From the NCBI RefSeq assembly GCF_030538495.1, contig NZ_JAUNTW010000004.1, positions 153,147-217,146 on the forward strand: a stretch of DNA of 64,000 nucleotides. The letters are read 5' to 3'. The notes beneath the pieces are model-generated. The model saw nothing but the letters and a program-made list of their open reading frames with translations, was not told the DNA's origin and did no database searches. The position numbers and the translations under genes are program-made. Positions 1 through 64,000 of this stretch are shown piece by piece; position 1 is the stretch's first letter; every line of letters begins with the position of its first letter. Source of the stretch: Paracoccus sp. (in: a-proteobacteria). Lineage in GTDB: Bacteria > Pseudomonadota > Alphaproteobacteria > Rhodobacterales > Rhodobacteraceae.

Positions 1-279
1 AGCGACCCCGTTCCATTCGCCCACATTGTTTCCGGTCGGGTCGGTTTGTTCCGTCGCCCCGCTGCTGCGGCCATAGGTATACGAGACTTCTCTGTAACCC
101 CACAACCCGCCCGCCGTGGTCGAGCCAGCACGGGGTTTATATTTGCCTGTGGCGCCTTCGTTGGTCACCTGATAGCGCAATTGCATTTCATCCGGCCAAA
201 CGACCGACGCAGCGCCGGGGGCAGCAACCGCCACAGCCAGAACAGCAGCGCAGGCAGCCGCTTTGATACGGGTAAACAT
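1..279 (-). CDS. Secreted protein of unknown function, N-terminal part only
   Basis: The frame is open for 93 codons from an ATG at 279 to the window edge, so the C-terminus is missing. A GAGGTG ribosome site lies just upstream. The first 25 or so residues form a classic signal peptide (MFTRIKAAACAAVLAVAVAA, then an Ala-rich cleavage region), so the protein is exported. The visible mature part is rich in Tyr, Gly and Thr (for example LRYQVTNEG, GYREVSYTYG) and looks beta-rich, but I do not recognise a family. About 170 bases separate it from the polyprenyl synthase gene to its right, which is on the same strand; I see no clear promoter there. Confidence 0.6.
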   Translation of the reverse strand, partial: MFTRIKAAACAAVLAVAVAAPGAASVVWPDEMQLRYQVTNEGATGKYKPRAGSTTAGGLWGYREVSYTYGRSSGATEQTDPTGNNVGEWNGVA

Positions 280-447
280 AGGACACCTCACGAACGAATA
301 AACTTGCTGATGGCATACCGATCTTTGGCCATAGCGTCGATTAATTTTTATCCCACCTGACCAAAAGAACAGGTTAACGGTGCCTTGCTGTCATAAAAAA
401 CCAGCGATACTGTCGTGATTTTGTAGCAAAGGGCAGGTTTCAGCCCC

Positions 448-1449
448 TTATGCCACCCGCGCCACAACGAAATCCGCCAGATCGGCCAGCATTTGACGAA
501 TCGGATGGTCGGGCAGGGCCTTTAACGCCGCCTTGGCCCGCGCCGCCCACGCCAAGGCGTCCGCCCGCGCCGCATCCATGGCACCGTGCCGCGCCATCAC
601 GGCCAAGGCGTGGTCCAGATCGCCGTCGCGCTGATCGCCGCGTTCAATCACCCGTTCCCAGAACGCGCGTTCGTCCGCATCCGCCGCCGCCACGGCCTTA
701 ATCACCGGCAGGGTCAGTTTGCGTTCGCGGAAATCATCGCCCACATTTTTGCCGATGGTGTCCGTCGCCCCGCCATAATCCAGCAGGTCGTCCACAATCT
801 GAAACGCAATCCCCAAGGCATCGCCGTAATCAAACAGCGCCTGCACCTGATCCGCGGGCGCGTTCGCGATGACGCCGCCCACCTCGGTCGCGGCGGAAAA
901 CAGCGCCGCCGTCTTGCCGCGAACCACCTGAAGATAAACGGATTCATCCGTGCGCAGGTCTTGGGCGGCGGTCAGTTGCAGCACCTCACCCTCGGCAATG
1001 GTGGCACTGGCATTGGCCAGAATTGCCAGCGTGCGCAGATTGCCGGGTTCGACCATCAACTGAAAACTGCGCGCAAACAGGTAATCGCCCACCAGCACGC
1101 TGGATTTGTTATCCCACAGCAGGTTTGCGGTCGGGCGGCCCCGGCGCTGCCGGCTTTCGTCCACCACATCGTCATGCAGCAGCGTGGCGGTGTGGATGAA
1201 TTCCACCGTTGCCGCCAGATGGATGTGGTAAGGTCCTGAATAACCGACCATATTCGCCGCCGCCAGCGTCAGCATCGGGCGCAGGCGCTTGCCGCCCGCG
1301 TCAATCAGATGGGCCGTCACCTGCGGGATGCGAGGGGCGTGTTTGCTGGCCATGCGGTCGCGGATCAGCGCGTTCACCGCGTCCATATCATCGGCCAAGG
1401 CGTCAGCCAGTTGATCCAGCGGTTTGCGGGTGTTGTCCTGCACCGTCAT
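448..1449 (-). CDS. Long-chain trans-polyprenyl diphosphate synthase (ubiquinone side chain)
   Basis: It condenses isopentenyl diphosphate units onto an allylic primer to build the long prenyl tail of ubiquinone. The 333-residue product has both Asp-rich motifs of the family: the first in LLHDDVVDES (about residue 92) and the second in FQIVDDLLDYGG (about residue 215). The GGKRLRPML substrate-binding segment near residue 52 and the GDYLFARSF segment are also typical. The start is the ATG at 1449, reading MTVQDNTRKP; in-frame ATGs at 1464 and 1503 are possible but lack better ribosome sites. Chain length (octa-, nona- or deca-) cannot be read from the sequence; the lineage usually makes Q-10. 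It is divergent from the DUF2007 gene. The prenyltransferase that would use its product, ubiA, is at 19502. Confidence 0.93.
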   Translation of the reverse strand: MTVQDNTRKPLDQLADALADDMDAVNALIRDRMASKHAPRIPQVTAHLIDAGGKRLRPMLTLAAANMVGYSGPYHIHLAATVEFIHTATLLHDDVVDESRQRRGRPTANLLWDNKSSVLVGDYLFARSFQLMVEPGNLRTLAILANASATIAEGEVLQLTAAQDLRTDESVYLQVVRGKTAALFSAATEVGGVIANAPADQVQALFDYGDALGIAFQIVDDLLDYGGATDTIGKNVGDDFRERKLTLPVIKAVAAADADERAFWERVIERGDQRDGDLDHALAVMARHGAMDAARADALAWAARAKAALKALPDHPIRQMLADLADFVVARVA

Positions 1450-1523
1450 GCCTCTAAATGTCATTGCGCCCAAGGGATTGCCACGCCATCGACAAATTCG
1501 CAACCGCCCGTTACGATTTTGCT

Positions 1524-1733
1524 ATGAAAGAACTGTTCCGAACCAACGACCCCGTGCGCATTTCCGCCGCCACCAGCCTGCTGCGCGGCGAAGGCATCAT
1601 GACGTTCGAAATGGACCAGCATATCAGCGTGCTGCACGGAGGCATCGGCGCGCTTCAACGCCGCGTCATGGTGGCGGATCGCGACGAATTCATGGCCCGC
1701 GCCGTGCTGCGCGATGCGGGGCTGGATGGCTGA
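1524..1733 (+). CDS. DUF2007 family protein
   Basis: A 69-residue protein starting MKELFRTNDP. The pattern of a short N-terminal strand, a helix (ISAATSLLRGEGI), then ISVLHGGIGAL.RRVMVADRDEFMARAVL fits the small DUF2007 fold, sometimes called a putative signal-transducing domain. Its biochemical role is unknown. Its last 8 bases overlap the start of the downstream methyltransferase, so the two are probably translationally coupled. A longer upstream reading is open, but the ATG at 1524 fits the family length. Confidence 0.75.
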   Translation: MKELFRTNDPVRISAATSLLRGEGIMTFEMDQHISVLHGGIGALQRRVMVADRDEFMARAVLRDAGLDG

Positions 1734-2484
1734 CACGCGCATTGATGGGTTTCTGGGCGGGCGTTTGCAGATCGCGCAACCCGCGCGCGGCTATCGGTCG
1801 GGGGCCGATGCGGTGATGCTGGCCGCGGCCTGTCCCGCCACGCCGGGGCAGGCGGTGCTGGAACTGGGCTGCGGGGCCGGAGTGGCCAGCCTGTGTCTGG
1901 GCTGGCGCGTGGCGGGGCTGGCGCTTACCGGGCTGGAATATCAGGGAAATTATGCCGATCTGGCGCGACAAAATGCCGCGCGGAATGGTGTCGCGCTGCG
2001 GGTTCTGACCGGTGATCTGGCCGCGCCACCCGATGATCTGCGCAATGCTGCCTTCGATCATGTGATGATGAACCCGCCCTATTTTCGGGGTGGGACCGCC
2101 GCGCCCGATGCGGGCCGCGCGACCGCCCGGCACGAAGACACCCCGCTGGTGGATTGGATCGGCGCGGGGCTGCGGCGGCTGCGTCCGGGCGGCTGGATCA
2201 CGGTTATTCAGCGCGCCGACCGGCTGGATGGGGTCATCGCGGCGCTGTGGGGGCGGGCGGGGGCGATCAGCGTTTTGCCGATTGCGGCGCGGGCGGAGCG
2301 CGATGCCGGTCGCGTGATTGTGACCGCGCGCAAAGGGGCGCGCACGCCCTTGCGTCTGTGCGCGCCGTTCATCATGCATACCGGCCCCGCGCATCGGTGC
2401 GACGGGTCCGACCTGACCGACGCCGCGCAGGCGGTTCTGCGCGACGGTCAGGGTTTGGCCCCGTTCATTGCAAAAGTTTCGTGA
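1726..2484 (+). CDS. SAM-dependent methyltransferase, TrmN6-like
   Basis: A 252-residue Rossmann-fold methyltransferase. Motif I is VLELGCGAGVASLCL (about residues 43-57), and the catalytic MMNPPYF (about residue 111) is the NPPY signature of exocyclic-amine methyltransferases acting on adenine, guanine or glutamine. The short N-terminal DGFLGGRLQIAQPARGYR segment followed by SGADAVML is the hallmark of the TrmN6/YfiC family, which makes m6A37 in tRNA1(Val). The substrate here is inferred from the family. Its start at 1726 overlaps the preceding DUF2007 gene by 8 bases. Confidence 0.85.
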   Translation: MADTRIDGFLGGRLQIAQPARGYRSGADAVMLAAACPATPGQAVLELGCGAGVASLCLGWRVAGLALTGLEYQGNYADLARQNAARNGVALRVLTGDLAAPPDDLRNAAFDHVMMNPPYFRGGTAAPDAGRATARHEDTPLVDWIGAGLRRLRPGGWITVIQRADRLDGVIAALWGRAGAISVLPIAARAERDAGRVIVTARKGARTPLRLCAPFIMHTGPAHRCDGSDLTDAAQAVLRDGQGLAPFIAKVS

Positions 2485-2541
2485 CATCGCCCCCGGTCTG
2501 TGCTGCAATCCATCTGCGACACAAACCACAAGGAGGGTGCT

Positions 2542-2706
2542 ATGTCGGTTGCTTCCCATGTCGAAGAGCTTCGTAAGAAACATCAGGTGCTGTCAGATGC
2601 GGTCGAAAAGGCGCAGCGCAGCCCCGGTTCCACAGACGCGGAAATCGCGGACCTGAAACGGCAGAAGCTGCGATTGAAGGAAGAAATTTCCCGGCTCGAG
2701 CATTAA
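2542..2706 (+). CDS. DUF465 (YdcH-like) small coiled-coil protein
   Basis: A 54-residue protein beginning MSVASHVEELRKKHQVLSD, with an AAGGAGGG ribosome site 6 bases before the ATG. The protein is almost entirely helical and charged (DAEIADLKRQKLRLKEEI), as in the DUF465/YdcH family. The function is unknown. It is followed 5 bases later by a strong hairpin terminator that it shares with the convergent phaB gene. Confidence 0.85.
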   Translation: MSVASHVEELRKKHQVLSDAVEKAQRSPGSTDAEIADLKRQKLRLKEEISRLEH

Positions 2707-2710
2707 CCAA

Positions 2711-2737
2711 AACGGCCCGCGATCATCGCGGGCCGTT
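2711..2737. terminator. Bidirectional hairpin terminator between DUF465 and phaB
   Basis: Perfect 10-bp stem AACGGCCCGC / GCGGGCCGTT around a 7-base loop. It lies between two convergent genes and can serve both. Confidence 0.8.
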
Positions 2738-2766
2738 CGGTTCTGCGGTATGGTTTGCGGCTGGGG

Positions 2767-3492
2767 TCAGACGAAAAACTGACCGCCATTCGCGCTGATC
2801 GTCGATCCGGTGATAAAGCCCGCATCGTCAGACGCCAAAAACACCACAGCCCGCGCGATTTCTTCGGGTTCGCCCAGACGGCCAACCGGAATTTGCGGGA
2901 TGATGCGTTCGTTCAGCACCTTTTCATCAATCGCGCGCACCATTTCCGTGCCGATATAGCCGGGGCAGATCGCGTTGACGGTGATTCCGGCGCGCGCACC
3001 TTCCTGTGCCAGGGCCTTGGTGATGCCCAGATCGCCGGCTTTGGCGGCGGAATAGTTGGCCTGACCCGCCTGACCCTTTTGCCCGTTGATCGAACTGATA
3101 TTGATCACGCGGCCAAATTTGCGGTCGCGCATCCCGGTCCAGACGGGATGGGTCATGTTGAACACGCCGGTCAGGTTGGTGTCGATGACCTCTTTCCACT
3201 GCTGCGGGGTCATTTTGTGGAACATGGCGTCGCGGGTGATGCCGGCATTGTTGACCAGAACGGCGACGGGGCCAAGCTCATCTTCGATCTGTTTGATGCC
3301 CGCGGCGCAGGCGTCATAATCCGCGACCGACCATTTATAGGTCTTGATCCCGGTTTCTTCGGTAAAGGCGCGGGCGGCGTCGTCATTGCCGGCATAATTG
3401 GCGGCAACGGTATAGCCCGCATCCTTCAGCGCCTTGGAAATGGCGGCACCAATCCCGCGCGATCCGCCGGTGACGATGGCAACTTTTGACAT
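2767..3492 (-). CDS. phaB: Acetoacetyl-CoA reductase (NADPH), PHB pathway
   Basis: It reduces acetoacetyl-CoA to (R)-3-hydroxybutyryl-CoA, the second step of polyhydroxybutyrate synthesis. The 241-residue product is a short-chain dehydrogenase: the nucleotide-binding TGGSRGIG is near residue 8, NNAGITRD near residue 87, and the catalytic Ser and YSAAKAG Tyr-Lys pair near residues 138-155. The FNMTHPVW and ICPGYIGTEM segments match PhaB rather than FabG. The start is the ATG at 3492, preceded by AAGGGGGGAAAA. It sits downstream of phaA on the same strand, with a hairpin between them that may reduce read-through. Confidence 0.95.
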   Translation of the reverse strand: MSKVAIVTGGSRGIGAAISKALKDAGYTVAANYAGNDDAARAFTEETGIKTYKWSVADYDACAAGIKQIEDELGPVAVLVNNAGITRDAMFHKMTPQQWKEVIDTNLTGVFNMTHPVWTGMRDRKFGRVINISSINGQKGQAGQANYSAAKAGDLGITKALAQEGARAGITVNAICPGYIGTEMVRAIDEKVLNERIIPQIPVGRLGEPEEIARAVVFLASDDAGFITGSTISANGGQFFV

Positions 3493-3541
3493 GAAATTTT
3501 CCCCCCTTATGTCAAAATCTGTGACGCAACGGTAAGTTGCA

Positions 3542-3572
3542 AACGCCCTGCGCGCAAGTGTCGCAGGGCGTT
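3542..3572 (-). terminator. Hairpin after phaA
   Basis: An 11-bp stem AACGCCCTGCG / CGCAGGGCGTT with a 9-base loop lies just past the phaA stop and before phaB. There is no T-run, so it may be an attenuator or mRNA-stabilising hairpin rather than a full terminator. Confidence 0.6.
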
Positions 3573-3581
3573 CACATTTGT

Positions 3582-4754
3582 TTAGCGTTCCAGACACATG
3601 GCAACGCCCATGCCGCCGCCGATGCACAGCGTGGCCAGACCTTTTTTCGCGTCGCGTCGCTTCATTTCAAACAGCAGCGTGTTCAGGATGCGGCAGCCCG
3701 ATGCGCCGATGGGATGGCCAATCGCAATCGCGCCGCCATTGACGTTCACGATGGACGGATCCCAGCCCATATCTTTGTTCACGGCGCAGGCTTGAGCGGC
3801 AAAGGCTTCGTTCGCTTCGACCAGATCCAGATCGCCGACGGACCAGCCGGCCTTTTCCAGTGCTTTGCGGCTGGCCGGGATCGGGCCGGTGCCCATGATC
3901 GCCGGGTCCAGACCTGCGGTGGCATAGGATGCGATGCGGGCCAGCGGGGTCAGGCCACGGCGGGCGGCCTCATCCTCGGTCATGACCATGACGGCAGCAG
4001 CGCCGTCATTGATGCCCGACGCGTTCGCGGCGGTCACCGAACCGTCTTTGGTAAAGGCCGCGCGCAGTTTCTGCATCGCGTCCAGCGTGGCACCGTGGCG
4101 GATATATTCGTCCTTATCCACAACCGTGTCGCCTTTGCGCGTTTTCACGGTATAGGCCACGATTTCGTCGTCAAAACGCCCGTCTTTCTGGGCGGCCTCG
4201 GCCTTGTTCTGCGAGGCGACGGCGAATTCGTCCTGTTGTTCACGGGTGATCGACCAGCGATCCGCGACGTTTTCGGCGGTCTGGCCCATGTGGTAATTGT
4301 TGAACGCGTCCCACAGACCGTCGCGGATCATGGTGTCGATCATCTGCAGATCGCCCATTTTCTGACCCGCGCGCAGATAGGCGGCGTGGTTGGACAGCGA
4401 CATGCTTTCCTGACCGCCAGCCAGAACGATGGAGGCATCGCCCAGAATCACCTGCTGCGCGGCCAAGGCGACGGTGCGCAGACCCGAACCGCACACCTGA
4501 TTGATCAGCCATGCCGACGCCTCTTGCGGCAGGCCGGCTTTGATATGGGCCTGACGGGCGGGGTTCTGGCCCTGACCGGCGGTCAGCACCTGCCCCAGAA
4601 TGGTTTCGCTGACCTCGGCCGGGTCGATCCCGGCGCGTGCCACAACTTCGCGCAGGACGGCGGCGCCCAGATCGGATGCGGGAACATTCGCAAATGATCC
4701 CAGAAAACTGCCGACCGGCGTGCGCGCGGCGGAAACGATAACGGCTTTGGTCAT
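3582..4754 (-). CDS. phaA: Acetyl-CoA C-acetyltransferase (beta-ketothiolase), PHB pathway
   Basis: It condenses two acetyl-CoA into acetoacetyl-CoA, feeding PhaB. The 390-residue product has all thiolase signatures: the acyl-enzyme Cys in [10 protein letters not shown] (about residue 89), [15 protein letters not shown] with the active-site His (about residue 347), and the second Cys in LCIGGGMG near the C-terminus. The start is the ATG at 4754 ([15 protein letters not shown]), preceded by GGAAGGAGAAATC. It is co-oriented with phaB downstream; the polymerase phaC is not in the window. Confidence 0.95.
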
Positions 4755-4858
4755 GATTTCTCCTTCCCAGAGGTCCGGCGTGGCCGGTGGTTCGGCCACA
4801 GGATGCGGTTTCGTATCGTCACGTCAAGCCGTTCATGCCGATTGCGCCCGAAAAACCG

Positions 4859-5680
4859 TCATCGGTTGGCCACGGCGGGTGGAGTGGTCAGCGGCGGGGC
4901 CATGGTCGGGGCGCCGAAATAATAGCCCTGCAAACAGTCGATCCCGGCACCGATCAGGAAACTGGCATCTTCGGCGGTTTCGACCGATTCCGCGACGGTA
5001 AACATATCGAAATGATGCGCAATCGACATCAGCGCCCGCGTCAGCACCTGATTATCCGGGTTTTTCGAGATGCTGCGAATGAATTGCCCGTCAATTTTGA
5101 TCATATCAAAGCAAAAATCGCGCAGATACCGGAACGATGTATAGCCCGCGCCGAAATCGTCCAAGGCCAGACTGATGCCGTGATCCTGCACCTCATACAT
5201 GAAATCCTGCACCTGTTCGGGCAGCCCCATGGCTGAACTTTCGGTGATTTCCAGAATCAGCCGTTCGCCCAGATGCGGATCATCGGCCAGCCCGTTTCGC
5301 AGGGTGGTGATCCATTCGGGATAGTCGATGGACCGCGCCGACATATTGATGGACAGCCGCATCGCCGGATCCTGCGCCAATGCGCGCAGCCCCAAGCCCA
5401 GCGACAAACAGTCAATCTGCCGCCCCAATTCGGTTTTTTCCGCTGTGGGCATGAATTCTTTCAACGGGACAATGCGCCCGGTTTCGTCGATAATGCGGAT
5501 CAGCCCTTCGTAAAAAGCGGGGGTTTCCGTGCGCCCCGCCTGCACAATCGGCTGAAAGGCCAAAGCCCCGCTGCCCCGCTGCACAGCGGCGCGCACCATG
5601 GACAGGGTTACGCTGTCCTGATGGCCGATCGCGCTGTCCAATGGCGAACCTGCTGTTTGGGTCTTGCCGTATTCCACCAC
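4859..5680 (-). CDS. Stand-alone EAL-domain c-di-GMP phosphodiesterase
   Basis: It hydrolyses cyclic di-GMP. The 273-residue protein is a lone EAL domain with no GGDEF, PAS or membrane segment visible. The signature EAL triplet reads EGL (FYEGLIRI), keeping the metal-binding Glu. The other catalytic groups are intact: INMSARS (Asn), LEITES (Glu), LALDDFGAGYTSF (two Asp), MIKIDGQFI (Lys), the VAESVE loop Glu, and LQGYYFGAP (Gln). An active enzyme is therefore expected. It is divergent from tag, with about 95 bases between the two starts. Confidence 0.9.
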   Translation of the reverse strand: MVEYGKTQTAGSPLDSAIGHQDSVTLSMVRAAVQRGSGALAFQPIVQAGRTETPAFYEGLIRIIDETGRIVPLKEFMPTAEKTELGRQIDCLSLGLGLRALAQDPAMRLSINMSARSIDYPEWITTLRNGLADDPHLGERLILEITESSAMGLPEQVQDFMYEVQDHGISLALDDFGAGYTSFRYLRDFCFDMIKIDGQFIRSISKNPDNQVLTRALMSIAHHFDMFTVAESVETAEDASFLIGAGIDCLQGYYFGAPTMAPPLTTPPAVANR

Positions 5681-5774
5681 CGATTCCCCTTATTTGAATC
5701 ACTTTGTTGCACATTGCACATCATGGCTTAATTTCAGGTAAACCGGGATGGTTTTTTCAACTGTAGGTTAATTG

Positions 5775-6350
5775 ATGAATCAGCGATGCGGATGGTGCGG
5801 GGATGACCCGGTTTATGTCGATTACCACGATCACGAATGGGGCGTGCCGGTGCGTGATGGGCGGCAATTGTGGGAATTGTTAACGCTGGAATCGTTTCAG
5901 GCGGGCCTGTCATGGATCACAATTCTGCGCAAACGTGACGCATTTCGGCAGGAATTTCAGGGCTTTGATCCGGTTCAGGTCGCCCTGTGGGATGACGCCC
6001 GGATCGCGCGCGCCTTAACCAATCCGGGCATCGTCCGGCATCGCGGCAAAATCGCCAATACGGTAAAAACTGCACAGCTTTTTAATCAATTTGATTCAAC
6101 CGAAGCGTTTGCCGATTACCTCTGGTCCTTTACCGGCGGGCAGGTCGTGCAAAATAACTGGCCCGATTTGTCGCATGTGCCGGCATCCACCCCCGAATCA
6201 ACCGCGATGTCAAAATCGCTGCATGACCGAGGGTTCCGATTCTGTGGGCCGGTGATCTGTTATGCGTTTATGCAGGCGGCGGGGATGGTGAACGATCACG
6301 TCACCACCTGCCACCGTCATGCGCCGGTCAGGGCGCTGTCATCTGCATAA
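5775..6350 (+). CDS. tag: DNA-3-methyladenine glycosylase I
   Basis: It removes 3-methyladenine from alkylated DNA. The 191-residue product starts MNQRCGWCGDDPVYVDYHDHEWGVP, which holds the N-terminal Cys and His ligands of the Tag zinc site; the C-terminal NDHVTTCHRHA supplies the other His and Cys. The WELLTLESFQAGLSWITIL segment is the family's helix-hairpin region. The ATG at 5775 is used; a TTG directly before it is also in frame. The 3' end overlaps the convergent thioredoxin gene by 23 bases, an unusual tail-to-tail overlap. Confidence 0.93.
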   Translation: MNQRCGWCGDDPVYVDYHDHEWGVPVRDGRQLWELLTLESFQAGLSWITILRKRDAFRQEFQGFDPVQVALWDDARIARALTNPGIVRHRGKIANTVKTAQLFNQFDSTEAFADYLWSFTGGQVVQNNWPDLSHVPASTPESTAMSKSLHDRGFRFCGPVICYAFMQAAGMVNDHVTTCHRHAPVRALSSA

Positions 6351-6876
6351 TCAAGGCCTTGGCCGCGTCGGAATCCCATTCGGCATCGCCCAGGTAACGC
6401 GCGACTTCGTTCCCGTCGCGGTCGATCAGCACCGTGACCGGCAGCCCCATCACACCCATATCGCGCGCCATCTGCTGCCGGTTATCCAGCAAAACCGGCA
6501 GGTGTTTCACGCCGACCTCATCAAAGAACGCGGTGATGCGGTCCACGGAATTGCGGCCGGTGGCGATGGTCACGACCTGAAAATCATCGCCGCCCAATTC
6601 GGCTTGCAGGTTGTCTAACGCCGGCATTTCGTGACGGCAGGGGGCGCACCAGGTTGCCCAAAAGTTCAGCAACACCACCTGACCGCGCCAATCGGCCAGA
6701 CTGTGCGTGCCGCCGTCGGGGTCGGTAAAATCCACATCGCTGACGGGTTTCGGCGCATCCGCAACGATCAGCTTGGACAGGCCGCCATCCCGCGCCGCCT
6801 GCCAATCGGGTTCCGCGGCCAAGGCGGTGTTTGCACCCAAAACCAGTGATGTATAGAACAGGAACGAACGCAGCAT
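6328..6876 (-). CDS. TlpA-family periplasmic thioredoxin-like disulfide reductase
   Basis: A 182-residue protein with an N-terminal signal sequence ([18 protein letters not shown]), so it acts outside the inner membrane. The thioredoxin-fold active site WCAPC is at about residues 76-80, within [18 protein letters not shown], and the cis-Pro segment is GLPVTVLID. TlpA/ResA-type proteins reduce disulfides, often in cytochrome c or copper-site maturation; the partner here is not evident from the context. The start at 6876 is preceded by GGAG, and only 22 bases separate it from the divergent argH start. Confidence 0.88.
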
Positions 6877-6898
6877 TTTGATCTCCGAAGGACTGACC

Positions 6899-8308
6899 AT
6901 GACTGAACGGCCCGACACCGCAGACGCCGCCAACACCATGTGGGGCGGACGATTCGCCGCAGGGCCGGACGCGATTATGGAGGCGATCAACGCATCCATC
7001 AGCTTTGACCAGCGGCTTTATGCCCAAGACATCCGGGGCAGTCAGGCCCATGCCGCCATGCTGGCCGCACAAGGTATCATCAGCGATACCGATGCGCAGG
7101 CCATCCGTGAAGGGCTTATCACGGTCTTGTCAGAGATCGAGGCCGGAAATTTCCCCTTCCAGACCGCGCTTGAGGATATTCACATGAATGTCGAAGCCCG
7201 GCTGAAGGACCTGATCGGTGAACCGGCGGGGCGGCTGCACACAGGCCGGTCGCGCAATGATCAGGTCGCAACGGATTTCCGCCTGTGGGTGCGCGATCAA
7301 TGCGACGCCGTAATGGCGGGGCTGACCGCGCTGATCAACGCGGCATTGGGGCAGGCGCAGGCGGGGGCCGATTGGGTCATGCCGGGATTCACCCATCTGC
7401 AAACCGCGCAGCCGGTGACATGGGGGCATCACATGATGGCCTATGTCGAAATGTTCGGGCGCGATCTGTCACGGTTCCGCGATGCGCGGGCGCGAATGAA
7501 CGAATCGCCTCTGGGGGCTGCGGCCTTGGCCGGGACGGGCTACAGGATTGACCGCAACGCGACGGCGCAGGCATTGGGGTTTGACCGCCCCATGGCCAAC
7601 AGTCTGGATGCCGTCAGCGACCGGGACTTTGCGCTGGAATTTTTGTCCGCCGCCAGCATCTGCGCGGTGCATCTGTCGCGTCTGGCCGAAGAACTGGTGA
7701 TCTGGTCATCGGCGCAATTCCGGTTCGTGTCCATGTCGGACAAATGGTCCACCGGGTCGTCGATCATGCCGCAAAAACGCAACCCCGACGCGGCGGAACT
7801 GATCCGCGCCAAAATCGGCCGGATTCTGGGGTCCACCGTGGCGCTGTTCACGGTGATGAAGGGCCTGCCGCTGGCCTATTCCAAAGACATGCAAGAGGAT
7901 AAAGAACAGGTCTTTGACGCCGCCGATAACCTGATGCTGTCGCTGGCGGCTATGGCGGGGATGCTGTCGGACCTGACCGCGAATCGCGACCAGATGGAGG
8001 CGGCGGCATCGGCGGGCTTCTCCACGGCCACCGATCTGGCCGATTGGCTGGTGCGCGAATTGGGCCTGCCGTTCCGCGACGCCCACCATGTCACCGGATC
8101 ACTGGTCGCAAAGGCCGAATCGGCGGGGATCGACCTGCCCGACCTGACGCTGGCCGACATGCAGGCGGTGCATCCCGGCATTACGCAGCAGGTTTATGGC
8201 GTGTTGGGCGTGCATAATTCCGTCGCCTCGCGTCAAAGCTATGGCGGCACCGCCCCGGATCAGGTCCGCGCCCAAATCGCCCGCTGGCAGGCCGCACTGA
8301 ATCCGTGA
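6899..8308 (+). CDS. argH: Argininosuccinate lyase
   Basis: It cleaves argininosuccinate to arginine and fumarate, the last step of arginine synthesis. The 469-residue product has the fumarase/ASL superfamily signature [12 protein letters not shown] (about residue 280), the substrate-binding [14 protein letters not shown] and the catalytic TFTHLQ-like segment [12 protein letters not shown]. The ATG at 6899 is preceded by GAAGGA. The argH, small lipoprotein, lysA order is typical of the Rhodobacteraceae and links arginine and lysine synthesis in one stretch. Confidence 0.97.
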
Positions 8309-8336
8309 CCGCCCGCCCGCGGCACGGTCGCGATCT

Positions 8337-8411
8337 GAGTATTTGGACACAGAAGAAGCCACGCCGTCGCACATCATGCGCAACCGGGGTTTCTTCTGTG
8401 CATAAATACTC
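8337..8411. repeat. Inverted pair of the GGATATTT...ACAGAAGAT intergenic element
   Basis: Two 21-base arms face each other: 8337-8357 (GAGTATTTGGACACAGAAGAA) and its inverted relative at 8391-8411, with 33 bases between. The element lies between argH and the lipoprotein gene and could fold as an mRNA hairpin. Related copies occur at 9972, 12606/12791 and 23032/23110. The rest of the 202-base gap shows nothing else. Confidence 0.8.
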
Positions 8412-8510
8412 AAAAACGCACCGCCGCGTCTGGGTGGGGCGGTGCAAAAGGGGCGCTTGCATGGCGGCGGGCGGCCCATCATAAACGCGCGGAACATGCG
8501 GGGAATAAAC

Positions 8511-8651
8511 ATGCGACTGGCTGTGATTGCGCTGATGCTGATGGGGGTGGCGAGCTGTGGGGTGGATGGCCCCCCCGAACGCCCGGTTGAGCAGCAATTT
8601 GGCGTCACCATCGGCGGGCAGGCGCGTATTGGCGTGGCGGGACGGCTGTAA
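8511..8651 (+). CDS. Small lipoprotein
   Basis: A 46-residue protein, MRLAVIALMLMGVASCG..., with a short hydrophobic leader and a lipobox (VASC) placing the lipidated Cys at residue 16. The mature part is only about 30 residues, Pro- and Gly-rich, and ends RIGVAGRL. Its stop overlaps the lysA start (TAATG), so it is coupled to lysA. Tiny lipoproteins in exactly this position are common in Rhodobacteraceae; the function is unknown. Confidence 0.8.
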   Translation: MRLAVIALMLMGVASCGVDGPPERPVEQQFGVTIGGQARIGVAGRL

Positions 8652-9916
8652 TGGATCATTTTCACTATCAAAACGGGGTGTTGTGCGCCGAGGATGTGCC
8701 GCTGTCGCGCATCGCGCAGCAGGTCGGGACGCCGGTTTATGTCTATTCCGCCGCGACGCTGACCCGGCATTTTGGGCTGTTTCAGCAGGCGCTGAACTGG
8801 ACCGATCATTTGGTCTGCTTTGCGGTCAAGGCCAACAGCAATCTGGCGGTGCTGAAACTGCTGGGCGATCTGGGCGCAGGTATGGATGTGGTGTCGGGCG
8901 GCGAATATGCCCGCGCGCGTGCTGCCGGGGTGCCGGGGGATCGCATTGTGTTTTCGGGCGTCGGCAAGACTTTGCCCGAAATGCGCATGGCAATCGACGG
9001 CGGCATCCGTCAGATGAATCTGGAATCCGAACCCGAAATGCGCGCGCTGTCAGAACTGGCCGCGTCCATGGGCGCTGTCGTGCCGGTTGCGGTGCGGGTC
9101 AACCCGGATGTGGATGCCAAAACGCATGAGAAAATCGCCACCGGCAAGTCCGAGAATAAGTTTGGCATCCCGATTGCGCGCGCGCGTGAGGTTTATGCCG
9201 AAGCCGCGCGTCTGCCGGGTCTGCGCGTCGTGGGCATTGATGTGCATATCGGCAGCCAGTTGACGGATTTAGAGCCCTATCGCGCGGCCTATGGCAAGGT
9301 GGCGGAACTGACGCAGGCGCTGCGGGCGGATGGGCATGACATCAGCCGTCTGGATCTGGGTGGAGGGTTGGGCATCCCCTATCGCCGCGACAACAACGCG
9401 CCGCCTCTGCCCATCGAATACGGGCAGGTGATCCGCGACACCGTGGGGCATCTGGGCTGCGAAATTGAGATTGAACCGGGCCGCAACATCGTTGGCAATG
9501 CCGGGGTTCTGCTGTCGGGCGTGATTTTCGTCAAACAGGGTGAGGGGCGCGATTTCCTGATTCTGGATGCCGCGATGAATGATCTGATGCGTCCGGCGAT
9601 GTATAACGCGCATCACGATATTGTCCCGGTGGTGGAGCCGGCGGTCGGGGCGGCGGTTCGGCCCTATGACGTGGTGGGGCCGGTCTGTGAAACCGGCGAT
9701 ACGTTCCAAAAGGGGGCCGAATTGCCCGAAATGGCGGCCGGTGATCTGGTCGCGTTCCGGTCGGCGGGGGCCTATGGCGCGGTGATGGCGTCGGAATACA
9801 ACACGCGGCCATTGGTCCCCGAAGTGTTGGTCAGCGGCGATCAATTCGCCGTCATCCGCGCCCGCCCGACATATGACGACATTCTGTCGCGCGATATTAT
9901 CCCGGAATGGATATAG
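8651..9916 (+). CDS. lysA: Diaminopimelate decarboxylase
   Basis: It makes lysine from meso-diaminopimelate using PLP. The 421-residue product is a fold-III decarboxylase: the PLP lysine is in VCFAVKANSNLAVLK (about residue 60), the HIGSQ motif near residue 200, the glycine-rich LDLGGGLGIPY near residue 235, EPGRNIVGNAG near residue 278, and the substrate Cys in GPVCETGDTF near residue 346. The start overlaps the lipoprotein stop by one base. Confidence 0.97.
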   Translation: MDHFHYQNGVLCAEDVPLSRIAQQVGTPVYVYSAATLTRHFGLFQQALNWTDHLVCFAVKANSNLAVLKLLGDLGAGMDVVSGGEYARARAAGVPGDRIVFSGVGKTLPEMRMAIDGGIRQMNLESEPEMRALSELAASMGAVVPVAVRVNPDVDAKTHEKIATGKSENKFGIPIARAREVYAEAARLPGLRVVGIDVHIGSQLTDLEPYRAAYGKVAELTQALRADGHDISRLDLGGGLGIPYRRDNNAPPLPIEYGQVIRDTVGHLGCEIEIEPGRNIVGNAGVLLSGVIFVKQGEGRDFLILDAAMNDLMRPAMYNAHHDIVPVVEPAVGAAVRPYDVVGPVCETGDTFQKGAELPEMAAGDLVAFRSAGAYGAVMASEYNTRPLVPEVLVSGDQFAVIRARPTYDDILSRDIIPEWI

Positions 9917-12360
9917 CGCCGCACAATCGCGACAGGGCAGAACCGGGGGCCGACTGCCCCCGGACCCCCGTGGATATTTCCGCACAGAAGATAACCCGCC
10001 GCGCCCTTCACCTGACCCGTTGGGGGATGATCTGGGAACGGGTGGCGGCGGCGTTTTGGCCGCTGTTTACAGCCGTGGCGATGCTGTGGGCGGGGTTTGC
10101 TTTGGGCGCGGTTGCGGTTTTGCCGTGGCTGGCGGGCTTATTGTTTCTGGGCGTGATTGCGGCGGCGGTGTGGGGCGGGTTGCGGTTTCGGCCTGTGCGT
10201 GCGGCTCAGGTCGTGGATCGGTTGGATCGCAGTTTGCCGGGGCGTCCGCTGACCGCGCTGTCGGATCAGGTGGCGATTGGCGATGATGGCGCGTTGTGGC
10301 GCGCGCATCTGGCGCAGATGCAGGCCGTGGCGGGGGCTGCGCGCGCGGTGCCGCCCGATGCGGGGCTGGCGCGGCGTGATCCGCTGGGGCTGCGGCTGAT
10401 GGGGGCTGTGGCCGCTGTGATGGCGATCCTGTTTGGCGGGGTGGCACAGATCGGGCAGGGGCTGAGCGCGATTGCCGCGACCGCGACGGTTTCGCGTCCT
10501 GCTCCGGTCGTTGTTGGCCCCGCTTGGGAAGGTTGGGCGGAACCCCCGGCCTATACCCGGCGTCCGGTGATGTATCTGAATACGCTGGAAGATGATGCGG
10601 TTGATCTGCCCAAGGGGTCGGTTCTGACCTTTCGCCTCTATGGTGGCGGGGCGGTGGTGCAGGATGTCGGGCCGGACCTGTCGGGCGGGGATGCGCCGTC
10701 GTTTCGGGCGGATCAGTCGGGCGTTGTGACGGTTGGGGATCGTCGGTTCGCGGTTTCGGTCGCGCCGGATGATCCGCCGGTGATCCAAGCCGGGGCGGCG
10801 CCCGTGCGGCGTGCCGATGGTCGGCTGGTGCAGGACTACACCGCCAGCGATGATCACGGTGTGGCCCATGCGCAGGCGGTTATTACGTTGGATTTACCGG
10901 CGGTTGACCGGCGGTTTGGTCTGACTGTCGCCCCCGAGCCGCGCGACGATCTGGACTTGAACCTGCCTTTGCCGCGTGGTGATCGTCGGCAGGTGCGCGG
11001 CGAGTTGGTGCAGGATCTGGCGCGGCATCCGTGGGCCAATCTGCCGGTGGTGCTGACCCTGCGCGCGGTTGATGGCATTGAACAAGTGGGGGAATCCGCG
11101 CCGATGCCCACGATCCTGCCGGGGAAGCGGTTTTTTCATCCTTTGGCCGCCGCGCTGATTGAACTGCGCCGCGACGTGTTGTGGTCGCGCGACAACGCCC
11201 CCCGCAGCGCCGAGATTTTGCGCGCCGTGACCTGGCAGCCTGATGGGTTTGTCGCGGATGATCTGTATGGTGAATTGCGCGGTGCGGTTCAGATGCTGGA
11301 AACGGGCCTGACCCCGGAACAGCGCGACCGGCTGGCCGATGCGTTGTGGCAGGCCGCGATGCAGTTAGAGGATGGCGGCTTGTCCGACGCGCTAGAGGCG
11401 ATGCGCCAAGCCCAGCAAAAACTGTCCGAGGCGATCCGCCAAGGCGCCAGCCCCGATGAAATTCAACGGCTTATGGATGAATTGCGTGCGGCGACGGATG
11501 CCTATACCCGGATGCTGGCCGAACAGGATCAGCGCGACCCGGCGGAACGGTTCACCCGCAATCAGCAAAGCCAGCCCATCACCGGCGATCAGATTCAACA
11601 GATGATGGATGAGATTCAGCGTCTGATGAACGAAGGCCGCATGACTGAGGCGCAGGAATTGCTGAACCAATTCAATCGCATGATGGAAAATCTGCAAATC
11701 CGGCAGGGGGATGGCCGTGGGGGCGGCGATGGTCCGGGCGGCAGCGGCGCGCAGGGGCAGGCGATGAACCGGCTGGCCGATACGCTGCGCGATCAGCAAG
11801 ATTTGTCGGATGATGCGTTTCGCGATTTGCAGGGATCGGGGCAGAGGCAGAGCGGTGATTTGGCCGACCGTCAGCGCGCCCTGCGTGAAGATTTGGGCCA
11901 GCAGCGCGGATTGCTGCCCGGTCAGGGATCGGATGCGGGCGACCACGCCGCGCGTGAATTGGACAATGCCGGTCGCGCCATGGAACAGGCCGAACGCGCT
12001 CTGCGTGACGGCGATACGGGCCGCGCGATGCAGCATCAGGCCGATGCGATTCAGGCGATGCGTCAGGGGATGCGCGCCTTGGGCGACATGCTGACGCCAC
12101 AGCAGGGGGCGCAGGGGGAACCGGGCGAATCGTCGGATCAGGCGGGGGGGCAGGGCGCGGCACAGCGTCCGGCATTGGACCCGTTGGGGCGTCAGGCCGG
12201 AGGGGGCAGCACGATCACCAGCGACGACCCTCTGGCCGAAGGCGCAGACCCGGCGCGGCGGGCGCGCGATCTGCTGGACGAAATCCGCAGGCGCAGCGGC
12301 GAACGCGCGCGGCCTCAGACGGAACGTGATTATCTGGGGCGGTTGCTGGATCGGTTTTGA
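9907..12360 (+). CDS. TIGR02302-type large membrane-anchored protein
   Basis: A protein of up to 817 residues of unknown function, conserved in alphaproteobacteria. Two transmembrane helices lie near the N-terminus (around FWPLFTAVAMLWAGFAL and the following AVLPWLAGLLFLGVIAAAVWGG), with a third near residue 165. A middle beta-rich section is followed by a long Gln/Arg/Asp-rich helical C-terminal half (for example QQMMDEIQRLMNEGRM, AMEQAERALRDGD). The start is uncertain: the ATG at 9907 overlaps the lysA stop, a GTG lies at 9970 and an ATG at 10027. The conserved ALHLTRWGMIWER segment precedes the last of these, so translation must begin earlier. A dispersed repeat falls within this N-terminal stretch. 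Confidence 0.8.
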   Translation: MDIAPHNRDRAEPGADCPRTPVDISAQKITRRALHLTRWGMIWERVAAAFWPLFTAVAMLWAGFALGAVAVLPWLAGLLFLGVIAAAVWGGLRFRPVRAAQVVDRLDRSLPGRPLTALSDQVAIGDDGALWRAHLAQMQAVAGAARAVPPDAGLARRDPLGLRLMGAVAAVMAILFGGVAQIGQGLSAIAATATVSRPAPVVVGPAWEGWAEPPAYTRRPVMYLNTLEDDAVDLPKGSVLTFRLYGGGAVVQDVGPDLSGGDAPSFRADQSGVVTVGDRRFAVSVAPDDPPVIQAGAAPVRRADGRLVQDYTASDDHGVAHAQAVITLDLPAVDRRFGLTVAPEPRDDLDLNLPLPRGDRRQVRGELVQDLARHPWANLPVVLTLRAVDGIEQVGESAPMPTILPGKRFFHPLAAALIELRRDVLWSRDNAPRSAEILRAVTWQPDGFVADDLYGELRGAVQMLETGLTPEQRDRLADALWQAAMQLEDGGLSDALEAMRQAQQKLSEAIRQGASPDEIQRLMDELRAATDAYTRMLAEQDQRDPAERFTRNQQSQPITGDQIQQMMDEIQRLMNEGRMTEAQELLNQFNRMMENLQIRQGDGRGGGDGPGGSGAQGQAMNRLADTLRDQQDLSDDAFRDLQGSGQRQSGDLADRQRALREDLGQQRGLLPGQGSDAGDHAARELDNAGRAMEQAERALRDGDTGRAMQHQADAIQAMRQGMRALGDMLTPQQGAQGEPGESSDQAGGQGAAQRPALDPLGRQAGGGSTITSDDPLAEGADPARRARDLLDEIRRRSGERARPQTERDYLGRLLDRF
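9945..9992 (+). repeat. Single GGATATTT element with GC-rich hairpin, inside the next gene's open frame
   Basis: A GGGGGC / GCCCCC hairpin (9945-9961) is followed by GGACCCCCG and the box at 9972-9992 (GGATATTTCCGCACAGAAGAT). This is the only unpaired copy. It lies in the open reading frame at the start of the TIGR02302-type gene and reads there as ISAQKI. Confidence 0.75.
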
Positions 12361-12363
12361 ACG

Positions 12364-12516
12364 ATGTTGGACACCGTTAAAGTGGGCGTTGTGATGGCTG
12401 GGGTGTTCGGCATCCCGTTCCTTATCGGGGATGCGCCGCTGGTTCTGATCGTGGCTCTGGTTGCGGTGTTTGTCGCGGCGGGGTTGTGGCTGGCGCATCG
12501 GTTGTTCGACGATTAA
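12364..12516 (+). CDS. Small membrane protein, 50 residues
   Basis: MLDTVKVGVVMAGVFGIPFL... is almost entirely hydrophobic (IVALVAVFVAAGLWLAHRLF) and ends FDD, suggesting one or two membrane spans. The ATG is 3 bases after the TIGR02302-type stop, so the two are likely co-translated. Codon use matches its neighbours. I do not recognise a family. Confidence 0.55.
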   Translation: MLDTVKVGVVMAGVFGIPFLIGDAPLVLIVALVAVFVAAGLWLAHRLFDD

Positions 12517-12870
12517 CCGCGCGGGGGTCTTTAGTGTCCTGCTGATGCGGTTGCGTTGACCAACAGAGCGACGGCGCCCGAGGATAGTGCGGATGCCTCC
12601 GGCGGGGATATTTGGACACAGAAGATTTTGCGCGTTGCACCCCATACCGCACGGGCGGCACAGGCACACACCACCCCGCCGGCACATGCGGGCAAGGTGG
12701 TGTGGCATCTCCTGTGACGGCCATCGGCGTCCCCGCCTGTTCCGTATGCCTCTTATGACACGAAAGCGTTAAGAAAAGCCTAACGCCATTATCTTCTGTG
12801 TGAAAATATCCTGCGGGGGTCCGGGGGTGCAAAACCCCCGGCGCGTGAGGCATTAGACCACGCTGAAACC
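12517..12870. repeat. Intergenic stretch holding a wide inverted pair of the GGATATTT element
   Basis: The 354 bases between the small membrane protein and the RNase T2 stop contain an element arm at 12606-12626 and its inverted partner at 12791-12811, 164 bases apart. Each is flanked on its outer side by C/G-runs, and a CCGGGGG/CCCCCGG hairpin lies at about 12820-12841. I see no gene or promoter in the remainder. Confidence 0.75.
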
Positions 12871-13503
12871 TTACCGCATCCCCGGCATCGACACGCGCGG
12901 GCGGGGGCAATCGCGGCGGGTGTCGGGGGCGCAGTCGCGCGGGTGCAGGTCGCGGGTCAGGCAGATGCGCACCTCTTGCAGGGCATCGCCGGAACAGGTC
13001 ACGGTCACGCCGTCGGGCGACATATCGGGGTTGGATTCCAGAAAGGCGGCCTCGATCACGTTCGGGGGCAGGGTGATGTTGCGGGTCAGGGCCTGCAAAA
13101 CGTCGGGGATGTTGACCGCATCCCATGCCTGCCGCGTCGTGTCGTAATAGCCCCGCGCCGACAGCCCGGTGCAGCGGCCATGTTTCTGCCATTGATACCA
13201 AGCCAGCCCGCCGGACCCCATAATATCCGCCATGGCCTGACTTTCGCGCCGCGCGGGGTCGCGTTCGGGGGTGGTGCAGTATTCCGGCCAGCCCTGTTCA
13301 TATTGCGGCCACAGCCCGTGAACCGTGAATCCCAGCCCGCTGCCCCTGCGACATTCCGGGGCGTTGCGGGCGTCGCCCGTGCGGTCGCACCATGCCGGCG
13401 ACCATGACAGCGCCAGCACGTAATAATCAAACTGCCCGGCCACGTCGCGCGCGGCAAGGGGGGCGGGCAGGGCCAGACACAGGGCGGCAAGACAGGCTTT
13501 CAT
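12871..13503 (-). CDS. Secreted ribonuclease T2 family protein
   Basis: An exported endoribonuclease of 210 residues. The signal peptide is MKACLAALCLALPAPLAA. Both catalytic signatures are present: CAS-1 as FTVHGLWPQY (about residue 60) and CAS-2 as QWQKHGRC (about residue 100). Several Cys (WCDRTGD, CRRGSG, EYCTT) fit the family disulfides. Family members cut RNA through a 2',3'-cyclic phosphate; a periplasmic scavenging role is inferred. The ATG at 13503 is chosen because it puts the signal peptide at the N-terminus. It is divergent from DUF1013. Confidence 0.9.
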   Translation of the reverse strand: MKACLAALCLALPAPLAARDVAGQFDYYVLALSWSPAWCDRTGDARNAPECRRGSGLGFTVHGLWPQYEQGWPEYCTTPERDPARRESQAMADIMGSGGLAWYQWQKHGRCTGLSARGYYDTTRQAWDAVNIPDVLQALTRNITLPPNVIEAAFLESNPDMSPDGVTVTCSGDALQEVRICLTRDLHPRDCAPDTRRDCPRPRVSMPGMR

Positions 13504-13679
13504 ACCCGCCACCATAACCGCAATCGCGCCGGGCGGAAACTGCGGAATTTGCTTTCCTTGGGGCGCGGGAAATGCTAAAGAAACCGGCAATTCCCCCGAA
13601 AACGTGGAATGACCTGCGGGTCGAATGCCGTTTTCCCGGCTTTTCCAGTCATGTTCGGGGCCGCGCCAAGGAGATGCAC

Positions 13680-14414
13680 ATGAACAAGCCGCTGATGGCC
13701 AAGGCAACCGCCGTGTGGCTGGTTGATAACACCACGCTGAGTTTTAAACAGATTGGTGATTTCTGTGGTCTGCACGAATTAGAGGTGCAGGGGATTGCCG
13801 ATGGTGATGTGGCCGCGGGCGTCAAGGGCTATGACCCGATTGCCTCGCATCAGTTGGATGCTGATGAAATCAAACGCGCCGAGGCCAGTCCCACCTATAA
13901 GCTGCGCCTGAAGCACAACCCCGCGGCCGAGGGCGAAGAAAAACGTCGTGGCCCGCGTTACACGCCGCTGTCGAAACGTCAGGATCGCCCGATGGCGATT
14001 TTGTGGCTGGTCAAATTCCACCCCGAACTGGCCGATGCGCAGATTGCGAAACTGGTTGGCACGACGAAACCGACGATTGCCTCGATCCGGGAACGCACGC
14101 ATTGGAACATTCAGAACATGGCGCCGATTGATCCGGTGGCCTTGGGGCTGTGCCGTCAGACCGAACTGGACGCCGCCGTTCAAAAGGCCGCGAAAAAGCG
14201 CGGGGGCGAAGGCGATGTGATGACCGATGACGAACGCCGCAAACTGGTCAGCACCGAAGCGTCGCTGTCGATGCCGGACGAACCGCGCCTGCCGTCGTCG
14301 ATTGCCGGGCTGGAAAATTTCAGCCTGACCCGTGACGATGAAAAGCCGGAACCGGAACTGGATGCCGACAGCTTCTTCAACCTGCCGGATGGCGATGACG
14401 ACGACGACGCCTGA
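13680..14414 (+). CDS. DUF1013 (TrcR-like) regulator
   Basis: A 244-residue cytoplasmic protein, MNKPLMAKATAVWLVDNT..., with an AAGGAG ribosome site. The N-terminal part holds helix-turn-helix-like segments (LSFKQIGDFCGLHELEVQGI, and later AQIAKLVGTTKPTIASIRE). The C-terminus is very acidic (DGDDDDDA). The family is conserved across alphaproteobacteria and has been named cell-cycle transcriptional regulator TrcR; that role is taken from the family. It has its own terminator 40 bases downstream. Confidence 0.85.
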   Translation: MNKPLMAKATAVWLVDNTTLSFKQIGDFCGLHELEVQGIADGDVAAGVKGYDPIASHQLDADEIKRAEASPTYKLRLKHNPAAEGEEKRRGPRYTPLSKRQDRPMAILWLVKFHPELADAQIAKLVGTTKPTIASIRERTHWNIQNMAPIDPVALGLCRQTELDAAVQKAAKKRGGEGDVMTDDERRKLVSTEASLSMPDEPRLPSSIAGLENFSLTRDDEKPEPELDADSFFNLPDGDDDDDA

Positions 14415-14454
14415 TCTGGTCCTGTTGGCCAGCGGGTATCATGCCGCTGAAATG

Positions 14455-14494
14455 AACCCTGCCGCAGCGTGTTTGCCGCGGCAGGGTTTTTTAT
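14455..14494 (+). terminator. Rho-independent terminator of DUF1013
   Basis: An 11-bp stem AACCCTGCCGC / GCGGCAGGGTT is followed by TTTTATT. The 3' arm and T-tract overlap the open frame of the next small gene. Confidence 0.85.
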
Positions 14495-14741
14495 TGTGCT
14501 GATGGATAATCAGATCCACGTCACGCATCAGAATTGGGCCGTGGGCATGGGTGGGATGCGGCTATGTGTGGCCGCATCGCAGGCTGATGAGGCCGCCCGG
14601 CTTTTGCGTGATCTGCCGCCGTCGCGCCGCCCGCGCCGGTCGTGGTATTACTGGGTAATCCTGACCCTGCGTGTGTGGTGGGGCGGGATGGGCGCCGCCC
14701 CGGTGCCGGTTCCGTCCGGCATCGTCCTGCGCCGGGATTAA
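14469..14741 (+). CDS. DUF2007-like small protein, start uncertain
   Basis: The frame reads AAGFFIVLMDNQIHVTHQ, then WAVGMGGMRLCVAASQADEAARLL, which resembles the DUF2007 fold from its first helix onward, followed by a hydrophobic tail (YYWVILTLRVWW). The ATG at 14502 is the first ATG, but homology seems to run back to the GTG at 14469, which lies inside the DUF1013 terminator and has no ribosome site. It may therefore be a 5'-truncated relative of the DUF2007 gene at 1524, or be made from 14502 as an 80-residue protein. Function unknown. Confidence 0.45.
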   Translation: MFAAAGFFIVLMDNQIHVTHQNWAVGMGGMRLCVAASQADEAARLLRDLPPSRRPRRSWYYWVILTLRVWWGGMGAAPVPVPSGIVLRRD

Positions 14742-14749
14742 TCGCGCGA

Positions 14750-15004
14750 TTAGTTGCGCCCGCGAATGGCGCGCACGCCCCAGATCAGGATGCAGGCGCC
14801 GATGATGCCGACGATCACCTGACCAATCGCGCCGCCTGCGGTGCTGCCAACCAGTGCGCGGAACAGCCAGTTGCCGAACACCGAACCGATGATGCCCAGC
14901 ACGATGTTCATCAACAGACCCGTATTGGCCTTCATCAGATTTGACGCGATCCACCCCGCCAAACCGCCCAAAATGATCGACAAGATCAGCCCGAAACCTT
15001 CCAT
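14750..15004 (-). CDS. GlsB/YeaQ/YmgE-family membrane protein
   Basis: An 84-residue integral membrane protein with three hydrophobic, Gly-rich helices: LILSIILGGLAGWIASNLM, LLMNIVLGIIGSVFGNWLF and AIGQVIVGIIGACILIWGV. This is the transglycosylase-associated (GlsB/YeaQ) family, often linked to stress responses; the biochemical role is unknown. The ATG at 15004 is preceded by GAAAGGGC. Confidence 0.9.
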   Translation of the reverse strand: MEGFGLILSIILGGLAGWIASNLMKANTGLLMNIVLGIIGSVFGNWLFRALVGSTAGGAIGQVIVGIIGACILIWGVRAIRGRN

Positions 15005-15074
15005 AACATGCCCTTTCTGGTCACAATTTCGGGAATAATGCGCGGCGGGGTGGTTGGTTCCGCCGCGCTGCGGG

Positions 15075-16541
15075 TCAAATCGACAGGCAGATATATTTCA
15101 GTTCGGTAAAATCATCCAAACCGTGATGGCTGCCTTCGCGCCCCAACCCCGACTGTTTCACGCCGCCAAAGGGCGCAACCTCGGTCGAGATGATGCCCGT
15201 GTTCACGCCGATGATGCCGTATTCCAGAGCCTCTTGCACGCGGGTGATGCGGCCAATGTCGCGGGCATAGAAATAGCTGGCCAGACCAAAGATGGTGGCG
15301 TTTGCCTGTTCGATCACCTGTTCTTCGGTGTCGAATTTGAACAGAGGGGCCAGCGGGCCAAATGTTTCTTCGGTCGCGACCTTCATATCGGTGGTGACGC
15401 CGGTGGCGACGGTGGGTTCGAAAAACAGCCCGTCCAGCGATTTGCCGCCGGTGATGATCGTGCCGCCCTTGGCCGTGATGTCGGCGATGTGGTCCTGCAC
15501 CTTTTCCACGGCGTCTTTGTTGATCAGCGGCCCCAGTTTCGTGTCGCGGTCCATGCCGTCACCGATTTTCAGATCATCAACCGCCGCCGCCAGCTTTTTG
15601 GCAAAGGCGTCATAGACCCCGGCCTGAACGTAAATCCGGTTCGCACAGACACAGGTCTGGCCGTTGTTGCGGAATTTTGATGCAATCGCGCCCTGAACGG
15701 CGGCGTCCAGATCGGCGTCATCGAACACGATGAACGGCGCGTTGCCGCCCAATTCCATGCTGCATTTCAGCACCTGATCGGCGGCCTGTTTCAGCAGGAT
15801 GCGGCCCACCTCGGTCGATCCGGTAAAGGTCAGTTTGCGCACCAGCGGGTTTTCGCAGAACTCCTTGCCGATGTCGGATGACCGCGACGACGGGATGACC
15901 GACAGGATGCCTGCGGGCAGGCCCGCGCGTTCACCCAGAACCGCCATGGCAAGCGCCGATAGCGGCGTTTCCGCCGCAGGCCGCACGACAAAACCGCAAC
16001 CAACGGCCAAGGCAGGCCCCGCCTTGCGCGTGATCATCGCGTTCGGGAAATTCCACGGCGTGATCGCGCCCACCACGCCGATGGGCTGGCGAATGACGGT
16101 CAGGCGTTTGTCGGCCTGATGACCGGGAATGGTTTCGCCATAGAGCCGCTTGGCCTCTTCCCCGAACCATTCGATGAAGGACGCGCCATAGGCGATTTCG
16201 CCTTCGGCCTCGGTGATGGGTTTGCCGCCCTCGGCGGTCAGGATTTTCGCCAGATCGGCTTTGTGGTCGATCATCAGGTCGAACCATTTGCGCATAATAT
16301 TTGCGCGTTCTTTGGCCGGGCGCGCGGCCCAGTCGCGCATCGCATCCGCCGCCGCCGTGATGGCACGGGCGGTCTCGGCCCGGCTCAGATCGGCCACATG
16401 GGCGATCACATCGCCGCGCGCGGGGTTGGTCACGGGAAAGGTCGCGCCGTCATCGGCATCCACCCATTCCCCGGCCACAAAGGCGCGGGTTTCCAGCAGG
16501 CTGGGATCGGTCAGCAGGGATTTCAGATTCGTGTCGGTCAT
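15075..16541 (-). CDS. gabD: Succinate-semialdehyde dehydrogenase, NAD(P)-dependent
   Basis: It oxidises succinate semialdehyde to succinate in the GABA shunt. The 488-residue aldehyde dehydrogenase has the NAD-binding FTGSTEVGR (about residue 240), the general-base Glu in MELGGNAPFIVF (about residue 263), and the catalytic Cys in NNGQTCVCANRIYVQ (about residue 297). The Cys-Val-Cys pair there is typical of GabD. It ends with GREGSHHGLDDFTELKYICL, a characteristic GabD C-terminus. The start is the ATG at 16541 (MTDTNLKSLL). No gabT is adjacent. Confidence 0.92.
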   Translation of the reverse strand: MTDTNLKSLLTDPSLLETRAFVAGEWVDADDGATFPVTNPARGDVIAHVADLSRAETARAITAAADAMRDWAARPAKERANIMRKWFDLMIDHKADLAKILTAEGGKPITEAEGEIAYGASFIEWFGEEAKRLYGETIPGHQADKRLTVIRQPIGVVGAITPWNFPNAMITRKAGPALAVGCGFVVRPAAETPLSALAMAVLGERAGLPAGILSVIPSSRSSDIGKEFCENPLVRKLTFTGSTEVGRILLKQAADQVLKCSMELGGNAPFIVFDDADLDAAVQGAIASKFRNNGQTCVCANRIYVQAGVYDAFAKKLAAAVDDLKIGDGMDRDTKLGPLINKDAVEKVQDHIADITAKGGTIITGGKSLDGLFFEPTVATGVTTDMKVATEETFGPLAPLFKFDTEEQVIEQANATIFGLASYFYARDIGRITRVQEALEYGIIGVNTGIISTEVAPFGGVKQSGLGREGSHHGLDDFTELKYICLSI

Positions 16542-16692
16542 GGTCGCCCCTTTGGTTTGGGGCATGTGACCACGCCGCCGCCCAGTTGTCAAAGCGGCGC
16601 AGGTCACGCGCGGGTGAATATATGTGAAGCCTGCGTGTGGAACGCGCCCCGGCGGCCTGCGTTATCCCGCCAGCAAATCAAGGAGATATGAT

Positions 16693-17358
16693 ATGCGCAA
16701 GCTGTTCATGACGACCGCCGCCGCCCTGACGCTGACGGGTGCCGCATTCGCCGAAACCGCCGCCACGGCGGCCACCGATCTGAATGTGCGGTCGGGGCCG
16801 GGCGTGTGGCATGATGTGGTCGGCACGCTGACCGCAGGTCAAGACACCACCGTTCTGGGCTGTATTGAATCGGCCAACTGGTGTCAGGTGACGGCGGGCG
16901 AGCTGACCGGCTGGTCCTATGGCGATTATCTGAACGTCGCGCAGGGCGATCAGGTGGTTGCATTGTATCCCAACCGTCAGGTGGTCGGCGTCACCGTGAT
17001 CGAGGCCCCCGCCACCGATAACACCGCCCAAAACACCGCCGTGGGTGGCGCGACGGGCGCGGCCATGGGCGCATTGGTCGGCGGTCCGGTTGGCGCGGTC
17101 GCGGGTGCCGTGATCGGCGGAACCGCAGGCGGCAGCGCGACCGTTGTTGCCCCCGCCGAGGCTGTAACCACCTATGTCACCAGCCACGAGGTCGCTCCGG
17201 TGATCCTGGACGGTGAAGTCGTCGTCGGCGCGGGCGTCCCCGACAGTGTGACCATCTACGACATCCCGGATCAGCCGGATTATCGTTATGCTGTGATTAA
17301 CCGTCAGACGGTCTTGGTGAACCCAGACAGCCGTCAGATCGTTTACATTTATCGCTGA
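16693..17358 (+). CDS. Secreted SH3-domain / DUF1236 protein
   Basis: A 221-residue exported protein. It has a signal peptide (MRKLFMTTAAALTLTGAAFA), then a bacterial SH3 domain (ATDLNVRSGPGVWHDVVGTL ... NWCQVTAGELTGWSYGDYL), a glycine-zipper segment (GGATGAAMGALVGGPVGAVAG) that could insert in or lie on a membrane, and a C-terminal DUF1236 repeat (RYAVINRQTVLVNPDSRQIV). SH3 domains of this type often bind peptidoglycan, so an envelope role is inferred. The ribosome site is AAGGAGATATG. A strong terminator follows. Confidence 0.88.
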   Translation: MRKLFMTTAAALTLTGAAFAETAATAATDLNVRSGPGVWHDVVGTLTAGQDTTVLGCIESANWCQVTAGELTGWSYGDYLNVAQGDQVVALYPNRQVVGVTVIEAPATDNTAQNTAVGGATGAAMGALVGGPVGAVAGAVIGGTAGGSATVVAPAEAVTTYVTSHEVAPVILDGEVVVGAGVPDSVTIYDIPDQPDYRYAVINRQTVLVNPDSRQIVYIYR

Positions 17359-17377
17359 TCCCTCTTGGCGATTATGG

Positions 17378-17408
17378 GGGCGGTGCCGAAAGGCACCGCC
17401 CTTTTTTT
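17378..17408 (+). terminator. Rho-independent terminator
   Basis: A perfect 10-bp stem GGGCGGTGCC / GGCACCGCCC with a GAAA tetraloop, followed by a T-run. It ends the SH3/DUF1236 transcript. Confidence 0.93.
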
Positions 17409-17467
17409 ACGCTATTGTGGCGACGGCTAATAAATGCAAAGCTGATCTGATGTCGAAAGGACGCCTG

Positions 17468-17884
17468 GTGTTAACACTTTGCCATGTCGTCCTATATCGC
17501 AGTTCCGCATTACTGCCCGCACAATCCGAACCGGAACGCGACATGATTAAATGCGCGCGGATTAAAAACGCCGGATTGCAAATCACCGGCTTTCTGCATC
17601 GCGAACATGACATTTATTATCAGTGGCTTGAGGGTCCGGCCGAACATGTCGGCCCCTTGGCGGATGTGATCGCCATGGATCCGCGCCATGCCGATTTTGA
17701 CATTCTGCACCGCGCGGCCAATCAACCGCGCCGCTTTGCCGATTGGGCTATGGGATATTCCGACGCTCAGCAAACATCGCTGTTTGATTGGGCGTCACAG
17801 ATGGATGTGTCGCTGCGTCGCATCAATCCGGCGCAGATTTTGAATTTCCTGACCGGACAGGCGGCATTGCAGCGGGCGGGCTGA
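17468..17884 (+). CDS. Short BLUF blue-light sensor protein, copy 1
   Basis: A 138-residue single BLUF domain that should bind FAD and sense blue light. The photocycle residues are Tyr10 (HVVLYRSS), Asn34 (ARIKNAG), Gln52 (IYYQWLEGP), Trp93 and Met95 (FADWAMG). Their spacing is identical to Tyr21, Asn45, Gln63, Trp104 and Met106 of AppA. After the domain there are about 40 residues and no output module. The start is taken as the GTG at 17468, because the preceding AAAGGACGCCTG is duplicated exactly before the second copy's ATG; an upstream GTG at 17417 is also in frame. It is a tandem paralogue of the next gene. Confidence 0.85.
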   Translation: MLTLCHVVLYRSSALLPAQSEPERDMIKCARIKNAGLQITGFLHREHDIYYQWLEGPAEHVGPLADVIAMDPRHADFDILHRAANQPRRFADWAMGYSDAQQTSLFDWASQMDVSLRRINPAQILNFLTGQAALQRAG

Positions 17885-17918
17885 CATGCCGTGCTGTTAA
17901 CGATTGAAAGGACGCCTG

Positions 17919-18344
17919 ATGCTGACACTCTGCCACGTCGTCCTGTATCGCAGCGTGGCGGTGTTGCCCGCCGAATCCGAGGCCGAACGCGACATGATCC
18001 GGCGCGCGCGGATCAAGAATCGCGATCTGTCCGTCACCGGATTTCTGCATCGCGAATATGACGTTTATTATCAGTGGTTTGAAGGTCCGGGCGAAAAAAT
18101 CAACGATCTGATGACGGTGATCACCGCAGACCCGCGCCATTCGGGCGTCGACATTCTGCACCGCGCCGCCAATCAGCCGCGCCGCTTTGCCGATTGGGCG
18201 ATGGGGCATTCCACCACAGAACACACATCGCTGTTTGATTGGGCGTCACAGGCGAATGTGTCGCTGCGTCGTATCAACCCGGTCCAGATTTTGGATTTCC
18301 TGACCCGGCAGGCGGAATCGCAGCGGGCTGCATCTCAGACATGA
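17919..18344 (+). CDS. Short BLUF blue-light sensor protein, copy 2
   Basis: A 141-residue BLUF domain, closely similar throughout to the gene before it, including the ribosome site AAAGGACGCCTG. Tyr10, Asn34 (RIKNRDL), Gln52 (VYYQWFEGP), and the FADWAMG Trp and Met are all kept. The differences from copy 1 are mostly in the linker and at the surface, so both copies look functional. Short BLUF proteins act by protein-protein contact; the partner is unknown. 34 bases separate the two genes, so they are probably one transcript. Confidence 0.87.
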   Translation: MLTLCHVVLYRSVAVLPAESEAERDMIRRARIKNRDLSVTGFLHREYDVYYQWFEGPGEKINDLMTVITADPRHSGVDILHRAANQPRRFADWAMGHSTTEHTSLFDWASQANVSLRRINPVQILDFLTRQAESQRAASQT

Positions 18345-18373
18345 AAAAACCCCCGCAGCAGGGTGCCGGGGGG
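18344..18373 (-). terminator. Terminator for the DUF1127 gene, shared with BLUF copy 2
   Basis: On the minus strand a GC-rich hairpin (CCCCCGGCA / TGCGGGGG with a one-base bulge) is followed by TTTTTT. It sits between convergent genes. Confidence 0.75.
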
Positions 18374-18397
18374 CGTTTCATCTGGCTGGGCCGGGGG

Positions 18398-18595
18398 TTA
18401 CCCCATGCGCGCGATGTGGTCGATGTCAGCGCGGCACAAACCAATGTCGTTCAGTTCGCGTTCCGACAGACGGTCCAATTCGCGGCGGGTGATGCGGGCA
18501 TCGTTCCACGCGGCGAACAGGGCCTGAATCCGCGCGACAAAACCGCCAAAACCACGCGCGGCGTTGCCGTGGGTCATGTCGATCGTCGTCATCAT
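18398..18595 (-). CDS. DUF1127 family small protein
   Basis: A 65-residue basic protein. The C-terminal RITRRELDRLSERELNDIGLCRADIDHIA is the YjiS-like DUF1127 domain. In alphaproteobacteria such proteins include small regulators of RNA turnover and phosphate or carbon metabolism; the role of this one is not evident. The ATG at 18595 follows AGGTGAT. It is convergent with the BLUF pair, sharing a terminator. Confidence 0.85.
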   Translation of the reverse strand: MMTTIDMTHGNAARGFGGFVARIQALFAAWNDARITRRELDRLSERELNDIGLCRADIDHIARMG

Positions 18596-18773
18596 ATCAC
18601 CTGTTCATCAATGGCCCCGAATGGGCCGTTTTCGATGCCCCGGATATAGATGCTGCACCGCAGAAAAAACAGCCTTGCCAATGTCAAAGCCGCTATGCAG
18701 TTTCTGCAATCGCGTTCACAAAACCTTTACTTTTCAACGCAAAAATCTGTGGAAAAACAAAGGTCAGCTTTGT

Positions 18774-19490
18774 TTACCAATCCCCTAACGCGGATTGCCA
18801 CAACGTCAACGCAGATACCGCCGCCGTATCGGCGCGCAGGATGCGCGGCCCCAGACTGATTCGGGTGACGTGATCCAAGCCGGACAGATGCGCACGTTCC
18901 GCCGCCGAAAAGCCGCCTTCGGGACCGATGAGAATCGCCCACGGCCCCCGCGCCAGCCCCGCCAGCGTTTCGGCGGGTCCGGCCATAGCCTCATCCGCCC
19001 ACAGGATGCGGCGCGCGGGATCCCATGACGCCAGCAGGCGCGACAGCGGCATCAGGTCATCCACGCCGGGAACAAAGGTTCCGCCGCATTGTTCCGCCGC
19101 CTCGACCGCGTGGGCCTGTAGCCGGTCCTGCCGGATGCGTTCGGAATTGGTGTGGTCGGTCTGAACGGGCATGATGCGCGCGGCGCCCAGCTCGGTCGCT
19201 TTTTCGACGATGAAATCGGTGCGGGCCTTTTTGATGGGCGCAAAGATCAGCCACAGATCGGGCGGGTTTTGCTGCGGCGCGGTCTGGTCCTGAACGGTCA
19301 GCACGCCGCCGCGTTTGCCCGCATCCGCGATCACAGCCCGCCATGCGCCATCCCGCCCGTTAAACACGGTCAGCGCGTCCCCCGTCCGCATCCGCATAAC
19401 GCCCGACAGGTAATGCGCCTGCGCGGCGTCCAGCGGAACCGCTTGTTCCGGGGACAGGGGGTGATCTATGAACAGTCGGACATTCGCCAT
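18774..19490 (-). CDS. rsmE: 16S rRNA (uracil1498-N3)-methyltransferase
   Basis: It methylates U1498 of 16S rRNA. The 238-residue product has an N-terminal PUA-like part (HYLSGVMRMRTGDALTVFNG) and a C-terminal SPOUT knot with ILIGPEGGFSAAE and ISLGPRILRADTA, the SAM-binding signatures of RsmE. The start codon at 19490 is only 11 bases from the divergent ubiA start, so promoters and ribosome sites of the two genes must overlap. Confidence 0.95.
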   Translation of the reverse strand: MANVRLFIDHPLSPEQAVPLDAAQAHYLSGVMRMRTGDALTVFNGRDGAWRAVIADAGKRGGVLTVQDQTAPQQNPPDLWLIFAPIKKARTDFIVEKATELGAARIMPVQTDHTNSERIRQDRLQAHAVEAAEQCGGTFVPGVDDLMPLSRLLASWDPARRILWADEAMAGPAETLAGLARGPWAILIGPEGGFSAAERAHLSGLDHVTRISLGPRILRADTAAVSALTLWQSALGDW

Positions 19491-19501
19491 AGGGGCAGGC
19501 T

Positions 19502-20440
19502 ATGCAAAATCACCACCAAACACCAGAGACCGTCAGCGACGCGCCCGCCGGAAACTGGGTCGATCGGTATGCGCCCGCGCCATGGCGTCCGTTTCTGAGG
19601 CTGTCGCGCGCGGATCGACCGATTGGCACATGGCTGTTGCTGATCCCGTGCTGGTGGGGGATTGGCCTTGCGATGATGGCGGATGGCCCGCAGTGGCGCG
19701 ATGCGTGGATCGCGATTGCCTGCGCGATTGGGGCATTTGTGATGCGCGGCGCGGGCTGCACCTGGAACGACATCACCGACCGCGATATTGACGCGCAGGT
19801 CGCGCGCACGCGGTCGCGCCCGCTGCCGTCCGGGCAGGTCAGCCTGCGCGGGGCCTATCTGTGGCTGGTGGCGCAGGGGCTGGTGGGGCTGGTCGTGCTG
19901 CTGACGCTGGGCTGGGCCGCGATCTGGATGGGGGTGGCGTCGCTGGTGCTGGTCGCGATCTATCCCTTTGCCAAACGGTTCACATGGTGGCCGCAACTGT
20001 TTCTGGGGCTGGCGTTTAACTGGGGGGTGATGCTGGCCTATGCCGCGCATATGGGGCGGCTGGACGCGGCGCCGGTCGTGGCGTGGCTGGGCGCGATTGC
20101 GTGGACGATATTCTATGACACGATTTACGCGCATCAGGACGCTGACGATGACGCGATGATCGGGGTGAAATCCACGGCCCGCCTGTTTGGCGATCGCAGC
20201 CCCGCCATTCTGGCCGGATTCGCGGCGCTGACGGTCGCGGCCTTGGCCGTGGCGATTGCGCTGCCCGGTCGCAATCTATTGATTGCGGGGCTGGGGCTGG
20301 CCGGATTTGGCGCGCATCTGATCTGGCAATTGCGGGTTTTTGAACCGAAACAACCGCTTATTTGCCTGCGCGTGTTCCGGTCGAACCGCGATGCGGGTCT
20401 GATCCTTGCGCTGTTTCTTGCCGTGGCGGGGCTGGTCTGA
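19502..20440 (+). CDS. ubiA: 4-hydroxybenzoate polyprenyltransferase
   Basis: It attaches the polyprenyl chain to 4-hydroxybenzoate in ubiquinone synthesis. The 312-residue membrane enzyme has the first Asp-rich motif NDITDRDIDAQVARTRSRPL (about residue 89) and the second YDTIYAHQDADDD (about residue 212), with about eight hydrophobic helices. It would use the product of the polyprenyl synthase at 448-1449. It begins 11 bases from rsmE on the opposite strand. Confidence 0.95.
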   Translation: MQNHHQTPETVSDAPAGNWVDRYAPAPWRPFLRLSRADRPIGTWLLLIPCWWGIGLAMMADGPQWRDAWIAIACAIGAFVMRGAGCTWNDITDRDIDAQVARTRSRPLPSGQVSLRGAYLWLVAQGLVGLVVLLTLGWAAIWMGVASLVLVAIYPFAKRFTWWPQLFLGLAFNWGVMLAYAAHMGRLDAAPVVAWLGAIAWTIFYDTIYAHQDADDDAMIGVKSTARLFGDRSPAILAGFAALTVAALAVAIALPGRNLLIAGLGLAGFGAHLIWQLRVFEPKQPLICLRVFRSNRDAGLILALFLAVAGLV

Positions 20441-20502
20441 TTGCAGCCCCCGGCCCGCGCGGTTAAAGATCGCGCACCTGCAACAGCGGCGGAGCCTGAC
20501 GA

Positions 20503-22656
20503 ATGGCGCGATATATCCCCCGGACCTTGGCCAACCTGATCGCCCTTGGCGCGGCGGGGGGCCTGTGCTGGTGGGGCGCGCAGATCGCCGCCGACTTTAT
20601 CGAGGATCGTTCCGCCCGCGATGTGACCATGGCCCTGCAACTGGCCGGTCAGGATTGGGTGCAGGTCCACAGCAACGGGTTGCGCGTCCACCTGTCCGGC
20701 ATCGCTCCGTCCGAGGTGGACCGCTTTCGCGCCGTGACCGAGGCCGCAACCGTCATCGACGCCAGCCGTATTCGCGACAATATGACCGTCGCATCGGTCG
20801 CCGCCATGACGCCCCCGGAATTTAAGGTCGAATTGCTGCGCAACGATCAGGGCATTTCGCTGATCGGGCTGGTGCCTGCGGCTATGGACCGGGTGGCCGT
20901 GCTGCGCCGTCTGGGCCGCGACACCGCCGCCCCCCAAGTGACCGATCTGTTAGAGGCCGCCGATTACGACATCCCCCCCGGCTGGGACGCAGCGATGCGG
21001 TTCGGCATGACGGCGGCGCAACTGGCCGCGCGGGCGAAAATCTCGATTGCGCCGGGGCGGGTGCATGTCACCGCCTTGGCTGACAGCCGCGCGGAAAAGG
21101 CCCGGCTGGAAGATGCTCTGCGCGCTGCCCTGCCCGATGGGGTGGTGCTGGACACCGATATTTCTGCGCCGCGCCCGGTGATCCAGCCCTTTACCCTGCG
21201 TTTTGTCATCAATGACACCGAAGGCGCGCATTTCGACGCCTGCGCCGCCGATACGGATGACGCGCGGGCGCAGATCATCGCCGCCGCATCTGACGCGGGG
21301 CTGGGCGCGACGCCGCCTTGCACGCTGGGCCTTGGGGTGCCGTCGCCCGATTGGGGCGATGCGGCGGCGGCGGCGATTCGTGCCATGGGTGAATTGGGCG
21401 CGGGGGCGGTCACGCTGTCGGACGCCGATATTGCGCTGATCGCGGATCAGAGCGTGGATCGCGCGCGGTTCGATGCCGTGGTGGCGCAACTGGAAACCAA
21501 CCTGCCGCCGGTCTTTACCCTGCACGCGGAACTGGAACAGCCGGTTGACGCACAGGCCGCGCCCATCGAATTCATCGCCGTGCTGTCCGACACCGGCACC
21601 CTGTCCATGCGCGGCCGCATCGCCGACGACCGGATGCGCGAGGCTGTGAACAGCTTCGCCCGATCCCGGTTTGACGTGGCCCAAACCACTCTGCGCAGCG
21701 ACGATAACGTGCCGGGCGGCTGGACCGTGCGCGTCATCGCCGCGCTTGAGGCGATGGCCGATCTGAATATCGGCAGCGTGCAGGTGACGCCCGATCTGGT
21801 GACGCTGACCGGAACGTCGGGGGATCCTGACGCGCCAGACCGCGCGGCCACGGCCTTGGCGCGGCGTCTGGGGGCGGGGGCGCGCTATGATCTGGCGATC
21901 CGCTATGACCGGAGGCTGGACGCGACGCTGGGCCTGCCCAATGGCGATGAATGTGTGGCGCAGCTGAACATCATCATGTCGGAATCCGAAATCGGGTTCG
22001 AACCCAGCCGCTCATCCATTGCGGGCGATCCCGCGCCGACGCTGCAACAACTGGCCGCCGTGATGACCGATTGCGCCGATTTCCAGATCGAGGCCGGAGG
22101 CCACACCGATTCGCAAGGCTCAGCGGGGTTTAACGCCGATTTGTCGCGGTCGCGCGCGCAGGCGATTGTCGCGGCCATGGGCGCGGCGGGGATCAACACC
22201 GCCAACATGACCGCGCGCGGTTACGGCGAAAGCCAGCCCATCGACACCAACGACACCCCCGAAGGACGCGAGGCCAACCGCCGGATCGAGTTTCGCCTGC
22301 TGTCGCAGCGGCCAGTCAACAGCGCGCCTCTGCCTGCGCCGGTGACGCTGACGGGGGTGACGGATCAGGTGGCCGACCCGGCCCCCACGGATGCGCCCGA
22401 ATACGGCCCGCCCATGCCCGCGACCGATGCGCCCGATCTGATGCACGGCCCGAACCTGCCCGCGCCGATGTCCGGGGCGGGGGCCGTTCCCGCCACCATC
22501 GGCGTCCCCGAGGAATATCAACAGCCGGACGACACCCTAGACGGGGACGAAGAAATGCTTACGGTGCCGGTGCAGACGCCCGATGTCGAAACCCCGCGCC
22601 CCGCGCCGCGCCCCGACGCCGCGGATGACGCGCCCCAGACGGACCGCGCCGAATGA
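20503..22656 (+). CDS. OmpA-family envelope protein
   Basis: A 717-residue protein with an N-terminal membrane anchor (LIALGAAGGLCWWG), a long middle region of BON-like repeats (for example VHLSGIAPSEVDRFRAV, ISLIGLVPAAMDRV, VTLTGTSGDPDAPDR) and a C-terminal OmpA peptidoglycan-binding domain. The OmpA part shows IEAGGHTDSQGS, DLSRSRAQAIVAAM and ARGYGESQPI...EANRRIEF, which hold the diaminopimelate-binding Asp and Arg. The last 120 residues are Pro- and Asp-rich. It likely ties an inner-membrane or periplasmic assembly to the cell wall. It overlaps the next gene by 4 bases (ATGA). Confidence 0.88.
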   Translation: MARYIPRTLANLIALGAAGGLCWWGAQIAADFIEDRSARDVTMALQLAGQDWVQVHSNGLRVHLSGIAPSEVDRFRAVTEAATVIDASRIRDNMTVASVAAMTPPEFKVELLRNDQGISLIGLVPAAMDRVAVLRRLGRDTAAPQVTDLLEAADYDIPPGWDAAMRFGMTAAQLAARAKISIAPGRVHVTALADSRAEKARLEDALRAALPDGVVLDTDISAPRPVIQPFTLRFVINDTEGAHFDACAADTDDARAQIIAAASDAGLGATPPCTLGLGVPSPDWGDAAAAAIRAMGELGAGAVTLSDADIALIADQSVDRARFDAVVAQLETNLPPVFTLHAELEQPVDAQAAPIEFIAVLSDTGTLSMRGRIADDRMREAVNSFARSRFDVAQTTLRSDDNVPGGWTVRVIAALEAMADLNIGSVQVTPDLVTLTGTSGDPDAPDRAATALARRLGAGARYDLAIRYDRRLDATLGLPNGDECVAQLNIIMSESEIGFEPSRSSIAGDPAPTLQQLAAVMTDCADFQIEAGGHTDSQGSAGFNADLSRSRAQAIVAAMGAAGINTANMTARGYGESQPIDTNDTPEGREANRRIEFRLLSQRPVNSAPLPAPVTLTGVTDQVADPAPTDAPEYGPPMPATDAPDLMHGPNLPAPMSGAGAVPATIGVPEEYQQPDDTLDGDEEMLTVPVQTPDVETPRPAPRPDAADDAPQTDRAE

Positions 22657-22970
22657 ACCGCACCGAATTCATCACCGCCGCCGCGCTGATTCTGTTCGGC
22701 GCCTTTGTTCTGGGCTGGATCGCCAGCTGGCTGATTCACCGCATCAGCCGCCCAACCCGCGCGAATATGTCGGAACTGGACGAACTGGCCCAGCAACTGC
22801 ACAACACCGAAGAAGAACGCGACGAAGCGATCAACCAGATCACCCGCCTGCGATCCGAAATCGCGCAACGCGAGGCCGAGGCCCGCGCCGCCATGGACGG
22901 CCTGCGCGACAGCCGCAGCGAAATCGAAGAACTGCGCGATTACATCGAACAGAAACTGAACCGGCGGTAA
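22653..22970 (+). CDS. Small membrane protein with coiled coil
   Basis: A 105-residue protein. One N-terminal membrane helix (TAAALILFGAFVLGWIASWL) is followed by a charged coiled coil (ELDELAQQLHNTEEERDEAI, then RSEIAQREAEARAAM). Its start overlaps the OmpA-family stop (ATGA), which suggests the two act together at the envelope. I do not recognise a named family. Confidence 0.75.
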   Translation: MNRTEFITAAALILFGAFVLGWIASWLIHRISRPTRANMSELDELAQQLHNTEEERDEAINQITRLRSEIAQREAEARAAMDGLRDSRSEIEELRDYIEQKLNRR

Positions 22971-23031
22971 TGCGCGCGGATGGCGGGTAAGGGGGGCCAG
23001 CCCCCCAATCGCGTGCCGCGATTTCCCCCCG

Positions 23032-23130
23032 GGATATTTGCACACAGAAGATAGGACGGGCGTTCGTTATTCCGGAGACGGCAGGCTGCGGATCGCCGCA
23101 CCCCGCTTTATCTTCTGTGCAGAAATATCC
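23032..23130. repeat. Inverted pair of the GGATATTT element
   Basis: Arms at 23032-23052 (GGATATTTGCACACAGAAGAT) and, inverted, at 23110-23130, 57 bases apart, each bounded on its outer side by CCCC/GGGG. A GGGGGGCCAGCCCCCC palindrome lies at 22991-23006. The rest of the 256-base gap shows only GC-rich hairpins between convergent genes. Confidence 0.8.
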
Positions 23131-23226
23131 CGGGGTGAGGCGGATCAGGAAAAGGTCCAGTGGACCTTTTCCCCGCCGAACGCCCCCTTGGGGGCCGAGG
23201 GGCTGGCCCCTCTGACCCCGGTTTTA

Positions 23227-24408
23227 TCAGATGCCAGCGTCGATGATGGCGCGGGCCAGCACCGGCACGGTGTCGCGGTTCAGGCCCGCGATGTTCAGGC
23301 GCGAATCGCCCACCATATAAATCGCCGCGTCGGTTTTCAGGCGCTGCACCTGTTCGGGCGTGGCGCCCAGACGCGAGAACATGCCGCGGTGATGGGCGAT
23401 AAAATCGAACCGGTCGCTGCCCGACAATTGGCGCAATTCGGTGGCCAGTTGATCGCGCAGGCCCAGCATGGTGTTGCGCACGTCCTCAAGCTCGGCGGCC
23501 CAGTCGGCCCGCAGGGCGTCGTCGGTCAGGATCGTGCTGACGATGCGCGCGCCATGGTCGGGCGGGAAGGAATAGTTCTGGCGGTTCAGAAACGCCATCG
23601 ACCCCTGCGCCAGATCGCGGGCGGCGGTGTTTTCCGCCAGAGCCATCAGGATGCCCGTCCGTTCGCGATAAATGCCAAAGTTTTTGCTGCACGACGCGGC
23701 GATCAGCACTTCGGGCAGGGATTGCGCGATCAGGCGGGTGGCCTGAGCGTCCGCGTCCAGCCCGTCGCCAAAGCCCTGATAGGCCAGATCGACCAGCGGC
23801 ACCGCGCCCGATTTGTCCAAGATCGCGACGATTTCCGCCCATTGATCCATGGTCAGGTTCGCGCCGGTCGGGTTGTGGCAGCAGCCATGCAGCAGCACCA
23901 GATCGCCTTTGCCTGCGCGGGCGATGTCGGCCTTCATCCCGTCGAAATCAACGCCGCGCGTTTCGGCGTCGAAATAGCGGTATTCGACGAAGGGAACGCC
24001 CATGAATTTCATAATCGACAGGTGGTTCGGCCAGGTCGGATCGGACACATAGACCGTCATTCCCGGATTGGCGAGCCGCGCCAGTTCCAATGCCTGACGG
24101 ATCGCGCCCGTGCCGCCGACGGTGGCCAGCGTGGCCAGACGGTCGCCCGGCACATCGCCCAGCACCATCTGTGCCATGGCGTTGCGATAATCGGGTTCGC
24201 CCGCCAGCCCGGTATAGGCTTTGCTGGTCTGGCTTTCCCAGATCCGTTGTTCGGCGGCCTTAACCGCGCGCATGACGGGGGTGACGCCTTGGGGGTCTTT
24301 GTAAACGCCGACGCCAAGGTCGATTTTGCCCTGACGGGTATCGGCCTTGAATTCCTCGATCAGCATCAGGATTTTGTCAGGGGCTTGGGCGTGCAGATTG
24401 GACAGCAT
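23227..24408 (-). CDS. Aromatic/aspartate aminotransferase (PLP)
   Basis: It transfers the amino group between aromatic or acidic amino acids and 2-oxo acids. The 393-residue product is a fold-I, subgroup-I aminotransferase: the PLP lysine is in ASCSKNFGIYRERTG (about residue 240), with HGCCHNPTGANLTMDQW, DLAYQGFGDGL and DPTWPNH also typical of TyrB/AspC. Substrate choice (aspartate or aromatic) cannot be settled by eye. It begins directly after the sulfurtransferase stop (TGA then ATG), so the pair forms an operon. That fits cysteine transamination to 3-mercaptopyruvate followed by sulfur transfer, but the order could also be coincidental. Confidence 0.9.
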   Translation of the reverse strand: MLSNLHAQAPDKILMLIEEFKADTRQGKIDLGVGVYKDPQGVTPVMRAVKAAEQRIWESQTSKAYTGLAGEPDYRNAMAQMVLGDVPGDRLATLATVGGTGAIRQALELARLANPGMTVYVSDPTWPNHLSIMKFMGVPFVEYRYFDAETRGVDFDGMKADIARAGKGDLVLLHGCCHNPTGANLTMDQWAEIVAILDKSGAVPLVDLAYQGFGDGLDADAQATRLIAQSLPEVLIAASCSKNFGIYRERTGILMALAENTAARDLAQGSMAFLNRQNYSFPPDHGARIVSTILTDDALRADWAAELEDVRNTMLGLRDQLATELRQLSGSDRFDFIAHHRGMFSRLGATPEQVQRLKTDAAIYMVGDSRLNIAGLNRDTVPVLARAIIDAGI

Positions 24409-25263
24409 TCAGGCGTCTCCGGTTGCGATATTCAGGTCGTCAAAGCTGCCCCATTCGGTCCAGCTTCCATCATAGAGCGAGTGATTCCGATGCCCCAGCC
24501 GTTCCAGGGCCAGCGACAGCGTGGCGGCGGTCACACCGCTGCCGCAGGTGGTGATCACAGGGCGGTCCAGATCCACCCCCGCCGCGTCAAAGGCTGCGCG
24601 CAGGTCATCGGCGGATTTCATCGTGCCATCGGCGTTATACAATTGCCCGAAGGGCAGGTTCTTTGCCCCCGGAATATGGCCCGACCGCAGGCCGGGGCGG
24701 GGTTCGGGCGCGTCGCCCCGGAACCGTTCGGGGCTGCGCGCATCCACGATGACATGATCGCCCAGCTTGGATGCGGCCGCGACCTGAGTCACATCGCGCA
24801 CCAGCCCGGCCTGACGCTGCACGGTGATGTGGCGGTCGCGCAGGATGGGGGGCATGTCCTCGATGTCGCGGCCTTCGGCCTGCCATTTGGCGAAACCGCC
24901 ATCCAGCACGGCCACATCGGTTTTGCCCATCAGGCGGAATGTCCACCACACCCGCGCCGCGCTGCGCACATCGGAATGGTCATAGATCACAATCTGATGC
25001 CCGTCGCCAATGCCCATGGCGCGCATCCGGCTGATGAACAATTCGACCGGCGGCGCCATATGCGGCAGCTTGCTGCGGCTGTCCGAAATCGCGTCGATGT
25101 CAAAGAACCGCGCGCCGGGGATATGGGCGGCGTCATATTCCGCCCGCGCATCGCGACCGCTGGCGGGCATGTGCCAACTGGCGTCGATGACCCGCAAATC
25201 CGGGTCATTCAGATGCGCCGCCAGCCATTCGGTTGACACCAGTGTTTTCGGATCATCCTGCAT
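24409..25263 (-). CDS. sseA: 3-mercaptopyruvate sulfurtransferase (two rhodanese domains)
   Basis: It moves sulfur from 3-mercaptopyruvate to thiophilic acceptors. The 284-residue protein has an N-terminal inactive rhodanese domain (VIDASWHMPAS, YDAAHIPGARFFDID) and a C-terminal active one, where TTCGSGVTAATL carries the active-site Cys (about residue 233). The CGSGVT loop is diagnostic of mercaptopyruvate, rather than thiosulfate, sulfurtransferases. The ATG at 25263 follows GGGGGGAATGGCC; in-frame ATGs at 25269 and 25278 are less well placed. It is the first gene of an operon with the aminotransferase. Confidence 0.92.
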   Translation of the reverse strand: MQDDPKTLVSTEWLAAHLNDPDLRVIDASWHMPASGRDARAEYDAAHIPGARFFDIDAISDSRSKLPHMAPPVELFISRMRAMGIGDGHQIVIYDHSDVRSAARVWWTFRLMGKTDVAVLDGGFAKWQAEGRDIEDMPPILRDRHITVQRQAGLVRDVTQVAAASKLGDHVIVDARSPERFRGDAPEPRPGLRSGHIPGAKNLPFGQLYNADGTMKSADDLRAAFDAAGVDLDRPVITTCGSGVTAATLSLALERLGHRNHSLYDGSWTEWGSFDDLNIATGDA

Positions 25264-25337
25264 GGCCATTCCCCCCATCCTGTTCCGGCCACAGGAATAC
25301 CCCCGCCGGTCGCGCGCTGCAATGGCGATCGCGGAGG

Positions 25338-26414
25338 TCAGGCGGGTTGGTCATCCTCGGACCCGTCATCGGGCAGGCCCTCGCGCGACAGCATCACCGC
25401 GACCGGGCGCAGCCATTCGATATGGGCGCAGACGATCATCAGCGCGACCATGATCGGCACCGCCAGAAACATGCCCGGCACGCCCCAGACTGCGCCCCAG
25501 AACGCAAGGCTGATGATGATGCCAAAGCTGGACAGCCGCAGCGTTTGCCCCAGCAGCATCGGGTCGATGATGTTGCCGATCACGAATTGAATCGCGGTGC
25601 AGACCGCCGTCACCAGTAACGACACCTGCACATCGCCGGTTTGAACAAAGGCCACCACCCCCGCAATCACCGTCGCCGCAATCGACCCGACCGAGGGGAT
25701 AAAGTTGAACACAAAGGTAATAATCGCAACCGCCATGGCCAGCTCCAGCCCGGCGATGCGGAACACCAGCCAGACGGCGGCGGCGGTCACCAGACTGACG
25801 ATGGTTTTCACCACCAGATAACGGTTCACGCGATGCATGATGGATGTGATGATGCGGCGCGCGGTCTGGGCCTGATGCGCGTCTCCGGTCAGGCGTTCGA
25901 CCTTGATCGGGAACCAGACCTGTTCCACGAACATAAACCCCACGAACAGAATAATCAAAATGCTGCCCGACAAAATGCCCGAGGCCTGACCCGCCATCGA
26001 CCGGATCCAGCCGGTGATGTTGAAATTGGCAATCGCGGTCATGACGCGTTCCTGCACGTCTTCCCCGAACTGAGCGGTCAGGCCGGGCAGGGCGGCCTGA
26101 AACCGTTCCGCTGTGTTCACCGACAGGCGGACGATTTCGTTGATCTGCGTCAGGATCGTGGTTGAAATCCACATCAAGCCCAGTGCAATCAGCGCCAGGG
26201 CCAGCGTTGTGGCCAGCCAATTCGGCACCTTAAGCCGTTTCGAAATCGCGTGAATCGCGTCCGAGGTCAGCGAAAACAAAATAATCGCGATCAGCAGCGA
26301 AATCAGAATAAACCGCGCCTGCACCAGCATAAACAGCAACAGCGCAAAGGCGATGATGCCCAAAAATACGGTTTGCAGCCGTTCGCGCAGGGCCTGTTGT
26401 TCTTGTCTGTCCAC
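25338..26414 (-). CDS. AI-2E family transporter (putative permease)
   Basis: A 358-residue integral membrane protein. Early helices (TVFLGIIAFALLLFMLVQARF, LISLLIAIILFSL) are followed by the characteristic periplasmic helix pair, and the C-terminal half has the GSIAATVIAGVVAFVQ, VIGNIIDPMLLGQTL and GVPGMFLAVPIMVAL segments of the AI-2E/PerM family. Known members include the autoinducer-2 exporter TqsA and sodium/proton antiporters; the substrate here is unknown. The start is taken as the GTG at 26414 after GGGGAT; a TTG at 26426 is also in frame. It lies downstream of gyrA beyond a terminator. Confidence 0.88.
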   Translation of the reverse strand: MDRQEQQALRERLQTVFLGIIAFALLLFMLVQARFILISLLIAIILFSLTSDAIHAISKRLKVPNWLATTLALALIALGLMWISTTILTQINEIVRLSVNTAERFQAALPGLTAQFGEDVQERVMTAIANFNITGWIRSMAGQASGILSGSILIILFVGFMFVEQVWFPIKVERLTGDAHQAQTARRIITSIMHRVNRYLVVKTIVSLVTAAAVWLVFRIAGLELAMAVAIITFVFNFIPSVGSIAATVIAGVVAFVQTGDVQVSLLVTAVCTAIQFVIGNIIDPMLLGQTLRLSSFGIIISLAFWGAVWGVPGMFLAVPIMVALMIVCAHIEWLRPVAVMLSREGLPDDGSEDDQPA

Positions 26415-26440
26415 GCATATCCCCAAAATAATGATGCGCC

Positions 26441-26472
26441 AAAAAAACCGACCCCTGAATCACAGGGGCCGG
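26441..26472 (-). terminator. Terminator of gyrA
   Basis: On the minus strand, a 10-bp stem CCGGCCCCTG / CAGGGGTCGG (one G-T pair) is followed by seven T. It ends gyrA before the AI-2E gene. Confidence 0.88.
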
Positions 26473-26483
26473 AAATAATCGTG

Positions 26484-29237
26484 TCAGGTTTCGGGTTCGT
26501 CGGTCAAGGATTCAGGCGCGCCTTGTTCGGCAATCCGGGCGACGGACACAACTTCTTCGCCACCTGTGGTATTGAACACACGCACGCCGCCCGCCGAACG
26601 GGACCGGAAGCTGATGCCGTCCACCGGCACCCGGATCGACTGCCCGGTCGAGGTCGCCAGCATGATCTGATCGTCGCTGTCCACCGGGAAGCTGGCGACA
26701 ACCGCGCCGCCGCGCATTGCGCGATCCATGGCCATCACGCCCTGACCGCCGCGCCCGCGCACCGGGTAATCATGGCTGGAACTGATCTTACCCGCACCGC
26801 GGGCGGTGATGGTCAGGATCAAATCCTCGGCCGCGGACATTTCGGCATAGCGTTCCTGCGTGATCGTGCCTTCGGTGACGGTTTCGTCGTCGTCATCCGC
26901 CTCGGCCCCGTCATCCAAAGCACCGGCGACCGCGCGGCGCATTTTCAGATAAGCGGCGCGTTCCGCGGGGTCGGCCTCGAAATGGCGGATCACGGCCATG
27001 CTGACCACGGTGTCATCACCCGCCAGACGGATGCCCCGAACGCCGGTGGAATCGCGGCCCTTGAACACGCGAACGGCGGTCGTCGGGAACCGGATCGCGC
27101 GACCGGCAGCAGTCAGCAGCATCACATCGTCATCTTCGGTCGCCATGCGCACCCCGATCAGCGACGTGCCTTCGGGCAGTTTCATCGCGATTTTGCCATT
27201 CGCGCGCACGCTGCCGAAATCCGACAGCGCGTTGCGGCGCACATCGCCGCCATCGGTGGCAAAGATCACCTGATAATTGTCCCATTCCGTTTCCGGCGCG
27301 TCCACCGGCATCAGCGCGGCAATCGACACACCCGCGCCGATGGGCAGGATGTTGACGATGGCCTTGCCCTTGGCGGTGCGCCCGCCCAGCGGCAAACGCC
27401 ATGTTTTCAGGCGATACACCATGCCGTCGGTGGTAAAGAACAGCAGTTCCGTATGCGTGTTGGCGACGAACAGCGTGGTCACAACATCGTCTTCTTTGGT
27501 CGCCATGCCCGACAGGCCCTTGCCGCCGCGACGCTGAGCGCGGAATTCGGCCAAAGCCGTGCGTTTGATGTAACCGCCGCTGGTGATGGTGACGACCATA
27601 TCTTCGCGTTCGATCAGGTCTTCGTCGTCCATATCACCGGCCCAGTCGGTGATCTCGGTCCGGCGCGGCACGGCGAACAGATCGCGGATTTCGCGCAATT
27701 CGTCGCTGATGATCGCCATGATCCGTTCGCGGCTGGCCAGAATCGCCAGATAATCGCGGATCGCGTCGGCCAGTTGTTGCAGTTCGTCCGTGACCTCTTT
27801 TACGCCGATCTGCGTCAGGCGTTGCAGGCGCAGGTCCAGAATCGCGCGGGCCTGCGTTTCCGACAGGTTATAGGTGCCGTCGTCGTTCACCGGATGGCGC
27901 GGATCGTCGATCAGGCGCAGATATTCCACGATGTCATGCGCGGGCCAGCGGCGGGCCATCAGACGTTCGCGCGCCTCGGTCGCGTCAGCGGATGCGCGAA
28001 TGGTGGCCACAACTTCGTCCACATTCGACACCGCGACGGCCAAACCGCAGAGGATATGACTGCGTTCACGCGCCTTGCGCAGTTCATAGGCGGTCCGGCG
28101 GGCGACAACCTCTTCGCGGAAGGTGATGAAATGCGTCAGAAAATCGCGCAGCGCCAGCTGTTCAGGCCGCCCGCCATTCAGCGCCAGCATGTTGCAGCCG
28201 AAACTGGTTTGCAGCGACGTAAAGCGGAACAACTGGTTCAGCACCACATCCGGCGTTGCGTCGCGTTTCAGTTCCACCACGACCCGCACGCCCTGACGGT
28301 CGGATTCGTCCTGAACGCTGCTGATGCCTTCGACGCGCTTTTCCTTGGCCAGTTCGGCGATGCGTTCGATCAGGCTGGCTTTGTTCACCTGATAGGGGAT
28401 TTCGTCGATGACGATGGCGAAACGGTCTTTGCGCGGTTCCTCGATATGGGTTTTGGCGCGGATGATGACGCTGCCGCGTCCCTCCAGATAGGCTTTGCGC
28501 GCGCCGGACCGGCCCAAAATCATCGCGCCGGTCGGGAAATCGGGGCCGGGGATGATGTCCAGCAGCCGTTCGGTCGGCAGGTCGGGATTGTCGATCAGTT
28601 CCAGCGTGGCGTCGATCACCTCGCCCAGGTTATGTGGCGGAATATTGGTGGCCATGCCGACGGCAATACCGCCCGCGCCATTGACCAGCATATTCGGAAA
28701 ACGCGCCGGCAGAACCGTGGGTTCGCGGTCTTTGCCGTCATAGTTGTCCTGAAAATCAACGGTATCTTTGTCGATGTCCATTAACAGGAAATTGGCGGGT
28801 TTATCCATCCGCACTTCGGTATAGCGCATGGCGGCGGGGGGGTCGCCATCCATCGAACCAAAGTTGCCCTGACCATCCAGCAGCGGCAGCGACATGGAAA
28901 AATCCTGCGCCATGCGGACCAGGGCATCATAGATCGCCGCGTCGCCATGCGGGTGGTATTTCCCCATCACATCGCCCACCGGACGCGCCGATTTGCGATA
29001 GGGTTTGTCGGGGGTATTCCCGCTTTCGTCCATAGCATAGAGGATGCGGCGATGCACCGGCTTCAGCCCGTCGCGCAGATCCGGAATCGCGCGGCTGACA
29101 ATCACCGACATCGCATAATCCAGATACGAGGTGCGCATTTCCGACGAAATGTCGATCACCGGCCCGTCATGCGCCATCACGCGGATTTCGGGGGTGTTGT
29201 CGTCGTCTGGCTGGTCGGTTTCGGGGGTGTCAGTCAC
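26484..29237 (-). CDS. gyrA: DNA gyrase subunit A
   Basis: The breakage-reunion subunit of gyrase, with GyrB introducing negative supercoils. The 917-residue product has the catalytic Tyr139 in [10 protein letters not shown] and the GyrA-box QRRGGKG (about residue 567), which separates it from ParC. In the quinolone region [11 protein letters not shown], the position of E. coli Ser83 is Ala100, while Asp104 matches Asp87. The start is a GTG at 29237 with AAGGACATGCC upstream. An acidic insert ([13 protein letters not shown]) lies in the C-terminal domain. The gene is intact although a prophage begins within about 100-250 bases of its 5' end. Confidence 0.97.
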
Positions 29238-29488
29238 GGCATGTCCTTCGGGCGTCTGTTGCCAAAGGCTCTATCCGATCAGGCGTTTGGGTGCAATCGC
29301 GGGGGCAGGATATTGAGTATTAAGCGCATGTGGGCCTTTGGGCCTACCTTCAGTGGCAAAAGTTAGTCAGGCGAATCACAGATCAAAGGGTTAGCGTCCT
29401 AAATAGTTTAGTGGGTCCATATACACCACAACCCCTTGTGTGGCACAAAATTGCCACCCTGCCTTGGACCCATCCAATGAAACCCAGA
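29238..29488. other. gyrA upstream region and left chromosome-phage junction
   Basis: These 251 bases hold the gyrA leader on one side and the approach to the phage polymerase gene on the other. The exact junction is not visible: I find no tRNA and no repeat that I can pair. A weak hairpin (CCACA / TGTGG) lies near 29430-29447, and the first phage dyad is at 29462. The frame of the polymerase gene is open upstream to 29330, but homology begins near 29489. Confidence 0.45.
29462..29479 (+). repeat. Phage dyad 1
   Basis: CCTTGGACCCATCCAATG, matching TTRGAYNNRTCYAA, just before the RNA polymerase N-terminal polypeptide gene. Confidence 0.75.
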
Positions 29489-30316
29489 ATGAAAACATGG
29501 TGGGCAGACATGCCCGACCCCGTGCTGATGGAAACAGCATGGGAACGTCAAATGAACCTTTCCGGGATGGAGGCTTACGAAGCATCCCGGTATCGGGAAG
29601 GCACAACGGACCTGAGAGGAAGCGCCTCGGACACGAAGGCAGGTCAGAAGGTCATCAGACGCCTTCTGGAAGTCACGGAGACCGCCCTTGAGGCCCTCCA
29701 ACGCGAATCCGTAGCCGTGGCCCCTAGACACAGAACCAGCCGTTCAGCCCGCGCTACGCTGGTTCTGGTGCCTGCCGAAACGCTGGCCCTTTTGACCCTC
29801 AAAACGATGATTGATCGGGCGGCGGGCTGTCCCAACCCGAACGAGGGTGTGAATTATCAACAGACCTGCGTTCAGTTGGCCGGTGTGGTGGAAACGGAGT
29901 TGAACTTTCGGAACTGGGTTAAGGAATCTCGGAACGCGGCAAAGGCGTATGCCGAGGCTGAGGGCCTAACGAAGGTCCCAAGGTCCACGGCTGATCGGAT
30001 TCTGGCGGAGTCTAAAGTTACCCGATCAGCGGTTTGGAAGTGGAAACAGACATTCACCGCCCTTTCGGAATACTCTTGGACCACCCAAGAGAAACATTAT
30101 TGCGGCGATGCTTTAATCACCACAACGATCAACGCCCTTCCAGACCACTTTGAGACCCACAACGCCACTCACAAAGGCGTCCTGCGTAAATACCTGCGCA
30201 CAACCGAGGCGTTCCGTCACGAATTGGAACGCATCGAACATCAAATATCCATCCACCAGACAGTCAAAAAGCCCATGCTGACGAAGCCAAAACGCTGGGT
30301 TCTGGTGAATGACTGA
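29489..30316 (+). CDS. T7-type phage RNA polymerase, N-terminal polypeptide of a split enzyme
   Basis: This 275-residue protein corresponds to the N-terminal third of T7 RNA polymerase. It begins with the region aligned to the polymerase N-terminal helices (PDPVLMETAWERQMNLSG) and ends KKPMLTKPKRWVLVND, matching the VVPPKPW segment just before the GGGY loop of T7 polymerase. It stops there, and the catalytic remainder is encoded by the next gene in another frame. The ATG at 29489 is chosen because it starts the homology; an ATG at 29477 lies inside a phage dyad and the frame is open back to 29330. N4 RNAPII is also a two-polypeptide T7-family enzyme, with a first subunit of similar size. Confidence 0.85.
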   Translation: MKTWWADMPDPVLMETAWERQMNLSGMEAYEASRYREGTTDLRGSASDTKAGQKVIRRLLEVTETALEALQRESVAVAPRHRTSRSARATLVLVPAETLALLTLKTMIDRAAGCPNPNEGVNYQQTCVQLAGVVETELNFRNWVKESRNAAKAYAEAEGLTKVPRSTADRILAESKVTRSAVWKWKQTFTALSEYSWTTQEKHYCGDALITTTINALPDHFETHNATHKGVLRKYLRTTEAFRHELERIEHQISIHQTVKKPMLTKPKRWVLVND

Positions 30317-30334
30317 TTTAGACCGATCCAAAGG
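30317..30334 (+). repeat. Phage dyad 2, at the polymerase split
   Basis: TTTAGACCGATCCAAAGG lies between the two polymerase ORFs and supplies the ribosome site of the second. Confidence 0.85.
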
Positions 30335-30344
30335 AACGAGCAGA

Positions 30345-32114
30345 ATGACTAAACACTACGCCGGAGGTTACTTCCTGAACAACGAGCCGATTGTCCGGGG
30401 GTTTGGACCCAATGCCCACACCGCCGCCGATTTAAGCCAAATCAGCAATTACGCCGTGGAAGCACTTAATGCCATCCAAGAAACCCCTTGGCGGGTCAAC
30501 CTGTTTATTCTGGATACTGTCTTAGCGTTCCAGAAACGGGGAAAAGACCTTGGGTTCACCGGGCGAAACGGCTTTGAGACCGTCCTTAAGATTGCCCGCC
30601 CGGATAATCCCAAGAATGACCCAAAGAACCCTGTGAACCGCCGCCTGACAGAAGAAGAATGGGCCTGTCTGGACCGCGACGGCAAACAGCGGATCAAGAA
30701 AGAAACGGCCCGGGAGTATAAACGCTACGAGGAAGAGTTGGGCGTCTGGCGGGCAACGGCACGAATTGTCAAGCTGGCCGATGAAATGTCCCAGTTTGAT
30801 CGGTTCTATTTCCCGCATAATATGGACTTCAGAACCCGCATTTACCCCATCCCGAACGACCTGACGCCCCAATCCAACGATCTATCCAAGGGCCTACTGC
30901 GGTTCGCCCGTGGAACCCGTTTGGGGGAGGCCGGGGTGTTCTGGCTGGGTGTGTCTGTGGCGTCTCATTGGGGCGAAGACAAGCTGTCTATGGCGGATCG
31001 GTTCGCGTTCGCGTCCGAGCCTGAGTTCTTCGAACAGTGTATGCAGTGGGTTCGTGACCCTATGACCAACCAAGGGTGGCTCAAGGCTGACAAGCCGTTC
31101 CAGTTCCTTGCAGCGGCGCATGAGTGGGTCACAGCGCAGGGCCTCCCGGATGGTCCCGAAGCCTTTGTGTCCTACCTGCCGGGCAACCTCGACGGGTCAT
31201 GCAACGGCGCGCAACACCTTAGCATCATGGCCCGCGACATGGTGGGGGCAGAGGCGACAAACTGCTGTGACCGGGACACACGGTTTGACCTGTATATGTC
31301 GGTGGCTGATCGCGTTTGGGGTCAGGTCCAGACGGACGCGGAGAAAGGACTGGACGTAGCTGTTGAGTGGGTCCCCCGGCTGCTGTCGGCATCCGACCGC
31401 CGAACCGTGGTGAAGCGGGCGGTGATGACCGTGCCTTATGGTGTCACCGAATACGGCGTGGCCGGGTTCATGGAGAAGGACGGACATGTTGACGGCATGG
31501 ACAACGAATGGGACGCGGCGCGTTACATGCGTGACCTTATCATGGCGTCGATTGACAGCACTCTGTCGAATGGCCGCGCGCTGCAACGGTGGTTCCAAGC
31601 CTGTGCGGTTCGGTGTGCTGAGGCGGGTATGCCGCTGACGTGGGACACCCCGGCGGGCAGCAAGGTGACACAGGCGTATCGGAATGTCGTTCAGAACCGG
31701 GTTTTGTCGTATGATACGCGGTTCTATCTTTATGCGGAACCCGAAGAATACGAAACCAAGGAGGAGTTTCATAACCGCATCGGTATGGATGTTCGTAAAA
31801 TGGGGTCTTCCGCTCCGCCCAACGTGGTTCATTCCTGTGATGCCAGTCATTTGCAGATCACCACGGTTCGGATGGCGGATGCCGGTATTCGGGACTTCTC
31901 GATGATCCATGACTCCTTTGGGTGCCCTATGGCCTATGTCGGACTTATGCGGGATATTCTGCGCCAAACGGCGGTGGATATGTATTCTGGGGATTACCTG
32001 CAAATCTGGAAAGAGAGCGTTGAACGGTATTCCGGGCTGGTGATGCCGGAGCCGCCTGAGGTGGGGGATTTCAACGTGTTCGAGATTTTAGGGTCGGAAT
32101 ACTTCTTCTCGTAA
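30345..32114 (+). CDS. T7-type phage RNA polymerase, catalytic polypeptide of a split enzyme
   Basis: This 589-residue protein is the palm, fingers and C-terminal part of a T7-family polymerase. It starts MTKHYAGGYFLNNEPIVR, at the GGY loop where the previous protein ends. The catalytic motifs are NMDFRTRIYP (DxxGR with Thr for Gly), NLDGSCNGAQH (motif A Asp, T7 Asp537), RRTVVKRAVMTVPYG (motif B, T7 Arg627, Lys631, Tyr639) and MIHDSFG (motif C, T7 Asp812). The C-terminus ILGSEYFFS recalls the T7 ...DFAFA end. It begins 28 bases after the first subunit's stop, with its own AAAGGAAC ribosome site, so it should be made separately. It would transcribe later phage genes. Confidence 0.93.
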   Translation: MTKHYAGGYFLNNEPIVRGFGPNAHTAADLSQISNYAVEALNAIQETPWRVNLFILDTVLAFQKRGKDLGFTGRNGFETVLKIARPDNPKNDPKNPVNRRLTEEEWACLDRDGKQRIKKETAREYKRYEEELGVWRATARIVKLADEMSQFDRFYFPHNMDFRTRIYPIPNDLTPQSNDLSKGLLRFARGTRLGEAGVFWLGVSVASHWGEDKLSMADRFAFASEPEFFEQCMQWVRDPMTNQGWLKADKPFQFLAAAHEWVTAQGLPDGPEAFVSYLPGNLDGSCNGAQHLSIMARDMVGAEATNCCDRDTRFDLYMSVADRVWGQVQTDAEKGLDVAVEWVPRLLSASDRRTVVKRAVMTVPYGVTEYGVAGFMEKDGHVDGMDNEWDAARYMRDLIMASIDSTLSNGRALQRWFQACAVRCAEAGMPLTWDTPAGSKVTQAYRNVVQNRVLSYDTRFYLYAEPEEYETKEEFHNRIGMDVRKMGSSAPPNVVHSCDASHLQITTVRMADAGIRDFSMIHDSFGCPMAYVGLMRDILRQTAVDMYSGDYLQIWKESVERYSGLVMPEPPEVGDFNVFEILGSEYFFS

Positions 32115-32180
32115 AAGTGTTTCCACAAACGGCCTGAATAGAAGGAAGAACCCGGCGTTCATTCGTCGGGTCTTTTCTTT

Positions 32181-32199
32181 CCTTAGACCCATCCAAAGG
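32181..32199 (+). repeat. Phage dyad 3
   Basis: CCTTAGACCCATCCAAAGG, ending in the ribosome site of the gene at 32209. Confidence 0.85.
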
Positions 32200-32208
32200 A
32201 AACCCTGA

Positions 32209-32442
32209 ATGTTCCTGAACCACCTGCTTTGGTCCGACCCGTTGGACCGCCTCAAGAAACACGCCCAGAAGCAACGCGAAGCTCTTCGCTACGTTCTCAA
32301 CGACGCCGACGAAAAGGCAACCATTGCGCGGCATCAGATTGCCCTGAACCAAGAAAATCTGCGGCAGGCTTTGGCTGACACAGAAAAAGCTAACCACATC
32401 GCCGAAAAAATCGAAACTATTTTGGAAGAACTGAATGACTGA
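32209..32442 (+). CDS. Small helical phage protein
   Basis: A 77-residue, largely helical and charged protein (KKHAQKQREALRYVLND, EKANHIAEKIETILEEL), probably a coiled coil. It is preceded by a phage dyad that ends in the ribosome site AAAGGAAACCCTGA. Its 3' end overlaps the SSB gene by 8 bases. I do not recognise a family; small coiled-coil proteins in this position may modulate the polymerase or replication proteins. Confidence 0.65.
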   Translation: MFLNHLLWSDPLDRLKKHAQKQREALRYVLNDADEKATIARHQIALNQENLRQALADTEKANHIAEKIETILEELND

Positions 32443-33070
32443 GAAGAAACAACGCGGCACCTGTCTGGTCACTCCCACCGGCATTGCCAAATATGCGTGG
32501 CTGAATAAACCGGATAACGGCTTTAACGGCAAGGAAGAACCTGCGTTCAAGGTCCGCATCCTGCTGGACGATACCGATGAAAACCGTGCGTGGTGCGATA
32601 AGGTCATTGAGACGGCCAAAGCCGATGCCCGCCGAATGGGCGTTAAGCTGAAAAAGGTCCACAAAATCCCGTTCCAATTCCCTGAGGATCAAGACGAGGA
32701 CGACTTTATCCCCCAAGAAGGCCGCGAACGCCCTCGTCTGGACGAAGACCACAAGGGCCGGATTTTCTTTGAGACCAAATCGAAGTTCAAGCCCGGCCTG
32801 ATCGACAGCGCCCGCAACGCCCTTCCCGAAGACGTCTTCATCATGTCTGGTGACAAGGCCCGCGTGAAATTCGAAATCAACCCCTACGAAGGCTTAGGGT
32901 CCGGCATTTCGTTCCGCCTGCGGACGGCTCAGTTGGTCGAAAAGAACACCAGCTTTAGTGGCGGACATGGCCCCGACACCGACGGATTCGAAGACATTGA
33001 GGACGGCTATGTGGCCGACCAAACGACCGGCGGGGAGGATGACGACGACGAGGACGAGATTCCCTTCTGA
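32435..33070 (+). CDS. Single-stranded DNA-binding protein, T7 gp2.5-like
   Basis: A 211-residue protein with an OB-fold-like body (GTCLVTPTGIAKYAWLNKPD, AFKVRILLDD, ARVKFEINPYEGLGSGISFRL) and a long acidic tail ending DDDDEDEIPF. An acidic C-terminus with a terminal Phe is the hallmark of T7 gp2.5 and related phage SSBs; it contacts the polymerase and helicase. It binds single strands during replication and recombination. Its last base is shared with the next start (TGATG). Confidence 0.8.
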   Translation: MTEKKQRGTCLVTPTGIAKYAWLNKPDNGFNGKEEPAFKVRILLDDTDENRAWCDKVIETAKADARRMGVKLKKVHKIPFQFPEDQDEDDFIPQEGRERPRLDEDHKGRIFFETKSKFKPGLIDSARNALPEDVFIMSGDKARVKFEINPYEGLGSGISFRLRTAQLVEKNTSFSGGHGPDTDGFEDIEDGYVADQTTGGEDDDDEDEIPF

Positions 33071-33489
33071 TGGAGACCATCTTCACGATCCCCGCAACGC
33101 CCGTCCCGGCGTCCCGCCCACGGGTCTTTGGGCCGGGGCGTGTGGCCTATCCTAAGGCCCATTTGACCTACGAACAGTTCCTCAAGAACACCCTGCCACA
33201 GCACTGCAAAACAGCCGCCGAAGGTCCTGTAGAGGTCCGGCTTCTGTTCGTCATGCCACCCTACAAAACGTCGGCCTACCCGGTCCACCGGGCCGACGTG
33301 GACAACCTCGCAAAGCTGCCTTTGGACGCAATGACCAAATGTGGGTTCTGGACCGATGACAGCCTTGTGTCTGTCCTGTCGAGTTCCAAGCGGTTTGCCA
33401 AAGCGGGGGAGGAACCCCACACCAAAGTTCGGATCATTCCCATCACAGGAGGCCCGGAACACCATTCACAGGAGGCGTTTCACGCATAG
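33070..33489 (+). CDS. RusA-like endodeoxyribonuclease (Holliday-junction resolvase family)
   Basis: A 139-residue protein with the RusA pattern: a beta-hairpin N-terminus (FTIPATPVPASRPRV), then HRADVDNLAKLPLDAM and FWTDDSLV, which contain the family's catalytic Asp residues. It would cut branched DNA during replication or packaging, the job done by gp3 in T7. It starts within the SSB stop codon. Confidence 0.82.
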   Translation: METIFTIPATPVPASRPRVFGPGRVAYPKAHLTYEQFLKNTLPQHCKTAAEGPVEVRLLFVMPPYKTSAYPVHRADVDNLAKLPLDAMTKCGFWTDDSLVSVLSSSKRFAKAGEEPHTKVRIIPITGGPEHHSQEAFHA

Positions 33490-33492
33490 ACC

Positions 33493-33861
33493 ATGAGTGA
33501 AGAACGAAAAATTCACCCCCTACAACGTGCGTGGCTGGCGGGTGTGTTTGAAGGGAAGGCCCAAATAACCCAAAAACTGAATGTTATCCGTATCGACTCG
33601 TTCAGTGAGCCCACGCTGACCCGGTTTGCCGAGGCCGCTGGCGTCGGAACCGTCACGCGGCATCCCAACAGCCCGAACCAATGGAAATACGTCACGAACA
33701 GCCTCGACGGCACCCGTGACCTGATCCTGATGGTCCTTCCGCTCCTCAGCCCCAACCGGGCCAAGACCGCCACAGACCTTCTGAGGCGGATCGAAAGGAA
33801 CCCAACGTGGCAAAAGAAACACGCGAAGAAAGCTGCCTCGTCCGTCACCAAGCCTGCCTAA
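33493..33861 (+). CDS. LAGLIDADG-like protein, possible homing endonuclease relative
   Basis: A 122-residue protein whose N-terminus LQRAWLAGVFEGKAQIT matches the LAGLIDADG helix and the following strand (W-LAG-x-FEG), keeping an acidic residue at the metal position. The rest (TLTRFAEAAGVGTVTRH, WKYVTNSLDGTRDLILMVLP, NRAKTATDLLRRI) follows the single-motif fold. Single-motif members dimerise. Here it may be a free-standing phage homing nuclease or a degenerate DNA-binding relative. Its 3' end overlaps the primase-helicase gene by 55 bases. Confidence 0.55.
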   Translation: MSEERKIHPLQRAWLAGVFEGKAQITQKLNVIRIDSFSEPTLTRFAEAAGVGTVTRHPNSPNQWKYVTNSLDGTRDLILMVLPLLSPNRAKTATDLLRRIERNPTWQKKHAKKAASSVTKPA

Positions 33862-35495
33862 AGGAGGACTGCGGGAGTTCCGACGCAGCGGCGGTTTATT
33901 CAAGTGGTTGGATACGCTGCTTTAGTTGCGGGGCCAATTACCACGACCCAGACAATCCACCTGAGGGGTCCCTTAGACCCGTCCAAAGGAACACCATGAG
34001 CGAATACCGATGGATTACGGGGGAACCTGTCGCCTTAACGGCACGGGGGATTCCCGAAGATGTATGCAAAAAGTTTCACTATTGGGTCGGGACCGTCCCC
34101 AAAGATTACCCCTGTAAAGAAGGATCGGCCATGTCGGCCATGCGGGGTAAGAAGGTCCAGATTGAGAATTACTACGAAGATGGTGTCCGGGTTGGGCAGA
34201 AGCTACGCGACCGAAACAAAAACTTCGTGGTGATCGGTAAGATTGGCAGTTCCCTGTTCGGCAAAAACGCCGCACCTGCGGGGTCCAAACAGATTGTCAT
34301 CACGGAGGGGGCGATTGACGCCCTTTCCTACGCCACGGCCCGCAAGAACTGGCCGGTTGTATCCATCCCGAACGGGGCGGATGCTGCGGTCAAAGCCCTA
34401 AAGGACAACCTCGAATACCTTGAGTCCTTCGAGTCGGTCATCCTGTGTTTCGACAACGACGAAGCCGGTCAGGCCGCCTTGGAGAAATGCAAGGGCATCT
34501 TGTCCCCCGGCAAAATGAAGATCGGTCGTCTGTCCAGCGAATATAAGGACTTCAACGAAGCTTTGGACGCTGGGGACATTAAGGCCATCCTCGGCGCTGT
34601 CTTCAATGCCGAGGAGGTCCGACCTGACGGGCTGGTCGAGGTGGAGGACGTCTGGGAAGACGCTCTGAAACCCATTGAGTGGGGCCTGCCGTGGTTTCTG
34701 GATGATCTGACTCAGCTTACCTACGGACGTCGATATGGTGAGGTTTACGCCTTGGGTGCTGGAACAGGGGTCGGTAAGACGGACTTTCTGACGGAGCAGA
34801 TAGCCTATGATGTTCAGACCTTGGATCAAAAAGTGGGCCTTCTGTTCCTTGAGCAAAAACCCGTCGAAACCATCAAGCGAATTGCTGGCAAGATCGGCAA
34901 CAAGCGGTTTCACATCCCCGACGCCGACTGGACACCTGACGACTTCCTAAAGGCGGCTGAACCGCTGCGGGGGAAAGTCACCCTGTATGACTCCTTTGGG
35001 GAAACCGAATGGGACCAAGTGAAGGTCCGTATTCGGCACATGGCTGTGTCCAAAGGCATCAAGCTATTTTACGTCGATCACCTGACGGCAATGGCGGACA
35101 CAGGCGACGAAAAGGGCAGTCTGGAACAGATCATGAAGGAAATGGCGGGACTGGCGAATGAGCTATCCGTCATCATCCACTTTGTGTCCCACCTGTCCAC
35201 CCCCGACGGGACACCACATGAAGAAGGCGGTCGGGTCATGATCCGGCACTTCAAAGGCTCGCGATCCATCGGGTTCTGGTCATTCCTCATGCTGGGTCTG
35301 GAGCGTTCGCAACAGGCCGAAGATGAAGATGAACGGCATACGACGACCCTAAGGGTTCTCAAGGACCGATACACAGGGAGGGCCACAGGCCACACCCTGC
35401 TTCTGGGCTATGACCTCGAACGGGGTCGCCTTGGACCAATCCAAGACACGAAACTCAGCGAAGATAAACTCAAAGAGGCTGCGGAGGGCTTCTGA
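33807..35495 (+). CDS. Phage primase-helicase, T7 gp4-like
   Basis: This 562-residue protein primes and unwinds at the phage fork. An N-terminal zinc ribbon has Cys17, Cys22 (ACLKEDCGSSD), Cys38 and Cys41 (RCFSCGANY). The TOPRIM primase domain has IVITEGAIDALSYA and SVILCFDNDEAGQ. The DnaB-like helicase domain has the Walker A GAGTGVGKTDF, Walker B LFYVDHLTAMAD and the RHFKGSRSI arginine-rich segment. It starts at a GTG (33807) after AAAGGAACCCAAC. An ATG at codon 64, just past the zinc ribbon, has its own dyad and ribosome site, and would give a shorter form without the ribbon, as in T7 gp4A/gp4B. Confidence 0.93.
   Translation: MAKETREESCLVRHQACLKEDCGSSDAAAVYSSGWIRCFSCGANYHDPDNPPEGSLRPVQRNTMSEYRWITGEPVALTARGIPEDVCKKFHYWVGTVPKDYPCKEGSAMSAMRGKKVQIENYYEDGVRVGQKLRDRNKNFVVIGKIGSSLFGKNAAPAGSKQIVITEGAIDALSYATARKNWPVVSIPNGADAAVKALKDNLEYLESFESVILCFDNDEAGQAALEKCKGILSPGKMKIGRLSSEYKDFNEALDAGDIKAILGAVFNAEEVRPDGLVEVEDVWEDALKPIEWGLPWFLDDLTQLTYGRRYGEVYALGAGTGVGKTDFLTEQIAYDVQTLDQKVGLLFLEQKPVETIKRIAGKIGNKRFHIPDADWTPDDFLKAAEPLRGKVTLYDSFGETEWDQVKVRIRHMAVSKGIKLFYVDHLTAMADTGDEKGSLEQIMKEMAGLANELSVIIHFVSHLSTPDGTPHEEGGRVMIRHFKGSRSIGFWSFLMLGLERSQQAEDEDERHTTTLRVLKDRYTGRATGHTLLLGYDLERGRLGPIQDTKLSEDKLKEAAEGF
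33971..33989 (+). repeat. Phage dyad 4
   Basis: CCTTAGACCCGTCCAAAGG, inside the primase-helicase gene, immediately before its internal start at 33996. Confidence 0.85.
33971..33998 (+). promoter_or_regulatory. Internal translation start of primase-helicase (codon 64)
   Basis: The dyad CCTTAGACCCGTCCAAAGG (33971-33989) runs into the ribosome site AAAGGA, and the ATG at 33996 follows (MSEYRWITGEP). It lies in the linker after the zinc ribbon and would produce a 499-residue helicase form. T7 gene 4 uses the same arrangement at its own Met64. Confidence 0.7.
35429..35445 (+). repeat. Phage dyad 5
   Basis: CCTTGGACCAATCCAAG, perfect arms, within the helicase coding sequence, reading LGPIQ there. 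Confidence 0.75.
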
Positions 35496-35707
35496 TGAAC
35501 CTGAATGAAAACACCACGAACGACGCCGACCTGCAACTGCGCCATCTGGCCCTGACGCTGGCTCTTCGGGAAATGGAGTTCTGCGAAGGGTATTACCCCC
35601 TGATCCAGAACGCGGCTGACATTTACGACTTCATGACCAAGGGTCGGACGCCGCGTGGCCCAATCGTTGATGGCGCCGTGGTTGATATTACGGATTACCG
35701 GAAATGA
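35495..35707 (+). CDS. Small phage protein of unknown function
   Basis: A 70-residue protein (MNLNENTTNDADLQLRHLAL...) that starts in the helicase stop (TGATG) and overlaps the polymerase start. It has a helical first half and ends VDGAVVDITDYRK. I do not recognise a family. Its coupled position between helicase and polymerase suggests a replication accessory, but nothing in the sequence shows this. Confidence 0.6.
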   Translation: MNLNENTTNDADLQLRHLALTLALREMEFCEGYYPLIQNAADIYDFMTKGRTPRGPIVDGAVVDITDYRK

Positions 35708-37524
35708 TGCAGAACGTCGAAGATGAACATATCATTTTCGCTGACTGTGAAGGCGACGACTTTCTGCCCAGCCTGTCCCGAATGTGGCTGATCCAGCTTG
35801 CACAGGGGCCAGAGGGAGAGGTCGTGGCCTATGCGGACCAGCCGGGATACCGGCCCATCAGCGAAGCCCTGAGCATCCTTAAGAACGCCCCTGCCGTCGT
35901 CTTCCATAACGGCATGGGTTATGACTTGTTCGCCATCAACAAGCTGTATCCCGGAACCCTCCGGGCTGAGCAGATCATCGACACGCTGATTATCAGCCGT
36001 CTGATGGACAGCACCGCCACCCGCCACTCCCTGAAAGACATTGGGGAGGCGCTGGGGGTTCGCAAGGGGGATCACGACGACTTCTCCCAATTCACCCCCG
36101 AAATGGTCACATACGGGATTCAGGACGTTAAAATCCTGCAAGCCGCGTGGACGGGAAAGGCCCCGAACGGGCGCAAGTTCCAGCCCTTTGGGGCCTTCTG
36201 GCGGAAACGCTACGCCGCCTGTGAGACCGAGTTTAAGACCGCCTATGTGGTCCAGAAACAGACCAACCACGGGTTCCGCTTCGACTATCCCAAGGCACAG
36301 ATGCTGGAGGCGGAATTGCGACAAGAGCAGGTGAACCTTGAACGGGAATTGCAGGATATTTTCCCGCCGATTGTTACGGAACGGTACTCGGACAAACAGA
36401 TCGACAAGACCACAGGTAAGCCCAAGAGGCTCAAGGATCACGTCGAGGTGTTCAATCCGGGTTCCCGCGACCAGATCGCACAGCGCCTGATGGCAAAGTA
36501 TGACTGGAAGCCCGTCGATATGACCCCCACGAAAAAACCCAAGATTGACGAAACGATCTTGGGGAATCTCGAGTATCCCGAAGCACAGGCCATGAGTCGC
36601 TATATGACCCTTGGTAAAAAGCTTGGGATGCTAGCCGACGGGGCAAACTCGTGGCTGAAACTGGCGGATCACAAGGATGACGGGACGTATTACCTGCACG
36701 GTCAGGTCAATACGTTGGGCGCAAGGACGCACCGGATGAGCCACTTCAAGCCGAACATGGCGCAGGTGGACAAGGACCCCCGGATGCGGTCGCTGTTCTT
36801 GGCCGACCCCGGTTGGGATTTGGTCGGGGTGGATGCCGAAGGTCTGGAACTGCGGGAATTGGCCCACTTCCTGCATCCATATGACGGGGGGCGGTATGTC
36901 GAGATTGTCCACTCTGGGGACAAGTCCAAAGGGACCGACATTCACACCATGAACATGAGAGCCGCTGGTCTGCATCTGCGGGACAGCGCCAAAACTATGA
37001 TCTACGCCCACAACTATGGCTGCTTCGACAAGAAGCTAGGTCTCATTGTTCAGGAAGACGCCAAGAACGCCGGTAAGCCGGTTCCTAAGGGGTCCCCGAG
37101 TAAACTTGGCGCAGCACTCCGCGCCAACATCGAGTCCGGCATCGTCGGGCTTGGCCAACTAATCGCCAAATGCAAAGCGGCGCATAACAAATACAGCGCC
37201 TTGCCCGGACACGATGGGCGGTGGATTCCGTCGGCCTCCGACCACTCGGCCCTCAACACCCTTCTGCAAGGTAACGGGTCGATTGTCATGAAGAAAGCCC
37301 TTTGCGTCTTTGACGACGAAATGACCCGCTTGGGTCTTCTGGATAAGTTCGCTTACTGCGGGAATATCCATGACGAGTTCCAGCTAACCAGCCATCCCGA
37401 CATTACCGAAAAGGTTATGGAAGTCGGAAAATGGTCAATCACACGAGCCGGTGAACTTCTAGAGGTGCGTTGCCCTCTGGTTGGTTCTGCCGACCGTGGC
37501 AAAACATGGACTGACACACACTAA
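35704..37524 (+). CDS. Phage family-A DNA polymerase with 3'-5' exonuclease, T7 gp5-like
   Basis: The replicative polymerase, 606 residues. The N-terminal exonuclease domain has FADCEGDDF (metal-binding Asp and Glu) and FHNGMGYDLFAINK. The polymerase domain has motif A as GVDAEGLELRELAHF, motif B as DSAKTMIYAHNYG (Lys and Tyr of the finger helix) and motif C as NIHDEFQLT (catalytic Asp). There is no 5'-3' exonuclease domain, because that activity is a separate gene at 38470. Its start overlaps the preceding small gene. T7 gp5 uses host thioredoxin; no clear thioredoxin-binding insert is visible here. Confidence 0.95.
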   Translation: MMQNVEDEHIIFADCEGDDFLPSLSRMWLIQLAQGPEGEVVAYADQPGYRPISEALSILKNAPAVVFHNGMGYDLFAINKLYPGTLRAEQIIDTLIISRLMDSTATRHSLKDIGEALGVRKGDHDDFSQFTPEMVTYGIQDVKILQAAWTGKAPNGRKFQPFGAFWRKRYAACETEFKTAYVVQKQTNHGFRFDYPKAQMLEAELRQEQVNLERELQDIFPPIVTERYSDKQIDKTTGKPKRLKDHVEVFNPGSRDQIAQRLMAKYDWKPVDMTPTKKPKIDETILGNLEYPEAQAMSRYMTLGKKLGMLADGANSWLKLADHKDDGTYYLHGQVNTLGARTHRMSHFKPNMAQVDKDPRMRSLFLADPGWDLVGVDAEGLELRELAHFLHPYDGGRYVEIVHSGDKSKGTDIHTMNMRAAGLHLRDSAKTMIYAHNYGCFDKKLGLIVQEDAKNAGKPVPKGSPSKLGAALRANIESGIVGLGQLIAKCKAAHNKYSALPGHDGRWIPSASDHSALNTLLQGNGSIVMKKALCVFDDEMTRLGLLDKFAYCGNIHDEFQLTSHPDITEKVMEVGKWSITRAGELLEVRCPLVGSADRGKTWTDTH

Positions 37525-37760
37525 TGACTGAGAAACAAGACACCAACCCCGCAGTCTTCATCACGACTGGCGGGGCGAAAACCTATGCGGATTTGCTGCG
37601 GCGGGAATACACAGATGTTCGGCGCGTTTACATCTCACCCCACACTAAATTGGGTGAAATGCAGGGATACGCAGTGAGTTACCAGAGGTCCACTGGGCCT
37701 TTCCTGTCCCTGACAAACGCCGATGTGGAGATTCTGGATTTGGCGGGGGAACCCGTGTGA
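37524..37760 (+). CDS. Small phage protein of unknown function
   Basis: A 78-residue protein starting within the polymerase stop (TAATG) and overlapping the methylase start by 4 bases (GTGA). It has beta-rich segments (RRVYISPHTKLGEMQGYAV, FLSLTNADVEILDL). No family is recognised. Confidence 0.6.
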   Translation: MTEKQDTNPAVFITTGGAKTYADLLRREYTDVRRVYISPHTKLGEMQGYAVSYQRSTGPFLSLTNADVEILDLAGEPV

Positions 37761-38473
37761 AATACCTCGGAAGCAAAGCCCGAATTTCAGATCAGATCGT
37801 TAAGATCGTTCAGGCCGAACGTCGTCCCGGTCAGGTCTACGTTGAGCCTTTCCTTGGCGGGGCTAACGTCATTCATAAGGTTTCTGGCGAACGCATCGCC
37901 GGAGACCTTAGCCCCTATGTCGCAACCCTGTGGAACGCCGTAGCAAACGGCTGGACACCGCCGCAGGTCGTCACTGAATCTGTATACGCAAAACTTAAAA
38001 GGGACCGTTGGGAAGACCCCCTGACGGCCTATGCAGGGTTCGCGATGTCATTCGGCGGTAAGTTCTTCGGAGGCTACCGACGCGACAAGGCCGGGACAAA
38101 AGGCTGTCCTGAAAACGAGAAAACCCAGAGCCGCCGGTCCTACAACAGCATGGTCAAACAAGCGTCGGGCATGGCGGGGGTTCGGGTGTTTAACTGCGGA
38201 TACGAAGATCTCCCCATCCCGGCCAACAGTCTGATCTACTGTGACCCTCCCTATGCAGGGACCACAGGATACCATGTGGGGCCTTTCGACAGTGCGGCTT
38301 TCTACAAGTGGGCCGAAGATAAAGTGAACGAAGGACACACCGTCTTCGTCTCCGAATACACTGCGCCAGACCATTGGGATAAGGTCTGGGAAAAGCCCAT
38401 GAACCGAACGCTGTGTAACAACGCAGGGGGTCGCAGGGGAACGGAACGTCTGTTCCGGGTGGTGCCGTCATGA
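37757..38473 (+). CDS. DNA adenine methyltransferase (Dam/D12 class)
   Basis: It methylates N6 of adenine in DNA. The 238-residue product has SAM-binding motif I as VEPFLGGANVI (with the preceding KYLGSKARI typical of the class), the DLSPYVATLW segment and the catalytic motif IV as YCDPPYAGTTGY. The recognition site is not readable from the sequence. Phages use such enzymes to evade restriction or to time packaging and transcription. It begins at a GTG that overlaps the previous stop, within an unbroken chain of coupled genes. Confidence 0.92.
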   Translation: MKYLGSKARISDQIVKIVQAERRPGQVYVEPFLGGANVIHKVSGERIAGDLSPYVATLWNAVANGWTPPQVVTESVYAKLKRDRWEDPLTAYAGFAMSFGGKFFGGYRRDKAGTKGCPENEKTQSRRSYNSMVKQASGMAGVRVFNCGYEDLPIPANSLIYCDPPYAGTTGYHVGPFDSAAFYKWAEDKVNEGHTVFVSEYTAPDHWDKVWEKPMNRTLCNNAGGRRGTERLFRVVPS

Positions 38474-39219
38474 CCCACCCCGTAGCCTTCATTGACGCAG
38501 ACATTCTGCTTCACCGGGCGGTATCCTTCTGTGACGCCGACTTTGACGGGGAGCCGTCGGGTGACCCTCAGCAAGCCCTGTGGCATTTCAACAAGATGCT
38601 GGACCGCTGGCTAAAGGACGTGGGGAAGACCAGTGACTACTATCTGGTCGTCTCCCCCAGCAAGAACTTCCGGCACGGTCTTTACGACCAATACAAGGCC
38701 AACCGGAAGGACATTAAGCCCCACCCCGCCTTTGCAGAACTGAAAGACCTCGTAAAGCAATACGAAATGACGATCTGGGAAGACGGGATCGAGGCGGATG
38801 ACCTTATCGGCATCCGTGTAACCGAAGACCCCAACACGGTGGCTGTGTCCGCTGATAAGGACTTTGCCACGGTGCCTTGTCGGTTGTTCATTCCGGCGTC
38901 CCATGGGCGGACCAAAGGTGACTGGCATCAGTTTACCGAAGGCGAGGCCAATGTGAACTGGCTTCGACAAGCCATGACCGGGGATACAGTGGATAACTAC
39001 AAGGGTGTCCCACGGGTCGGTAAGGTCAAGGCAGAGAAGTGTCTTCCGGTCCCCGAGCCGGTGAGGGTGATGTGGCCCAAGGTGGTCTCAATGTTCAAGG
39101 CCGCTGGCTTGGACGAATCCAATGCAATCTTGATGGCACGACTGGCCCGTATCCTGCGGGCTGGGGAATATGATTTTGACACGAAAGAGGTGAAACTATG
39201 GGAGCCACCCGTGAAATGA
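38470..39219 (+). CDS. Phage 5'-3' exonuclease, FEN/T7 gp6-like
   Basis: A 249-residue structure-specific exonuclease that removes RNA primers and degrades DNA. Metal-binding acidic clusters lie in FIDADILLHRA near the N-terminus, WEDGIEADDLIGI (about residue 110) and VAVSADKDFATV; GDTVDNYKGVPRVGKVKAEK is the helix-hairpin-helix that grips the DNA. In T7 the same function is gp6. It overlaps the methylase stop by 4 bases (ATGA). Confidence 0.9.
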   Translation: MTHPVAFIDADILLHRAVSFCDADFDGEPSGDPQQALWHFNKMLDRWLKDVGKTSDYYLVVSPSKNFRHGLYDQYKANRKDIKPHPAFAELKDLVKQYEMTIWEDGIEADDLIGIRVTEDPNTVAVSADKDFATVPCRLFIPASHGRTKGDWHQFTEGEANVNWLRQAMTGDTVDNYKGVPRVGKVKAEKCLPVPEPVRVMWPKVVSMFKAAGLDESNAILMARLARILRAGEYDFDTKEVKLWEPPVK

Positions 39220-39698
39220 TCCGCACCTGCTACACCTGCAAGTTTTGTGACCAAGAGTGCGCTGACGTTCCGGCAGGCACAGGTTGCACCACAGACTGTG
39301 CGAGAGCAGCGTGGGGCGAATACCCAGACTGGACGCCAAAGGACGAAGCGGTTGACGGATCCAACCCCAAGGACCTGATCGGAAACACCAAGCCAGACTA
39401 CCAGAACGTCCCCCTTGGCCCCCTCTACGAAATCGGTAAGGCCCTGCTAGACGGGACCCGAAAATACGGACGGTTCAACTGGCGGGATCAGCCTGTATCC
39501 GCCAACGTCTATATCAACGCCGCCCGCCGCCACTTGGACAAATGGGCGGCTAAGGAAGAACTGGCGGATGACTCCAAGGTTCACCATCTGGCTCACGCAG
39601 CGGCCTGCCTGATGATCCTGATCGACGCCCAAGCCCATGACAGCCTGAAAGATGACCGCGTAGCTGATGCCTACGTCATCCGGGCAAGCAGCAAATAA
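39198..39698 (+). CDS. dATP/dGTP diphosphohydrolase-like protein (DUF5664) with Cys-rich N-terminus
   Basis: A 166-residue protein. After a Cys-rich start (TCYTCKFCDQEC, then CTTDC), which may bind metal, comes the DUF5664 body: SNPKDLIGNTKPDYQNVPL, EIGKALLDGTRKYGRFNW, VYINAARRHLDKW and KVHHLAHAAACLMILIDA. Members are all-helical nucleotide pyrophosphohydrolases that remove dATP or dGTP, sometimes in phages with modified bases. The ATG at 39198 has a good GAGGTG site; an ATG at 39216 overlaps the exonuclease stop and is also possible. Confidence 0.75.
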   Translation: MGATREMIRTCYTCKFCDQECADVPAGTGCTTDCARAAWGEYPDWTPKDEAVDGSNPKDLIGNTKPDYQNVPLGPLYEIGKALLDGTRKYGRFNWRDQPVSANVYINAARRHLDKWAAKEELADDSKVHHLAHAAACLMILIDAQAHDSLKDDRVADAYVIRASSK

Positions 39699-39708
39699 GG
39701 AAGTCCCA

Positions 39709-39987
39709 ATGTCTGTTTCTTACATCCGACCCGCCCCCGTCCGGCTGACCACCGGTTGGTATATTGATACCGACGGTGGTCTGACCGCTTACACTGCCTG
39801 CACTGGACACGGGACGGTCAGCCGAGACCCTCTGTGCCTTGATACCCTCTTGGACGACTTGGAGGCTGATATTGACGCCGTGACCAACGGCCACGAACAG
39901 AACCTGACAGCCCCGTGGTATGATCTGATCGAGTTCTTCCGAGACGCCGCCGACAAACTGGAAGCCAAGCTCCACGGCGCTGACTAA
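39709..39987 (+). CDS. Small phage protein of unknown function
   Basis: A 92-residue protein beginning MSVSYIRPAPVRLTTGWYID, with AAGGAAG before the ATG. The second half is acidic and helical (LDTLLDDLEADIDAV, WYDLIEFFRDAADKLEAKL). No family is recognised. A dyad follows its stop, ahead of the ligase gene. Confidence 0.65.
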   Translation: MSVSYIRPAPVRLTTGWYIDTDGGLTAYTACTGHGTVSRDPLCLDTLLDDLEADIDAVTNGHEQNLTAPWYDLIEFFRDAADKLEAKLHGAD

Positions 39988-39992
39988 GCGTC

Positions 39993-40011
39993 CCTTAGAC
40001 CAATCCAAAGG
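39993..40011 (+). repeat. Phage dyad 6
   Basis: CCTTAGACCAATCCAAAGG, ending in the ligase ribosome site. Confidence 0.85.
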
Positions 40012-40019
40012 AAAGCTGA

Positions 40020-40895
40020 ATGAGTTTCAAACCGATGCTTGCGGCAGCGGCCCCGGAAGACCTGTCTAAAATCAGGCTTCCGGTTCTGGTTTCACCAAAG
40101 CTGGACGGCATCCGCTGTGTGGTCCACGAAGGGGTCGCCAAAACGCGGATGCTTAAGCCGATCCCAAACGATTACATCCGTGGGCTTCTGTCAAAACCAG
40201 AATACGAGGGCTTTGACGGCGAGATTGTGACATACTCCGGCGGGGTCTTAGGGCCTCTGGATGACTTCAACACCGTTCAGGGCAACGTCATGCGCAAGGG
40301 CGGAACCCCTGTGTTCCGCTTCTATGTGTTCGACAACTTCACTAAACCCAACACTCCGTATGCCCGACGATTGCAAACGGTTCCTTACGATCCCGAAGGC
40401 CCTGTGCATCGTCTTGAGTGCCTTTACGTCAGCCGTCTGGACGGGCTTCACGAGGCCATTCGGGCCTACGAACAGGACGGACACGAGGGGACGATGGTCC
40501 GGTGTCCCAAGGCCCCCTATAAGTATGGCCGCTCGACTGCCAAGGAACAGGGTCTGTTGAAGATCAAAAAGTTCTTCGATGATGAGGCGAGCATCACGGG
40601 GTTCGAGGAACTTCTGTCCAATAAGAACACCGCCACCAAGAACGCCCTTGGGTCCACCGAACGATCCACCCACGCATCCGGAATGGTTCCTCAGGACACG
40701 CTGGGGGCATTGATCGTTCGATACAAGGACGTGGTGTTCTCCATCGGGACAGGCTTTACGCAGGCCCAACGTCAGGACCTGTGGACCAACCGTGAGTCCC
40801 TGCTCGGTCAAAAGGTGACGTTCAAATATCAAGAACTATCCCCGGCAGGTATCCCCCGGTTCCCCGTGTTCCTCGGTATTCGGAGGGACCTGTGA
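40020..40895 (+). CDS. ATP-dependent DNA ligase
   Basis: It seals nicks during phage replication. The 291-residue protein has the nucleotidyl Lys27 in VSPKLDGIRC (motif KxDGxR), then EGFDGEIVT (motif III), FYVFDNF (motif IIIa), EGTMVRCPKAPYKYGR (motif IV) and LLKIKKF (motif V), ending in an OB domain. The size fits phage ligases such as T7 gp1.3. A phage dyad with the ribosome site AAAGGAAAGCTGA precedes the ATG. Confidence 0.93.
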   Translation: MSFKPMLAAAAPEDLSKIRLPVLVSPKLDGIRCVVHEGVAKTRMLKPIPNDYIRGLLSKPEYEGFDGEIVTYSGGVLGPLDDFNTVQGNVMRKGGTPVFRFYVFDNFTKPNTPYARRLQTVPYDPEGPVHRLECLYVSRLDGLHEAIRAYEQDGHEGTMVRCPKAPYKYGRSTAKEQGLLKIKKFFDDEASITGFEELLSNKNTATKNALGSTERSTHASGMVPQDTLGALIVRYKDVVFSIGTGFTQAQRQDLWTNRESLLGQKVTFKYQELSPAGIPRFPVFLGIRRDL

Positions 40896-41023
40896 TCCTG
40901 TCGTTCACTCAACTGGAAGACCTTTGGACCCGTCTAATGCAGGTCCTCAGGTTCCACTTCCAATACCAATACCCGACCCGTTTCCCCAAGAAATACCAAA
41001 GGAGTTCCTATGAACCCATATGA
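40892..41023 (+). CDS. Possible 43-residue phage ORF
   Basis: It starts at a GTG overlapping the ligase stop (GTGA), a coupling used elsewhere in this phage. The product (MILSFTQLEDLWTRLMQVLR...) is short and aromatic-rich, and its end overlaps the next start. A dyad (40921-40939) lies inside. It may instead be the leader of the next gene. Confidence 0.35.
   Translation: MILSFTQLEDLWTRLMQVLRFHFQYQYPTRFPKKYQRSSYEPI
40921..40939 (+). repeat. Phage dyad 7
   Basis: CCTTTGGACCCGTCTAATG, after the ligase gene. Confidence 0.8.
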
Positions 41024-41171
41024 AGACCTGACCCGTCAGTTGGAAGAACTGGCACTGAAAACCGAACGTCGTGTGGGCCAGCACCCCGATGTTGACCTGA
41101 TCCGCGAAGCGGCAGCGACCATTGTGGAAGCGTCCGCTAAAACCCCGGCTGTCCGTAAGGTGGCTAAGTGA
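41010..41171 (+). CDS. Small helical phage protein, 53 residues
   Basis: MNPYEDLTRQLEELALKTER... is helical and charged throughout. AAAGGAGTTCCT before the ATG is the best ribosome site of this cluster. Its stop overlaps the next GTG (GTGA). No family recognised. Confidence 0.6.
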   Translation: MNPYEDLTRQLEELALKTERRVGQHPDVDLIREAAATIVEASAKTPAVRKVAK

Positions 41172-41272
41172 CCGGGACGTGGTTCGGCATTGGGGCCGTC
41201 TTCGCCTGTATGGTGTTTGCGGCCTCGGTCCCCGTCCTGATTGAAACCTTTATGGGATATGAAGATGGCTGA
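41168..41272 (+). CDS. Tiny phage membrane protein, 34 residues
   Basis: It starts at a GTG in the previous stop (GTGA). It is essentially one membrane helix (WFGIGAVFACMVFAASVPVL) followed by ETFMGYEDG. Coupled starts before and after support translation. It could be a regulator or a superinfection-exclusion peptide, but there is no direct evidence. Confidence 0.5.
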   Translation: MTGTWFGIGAVFACMVFAASVPVLIETFMGYEDG

Positions 41273-41462
41273 GTATAAGATCACTAACATTGTCGTTATC
41301 ACTGACGACGAAACGACCGAGTTGGGGTCTGTGAAGGACTTCCGATGGCTGGACAGCGGCGGTTTTGAGTTTACCGAGTGTCGGGGTGATAAGCGAGTAA
41401 CCGGACGAATGGTCCCGAAGGTGCCTTATTCCGTCATGGTGACGGAGGAGACCGTCCATTGA
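41265..41462 (+). CDS. Small phage protein of unknown function
   Basis: A 65-residue, beta-rich protein (MAEYKITNIVVITDDETTEL...RWLDSGGFEFTECRGD), overlapping the previous ORF by 8 bases. No family is recognised. Confidence 0.55.
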   Translation: MAEYKITNIVVITDDETTELGSVKDFRWLDSGGFEFTECRGDKRVTGRMVPKVPYSVMVTEETVH

Positions 41463-41671
41463 GTCTAGCGCATCAGGGGGAGCAATGCGTGGCGCTTAAG
41501 GCCCTGCTTCCCCTCGTCACGAAGCTGCAAAGCAAGTCGCCCCTAGAAGTGACAACACCCTCTGGACCTGTAGTCTTGTCTTGGGACGCCGCACACCACC
41601 GAGGCGTTGCACGATTCGCCTCAGCCGTCGTGACCTTCGCCCCGATGGCAGGTAAGTTCACCTTCCAATAA
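41459..41671 (+). CDS. Small phage protein, last gene of the early block
   Basis: A 70-residue protein starting at a TTG within the previous stop (TTGA), with GGAGGAG upstream. It reads as beta-rich (LEVTTPSGPVVLSWD, RFASAVVTFAPMAGKFTF). The stop lies directly before the main terminator. Function unknown. Confidence 0.5.
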   Translation: MSLAHQGEQCVALKALLPLVTKLQSKSPLEVTTPSGPVVLSWDAAHHRGVARFASAVVTFAPMAGKFTFQ

Positions 41672-41732
41672 AAAAAAATAGCCCCACCCTTGGAGACCTT
41701 ACGGTCACTCCTTGGGTGGGGCTTTTTATTTG
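41672..41732. terminator. Strong bidirectional terminator between early and late phage blocks
   Basis: An A-run, then AGCCCCACCC ... GGGTGGGGCT with further pairing inside (TTGGAGACC/GGTCACTCC), then TTTTTATTT. It works in both directions where the two blocks converge. Confidence 0.92.
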
Positions 41733-41733
41733 T

Positions 41734-41753
41734 CCTTTAGACAGGTCCAAGGG
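41734..41753. repeat. Phage dyad 8
   Basis: CCTTTAGACAGGTCCAAGGG lies between the central terminator and the stop of the last late gene; no start codon is near. Confidence 0.8.
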
Positions 41754-41966
41754 TCATCGGCGGATGGCCTTAGTGGCCACGATGCGGCCATAGATGGCCA
41801 CAACAGCCGACAGCGCGGTGATGACTGACAGGATCACACCGACGATCTCGGTTTGCAGGTCCAGATGGACGGTGTAGCCGAAGATGCTCAGGATCGACGC
41901 CACAAGAGCGACGATACCGGCAATGACAGTGCGGGATGCGAAGGCGGATTTAGTAAAAGCGAACAT
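41754..41966 (-). CDS. Holin-like membrane protein (second)
   Basis: A 70-residue protein with two membrane helices (VIAGIVALVASILSIFGYTVHL and VGVILSVITALSAVVAIYG) and the basic end RIVATKAIRR. Proteins of this shape, ending in a GR..ATK basic tail, commonly sit beside phage endolysins as holins or antiholins. It is the last gene of the late block and follows the amidase by 10 bases. Confidence 0.7.
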   Translation of the reverse strand: MFAFTKSAFASRTVIAGIVALVASILSIFGYTVHLDLQTEIVGVILSVITALSAVVAIYGRIVATKAIRR

Positions 41967-41976
41967 TGGGTTTCCT

Positions 41977-42495
41977 TTAAGCGGGTTGGGTAAGGCGGCG
42001 GGTCAGTGCGTCGATGAAACGGACGATAGCCTGCCAGACGCTGACCGAAGGCTCAGCGGCAAGGGGCTTGGTGTCTTTGGCCGTGGCCCACCACGACCGG
42101 ACGTCAAATCCGGGGCATTGGGTCGGCACTAAGTCTTTGTGGCCCACCACTTGAGCGTCCGGGTAACGGGTCAGAATGTCTTTCAGCAGGTTAACCGTGG
42201 CGGTCTTTTGGGCGTCCGTGCGGTTGTCCACACCGACGTCGGGACCAGTCCCCCGGTTCAGCCCCCCGGCACAACAGATGCCAATGCTGTTCGGGTTGTG
42301 CCCTCGGACATGCGCGCCGGTGACACTTTCAGGCCGACCGGGTTCAACCAGACCGTTACGACGGATGAAGTAATGATAGCCAATGTCGTTGAACCCCTGA
42401 CCTTTATGCCAGTTACGCACATCGGCGGCGGTGATGTCCTGATCCTCGAACGTGGCCGAGTAATGCAGGACGATATATCGGATCGGGCGGCTCAC
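41977..42495 (-). CDS. Endolysin: N-acetylmuramoyl-L-alanine amidase, T7 lysozyme-like
   Basis: It cleaves the amide bond in peptidoglycan at lysis. The 172-residue protein is an Amidase_2 zinc enzyme: YIVLHYSAT (first His), DIGYHYFIRRNG (Tyr and His), VGHKDLVPTQCPGFDV (second His and the Cys ligand). It has no signal peptide and so relies on a holin. T7 lysozyme also inhibits T7 RNA polymerase; whether this one binds either phage polymerase is open. The start overlaps the holin stop (ATGA). Confidence 0.92.
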   Translation of the reverse strand: MSRPIRYIVLHYSATFEDQDITAADVRNWHKGQGFNDIGYHYFIRRNGLVEPGRPESVTGAHVRGHNPNSIGICCAGGLNRGTGPDVGVDNRTDAQKTATVNLLKDILTRYPDAQVVGHKDLVPTQCPGFDVRSWWATAKDTKPLAAEPSVSVWQAIVRFIDALTRRLTQPA

Positions 42496-42671
42496 TTGAA
42501 CACACCTCCTTCAGTGATCTTGAAAATACGGAAACGGACCCACTCGAAGATACGGATGATGGTCCAAATGATCGCCAGTAGGGCGGCGACGGGCGGCAAG
42601 ATGTGGGACACGGAGCCGACGACCACCAAGATGGCCGTGGCGTCCCCAGCGTCCTGTAGGGCTTCTTTCAT
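42492..42671 (-). CDS. Holin
   Basis: A 59-residue protein with two membrane segments (DATAILVVVGSVSHILPPVA and ALLAIIWTIIRIFEW) and a basic tail (VRFRIFKITEG). This is the common small phage holin pattern with a Pro-Pro turn between the helices. It overlaps the endolysin by 4 bases and follows the preceding gene's stop by one base. Confidence 0.75.
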   Translation of the reverse strand: MKEALQDAGDATAILVVVGSVSHILPPVAALLAIIWTIIRIFEWVRFRIFKITEGGVFK

Positions 42672-42672
42672 T

Positions 42673-43113
42673 TTATTTTCTTTCGTTGGCTCCGAGAACC
42701 AGCACGAAGGCTCCCAACGCAAGGGCTACAGGAGGCCAGTGTGGGCTAGCGAATAGGAAGACCCCCAGAGCTACGCTCAGGGTGTCCTCGATGCTGTCCC
42801 AAAGGTCCCCGCCATTGCGCAGGTCTATGACCTCTTTGATGCCGTAGATTAGACTGATCCAAAGGACCGACGGGACGAGTCCAAAGGCGGCTGCGGAATA
42901 CGCAAGGAAGGCTCCAAGGACGAAGTGATAGACCGCCTCGGCGGACCTTCGGTATGACTGACTAGCTGGGCCGGTTTGGTTTGTCGGGGTGAATAACTCA
43001 CAGATGACCTTAAGCAGCGGCAGACTCGTATTTTGAACGTAAATACGCGCGGACCTCCGCACAGGCGGTGTCGTAGTCTGGGTGGTCAATGAGGACGCTG
43101 ACAATATCGCCAT
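42673..43113 (-). CDS. Phage membrane protein of the lysis region, start uncertain
   Basis: The conserved-looking part carries several hydrophobic helices (YHFVLGAFLAYSAAAFGLV, VLWISLIYGIKEVI, LSVALGVFLFAS, VALALGAFVLVLGA). The only clear in-frame ATG is at 43113, deep inside the spike gene, with a GTG at 43062; no start follows the spike stop. The true start may therefore be one of these. A dyad lies inside the gene (42848-42865). It might belong to lysis or to the envelope phase of infection. Confidence 0.55.
   Translation of the reverse strand: MAILSASSLTTQTTTPPVRRSARIYVQNTSLPLLKVICELFTPTNQTGPASQSYRRSAEAVYHFVLGAFLAYSAAAFGLVPSVLWISLIYGIKEVIDLRNGGDLWDSIEDTLSVALGVFLFASPHWPPVALALGAFVLVLGANERK
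42848..42865. repeat. Phage dyad 9
   Basis: ATTAGACTGATCCAAAGG, inside the membrane-protein gene, where the minus strand reads WISLI. Confidence 0.75.
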
Positions 43114-43789
43114 AGTCCCCCCGCGCCCCCGTGACCGAACCACCTGATGCAATTTCGGACAGGAGCAGGGAGGCGAATCTGGCCTGCATCGCGGTCGACA
43201 GGGGCAGGACCACATCTACATCTCCACCCGAGCGGGCGCGGATTTCGGTGGGGTGCAGCGCGACCTCCAGCAGAGTCAGTCCAGACCAGTTGGCGGCAAT
43301 CGGTATGTCACTGCCGCTCCACGAGCCGACACGGTTCCGCAGGGCGACCGCGCCCGACGCGCGGATTCGTAGGACTGTGTTTCCTTCGTTATTGATCCCG
43401 CGCGTCCCCGCTTCCGTTAACTCTGTGTGGCCTACCAGTCCGGGGTCCCCCGTGAGGGTCAGATTACGGACCACCATGAAAAGACGCGCGCCTTGCAAAT
43501 CCGCAGGGTGGGGAAGCGTAAGCGCGGCACCGGTATCTGAAACCGTGATCCAGTCCCCGTCTGTGCTTACCGCTCCCCGGACTGCCGCGTTAAACAAGGC
43601 CCCAGCCGCACCGCCATTGCGAAACCCGACTAGGTTGTCCCCATCCCGCAGTAGGTCGGTTGCCCTGAAGTGAATGGGGATTGCCCCGCTTTCGTAGTAG
43701 GCCGTCAGCCGGTGCGGCTCTTGACCCTGAGAATTCGGAAGAGCTGCTGACGAGACGGGCATCCACATCCCCGAAGCGATCCCGATCAT
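43010..43789 (-). CDS. Head-spike/fibre-like protein, GTA Rcc01080-like by position
   Basis: A 259-residue protein with a Gly-rich start (MIGIASGMWMPVSSAALPN) and a jelly-roll or lectin-like body (LFMVVRNLTLTGDPGLVGH, NTVLRIRASGAVALRNRVGSW, LTLLEVALHPTEIRARSGGD). It starts by ATGA overlap with a gene that resembles the spike-base protein of the Rhodobacter gene transfer agent, and in that agent the base and the fibre genes are adjacent. A capsid-mounted fibre for binding cell-surface polysaccharide is inferred. Confidence 0.6.
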   Translation of the reverse strand: MIGIASGMWMPVSSAALPNSQGQEPHRLTAYYESGAIPIHFRATDLLRDGDNLVGFRNGGAAGALFNAAVRGAVSTDGDWITVSDTGAALTLPHPADLQGARLFMVVRNLTLTGDPGLVGHTELTEAGTRGINNEGNTVLRIRASGAVALRNRVGSWSGSDIPIAANWSGLTLLEVALHPTEIRARSGGDVDVVLPLSTAMQARFASLLLSEIASGGSVTGARGDYGDIVSVLIDHPDYDTACAEVRAYLRSKYESAAA

Positions 43790-44037
43790 ACCCACCCCGT
43801 CAATTGCTTAGCCGTGGTTCCCGTCGTCCTGACACGAACCGCCGACATGGGGTAAGTTCCCGGAGGCAGTGGATTGGTCGTGTAGGTCACTCCGTCGAGG
43901 CCGACATAGGACACAGCCCCAAGTTCCCCAACCGTCAACACGCGGATCGGCTTCGGAAGGTTTGTTGTGTTGTGTGGAGTGATCTTGAAGGCAGCCGTAG
44001 CGGGACCCTGTGGGTGTAGGTAGGCGGTGTTTGCCAT
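43786..44037 (-). CDS. Head-spike base protein, GTA Rcc01079-like
   Basis: An 83-residue beta-rich protein: FKITPHNTTNLPKPIRVLTV, GAVSYVGLDGVTYT and PMSAVRVRTTGTTAKQL follow the pattern of the small spike-base proteins of Rhodobacter GTA particles and related phages. In GTA it anchors fibres on the capsid. It begins within the adaptor stop (TAATG) and overlaps the fibre gene by ATGA. Confidence 0.7.
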   Translation of the reverse strand: MANTAYLHPQGPATAAFKITPHNTTNLPKPIRVLTVGELGAVSYVGLDGVTYTTNPLPPGTYPMSAVRVRTTGTTAKQLTGWV

Positions 44038-44585
44038 TAGATTAGTCCTTCATATGGGTTACTGACCGCCATATAGAGGCCGTCAGTCTTACGAATGTCG
44101 TTATCGAGTTGGGCCTCAGCCACGAGTGCTTGGAAGGTCTGCTCAAAGCTCTGCTTCCGTTCGTCCACGAAGGTATCGGCGGCGAAAACCAAGGCCGCAT
44201 ACGCCAATAACGCCGTGAGGTCAGCCCAAGACCCTGAGTCCCCATAGCCCGTCTTGTAGGACACCAGCACTTCGTCTTCAGGGCCAACGCCCACTTTATG
44301 GAACAGCATGACGTTCTTGCGGATTGTGTAGCCGCCACCCTCGCCCGTGTCCGAAAGCCTGCGGACTGTTTTTCCGTTGATCTTCACGAAATTGATCGTG
44401 AGGAAGTCCGGGATAATGACTGCAAGGGAACCCTTTTGAATAAGTGTCTTGTCTTGGAGGTCCAGTCGAAGGATGGTGCCGAGGCGCTTAACGGCCAGAG
44501 AGATGAACACGTCTGTCTGCGCCTCGGTGCAATCCGTCCGGTTAAGAATGTCAGTGAACAGGGAGCGCACTTCCTCTGCGGGCAT
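44037..44585 (-). CDS. Head-tail adaptor (connector) protein
   Basis: A 182-residue protein (MPAEEVRSLFTDILNRTDCT ...) with helices at both ends around a beta-hairpin (GYTIRKNVMLFHKVGVG, EDEVLVSYKTGYGDSG). It follows the capsid and has the length and layout of podoviral adaptors or tail-tube nozzle connectors. A phage dyad provides its ribosome site (AAAGGAAAACAC). Confidence 0.6.
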   Translation of the reverse strand: MPAEEVRSLFTDILNRTDCTEAQTDVFISLAVKRLGTILRLDLQDKTLIQKGSLAVIIPDFLTINFVKINGKTVRRLSDTGEGGGYTIRKNVMLFHKVGVGPEDEVLVSYKTGYGDSGSWADLTALLAYAALVFAADTFVDERKQSFEQTFQALVAEAQLDNDIRKTDGLYMAVSNPYEGLI

Positions 44586-44592
44586 GTGTTTT

Positions 44593-44611
44593 CCTTTGGA
44601 TTGGTCTAAGG
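44593..44611 (-). repeat. Phage dyad 10
   Basis: Minus-strand CCTTAGACCAATCCAAAGG, identical to dyad 6, supplying the ribosome site of the adaptor gene. Confidence 0.85.
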
Positions 44612-44615
44612 AAGA

Positions 44616-44918
44616 TCAGTGGTCAAAACGGGTGTCCCCAGAGACGATAAACGCCTCCATGTTGTCTGACCGGAGCTTCTTGATGATTTCGTTTGCGGGG
44701 GCCGACCACAGGTCGAAGCCTTGCCGCAGCCAAATGTTTGCCAAGGACTCTGGGACGGCGGCCACATGGGTCAGTCCGTCTAGGTTGATCCTGAAGTCAT
44801 CTTTGGAGTTCTGAAGTTGTCTCCAGAACAGTGGCGTTAGTTCCTGCTCCGTGGTGATAACCCCGGAGCCGTCGTCTTGCAAAATAAGCGCCTCGTGCGG
44901 CGCAGCGGTTTGGTTCAT
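44616..44918 (-). CDS. Phage structural-region protein of unknown function
   Basis: A 100-residue protein (MNQTAAPHEALILQDDGSGV...LWSAPANEIIKKLRSD) between capsid and adaptor. I do not recognise a family; the position suggests a minor head or head-completion role. Confidence 0.55.
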   Translation of the reverse strand: MNQTAAPHEALILQDDGSGVITTEQELTPLFWRQLQNSKDDFRINLDGLTHVAAVPESLANIWLRQGFDLWSAPANEIIKKLRSDNMEAFIVSGDTRFDH

Positions 44919-44935
44919 AGTGCCTCAATGGGAAA

Positions 44936-44960
44936 GGGCCTCAGGTTTAACCTAAGGCCC
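44936..44960 (-). terminator. Hairpin after the capsid gene
   Basis: On the minus strand the stem GGGCCTTAGG / CCTGAGGCCC with a 5-base loop is followed by TTTCCC. It may lower transcription beyond the capsid gene. A perfect phage dyad (44964-44981) lies between it and the capsid stop. Confidence 0.65.
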
Positions 44961-44963
44961 TCG

Positions 44964-44981
44964 TTTAGACCCGTCTAAAGG
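44964..44981. repeat. Phage dyad 11
   Basis: TTTAGACCCGTCTAAAGG, a perfect palindrome with 7-base arms, just after the capsid stop. Confidence 0.85.
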
Positions 44982-44985
44982 ATGA

Positions 44986-45870
44986 TTAGCTCAGGCCCTT
45001 AATCAGACCCGAAGCCTTCCGGTTGGAGTGCTTCAGACCGAACTCACCGACCATCATGTGGCGGTCGCTGTCGCCCGTCTTCGCCAGACCGGTGCGGAAC
45101 CAGTTGCGCAGGACGGCCAGCTTCCAGTTCTTGGCCTCATACATCAGAGCATCCGTGGCCCGCAGCAGGCGGTTCTTCACCACCCGGACAGTGCCGAAAG
45201 GGTCCTCATAGATGTTGATGACGTTCGACAACTTCTTGTCGCCATGGTCCACGTTCAGGGTGCGGTTGGTGGCCGAAGCCCATCCCGCCACCACAACGGT
45301 ATCGGAGGGTTTGACCATCAATACCGAAGCGTCCGACCCCTCGTTATACATCTTTTCATGGGTGGCGATGACATGGGCTTCGGTCAAAGCGCCCCCCGCA
45401 TCGGTGGTGGTTTCCGTGGCGATCTGGGCTTGGACGCCTGCAAATTCACCGGGGGTCCCTGCCGAGGCTTCGACATAGGTTTGACCGGTGCCAACCAGCG
45501 AGTGTTCCAAGTCCATCTTCAACAGCTTGCCCGTTTTCATCATTTCGCGGGCGGTCTGCTTGTCGCGGCCATAGGTCTTCACGGCTTCGGCGGTGCCGGA
45601 CACACGGAAGGTTTCTTCCAGAATCTGGGTGCCGTTCGACCGCATGACCGGCTGATCGCGGGTCGAGTCTTGGGCTTCCAGACCCTCGACCTTGGCGTTC
45701 TTCGCCACAGCCCGCAGTTGGTCCTCCTGCCACTGATACAGGGTGTTGTTGACTTTCTCGTCTTTGATGGACGACTGGAACGGGGTGTCCGTCGGGTCGA
45801 TCAGAGAGATAAAGTCCGACACGTCTTCTTTTTTGCCGACCAGATCGAACGATTTCAAATGGGTGGTCAT
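44986..45870 (-). CDS. Major capsid protein
   Basis: A 294-residue protein directly downstream of the scaffold gene. It has the N-terminal SDFISLIDPTDTPFQSSI and the central VMRSNGTQILEETFRVSGTA of HK97-fold capsids in the DUF5309/SU10-type family, with DLEHSLVGTG and SVLMVKPSDTVVVAGW further on. It should be the most abundant virion protein. A hairpin follows its stop. Confidence 0.85.
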   Translation of the reverse strand: MTTHLKSFDLVGKKEDVSDFISLIDPTDTPFQSSIKDEKVNNTLYQWQEDQLRAVAKNAKVEGLEAQDSTRDQPVMRSNGTQILEETFRVSGTAEAVKTYGRDKQTAREMMKTGKLLKMDLEHSLVGTGQTYVEASAGTPGEFAGVQAQIATETTTDAGGALTEAHVIATHEKMYNEGSDASVLMVKPSDTVVVAGWASATNRTLNVDHGDKKLSNVINIYEDPFGTVRVVKNRLLRATDALMYEAKNWKLAVLRNWFRTGLAKTGDSDRHMMVGEFGLKHSNRKASGLIKGLS

Positions 45871-45889
45871 ATTGGTTATCTCCTAAGGA

Positions 45890-46813
45890 TTATTGGTCAC
45901 GCTGGGCAGCGAGAAAGGCTGCGGTTACGTCGTCAATGTCGCCGGTGGCTCGGGCCTGTTCGACCAGACGACTTGCGTTTGCTTTGGTGGTGTCGCTGCG
46001 GCTTTCGGGTTTGCCAACAACTTTCTTCGGGGCCGTCACGGCTTTCTTGACGACCGTTTCAGATTTCTTCTGAGCCTGATCGTAAAGCATGGCCTTTCGC
46101 ATCATCACGATGGCGGCTGGGTCCACGATTTCATTCACCGTGGTTTGGTCCATCCCTTGACCGACAGCGTAAGACCGCAGGTCATTATACAGGGTGTCCG
46201 ACCACTCAGGGATTGCCTGACGGATCGCCGGGATAGCCTGTGCAGCGGCTTCGCGGATGAAGGTCTGACGGGTCGCCTGCGCCTGTTCCAAGAAGGACGA
46301 CGCCTCATGGTTCAGGGCGGCGAGTTCAGCTTCAGCGGCTTCTTTATTCGCCTTCAGGTCATTGAACTCCTGAGTGCCTAGCTCCCGATGGGCCGCCCAC
46401 AGATCAACCTTGCTGTATTTCTCAGCAACTTCCTGCGCACGTTTGATCCGGGCGTCGTAAAGCTGGGCAAGGAACATGCCTTGGGCTTCCACGGCCCGGT
46501 TCTGGGCGTGGACATGCTGCGCTGACTTGGCGATGGACGCGCGGTCGGCGTAAAGACGCTCAAGGTCCTTCCGGTTTACCGACTTCTTCTCCTCGCCAAT
46601 GAGGATTTCAACGGTGTCTTCAGGGACTCCCTCAGACGGCTCAGCGTCGGCGTCAGGTGCTTCGCTGGCTTCGCCCCAGCCGCCCTCGTCTTCGCCGCTC
46701 TCCGGGGCATCCTGTGGGCTCTCCGGGGCATCCTGTTCGTCGGTTTCTTCGGCGGACTTCAGGTATGCCTCAACGGCGTCGTCTTCGGTGTATTCTTGAA
46801 TATCGGGGTCCAT
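45890..46813 (-). CDS. Capsid scaffolding protein
   Basis: A 307-residue protein with an acidic N-terminal third (DEQDAPESPQDAPESGEDEG) and a helical remainder (DLKANKEAAEAELAALNHEA, AQKKSETVVKKAVTAPKK) ending in a basic C-terminus, the usual plan of podoviral scaffolds, in which the basic end contacts the capsid. It lies immediately before the capsid gene. The ATG at 46813 follows AGGAGTGTCG. Confidence 0.82.
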   Translation of the reverse strand: MDPDIQEYTEDDAVEAYLKSAEETDEQDAPESPQDAPESGEDEGGWGEASEAPDADAEPSEGVPEDTVEILIGEEKKSVNRKDLERLYADRASIAKSAQHVHAQNRAVEAQGMFLAQLYDARIKRAQEVAEKYSKVDLWAAHRELGTQEFNDLKANKEAAEAELAALNHEASSFLEQAQATRQTFIREAAAQAIPAIRQAIPEWSDTLYNDLRSYAVGQGMDQTTVNEIVDPAAIVMMRKAMLYDQAQKKSETVVKKAVTAPKKVVGKPESRSDTTKANASRLVEQARATGDIDDVTAAFLAAQRDQ

Positions 46814-46821
46814 CGACACTC

Positions 46822-47067
46822 CTAGTCACGGGTCATTGTTTCAGCCGCAATCACGACAGTCTCCATCGAGGACAACAGGTCGGTCAGGGCTTGATTGCTG
46901 CGGTAAGCTACTTCGCGGGCGTCGCGGTCGGCACAACCAGAACCGAAGAAGCGGTTCTGATAGTCCTGACGCAAAGCCCCGACGGCGAACTCAAAGGCAG
47001 GGGATTTCATCATCCGCCGCAAGTCCGCCGCCCAAAGCAGGATTTCCTGTTCGGTGGGTTGCTTCAT
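46822..47067 (-). CDS. Small phage protein between portal and scaffold
   Basis: An 81-residue helical protein (MKQPTEQEILLWAADLRRMM..., then NRFFGSGCADRDAREVAYRS). It starts after AGGTG, just beyond an extended dyad (47085-47104). It may be a head-assembly accessory; no family recognised. Confidence 0.6.
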   Translation of the reverse strand: MKQPTEQEILLWAADLRRMMKSPAFEFAVGALRQDYQNRFFGSGCADRDAREVAYRSNQALTDLLSSMETVVIAAETMTRD

Positions 47068-47084
47068 GTTCACCTGTGGCCCCT

Positions 47085-47104
47085 CCCTTAGATGGGTCCA
47101 AGGG
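47085..47104. repeat. Phage dyad 12
   Basis: CCCTTAGATGGGTCCAAGGG; the dyad extends outward (CCCTCCCTT / AAGGGAGGG). It lies between the portal gene and the small gene at 46822. Confidence 0.85.
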
Positions 47105-47116
47105 AGGGTCTTGGGG

Positions 47117-49108
47117 TTACGGGTTATAGAAGGCTTTCTGCGTGTCGGCGGCTTCGGCCAAACGCAGTTCTTCCTGATCGACCCAGAAGTCATTCTCGAC
47201 TTTCTGGCGCTTGGTGTCGCTGTCGAAGCGTCGGGTGGCTGTGTCACTCTGAATACGCATACGGTCGGTTTCCGCCTTCATGCGGTCAGTCTCAGCTTTG
47301 GCAGTCATCGCTGTTGCCTGTGCCTTGGCATACTCAATCTGGGTCTTGAGCATTTCCATCTGCAATTCCTGCATCGGATCAGGTTCAGGCGGTTGGACTT
47401 CTTCAGGCGGCGTTAGGAAGGTCTCAAGGTCCTCAACGCCGATCTGCTCCAGACCCCGGCGGATCACCTGATAGCGGCGATCATAGGTGTATTGTGGGGC
47501 CAGCATCGGGTCTTGCGAGAACATGGCATCAATGCCTTGCCACTTCTGGGCTTCACGCTCCCGCTCGCCGTATCCGAGGGTCAACTCAATGGACGCCGCC
47601 GAACGGTGTTTCCAATGTGCCGGGTTCACTTCGGCCTCAACACCAGACAGTTCGACAACCGTCTGTTGGTCCATGTGGTCAACCGCCGTGTTGTAGATCA
47701 GGAAGAACAAGTCCTTCATGAAGACGCCAAAGCGGCGGGCAATGGTCTTGGTCCGCTGTTGGGACGCTGAGATCAACTGTTCGACCATGCCTTCCGCGTT
47801 CTGGGAGGAAATGGCGTCTTTGTTCAGACCTTGGGACAGTTTGGAGATACCCGTGACCTCCTCTTTGTCTTCGTCAATCATTTGGATCAGCGAAAAGACG
47901 TAAGGGTTCAGGGGCGCTTGGGGGATCGCCGCGATACCGTCCAGACGGCGGACGTTGACGATACCACCTAGGCGGTTGTCCAGAAGCTCCGCAGGGTTGG
48001 CTAAGGTGCCGTTCAGGACCTGCTGTCGGGGGTTATTGGTCATCAGCGAGTGGTTGATGATTTGTCGGATCAGGACCGTTCGGGCGTTCTGCACCGGGAT
48101 CACCGCCGCCGCGAAGTTGTCCCCAATGTAGGTGTGCGGGATAGGCAGCGGGACATAGGCCGCAAAAGGCACGACCGACACACGCTCCTTGTCCAAGACC
48201 TCGCCGCCTGCGTAGCTGACCTTCCATAGACGGGCCTTCCCACCACCTTCAAGATCAGCCCGGATGTAGCACTCATAAAAGGCCGCCTCAGCCGTGGCAG
48301 GGTCGTGGCCGTCGTCCATTAGACCCGATCCAATGGAATACATCCGCTGGGACTTTTCGTAATCGAACAGATGGTCTGACGAGGCCCCGTATCGCATCTT
48401 CTCTGCGACGGTCTCACCGTAGGTTTCAACGAACCAACTGCGGGTCTTCAGGCTGCGGTGGCAGACAAAGCGGGCGGTTTGGATGGTTTCTGCGCCCGAT
48501 GCAATCAAGAAGTCCTCGGGCGGGATGGCGATAACCTTGATGCCCTTCTTGTGCGTGAACACCCGGTAGGTTCCCGAATACAGGCCCTCAGGGGTGATCT
48601 CGGTCTCAACGAACTCGTAGCTGTCGTGCTGTGACACGGCGGCGGTAAGCTCTTCAGGCGTCAGCGCCTCGAACTCAAAGTCATCTTCAAGGGTCTCCTC
48701 GTCGTAGAACACCTTCAGAACGCCGATGCGGCCTAACAAGGCGTCGGTGCAGGTGGAATACAGAAGGTCTTCCCCGGCATTGTCCCGGAAGAACACTTGC
48801 TGGGTAAACTCAGTGGCCTGCTTGGCGTCATCCACGGTCTCCCCACGTTCGGGGCGGAAATAGACGATGCGGTTGGAAGCAGAATACGCCTCCAATACGG
48901 TTGAACGCATGGAGTCCACAGAGTCGAACACGTCGCGGCTGACATACTTCGAGTCGCCTTTGTGAAGAGGCTTTGGGGCCTCCCCGCGATAATACGACAG
49001 CACATTACTGCGTTCGCTTGCCAGCTTCGAGTCTGTGAAGTGTTCCGAGTTTGAGATTGCCTTGGCGATGACCGCAGAGATTTCGTCTTTGGTCAGTTTC
49101 TTTCCCAT
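47117..49108 (-). CDS. Portal protein
   Basis: The 663-residue dodecameric vertex protein through which DNA enters and leaves. Its features are YVSRDVFDSVDSMRSTVLEA and DALLGRIGVLKVFYDEE near the N-terminus, the central GISKLSQGLNKDAISSQNAEG, and a long C-terminal helical barrel (TQIEYAKAQATAMTAKAETD, then DRMRIQSDTATRRF). The order terminase, portal, scaffold, capsid supports the call. The ATG at 49108 follows AGGAGAGCT. Confidence 0.85.
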   Translation of the reverse strand: MGKKLTKDEISAVIAKAISNSEHFTDSKLASERSNVLSYYRGEAPKPLHKGDSKYVSRDVFDSVDSMRSTVLEAYSASNRIVYFRPERGETVDDAKQATEFTQQVFFRDNAGEDLLYSTCTDALLGRIGVLKVFYDEETLEDDFEFEALTPEELTAAVSQHDSYEFVETEITPEGLYSGTYRVFTHKKGIKVIAIPPEDFLIASGAETIQTARFVCHRSLKTRSWFVETYGETVAEKMRYGASSDHLFDYEKSQRMYSIGSGLMDDGHDPATAEAAFYECYIRADLEGGGKARLWKVSYAGGEVLDKERVSVVPFAAYVPLPIPHTYIGDNFAAAVIPVQNARTVLIRQIINHSLMTNNPRQQVLNGTLANPAELLDNRLGGIVNVRRLDGIAAIPQAPLNPYVFSLIQMIDEDKEEVTGISKLSQGLNKDAISSQNAEGMVEQLISASQQRTKTIARRFGVFMKDLFFLIYNTAVDHMDQQTVVELSGVEAEVNPAHWKHRSAASIELTLGYGEREREAQKWQGIDAMFSQDPMLAPQYTYDRRYQVIRRGLEQIGVEDLETFLTPPEEVQPPEPDPMQELQMEMLKTQIEYAKAQATAMTAKAETDRMKAETDRMRIQSDTATRRFDSDTKRQKVENDFWVDQEELRLAEAADTQKAFYNP

Positions 49109-49115
49109 AGCTCTC

Positions 49116-50708
49116 CTAGATAGCTTCGAGGTAATATGCCTCAGTGTTGGTGATCGGGTTCCAGACGCCATCGTGGATGTGGTTCACAATAGCCAAGGAC
49201 ATAACGCAGTCATCGTGACAGCCCTCCTCGGCCTCCAGCTTTCCGCTTTCCTTGACGACATAGGTGAGCATTTCGCTGATCGTCGTTTTGTCGTTCAGCT
49301 CGACCTCGCCTTTGCGGAGAGATGCCCTGAGGTCGTCAATGATAAGGGGCTTGGTCTTTGAGTCCGTCCTGAAGCCCAATTGCGGGGTGTCCAGATCGTC
49401 AATCTTGTCTTCGGTGACGTGGGTGAAGACATTGGGATACGCCCAGACCTTATACAGCATCCCGACCGTCAGAAGACCGTGGTTGTTGCTCTCGACGGCG
49501 ATCTTTGCGTTGTTGAACAGTGTCCCCAGACGATACAGAACCTCTGCGAAGTAGTCGGGGTGGACGTGACCACGCCAGACAGCGACCTGACGTTTCCGTT
49601 CGTCCAAGACCTGCGCGACTGAGTAGTCACCGCCCCGGACGCCCATCGCCACGTCCGCGCCGATGTAGTAAGTCCCGCCGGGGTCGATCTCGTCGTAAAG
49701 CAGAAGCTCCCCAACGGGGTGTGGACGGAACTCCGATAGCTCCAGCGCCATGCGGTGCTTTGGACCAGTCAAAAGGTCGGCCCGTTTGGTCAGGGCTTCA
49801 GGATCAAACACAGGCCGACCCGTCGTCAGGAAGGCTTCTTCAGGAACCGCCGGATACTCCTGCTTAAACAGGTCCGGGCCGTTCTGCGCGATCTTACGCC
49901 GACGCCAGTAAAGCTGGGCGTCGTCAAGGTCGAAGCGTGTGGCCAGTGTGTGTTCTTCGGGGGTCCTCTCGAAACCATCGGGCGGCTTTGTGCGGTATTC
50001 AGGATCGAGGAACCACGGGATGAACAGCGGGTAGTAACCGTTGGTCCCATCGACAGCGCCCTTCCACATTTCATAGAAAGGTCCGGTTACGCCGTTGGCC
50101 GTGGACTCAATATAGATTTCTGTATCGTCCGCGTCGGGGATGGATTGCAAAAGACCGTTCAGGTTTTCGCGGGCTGACGACTCTTTCCAAAAAGCCAACT
50201 CAGAAAGGTGGGCGTGGGTGATCGTTTCACCGCGCGCGATGCCGTCACCTCCGGCAGTAGCCACCATGTAAGAGGAATCCAGTTTATCAAAGACAATCTC
50301 CTTTTTGGATGAATAGCTGGTGGATGGCTTCAGGATGGCCGGGGTGTTCTCAAAGAACCGCTTCGTCATGTTGAACAGAGCGGTCGTTGAGTCCGACTTG
50401 TGGGTCACAACGATGGCTTTCTTGGCCGTGTTCTGGGAAACTCGTTGATACAACCTGCCGCCAACGCCTGTGGACAGACCCTGCTGACGGGCCTTCAGGA
50501 TGATGATGCGGACGCGGCCTGTGGCGGCGATCTGGTCGCGGATGGCACGGTCTAACTCACGCTGGGCGTGGTTCAGACTAAAGGGAACGATCTGGGCGCG
50601 TTTGGTTCTGATCTTCAGGGCGTGTCGGCAGTAATAGTCGAAGTCGTCTCGGAGGCGGCGGCGGACGGCTAAAACTGCGTCACGATTCTTCTCCAAGGTT
50701 AAGGTCAA
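49116..50708 (-). CDS. Terminase large subunit
   Basis: The packaging ATPase and nuclease, 530 residues. The Walker A variant is LKARQQGLSTG (about residues 71-81), the Walker B segment THAHLSELAFW and the coupling motif ESTANG. The RNase H-like nuclease has YIGADVAMGVRGGDYS (Asp), AVESNNHG and EGCHDDCVMSLAI (Asp pair). It overlaps the small-subunit gene by 29 bases. Confidence 0.93.
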   Translation of the reverse strand: MTLTLEKNRDAVLAVRRRLRDDFDYYCRHALKIRTKRAQIVPFSLNHAQRELDRAIRDQIAATGRVRIIILKARQQGLSTGVGGRLYQRVSQNTAKKAIVVTHKSDSTTALFNMTKRFFENTPAILKPSTSYSSKKEIVFDKLDSSYMVATAGGDGIARGETITHAHLSELAFWKESSARENLNGLLQSIPDADDTEIYIESTANGVTGPFYEMWKGAVDGTNGYYPLFIPWFLDPEYRTKPPDGFERTPEEHTLATRFDLDDAQLYWRRRKIAQNGPDLFKQEYPAVPEEAFLTTGRPVFDPEALTKRADLLTGPKHRMALELSEFRPHPVGELLLYDEIDPGGTYYIGADVAMGVRGGDYSVAQVLDERKRQVAVWRGHVHPDYFAEVLYRLGTLFNNAKIAVESNNHGLLTVGMLYKVWAYPNVFTHVTEDKIDDLDTPQLGFRTDSKTKPLIIDDLRASLRKGEVELNDKTTISEMLTYVVKESGKLEAEEGCHDDCVMSLAIVNHIHDGVWNPITNTEAYYLEAI

Positions 50709-51396
50709 AGTCGAAGTCTCCTAATTCCGCCTCCATTTCGGCCAGACCTGCTTCCATGTAGTTCTGAACGCTGGACATGATTTTCAGGTTCTTTGCGCGC
50801 TTATGCTCGTAGTCCCTGCCCATACCGCGTTCGCGTGGGGTTTTCGGCTGGAAGGACTCAGCGTCGATGACTTTGTATTCGTCCTTGGCGAGTTCCAAAA
50901 GCCAGTCTTCCGGGGCGTTTGCGTTGATGTTGTGGTTGACGGTTGCGGCTTTGGAATGGGTGTATTGGGCCAGTTCTTTCAGGGCCGTGACCTGTTCCTT
51001 GGGGTTCAAAGCACCAGACCGGACGAGGCACTCCATCAGCCACAAAGGGTTGACTTCAAGTCCCGTGCGTTCGCGGGTGGCGTCATCGAGGAACTTATAG
51101 TTCCCCGGATCAACCATTTTTGTGGCTTCATTCAACCGTGCCGCCACTTCCTGCCGGGACATTCCATATCTCCATTTGCGGGCCTTGAACCCTGCCAGCT
51201 TGCCGGTCAGGGTGTTGGCTAAGTGTTGTTCTTCAGAGGGTGGGGCTTGGGGGTTAAGGTGGGGCCAAAAGTCGATCCCAGCCTCCTCCATGATCCGGGC
51301 CTTAATGTCCTCGTCCTCTAGGTGGGGATATTCGAACCACTCGGTCAGCAAGCGTCCCGTGCGGGTGCAAACTTCAGGGGTGATCGGGGAGGTCAT
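50680..51396 (-). CDS. Terminase small subunit, probable
   Basis: A 238-residue protein directly upstream of, and overlapping, the large subunit. It is helical, with an N-terminal DNA-binding-like region (FKARKWRYGMSRQEVAARLN, PLWLMECLVRSG) and an acidic end (GDFDFDLNLGEES). The assignment rests mainly on position and length. Confidence 0.65.
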   Translation of the reverse strand: MTSPITPEVCTRTGRLLTEWFEYPHLEDEDIKARIMEEAGIDFWPHLNPQAPPSEEQHLANTLTGKLAGFKARKWRYGMSRQEVAARLNEATKMVDPGNYKFLDDATRERTGLEVNPLWLMECLVRSGALNPKEQVTALKELAQYTHSKAATVNHNINANAPEDWLLELAKDEYKVIDAESFQPKTPRERGMGRDYEHKRAKNLKIMSSVQNYMEAGLAEMEAELGDFDFDLNLGEES

Positions 51397-51738
51397 TTAG
51401 AAGTCTCGCGGGCGGGGTGGCATGGGGATGACGTTAGGGCCGAGGTCTTCGGGTTCTTCGGGTTCGTGGGGTTCCAGCGCCCGTTCTTCATAGACGCCCT
51501 CATCGACCCGATCAGATACCCAATCAATAATACTGAACTCGGAGGGACCATAGTTGAAAAAGAGTTTCCAAAGTTGGTCAATGTCCATCAGACCAAACTC
51601 GAACGCCCGGACCCCCTCCGTCAGGATTGCGATCCGTTCGTATTCGGGGTGATGGCCGCCTGAAGGGTCTTCCGGGTGGCCCGTGATGATCTGCCACAGT
51701 TCACGGTCCAGTGCGTTAATTCGATCAGATGCACTCAT
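51397..51738 (-). CDS. Phage protein of unknown function upstream of terminase
   Basis: A 113-residue protein (MSASDRINALDRELWQIITG...), acidic, ending in a Pro-rich tail (NVIPMPPRPRDF). It abuts the terminase small subunit. An extended dyad (51764-51783) precedes it, with AGAAAGGACC before the ATG. No family recognised. Confidence 0.6.
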   Translation of the reverse strand: MSASDRINALDRELWQIITGHPEDPSGGHHPEYERIAILTEGVRAFEFGLMDIDQLWKLFFNYGPSEFSIIDWVSDRVDEGVYEERALEPHEPEEPEDLGPNVIPMPPRPRDF

Positions 51739-51763
51739 GGTGTGGTCCTTTCTTTGAGCCCGT

Positions 51764-51783
51764 CCCTTAGACTGATCCAAGGG
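51764..51783. repeat. Phage dyad 13
   Basis: CCCTTAGACTGATCCAAGGG, extended by CGT/ACG, upstream of the gene at 51397 and just after the 1712-residue gene's stop. Confidence 0.85.
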
Positions 51784-51796
51784 ACGGGACGTTTCG

Positions 51797-54700
51797 TTAA
51801 CTTACAGCGGTTGGTAGCATGGAAGCCGGTTTCGGTTCTACGGCTTTGCGTTCGGGCAGAACACCACCCATAGACTCGAAGACTTCCGGGTCGATGCCGT
51901 TGGCGATCAGGATTTCAACGAAGTAGTTGTAATCCCCATTACCGAGTTCCTGCATCACTTCCAGAACCGTCGCTTGGCCCTTTTCGGCTTGCGCTGGATG
52001 GAACCCGAAGGAGTCATGGATCAGGTTCATGATCTTCAGGTCACCGTCTTCAGACATGCGGCGGTGGGATTCCCGCGCCACATAGGCATCCATCGCGTGA
52101 ATGGCGAAGGCCCCGAACCCCCGGCTGCTTTTCTTGGTCTCGCCTGTGTTGATGCCGAGATAGACCTCACGGCCCTCAAAGGGGACCATGTGACCTTCAA
52201 AGGTCGGCGTCTCCTTCGGCTTCCATTCCAGAACAGCACCATCGGGCAAGGGAACCTTGATGGACGGATGATCCTTCAGGATTTTGGTCAGACTTTGCGA
52301 GAATTGCAGGAACTGTGACGCGCCGGGGTAAGACCGGGCGAAGTCACGGACGGTTTCGCGTTCGAGACGCCCGAAGAACTCAGAGTCTTGAACAGAAATG
52401 ACCGCAGCGTCGGAGTTTCCAAAACCACAGATGCTTTTCCGCTTCCACCGCCCGCCCTTCTTGGTGTCGTCCGTCTCCACGAACCACTTGCCGTCATCTT
52501 TGACCACGCGCCAGCGTCGAATATCGTCAGAGACGTATTCGCCGTCACTGTCGTATTTGGCAATCGACAGTTGCAGACCTTCGGGCGACAGAAGGGCAGC
52601 TTCGCGGGCGCGGGGGATTTGCATAAGACCTGCGGTTTTCCCCACGCCCCACAAGGAAGCGCCGTCGGCTATTTCCTCCAAGGCCGCTTGGAAGGATTTA
52701 GTGCGGGTCTGGGGCGACGTATCATATTGGCGCGTCCCGACAGCCTTCTTGAACACCTTGCGGAGAAGGCTGTTGGGCAGGTCCAGTTCCAGAAGCTCCG
52801 GGACCCGTTGGGCCACCCTCAGCCCTGAATCAAGGTAGGCGTCAGGCGCTGCCGTTCGGTCTGGATCAGCGTTTGGATCACGCGGACTCAAACCCGTCGC
52901 CTCAAGTTCAGGCAGCGATCCAGTCAGAAGACCGGACAACTGCAAGGCGTTGTTCGACCCGTCCAACTGAACAACCCAATCGGTCGTGTAGCTTTGGGCA
53001 ATGTCAGCCTGAACCTCAGGGTCTTGAAGCAAAGCTGATGGCCCCATAGTCTTGGCCTTTTCACGGTGACGGGCTTTCGCCCATGCCGCCATTGAGGCCA
53101 CCTCGTTCGCTACGCCAAGGGCTTGGAACGGCCCTTCAGCGTTCCCTACGATTTCACCCAGACGGGTGGTCTTACCGCCCCGGTCGGTCAGTATATCCCG
53201 ACCGGTTGGGTTGGCTGCCCAATGGATCAGACGTGAAATAGTGTCCCCCTCGAAGATCGCTGCGCGGCGGTCATACGGGGATTTCTTATCGACGCCTAAG
53301 AGGTTGCCAAAGGAGTGGAGCATGTAGTTAAGACCTGAAGGCCCACCCGTCGGGTAACGCTGATCTGTCTTGACTAGACCCTTCATCAGATCGCCCCCTT
53401 GGGAACTGGCCGACCCGTGGCCTGCATAAAGACGCCCACGGTCGTCAACGCTCCATGCCTGATGTGTCGTCAGGTGGCTGCGTTCGCCATCCTTTCCATG
53501 AAGATACAGGATTTGAGACAACGCCCGCAGAGGGGATTCGTCGTGTTTCGGTTTAGGCTTGGTAGTGGACTTGTCCCCTTTCTTCTTCCCCTCATCGACC
53601 ACAGGCCGCAACCAATCCTTAAGAACCCCCGGACGCCCCCCGTTCAGCGCCGCCTCGATCTGACGAAGCATAGCCGAGGAATAGGCGATGGGCCGCTCTT
53701 GCAGGCCGTTGATCGCGTTCAAGATCGGCTGATGCGTGTCGTTGACCTCCGTGGGTTTCTTAAAGGCTTTGTGACGCCCAACCTGCGGGTTATCGACAGT
53801 GAAGGGGGCTTCTGGACCATCCGGGGACGCCATACGCCCAACCATGCGGATTGCCTGTGCGGCTTGAACAGCGCGGTTAAGGTCGGGATCGAGGATTTGG
53901 ACCTTAAGGGTTCTCAGGGCCTTCTTCTTGGCGTCTGTGATAACCTTCCCATCGGACTTCATCACGTCGCCGCCACGGGCCGGTTGGATCAGCTTAATAA
54001 CGCCTTGATTGGCCCACGACGTTAGAACCCCCATGACGGTCTGGAGGGCGTCTGCGCGAGACTGGACGTTTCCTTCAGGCACGTGTTTCTTGATGAAGGC
54101 GTCCGCCAGCATGTTGACCGAAAGACGCTCCGTAGCCAGTTCATAGAACAGCGCCTCAACCCGGCCCGAAGGGGACTTGTCCAGTTGGGACATGCGGTCA
54201 CTCAGGAGGTCGCCATAGGTTTCGGCCAACGCCTTTGCATCTGCGAAAGCGTCGATACGGTCGTCAACCATGTTCTTAAGACTGTTGCGGTTTCCTTTCT
54301 TAGGCTGTGGGCCAACCTTAGGCTCATCCTGCGCCACGGCCTTGGTCGCCGGGTCTGCGTCAAAGCCGAACTCAAGCTGATCGGGGTCGGCTTCACGTTC
54401 CTTCGCACGGGCCTCGAGGTCCTTCAGGATTTCATCGACCGGGCGAACATACTCATAGGGCTTGTTGCTTCCTCCTTGCAGATCAAACGACCCCTGACCG
54501 TTCGCGTCCCAGCTTGCGGGCGCGGCGTTCAGGTTGGCGTGGTGACGCTCCATGAACTCTTTGACCGTCATCTTGCCGGTTTCGTTCTGGGCCTTTACAG
54601 CCTTCTTGCGGGCGCTGAGTTTACGCTCCTTTGGATCAGCCTTAGGGTCGGCGTCTTCGCGTTGGATGCGGTAATCGTTGCCGACCCGAACCAGACCGGA

Positions 54701-56935
54701 GAACTCCTTGGCCCAATGGCTGTAATCCGCCGGGTTCGGGAATAGACGACCAAGGGTGTTTGTCACAAGCTCGTGTCGGTCTGCGTCCGTCATGTCTGGG
54801 CGGTCGATGGCGTTCTTCAAGGCCATCAGCGCGTCGTAGGCGTGGTGGTCTAGGTGGTCTTTCCGGGCCTCAATCGCCGCTACTGTGTTTTGGGCCTGTC
54901 GTGCGCCTTCGCGGGCTTTCTGGGTCCCTCGGTTGTTGTTAATCCCTGTCTTAGATGCATCCAGTTTCTTCAGGATGGCCTCAGGGCTTTTGGCTAAATC
55001 CGCAGCCAGTGCCTTGTTGTAGGAATGGCCGGGGTTGATCCTGTCACGGATCATAGCCTGTAGGTGAACAGCCTCCTCGTTGTCGTTCTTGGTGAACGAT
55101 TTAATATCCGCGCGGAACCGAACAGCCGTCCCATGTGGGATCAGCCCCTCAGACTCCATCTTGGTGAGTTCGTTATAGATTGTCCGAGGGCCTTTACCCG
55201 TGGCTAGTTCCCACTTGCGGTGGCCTTTCTCGTAATCGTTGTGGAGGTCCGTTCGGTCATTGCGGAACATGCTTTCAGTGGCCTGCCAAGCAAGACTATG
55301 CTGTGGACCTTGGGGATCGCGCGGCGGGGTGCCATCAGGCTGTCCGTTGGATGGGTCCAAGGGACCATCACGCATAGCCTGTGCGGCGCGGGCCTTTTCG
55401 ATCAGCGCGTCCATTTCTGAGGTATCACGCGGAGGGATCAGACCCTTTGTGGTGGCGTGTTCGACCGATTCCACATACCGCTTCAGTCGGCTGCGGCGGT
55501 TGGTCAGGTTGTCCAGAAAGCGGGCGGTGCGGTTGACCGCCACCCCACCCGCGAATGTGCCGACGCCCGCAGGTCCAGCCAGACCGTGAAGCGGGATGCC
55601 CATACGCCCAATCCCCGACCGTCCGTCGAAGGGGTCAAGGAGACGAGTCCATTGGTTCAGACCGCCCAGATCGCCTTTGGCGTCGGTGAATTGGGTCAAA
55701 CGCTGAGTTTGCGTCAAGACGTCCATCAGGCGGTAAGCGTCAGGGTTTCCGGGGAAGGACTCACCGATACGCTGGATGGCGCGGTCGGATACAGCGGACT
55801 TCATGTTACCCGACTGGCCTAATGCGGTGTTCACCACAGAGGTTAAAGCATCAACCGAATGGGCGAACCTATCGGCAGGGCCGTCGGTAAGGTCGGCCTC
55901 AAGAGACGCAAGTTGTGCCTCAAGGGCGGGGTCTTTGGCGTCCTTACGCAGGCGCATCGCAAGGATTTTGGCTTCTTCCCGGAGGTCCTTGAGAACCCCC
56001 TTAGCCAGACCCTGCGCGCTGTCCTGACTGTCCGTGGTGTTGACTTTGGCGATCTGGTCGTCCGTGTTTTGGTTGTCGCGGATGCGATCACGCAGGGCTT
56101 GATCGTGGTGGTCGTATCCGTCGTTGTCAACACGGGAGAACAAGGTTCCCGGCTGTCCAGTGACGACGTTAACACCACGTTTAGCAGGGACCGCCACAGC
56201 GTCCATCGACGCCATAGTGCCGACACCCATGATGCCCTCACCGACGGCCTCCTTCATGTCCAGATGGAAGCCGGATTCGGTTCCCAGCGTCTCGCCTGTC
56301 TGCTGGACGACGCTTTGGCCTGCCTCGGTGCCGCCTTCACTACCGGCCCGCCGGAGAGCGCCTTTGCGTCCCAGAGGGATGGTATTCAGCGCGCCAGAGG
56401 CGGCGGCTGTCCCCAGACCTGCCAGCCGGTCGCCTGTGGTCAGGTCTTCGCGTCCGTCATTTTGAGCGCGGGCCATAGCGGTAGGACCGGCGACCTGTGC
56501 GCCCTCAAAGATCACAGGGGCCGCGACGCCCCCGACGATCCCGCCGATGGGGCCGCCCACAGCCGTGCCAACGGCAGCGCCACCTGATCGCATCAGCGCA
56601 GCGCCAGCGAGGTTGCCTAGCTGTTCAGCCCCTGCTTTAGGCAGGTATTCCCAGCCGAAGCCGAGGGGACCGTCGCCGTTCATGAAGCGTCCTGATGCCG
56701 AGTCATAACCGGGCGTGGCCTCGACCAGACCGCGCAGGGTTTGTTCGCCCGGCAGGCCGTAGGCGGCGGCGGTGTCGGCCATGCGTTCGGCGGGTTGGTC
56801 GATGCCTTGCTTGAACGCAGCACCCCAGCCGTTGAAGGGGCCGCTGATGGACTCGTCAATGGGACCGGCTTTTTTCTTCAGGATTTGACTCGCTTCTGCC
56901 TTAGCCTCAGCGAGGATTTCTTCAAGAGTGGCCAT
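51797..56935 (-). CDS. Giant internal virion protein with C-terminal T7-family RNA polymerase domain (virion RNAP-like)
   Basis: This 1712-residue protein lies in the ejection-protein cluster. Residues 107-150 are a Gly/Ala-rich hydrophobic stretch (SGGAAVGTAVGGPIGGIVGG) that could enter a membrane, and the middle is long and helical. From about residue 1060 it follows T7 RNA polymerase: ILNAINGLQERP (T7 VYKAINIAQNTAW), Asp1164-Asp-Arg-Gly-Arg1168 (DxxGR), GGDLMKGLV (T7 GNDMTKGLL), VDKKSPYDRRAAIFEGD (T7 VDKVPFPERIKFIEEN), Asp1325 in LDGSNNALQ (Asp537), Arg1392, Lys1396 and Tyr1404 in RKVFKKAVGTRQY (Arg627, Lys631, Tyr639, same spacing), and IHDSFG with Asp1641 (Asp812). All catalytic residues are present. 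The protein is likely packaged and ejected with the DNA to start transcription, as in phage N4. Virion location is inferred from its neighbours. Confidence 0.88.
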   Translation of the reverse strand: MATLEEILAEAKAEASQILKKKAGPIDESISGPFNGWGAAFKQGIDQPAERMADTAAAYGLPGEQTLRGLVEATPGYDSASGRFMNGDGPLGFGWEYLPKAGAEQLGNLAGAALMRSGGAAVGTAVGGPIGGIVGGVAAPVIFEGAQVAGPTAMARAQNDGREDLTTGDRLAGLGTAAASGALNTIPLGRKGALRRAGSEGGTEAGQSVVQQTGETLGTESGFHLDMKEAVGEGIMGVGTMASMDAVAVPAKRGVNVVTGQPGTLFSRVDNDGYDHHDQALRDRIRDNQNTDDQIAKVNTTDSQDSAQGLAKGVLKDLREEAKILAMRLRKDAKDPALEAQLASLEADLTDGPADRFAHSVDALTSVVNTALGQSGNMKSAVSDRAIQRIGESFPGNPDAYRLMDVLTQTQRLTQFTDAKGDLGGLNQWTRLLDPFDGRSGIGRMGIPLHGLAGPAGVGTFAGGVAVNRTARFLDNLTNRRSRLKRYVESVEHATTKGLIPPRDTSEMDALIEKARAAQAMRDGPLDPSNGQPDGTPPRDPQGPQHSLAWQATESMFRNDRTDLHNDYEKGHRKWELATGKGPRTIYNELTKMESEGLIPHGTAVRFRADIKSFTKNDNEEAVHLQAMIRDRINPGHSYNKALAADLAKSPEAILKKLDASKTGINNNRGTQKAREGARQAQNTVAAIEARKDHLDHHAYDALMALKNAIDRPDMTDADRHELVTNTLGRLFPNPADYSHWAKEFSGLVRVGNDYRIQREDADPKADPKERKLSARKKAVKAQNETGKMTVKEFMERHHANLNAAPASWDANGQGSFDLQGGSNKPYEYVRPVDEILKDLEARAKEREADPDQLEFGFDADPATKAVAQDEPKVGPQPKKGNRNSLKNMVDDRIDAFADAKALAETYGDLLSDRMSQLDKSPSGRVEALFYELATERLSVNMLADAFIKKHVPEGNVQSRADALQTVMGVLTSWANQGVIKLIQPARGGDVMKSDGKVITDAKKKALRTLKVQILDPDLNRAVQAAQAIRMVGRMASPDGPEAPFTVDNPQVGRHKAFKKPTEVNDTHQPILNAINGLQERPIAYSSAMLRQIEAALNGGRPGVLKDWLRPVVDEGKKKGDKSTTKPKPKHDESPLRALSQILYLHGKDGERSHLTTHQAWSVDDRGRLYAGHGSASSQGGDLMKGLVKTDQRYPTGGPSGLNYMLHSFGNLLGVDKKSPYDRRAAIFEGDTISRLIHWAANPTGRDILTDRGGKTTRLGEIVGNAEGPFQALGVANEVASMAAWAKARHREKAKTMGPSALLQDPEVQADIAQSYTTDWVVQLDGSNNALQLSGLLTGSLPELEATGLSPRDPNADPDRTAAPDAYLDSGLRVAQRVPELLELDLPNSLLRKVFKKAVGTRQYDTSPQTRTKSFQAALEEIADGASLWGVGKTAGLMQIPRAREAALLSPEGLQLSIAKYDSDGEYVSDDIRRWRVVKDDGKWFVETDDTKKGGRWKRKSICGFGNSDAAVISVQDSEFFGRLERETVRDFARSYPGASQFLQFSQSLTKILKDHPSIKVPLPDGAVLEWKPKETPTFEGHMVPFEGREVYLGINTGETKKSSRGFGAFAIHAMDAYVARESHRRMSEDGDLKIMNLIHDSFGFHPAQAEKGQATVLEVMQELGNGDYNYFVEILIANGIDPEVFESMGGVLPERKAVEPKPASMLPTAVS
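55345..55363. repeat. Phage dyad 14
   Basis: CGTTGGATGGGTCCAAGGG, inside the virion-polymerase gene, where it reads LDPSN. Confidence 0.75.
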
Positions 56936-56944
56936 TCTTTTTCC

Positions 56945-58837
56945 TTAGTTACTGCCCCAGCTAAACCAGCCTTTTCGTTTAGGAGCTTCTTCTGGAGGGT
57001 CTGACAACGCACCAGCGGGTTGACTCAGTGCGGGAGGCGGAGCGTTTGCAGTCAAGTGGTCTGACCAGATTTGCCGCCTTGTGTCTAAGCTAAGCGATTG
57101 CCACTGCTGACGGGTGTATGCAGTGCCATCTGGAGGGACATGCAGGGGTGTGCTGTGCGGGACACTGTTAGACGAGTCCAATGCAGGGGCAGACGGCTGC
57201 TGGTCTGATAAGGCGCGCGATACGCGGTCGCGTGTTGCTTGAGGCAGCGCCTTCCACTCCTCATTAGACAAACCGCTTCCCACCGGACTAGCCTGCGTCC
57301 CGGAGGATGCTGACCCTTGGTTCGTGAAGGTCGCCGGGGCGTCATGTCCGGGACCCCGTTTACCTCGGGGAATGATATTACCGTCTGCGTCAAAGGGAGC
57401 CTCATGGTCAAACCATTGAAGCTGCGGCCACGCCTGACGCTGACCAGAATACTGACCGTGAAGGGACCGGTAAGAGTTAACGGATCGTTCCAGCAGGATG
57501 CCAAGACGTTCCCTAAGAACGTCAGGGTGTTGGAGATACCCATTTAGGTCGCCACCAATAGCAGCGAGAACCCGCAGGGCGTCTTGTTCGGTCATAACAC
57601 CGGGACCAACAACTTGAAGGCGGAAGCCGCCAATAAGGCTTTCAATGTCACCTTGGGCCACCTTACGCTGAACCTCAGGGTCGTTTAGATCAACACCCCT
57701 GATCGTCTTCTGCATTGACTGTAAGTCTTGCCACAAGCGGCCCGCACCCATAGTTGGGTCGCCATCAAGATACTCAAGGATAGAGTGAATTGACTGAATG
57801 TTGTTGCGCCCGGTCTCAAGGTCCTCTCGCATCTTCACCATGTTGGCGGGACCCGGCATTGCCTTGTCGCCACCGGCATTAGAGCGAGTCACTTGGACAA
57901 TCTGTGAGGCAATCTCAGGGGGTAGTTCTTGCCCGCCAGAGTCAACGATCCGACCATCAGCCGTGTAGAAAAGATCGCCACGGATAGAGCCGTCAGGCAT
58001 TTGGACCGGACCAGCCGGGGTGCGCCGTTGACCAAGGGCAGCGCTGCTGAGACCATTCGTGAATTGGGTCTGTTCCATACGGAACGCATGGTCCCGCTCA
58101 GCCCTTGCCGCTTCCATGTGGGCAGCTTGGCGGTCCTTGATGTCCTGCCGTTCGTTCTGCTTACGCTGAGACAGGACCCCGGCCATGTTCTGACCCGCCG
58201 CTGCCAAACCAGACGCCCAATCGTCACCCGACAGGATGCCCGTCCCCAGCGCCAGTAACGATTCAGCCCGGTCGTTGGTAAGCCACGGGGCCTTATCGTT
58301 CAGCCAGCGGCCCATGGCGGAAGGTTCGTCCTGCGGCGGGGCAGGGAACTGTTGGTCAATCATCCCTGAAAACGCCCCGCTGTCATAGGACGTCGAGGGC
58401 GTAAAGGACGTGCCTTGGACGGGTCCAAAGGAGTTCGCGCCCGCCGGGTTCCCGCCTCCAGCGATCTTCTGGACGTAATCACGGGTTTCTGTGGGAAGTG
58501 ACCCTAGGTCCCCGTCCCACTTGTCTGCGTTGCCCACTCCCCAATTATAGGCAGCCAGCGCGCGGTTTATGTCCCCCGGATACCGGTTCTGCAAGGCGGA
58601 CATATATTGCGCACTGAAGCGGAGGTTGTCCTCAGGGTCTAGGGGGTTGGTCAGAGGGGACACGCCAAACCCCGGCTGTCGGGCCGTGTCCGGCATGACT
58701 TGGCCTAGACCCAAGGCCCCCACGGGACTCTTGGCGTTGGGGTCCCAGCGTGACTCTTGGTTGACCAAGGAGCGGAACAGGGTGGGATCGACGCCGTATT
58801 GGTTGGCGTAACGATCTGCTACTGATTTGAAGGGCAT
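56945..58837 (-). CDS. Ejection protein with lytic transglycosylase domain
   Basis: A 630-residue protein. The N-terminal 130 residues are an SLT domain: LVNQESRWDP (catalytic Glu28), GALGLGQVMPDTA and RALAAYNWG. It would open a hole in peptidoglycan during DNA entry, as the transglycosylase part of T7 gp16 does. The remainder is helical and Gln-rich, ending in a Pro-rich tail. It lies between the repeat-rich protein and the 1712-residue protein, forming a set of three that resembles T7 gp14-gp15-gp16. Start and stop abut those of the upstream gene. Confidence 0.87.
   Translation of the reverse strand: MPFKSVADRYANQYGVDPTLFRSLVNQESRWDPNAKSPVGALGLGQVMPDTARQPGFGVSPLTNPLDPEDNLRFSAQYMSALQNRYPGDINRALAAYNWGVGNADKWDGDLGSLPTETRDYVQKIAGGGNPAGANSFGPVQGTSFTPSTSYDSGAFSGMIDQQFPAPPQDEPSAMGRWLNDKAPWLTNDRAESLLALGTGILSGDDWASGLAAAGQNMAGVLSQRKQNERQDIKDRQAAHMEAARAERDHAFRMEQTQFTNGLSSAALGQRRTPAGPVQMPDGSIRGDLFYTADGRIVDSGGQELPPEIASQIVQVTRSNAGGDKAMPGPANMVKMREDLETGRNNIQSIHSILEYLDGDPTMGAGRLWQDLQSMQKTIRGVDLNDPEVQRKVAQGDIESLIGGFRLQVVGPGVMTEQDALRVLAAIGGDLNGYLQHPDVLRERLGILLERSVNSYRSLHGQYSGQRQAWPQLQWFDHEAPFDADGNIIPRGKRGPGHDAPATFTNQGSASSGTQASPVGSGLSNEEWKALPQATRDRVSRALSDQQPSAPALDSSNSVPHSTPLHVPPDGTAYTRQQWQSLSLDTRRQIWSDHLTANAPPPALSQPAGALSDPPEEAPKRKGWFSWGSN
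57168..57183. repeat. Phage dyad 15
   Basis: TTAGACGAGTCCAATG, inside the transglycosylase gene, reading LDSSN. Confidence 0.7.
58413..58431. repeat. Phage dyad 16
   Basis: CCTTGGACGGGTCCAAAGG, perfect arms, inside the transglycosylase gene, reading GPVQ. Confidence 0.8.
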
Positions 58838-60634
58838 TTACCCGAATCCTTTCATAGCTCCCGCGATGGTCGGGATGGCTCCGACAATCGTTTGGAAGGG
58901 TGACTGACCGGGGACAGTTTGTGTTGACGTGCCGCCGTAATTGCCGCCGATTGTTGCCATGTATTGCTGCGCAATTGCCTGCTGCTGCTGGCTTAAGGCG
59001 AGTCGATTGTTGATCTCATTCTGCTGCTGCGCTTGGAGGACAGAGGCGAAGTCCAATGCCGCTTGGGAGCCTGTCTGGGACATAGCCTGCCCACCCTGCG
59101 CCATGCTCTGGCCCAACTGTGCGAGTTGCGCCTGAAGCGTGGCGTTGTTCTGGAAGCCCTGAAGGGCAGACTGCTGACCTTGAACCGCGAAGTTACCGGC
59201 GGCGGCGTCGGCAGATGCCGCAGCTTGTCGGGCGGCTGACGCGCTGTTCAGACCGTTAAGCTGGTTTCCCAAGGACTGCTGTAGGAGAGCATTTCCTGAC
59301 ACCGTTTGGTCAAACAAACGAGCGTGGGCGTCTTGACCGAACGCTGTGCTATTCGCCGTCTGGTTGAACGCTTGGTTATTCGCAGCCTGCTCAAAGCCTG
59401 CCTTCGTTTGCGTCTGGTCGAAGTTACGCGCGTAGCTTTCGTTAAGCATCCCGACATTTGCTGCCGTCTGGTTGAACGCTTGGTTATTCGCAGCCTGCTC
59501 AAAGCCACCACGGGCTAGTGTCTGATCGAACGCCCGCGCGTTGCTGTCTTGCAGGAAACCGGCGGCGTTGAGCGCAGTCCCAAGCACCGCGTTATTCGCC
59601 TGTTTGTTCCCTAAGGCCGTCCCAAGGCCCTGCTGATAAGCGTTGGACCGCATGGTGGACGAAATGTCCCCGGCCTGTCGCAAAGCGTTTTCGTGGGCCT
59701 TGGACTCCATGAGTGCCGCGCGGGTCGAGTTCATGCCGCCTGCGCCCGAAGCCGCCGCATTGATTTCGGCCTGAGTTCCACGGAACCCCTCGTTGACGGT
59801 GCGGACGGCGGAGTTGATCTGGTCGTTCAGGTATGGATTGTTTGACAGAAGCTGGGCGTCGCTGAGGATACCCTGAGCAGACCCATCACCAAACAGATGG
59901 GACGCCCCCCCTAAGATGGTGTTCCCATTAGCCTGCGCCTGTCCGTAACCCGTGCCGATCTGACGCTGGAGGTCTGATGCTGTGGCACCGGCCTGAGTGG
60001 ACCCTGACGCCGTAAGTCCTGAAAGCTGACCCGCCCCGGACAGCGCGTTATTCAGACCCGCCTCCTGCGCTGCGGCCAGACCGTCCGTGGCCTTTTGAGC
60101 CTGCGTCTGCCCTTGGGTAGTGATGCCCTGCATCTGCTTGATAGCCCCCTGCGCAGACCCGAACCCGGCAGCGGCTTGATTAGCTAACCGGCTAGTCGCT
60201 TGGTGGCCGCTATTGCCCATCTGTTTGGCGATGGTTTGCATCTGACCCGCACCGCCCGAGAGGGACCTTGCATGGCCGCGCTGTGCTTGCGCCGCGTTAC
60301 TGGCCGATTGGGTGACGCCGCTGATGGCAGAGTTTGCCCGGCCTAGAGAGGTCTGCGCTGCGTCAGCCTGTCCAAACAGGTTAGCCCCCGTCTGGCTCAT
60401 CAGGCCCCCTGACCGTGAAGCGTCAAGACCCCCAGACCACCCTTGCTGTATGGCTGCTAGCTGGCCTTGGTTCAGGCCCGCAGTGGGGTTGCCGATGCTG
60501 TTCAGACCTTTCAATGCCTGCTCATAGCCCTGCTGCGCGTGGCTAAAGCCTTGCTTCAGGTAGTCCTGCTGTGGTTCCCACGGTTTTGACTCACTGGTCG
60601 TTGTCTTTTTAGTGGGCTTGAATAGGCCACCCAT
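58838..60634 (-). CDS. Repeat-rich internal virion/ejection protein
   Basis: A 598-residue protein rich in Ala, Gln, Asn and Gly. The start MGGLFKPTKKTTTSES is typical of podoviral ejection or stump proteins. The middle contains 36-residue repeats (AR.FDQT...GFEQAANNQAFNQTA), supported by near-identical DNA. Such low-complexity helical proteins are ejected before the DNA. The gene is preceded by a dyad whose end AAAGGAGATCC is its ribosome site. Confidence 0.7.
   Translation of the reverse strand: MGGLFKPTKKTTTSESKPWEPQQDYLKQGFSHAQQGYEQALKGLNSIGNPTAGLNQGQLAAIQQGWSGGLDASRSGGLMSQTGANLFGQADAAQTSLGRANSAISGVTQSASNAAQAQRGHARSLSGGAGQMQTIAKQMGNSGHQATSRLANQAAAGFGSAQGAIKQMQGITTQGQTQAQKATDGLAAAQEAGLNNALSGAGQLSGLTASGSTQAGATASDLQRQIGTGYGQAQANGNTILGGASHLFGDGSAQGILSDAQLLSNNPYLNDQINSAVRTVNEGFRGTQAEINAAASGAGGMNSTRAALMESKAHENALRQAGDISSTMRSNAYQQGLGTALGNKQANNAVLGTALNAAGFLQDSNARAFDQTLARGGFEQAANNQAFNQTAANVGMLNESYARNFDQTQTKAGFEQAANNQAFNQTANSTAFGQDAHARLFDQTVSGNALLQQSLGNQLNGLNSASAARQAAASADAAAGNFAVQGQQSALQGFQNNATLQAQLAQLGQSMAQGGQAMSQTGSQAALDFASVLQAQQQNEINNRLALSQQQQAIAQQYMATIGGNYGGTSTQTVPGQSPFQTIVGAIPTIAGAMKGFG
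59355..59506 (-). repeat. Tandem coding repeat in the ejection protein gene
   Basis: Two identical 44-base copies (59355-59398 and 59463-59506) are offset by 108 bases, equal to a 36-residue repeat unit in the protein. Confidence 0.85.
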
Positions 60635-60641
60635 AGGATCT

Positions 60642-60661
60642 CCTTTGGATTAGTCCAAAGG
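60642..60661 (-). repeat. Phage dyad 17
   Basis: CCTTTGGATTAGTCCAAAGG, perfect 8-base arms, ending on the minus strand in the ribosome site of the repeat-rich ejection protein. Confidence 0.85.
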
Positions 60662-60958
60662 CAGATACCGGAACATTTCTGCCCACTCCCCTTCTGCGGT
60701 TGTCCGCATGTGGTCGAGCCTGAAGCCTAGCCTTTGGATGAACTTTCTTTTTTTAGGGTCGTGGCTTTCGGTCTGGAAAGCGAAGACAGGGACGGACAGT
60801 GACGACGCGATCAGCCGCAAGTCCCTTCGATATGACTCAAGGACCCGCTTTGTGAACGGGACCTTGGTTGTTGTATGCAGCACGACGCCGAACCAGAGGA
60901 ACTCAAGATCAACCGTGTAGTCAGGCCCAAAGTCGAACGACAGGACGTGATCGGTCAT
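60650..60958 (-). CDS. Small virion-region protein, GNAT-like, T7 gp13-like by position
   Basis: A 102-residue protein (MTDHVLSFDFGPDYTVDLEF...) with VPVFAFQTESHDPKKRKFIQ and RLGFRLDHMRTTAEGEWAEM, resembling the end of a GNAT fold. T7 gp13, just before gp14, has a similar closing pattern. No catalytic role is evident. It overlaps the 54-residue gene before it (ATGA) and precedes the ejection proteins. Confidence 0.55.
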   Translation of the reverse strand: MTDHVLSFDFGPDYTVDLEFLWFGVVLHTTTKVPFTKRVLESYRRDLRLIASSLSVPVFAFQTESHDPKKRKFIQRLGFRLDHMRTTAEGEWAEMFRYLPLD

Positions 60959-61119
60959 TTCTTCAGATACTCCACCACCTCGGTCAGGGCGGCTGTTAGC
61001 TGATCCACCTGTCGCCGGAGTCTTGATAACTCGTCTTCGAGGCGTCTGCCGTCCTGCCCAAGTCGAGGGGGCGGTGCGGGTCGGTTCGGGGTGAGTTCCG
61101 TTGTGGGTTTGAACGTCAT
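60955..61119 (-). CDS. Small coiled-coil phage protein, 54 residues
   Basis: MTFKPTTELTPNRPAPPPRL is followed by a coiled coil (EDELSRLRRQVDQLTAALTE). It overlaps both neighbours by ATGA, a strong sign of coupled translation. It was probably missed by length limits in routine annotation. Function unknown. Confidence 0.6.
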   Translation of the reverse strand: MTFKPTTELTPNRPAPPPRLGQDGRRLEDELSRLRRQVDQLTAALTEVVEYLKK

Positions 61120-62726
61120 CGACGCGCCAGCACCACAAGGTCAACGTCGAACCCAGAGAGCCTGCACGACGAGCCTTCTGGGAACGTGAACCGGATCGAG
61201 ACGTAACGCCCGTTGGTCCTGAAGTTCAAACGCGATGTTGCAACCGGATCAAAGGACGAGACAGGCCCCCACTCTGCGGGCAGCGCGGGAAGGGCCTGCG
61301 CTGTCGTCTGCACACCAACAGCCCCCAAGGCGTCTGGGTTAGCGATCTGCAAGACTAGTGACCGCAAGAGTTTGGTGTCATGAAGTGCAACGCCTAGTTC
61401 GTCAAAATCTGCCATCAGGAGGCTACAGGACGCAGGCCAGATCAAGGCTTGGTCCGCATCGTTGGAAACCGCGCCCCCATTTTCTGGGTCATAGAAGAAA
61501 ACTCCACGGCCCGTCTTTGCGCTGTCCCCTGCGGCGGTTAGCATCAAAGACGACGCGACGTTTGACGCAAAGTTCCAACGCTGTGATAGCTGGTTCCAAT
61601 TAGCCAGCCCGTCCCACGTCACGGCCTTGTCGGACACGCCTTCAGGGTGACTCACGGAAGCGCCACTGGTGACGTTGGGAAGGTCAATGAAGGACCACGT
61701 GTCGGACTCGTAGTTGTAAACCGCAGCTTCGTTACACCCACGCCCGTCGTGGTCAAAAGCTGCGTCTGTGGCGGTCGGGTAGGCGAAGATAACCTCTGAC
61801 TGGCTGGGGTTGCTGAAGACCCGGCAGAGGTGGCGTTGATTGTAGTCAACCCGCGAAAATACACGATGGCGGATGCGTCCTGCGGCTACGGACTCATAAG
61901 ACACACCGTCCGTCTTGATAATATCCGACTCCCCGAAGACGTAGTGGTAGTGTTGGACTTCGGCCACACAGTTCTGGGACATGATCGGCAAGTCACTGAA
62001 CAGACGCTCAAAGGTGAACACGAAGCTCCCACCAACATATCCCATACGCCACACCTCGTTGGTCCCATAGATGATGAAGTGGTCGCCCAGCGTCAGGCCA
62101 TCGACTAGCTGTCCGTCACAATTCAGGACGGTTTCGCCAGCGAGTGAGTTCGTTTCGGCTGTATCCCAGCGAGGCCGGACGCCGGACTGAATGGCGTCAG
62201 ACCACTTGACCATGCTTGGATAAGCTGTGGCGGTCTTTGTTACGTTAAGGGCGACAAGAAAATCCCTGTAGTGTCTCAGGGCTGCTGTCGATTCGTTCGT
62301 CTGCCATCCGGGAATGACCGAGTAGCGTGACTCAGCGCCTGCAAGCGAAAGCGGTGGACCAGACTGCGTGTTTACATAGGATACGTTTCCGACGCGCGTG
62401 GCTATGGGAACGCCGACGACCGGGTGTTTGGTCGCTGGGGACACGTCATGCACCGCCCCGGCTTTGATCCGCTTCATCGCGCCGTCTTGATACAAAACAG
62501 TCACTGACTTGTTGGATCGACTTTCTGAGTCGTCAGTGGCAAGCACGGGATAGGCTGTATGACTGACTGACAAGACCGGCGGTTTGAACACAGGCGAGCG
62601 CGAAACACCGGACCCGTTAAAAGATACATTACGCGCTTCAGCAAACACCCCCAAGGGTAAGTCGGGGGCGGCGCGGTCGGTGACGACGCCTTTTAGTCCT
62701 AACTCACGGACGGGGATGTTAACCAT
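61116..62726 (-). CDS. Tail or head-tail structural protein
   Basis: A 536-residue, beta-rich protein. MVNIPVRELGLKGVVTDRAA and LGVFAEARNVSFNGSGVSRS near the start, and GRYVSIRFTFPEGSSCRLSG then FDVDLVVLARR at the end, are typical of podoviral tail nozzle or stabilisation proteins (the T7 gp12 position). Many short repeated strands (for example HYHYVFGESDIIKTDGV) suggest a propeller. It precedes the ejection-protein genes. Confidence 0.65.
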   Translation of the reverse strand: MVNIPVRELGLKGVVTDRAAPDLPLGVFAEARNVSFNGSGVSRSPVFKPPVLSVSHTAYPVLATDDSESRSNKSVTVLYQDGAMKRIKAGAVHDVSPATKHPVVGVPIATRVGNVSYVNTQSGPPLSLAGAESRYSVIPGWQTNESTAALRHYRDFLVALNVTKTATAYPSMVKWSDAIQSGVRPRWDTAETNSLAGETVLNCDGQLVDGLTLGDHFIIYGTNEVWRMGYVGGSFVFTFERLFSDLPIMSQNCVAEVQHYHYVFGESDIIKTDGVSYESVAAGRIRHRVFSRVDYNQRHLCRVFSNPSQSEVIFAYPTATDAAFDHDGRGCNEAAVYNYESDTWSFIDLPNVTSGASVSHPEGVSDKAVTWDGLANWNQLSQRWNFASNVASSLMLTAAGDSAKTGRGVFFYDPENGGAVSNDADQALIWPASCSLLMADFDELGVALHDTKLLRSLVLQIANPDALGAVGVQTTAQALPALPAEWGPVSSFDPVATSRLNFRTNGRYVSIRFTFPEGSSCRLSGFDVDLVVLARR

Positions 62727-62736
62727 TTTGGTTCCT

Positions 62737-63204
62737 TTAGAGCTTAGCCGCCTCGGTGAAAAATGCGTCCATATCTGCGTCCGTCTTTCCCTGAAGCTGG
62801 GCTAACTGTAGGACCAGCGGGTTGGTTCGGTCGACGGACGATGGGCGGACGGCGGCAGTGGTTGCCAGAAAATGCTGATCGGGGTCTTCGATCTGACTGA
62901 GCATCGCAAACACGGGGTCGGGCAGTATACCCTCGAAGAACCAGTCTTCAGATTCCTTTGGACTGATCCAATGAAGGATGCGAAGCATCCCGACAAGTTG
63001 CCGGAAGCTGATTGCGTCGGGGACAGGCACAGGCGCGGGAATGTAGGGACCGACAGGCTGGGCTACAACCTCACGCCATAGATCGGGATATTCGTCTTCG
63101 GTGATCGTGAGGGGTATCCAGCCGAACTCCGGGTGATCTAGCTCAAGGTCAATGTGCGTGTGCGTTTTTGACGAGTAGTGTGCGGTTTTGAACTCTGAAG
63201 TCAT
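62737..63204 (-). CDS. Tail-fibre-associated protein, possibly an assembly factor
   Basis: A 155-residue protein (MTSEFKTAHYSSKTHTHIDL...) with GWIPLTITEDEYPDLWREVV, an acidic and Trp-rich pattern like tail-fibre assembly chaperones. The ATG is 2 bases after the tail-fibre stop. A dyad lies inside (62955-62973). The function is inferred from position. Confidence 0.5.
   Translation of the reverse strand: MTSEFKTAHYSSKTHTHIDLELDHPEFGWIPLTITEDEYPDLWREVVAQPVGPYIPAPVPVPDAISFRQLVGMLRILHWISPKESEDWFFEGILPDPVFAMLSQIEDPDQHFLATTAAVRPSSVDRTNPLVLQLAQLQGKTDADMDAFFTEAAKL
62955..62973. repeat. Phage dyad 18
   Basis: CCTTTGGACTGATCCAATG, inside the tail-fibre-associated gene, reading WISPK. Confidence 0.75.
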
Positions 63205-63206
63205 CC

Positions 63207-64000
63207 TTAAGCAATCCTTAGCCAAAGTGTTGTTTCAGAGGTGCGTCCACCTCCCCCGAAATTAGACCACCCGGCTGCGTTTCTGGAATTCCCCATGCAT
63301 CTCCACGATCCGGAAAGTGGCTTCGCATCTGAATAAGAAACACCTGCGACACACGCGGGGCGGAGATGAGACCCGGCCACCACGTCCCCAAACGCGGAAA
63401 CAGAGTAGTCGGCTAGGTTTGTAGCCGCGAGGACATATGTCCCCACCAGACCCTGATCTGCCTCTGACAGTAGCGTTCGGACGGCGAACGACGACAGGCT
63501 ATGCGTGTGACCGGTCTCAGACACGCTGTTGGTGCTGGTTGCGGTGATCGCTGTCGGTGTCCCAAGGCTGATCGTGCGGTTGGACGACAGGTCGCCCCCG
63601 CCTGACAGGCCGCTGCCTGCGGTGATGGTGGTGGTTGTCGGGGGCACACTGGCTAGGGCGCGTAGGGCGCTAGGCGGGATGCGGACAGCGGTGGCGTTAT
63701 CGGCACCAGACAGGGCGACTATGCGCGCAGATGTAGCTGGGGGTTCGGCGCTGTAGGGCAGACTGCCCAAGTCTAGGCTGATGGTGCGGTCGGCAGCCAT
63801 GTTCCCGCCCCCGGACAGGCCCAGTCCGGTGTTGATGGTGCGGGAATTTCGGACCACAGTTCCGTCCACGGACAGGGTTCGGTTGGTCGACAGATCACCG
63901 CCACCTGACAAGCCAGAGCCTGCGTTGATGGTGCGGGAATTTCGAACCACAGTTCCGTCCACGGACAGGGTTCGGTTGGTCGACAGATCACCGCCACCTG
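63207..64000 (-). CDS. Tail fibre protein, C-terminal part (gene continues past the window)
   Basis: The frame is open from the right edge to 63207. It carries repeats of the form TINAGSGLSGGGDLSTNRT, common in phage tail fibres, then a short C-terminal head domain ending GRTSETTLWLRIA. The ETGHTHSLSSF segment recalls the His-rich metal-binding region of trimeric fibres. It should bind the host surface. The last two complete repeats are nearly identical in DNA, suggesting recent duplication. Confidence 0.82.
   Translation of the reverse strand, partial: GGGDLSTNRTLSVDGTVVRNSRTINAGSGLSGGGDLSTNRTLSVDGTVVRNSRTINTGLGLSGGGNMAADRTISLDLGSLPYSAEPPATSARIVALSGADNATAVRIPPSALRALASVPPTTTTITAGSGLSGGGDLSSNRTISLGTPTAITATSTNSVSETGHTHSLSSFAVRTLLSEADQGLVGTYVLAATNLADYSVSAFGDVVAGSHLRPACVAGVSYSDAKPLSGSWRCMGNSRNAAGWSNFGGGGRTSETTLWLRIA
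63831..64000 (-). repeat. 93-base tandem repeat in the tail-fibre gene
   Basis: Units beginning GTTGATGGTGCGGGAATTTC on the plus strand start at 63831 and 63924, an offset of 93 bases (31 residues). They differ at only one position in the first 50 bases. The array runs off the window. Confidence 0.85.

Follow-up and report, generated by a model that had tools for sequence, protein, structure and literature searches.

The window, a 64,000-nucleotide stretch of a 2.67-Mb genome, contains part of a prophage of about 41 kb that carries an integrase and adjoins the DNA gyrase subunit A gene (26484-29237). In the plasmid collection, the host part has its best matches to Paracoccus and Ruegeria, which makes a Rhodobacteraceae host probable, though not firmly established. 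Within this element lies an open reading frame of 1712 codons on the minus strand (51797-56935), with an ATG start and no internal stop codon, whose product we refer to as the candidate virion RNA polymerase (vRNAP). The rightward genes of the prophage encode RNAP2, SSB, primase/helicase, DNA polymerase and ligase, and the leftward genes encode head, tail and ejection proteins. The features considered are listed below; continued window numbering equals the L002 position plus 60853.

29312..29321, no strand: possible attL core ATTGAGTATT, 10 bp; second copy at 70344 (continued numbering), just past the integrase
29330..30316, plus strand: N-terminal part of RNAP2, called at 328 aa, possibly with a start further in; PHROG 414 positions 8-245
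30309..32114, plus strand: catalytic C-terminal part of RNAP2 (601 aa) with the ordinary motifs of T7-type enzymes; PHROG 414 positions 245-816, E 2e-151
32120..32146, plus strand: T7-style promoter-like repeat (copy at 32124), directly after the RNAP2 stop codon; sole copy within the window
44986..45870, minus strand: major capsid protein (SU10_MCP family), by profile match
45890..46819, minus strand: scaffolding protein, by PHROG
47117..49171, minus strand: portal protein, by PHROG and sequence search
49116..50708, minus strand: terminase large subunit, by PHROG and relatives
50680..51396, minus strand: protein of 238 aa, encoded between vRNAP and terminase; all five relatives have a counterpart
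51797..56935, minus strand: candidate vRNAP, 1712 aa, by open reading frame, motifs and Pfam/PHROG matches; relatives in the same gene slot
51800..53758, minus strand: T7-type RNA polymerase part of vRNAP, roughly residues 1060-1712 and recognisable as such from about 1150 on, with catalytic Asp1325, Lys1396, Tyr1404 and Asp1641
54296..56935, minus strand: N-terminal half of vRNAP, residues 1-880, no known family by profile searches; hydropathy peaks at about 122-142 and 447-467
56945..58837, minus strand: Cys-free ejection-type transglycosylase (SLT) of 630 aa; Pfam SLT E 3e-24, PHROG 342/2013
58838..60634, minus strand: probable ejection protein, 598 aa, no Cys; PHROG 4287 'DNA ejection protein' E 9e-4
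60650..61144, minus strand: 164-aa protein; counterpart in L031 and L032
61116..62726, minus strand: virion structural protein, PHROG 3287, as in PaP3, by PHROG match and sequence search
L002:8343-9380: integrase, at the far prophage end, beyond the window

We examined whether vRNAP ends in a complete T7-family RNA polymerase domain, as a sequence-only reading had claimed. Its motifs lie where that reading placed them (DDRGR at 1164-1168, LDGSNNALQ at 1324-1332, R1392-x3-K1396-x7-Y1404 and IHDSFG at 1639-1644), and the less conserved T7-like stretch VDKKSPYDRRAAIFEGD was located at residues 1215-1231. The C-terminal part was matched by PHROG 414 'RNA polymerase' (E 3e-20) and by Pfam RNA_pol at 22.7 bits (E 5e-5), barely over the cut-off of 22; PHROG 2051 matched vRNAP at E 2e-8, and the NCBIfam profiles gave zero matches to it. 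An HMM built from seven cytoplasmic T7-type RNAPs scored four virion-cluster proteins at 33-46 bits, which we judge by bits because its E-values refer to a 16-sequence panel. When PDB chains were searched by phmmer with the single vRNAP sequence, T7 RNAP was found at best at E 0.14. The polymerase likeness of the C-terminal part exceeds chance. The AF2 model had a mean pLDDT of 60.3, with long stretches below 50 within its first 485 residues. A structure search with this model found the palm-fingers fold of T7-type single-subunit RNAPs, so the comparison with such enzymes that had been proposed came out as a match of the predicted fold. For the promoter-binding N-terminal domain, some long alignments extend to T7 residues 35-113, at an rmsd of 13-18 Å and where the model is poor. 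N4 vRNAP was absent among the 50 matches listed, which does not speak against a fold like that of N4 mini-vRNAP.

Relatives were collected by IMG/VR scans with fragments and alignments, which yielded five contigs: L004, L005/L006 (one contig), L011, L031 and L032. These scans require an exact peptide pattern, and members can be missed; whole-protein patterns of the window vRNAP, and likewise two further fragment/alignment scans, gave zero relatives in IMG/VR, as did two scans of genome contigs. A tblastn search of 50,697 phage records with the window vRNAP gave no relative at 1e-5. With the vRNAP query P0003, tblastn of phage records gave 43 matches at E <=0.1 and 223 at E <=10, of which 60 were listed; K1E (875 aa) and RHph_X3_9 (827 aa), the two whose gene lengths were checked, were rejected on that basis as ordinary RNAPs. 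Among 61, 394, 385 and 398 genomes, the last three sets being samples of larger groups, the fused vRNAP was present solely in the window's own genome. Weak partial matches in G077, G240, G737, G877, G1036 and G1140 had frames of 562-910 aa, and two of the six (L007 and L008) were rejected as ordinary T7-type RNAPs. The plasmid collection gave one weak match, in Shinella (E 0.08). Viral structure models gave 26 rows at E <=0.001, 15 of them named RNA polymerase, 10 nameless and 1 Gp033; of these, A0A7S5FRK7, with 1463 aa, and A0A6J5NLE6, which is the second segment of a long protein and has 24% identity at E 2.5e-16, are possible additional members.

The relatives' vRNAPs are 31-40% identical to that of the window. 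Four are full-length (window, L006, L031 and L032; 1708-1712 aa), and the other two end at a contig edge. The L031 and L032 genes are 96.7% identical, and the set therefore represents four separate lines besides the window. PHROG 414 matched all four relatives tested (L032 was left out) at E 1e-22 to 3e-29. We aligned four vRNAPs with the T7, Roseobacter CRP-113, SB2, ICP3, K1E, Illi-1, S-RIP2, N4 and prophage enzymes, and aligned the six vRNAPs separately. All six are identical at T7 R425, K441, K472, D537, Y571, R627, K631, Y639, H784, D787, H811 and D812, residues with catalytic or substrate-contacting roles in T7 RNAP; the catalytic Asp pair (D537, D812) corresponds to D1325 and D1641, and motif B (R627, K631, Y639) to R1392, K1396 and Y1404. 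The proposed survey of motifs thus found the tested catalytic residues identical in the five relatives, but DDRGR is peculiar to the window protein. At the T/DxxGR motif (T7 D421-R425) the other five members have G-x-N-x-R, with the first Asp replaced by Gly and the first Arg by Asn; the first Asp is kept in one of six, and solely the last Arg (R425) in all. In the four vRNAPs aligned with T7, G542 is changed to A or S and G640 to D, A or S. Since these glycines are changed and DDRGR is mostly lost, activity could be altered. The T7-type domain of the sequence-only reading is supported by the catalytic residues and the structural match, with the correction to DDRGR given above.

These replacements, together with the long divergence from T7-type enzymes reflected in the HMM scores, could mean that vRNAP serves as a structural ejection protein and that its polymerase fold is degenerate and inactive. 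We consider this very unlikely, as all six members, down to 31% identity to the window protein, share the tested residues for catalysis and substrate contact, and dN/dS is about 0.14 in the polymerase part of the one close pair, L031 and L032 (dN 0.020, dS 0.141; whole gene, dN 0.015, dS 0.097).

The N-terminal half gave best E-values of 0.03-0.05, to PaP3 orf19 and T7 gp16, and zero Pfam matches; NCBIfam gave one chance-like match, in the L031 protein only, and tblastn of phages with the first 378 residues gave zero matches. Hydropathy peaks near residues 122 and 447 reach heights of 1.1-1.6, with counterparts at similar places in L006 and L031. The membrane-compatible segment of the sequence-only reading thus exists as a hydropathy peak, but a moderate one, and at these heights there is no case for transmembrane helices.

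As that reading noted, the vRNAP gene stands beside a transglycosylase gene (56945..58837). The link of the next protein upstream, of 598 aa, to ejection proteins is weak by sequence; its counterpart in L031 (317 aa, similar over 88 residues) matches PHROG 4287 at E 5e-17. Comparison with the window's proteins by blastp showed that the gene order around vRNAP is kept in the five relatives as far as their contigs reach. Upstream, L006, L031 and L032 encode a PHROG 3287 protein, an ejection-type protein and a transglycosylase. The ejection-type proteins (400 aa in L006, 317 aa in L031 and L032) resemble the 598-aa protein over just 88-94 residues, and the transglycosylases resemble that of the window over 327-358 residues; a small protein like that at 60650 is also present upstream in L031 and L032. 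The L004 and L011 contigs begin inside the vRNAP gene. Downstream, the 238-aa-type protein and terminase follow in all five relatives and the portal in four (L006 ends in terminase), with the scaffold present in L031.

We then considered cysteine content. The window vRNAP has one Cys in 1712 residues, and the six vRNAPs together have 2 in 9271, as against 89 in 6769 for eight cytoplasmic T7-type RNAPs, RNAP2 included. At the rate of 11 early/replication genes of the phage (49/3513), 24 would be expected in vRNAP (P 9e-10), and at that of 10 other virion/packaging genes (18/3295, 0.55%), 9 would be expected (P for one or none, 9e-4). No Cys is present in the L006, L031 and L032 counterparts of the transglycosylase and 598-aa proteins, nor in N4 gp50, gp51 and gp52 or T7 gp15 and gp16; T7 gp14 has 1 in 196. 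Since the capsid and scaffold proteins are also Cys-free, low Cys supports ejection and proves nothing; it is partly a general property of this phage's virion genes. By analogy with N4 gp50 and T7 gp15/gp16, the near-absence of Cys fits ejection of vRNAP. Near-loss of Cys from a polymerase domain that otherwise has about 11 is a simple signature and could help to find other ejected enzymes.

The intact catalytic residues would also be expected of an ordinary, non-packaged late RNAP whose gene lies in the structural operon by coincidence. This is quite improbable, however, given the roughly 880 extra N-terminal residues, the ejection-type neighbours in all four genomes that show the upstream side, and the depletion of Cys in the polymerase part as well (1 in 833 against about 11 expected at the cytoplasmic RNAP rate, P 2e-4).

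Besides vRNAP, the prophage carries a second, ordinary T7-type RNAP, RNAP2, which the sequence-only reading left out of its account of vRNAP. Its two genes overlap at AATGACTGA, and the halves meet at PHROG 414 position 245; the split may represent a true two-subunit enzyme or a frameshift. The prophage also has five copies of a repeat, CACAAACGGCCTGAATAGAAGGA, with 0, 0, 0, 1 and 3 mismatches, whose 22-base core is expected by chance 0.01 times in the window. Its CTGAATAGAAGGA resembles the T7 start CACTATAGGGAGA. In continued numbering, three copies on the minus strand (64813, 64862 and 64910) stand in tandem before the late operon, and a plus-strand copy at 64979 diverges from them toward the genes leading to the integrase and RNAP2; from this copy an injected enzyme of that specificity could start the early operon, or RNAP2 could feed back on itself. 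Among contigs that comprise late genes only, L004, L005, L006 and L011 had no convincing copy of CACAAACGGCCTGAATAGAAGGA (best, 7 mismatches) and L031 and L032 none within 6 mismatches. We identified no separate promoter set for vRNAP.

Several other sequence elements were observed. A hairpin, CCTT(N)GA...TC(N)AAGG, recurs at 32181, 33971, 39993, 44593, 47086, 51765 and 60642 in the window, at 8930 in L004, 11798 in L005 and 2822 in L011. Its loose pattern has 18 prophage sites; counted strand-wise these are 36, compared with 5.75 in shuffles, and 26 kb of host DNA had none. Of the prophage sites, we judged just those with positions given to be intergenic or to precede a gene. As N4-style promoters the hairpins were set aside by judgement, since six window sites lie 6-18 nt before an ATG, overlapping the ribosome site, and they occur at late genes too; RNA-processing or translation-control sites are possible. 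A non-coding stretch at L002 about 4170-4400 (about 65020-65250 continued), which separates the early genes from the divergent promoters, is rich in CCTTAGG/CTTAAGG-like words; it resembles the repeats found at the ends of the T7 genome and may mark the packaging site. Repeats of the GGACCCACTA type, possibly integrase arm sites, occur on both sides of the integrase gene and next to the left end (29409; 69161-69177 and 70264 continued). The ATTGAGTATT pair is the probable attachment core, 10 bp alone being little above chance, and gives a prophage length of 41,042 bp including a 100-N gap. This run of N (L002:3148 onward; 64001-64100 continued) begins precisely where the window ends and adjoins a direct repeat of 93 bp (63831, 63924), which makes the length uncertain. 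At 39198-39698 is a predicted dATP/dGTP diphosphohydrolase N-terminal domain protein (PF18909, E 2e-24), rich in Cys (7 in 166).

Taken together, the prophage, about 41 kb long, appears to place a working T7-type RNAP within one of the proteins that its particles would inject along with the DNA. We think it probable that vRNAP is a virion RNA polymerase, with an N-terminal half for packaging and passage and a C-terminal T7-type RNAP that starts the early genes before RNAP2 takes over. The packaging, ejection and activity of vRNAP, and which polymerase uses which promoter, are what we infer: vRNAP would be packaged into the head together with the transglycosylase and the 598-aa protein, its N-terminal half serving packaging and passage through the tail and envelope; it would be threaded unfolded through the tail and refold inside the cell, and would then transcribe the first phage genes, the RNAP2 gene among them. 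RNAP2 would in turn use the T7-style promoters of the phage to transcribe the genes for replication and the late genes. Alternatively, the polymerase part of a packaged ejection protein might chiefly drive genome entry as a motor, while host RNAP and RNAP2 take care of expression. Transcription by N4 vRNAP is proposed, in the N4 structure preprint PMC12633501, to pull the genome into the cell, and a second transcriber looks redundant in a phage that owns RNAP2. We regard this role as unlikely: a motor still needs an active polymerase, making it a variant of the virion-RNAP explanation, and something must make RNAP2, toward whose genes the plus-strand promoter copy at 64979 points. The virion-polymerase reading can be extended to an evolutionary one, in which a small temperate LUZ24-like podovirus lineage, independently of N4, made a T7-type RNAP ejected, with a two-polymerase relay, a start free of host RNAP and shared or related promoters; we see the case for and against this extension as evenly balanced.

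The literature on virion RNAPs, as far as covered (it included few subscription papers), consists of N4 and jumbo-phage kinds plus guesses from size, and describes no small podovirus with a T7-type RNAP in an ejection protein. In the available portions of the respective papers, the vRNAP of StenR_269 is inferred solely from size, lack of Cys and helices (PMC10747016), a protein of an F116-like phage and N4 gp50, in its C-terminal part, have a domain in common (PMC5217972), LUZ24-like prophages are treated without mention of a virion RNAP (PMC10386132), and vRNAP is given for N4-like phages only (PMC10783043). Injection of an RNAP appears to have been tied so far mainly to larger phages such as N4, whereas here it would concern a prophage of about 41 kb. 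Single-subunit virion RNAPs are known in the N4 group, and the huge N4 protein makes the mechanism hard to study. If our reading is correct, a half-size protein in a temperate phage of about 41 kb would be a compact model for polymerase packing, tail threading and refolding, and an ejected single-subunit polymerase would have arisen more than once.

The sequence-only reading had taken the phage to be T7-like. Instead, its portal and PHROG 3287 proteins are nearest to those of PaP3-type phages and 76-kb Escherichia podoviruses, at about 27% identity (26-28% among the best 25 of 294 and the best 40 of 266 matches; 27-28% for the portal); the latter phages are of the Kuravirus type. The terminase-portal-scaffold-capsid order is common to the prophage and the distant LUZ24/PaP3-like phages (Bruynoghevirus). 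The PaP3 annotation gives no RNAP in 1-24248, and the 1056-aa PaP3 virion protein near the end of its structural genes has no clear relation to the N-terminal half of vRNAP. Sulfitobacter records occur among the portal matches listed; Sulfitobacter phage pCB2047-A, a podovirus from the same bacterial order, encodes an integrase, has a portal belonging to the same group, and shows no RNAP among its 72 annotated features. The early region of Roseobacter phage CRP-113 (Autographiviridae) runs integrase-RNAP-SSB-primase, as does the prophage with its ends joined; its RNAP is one gene whereas RNAP2 is split, and CRP-113 is absent among the tblastn matches of the vRNAPs in phage records. The RNAPs of T7 (gp1) and other Autographiviridae have the same type of catalytic domain as vRNAP by sequence and predicted fold. 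However, T7 gp1 has 12 Cys in 883 residues and is encoded with the early genes, whereas the domain in the window stands behind about 1000 other residues in a structural cluster; the ordinary counterpart of gp1 in this phage is RNAP2. Phages of the crAss-like and jumbo kinds carry an RNAP in the virion, but these are cellular-type polymerases, in contrast to the T7-type vRNAP.

A close parallel in working mode would be N4 gp50 (Schitoviridae), a large protein encoded among ejection genes that combines a single-subunit RNAP with extra domains. It has no Cys in 3500 residues, as vRNAP in its ejection cassette has nearly none, and N4 likewise has a second phage RNAP (gp15/gp16), to which RNAP2 would correspond. 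By contrast, gp50 spans 3500 aa around a central RNAP (residues 998-2103 in PMC12633501), whereas vRNAP has 1712 aa with the RNAP at its C-terminus, and the N4 genome is 70 kb as compared with about 41 kb. Given the shared idea and the similar cassette (in N4, the large vRNAP with 644-aa and 150-aa proteins, all Cys-free), vRNAP might be a shortened member of the N4 family. We find this scarcely credible. Neither hhalign nor the T7-type HMM found a sequence relation of vRNAP to gp50, as represented by one N4 sequence rather than an N4-family profile: hhalign left the polymerase region unmatched (E 0.17, in another region), and the HMM gave N4 mini-vRNAP -1.0 bits against 33-46 for the vRNAPs here. 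Moreover, vRNAP is half the size, and the portal and structural proteins of the phage are nearest to those of other podoviruses. Schitoviridae vRNAPs span 2,842-3,820 aa in PMC10654107, a range not reached by the four full-length members described here (1708-1712 aa). Thus, vRNAP would work in a mode like that of N4, yet it stands outside the N4 family by sequence and size.
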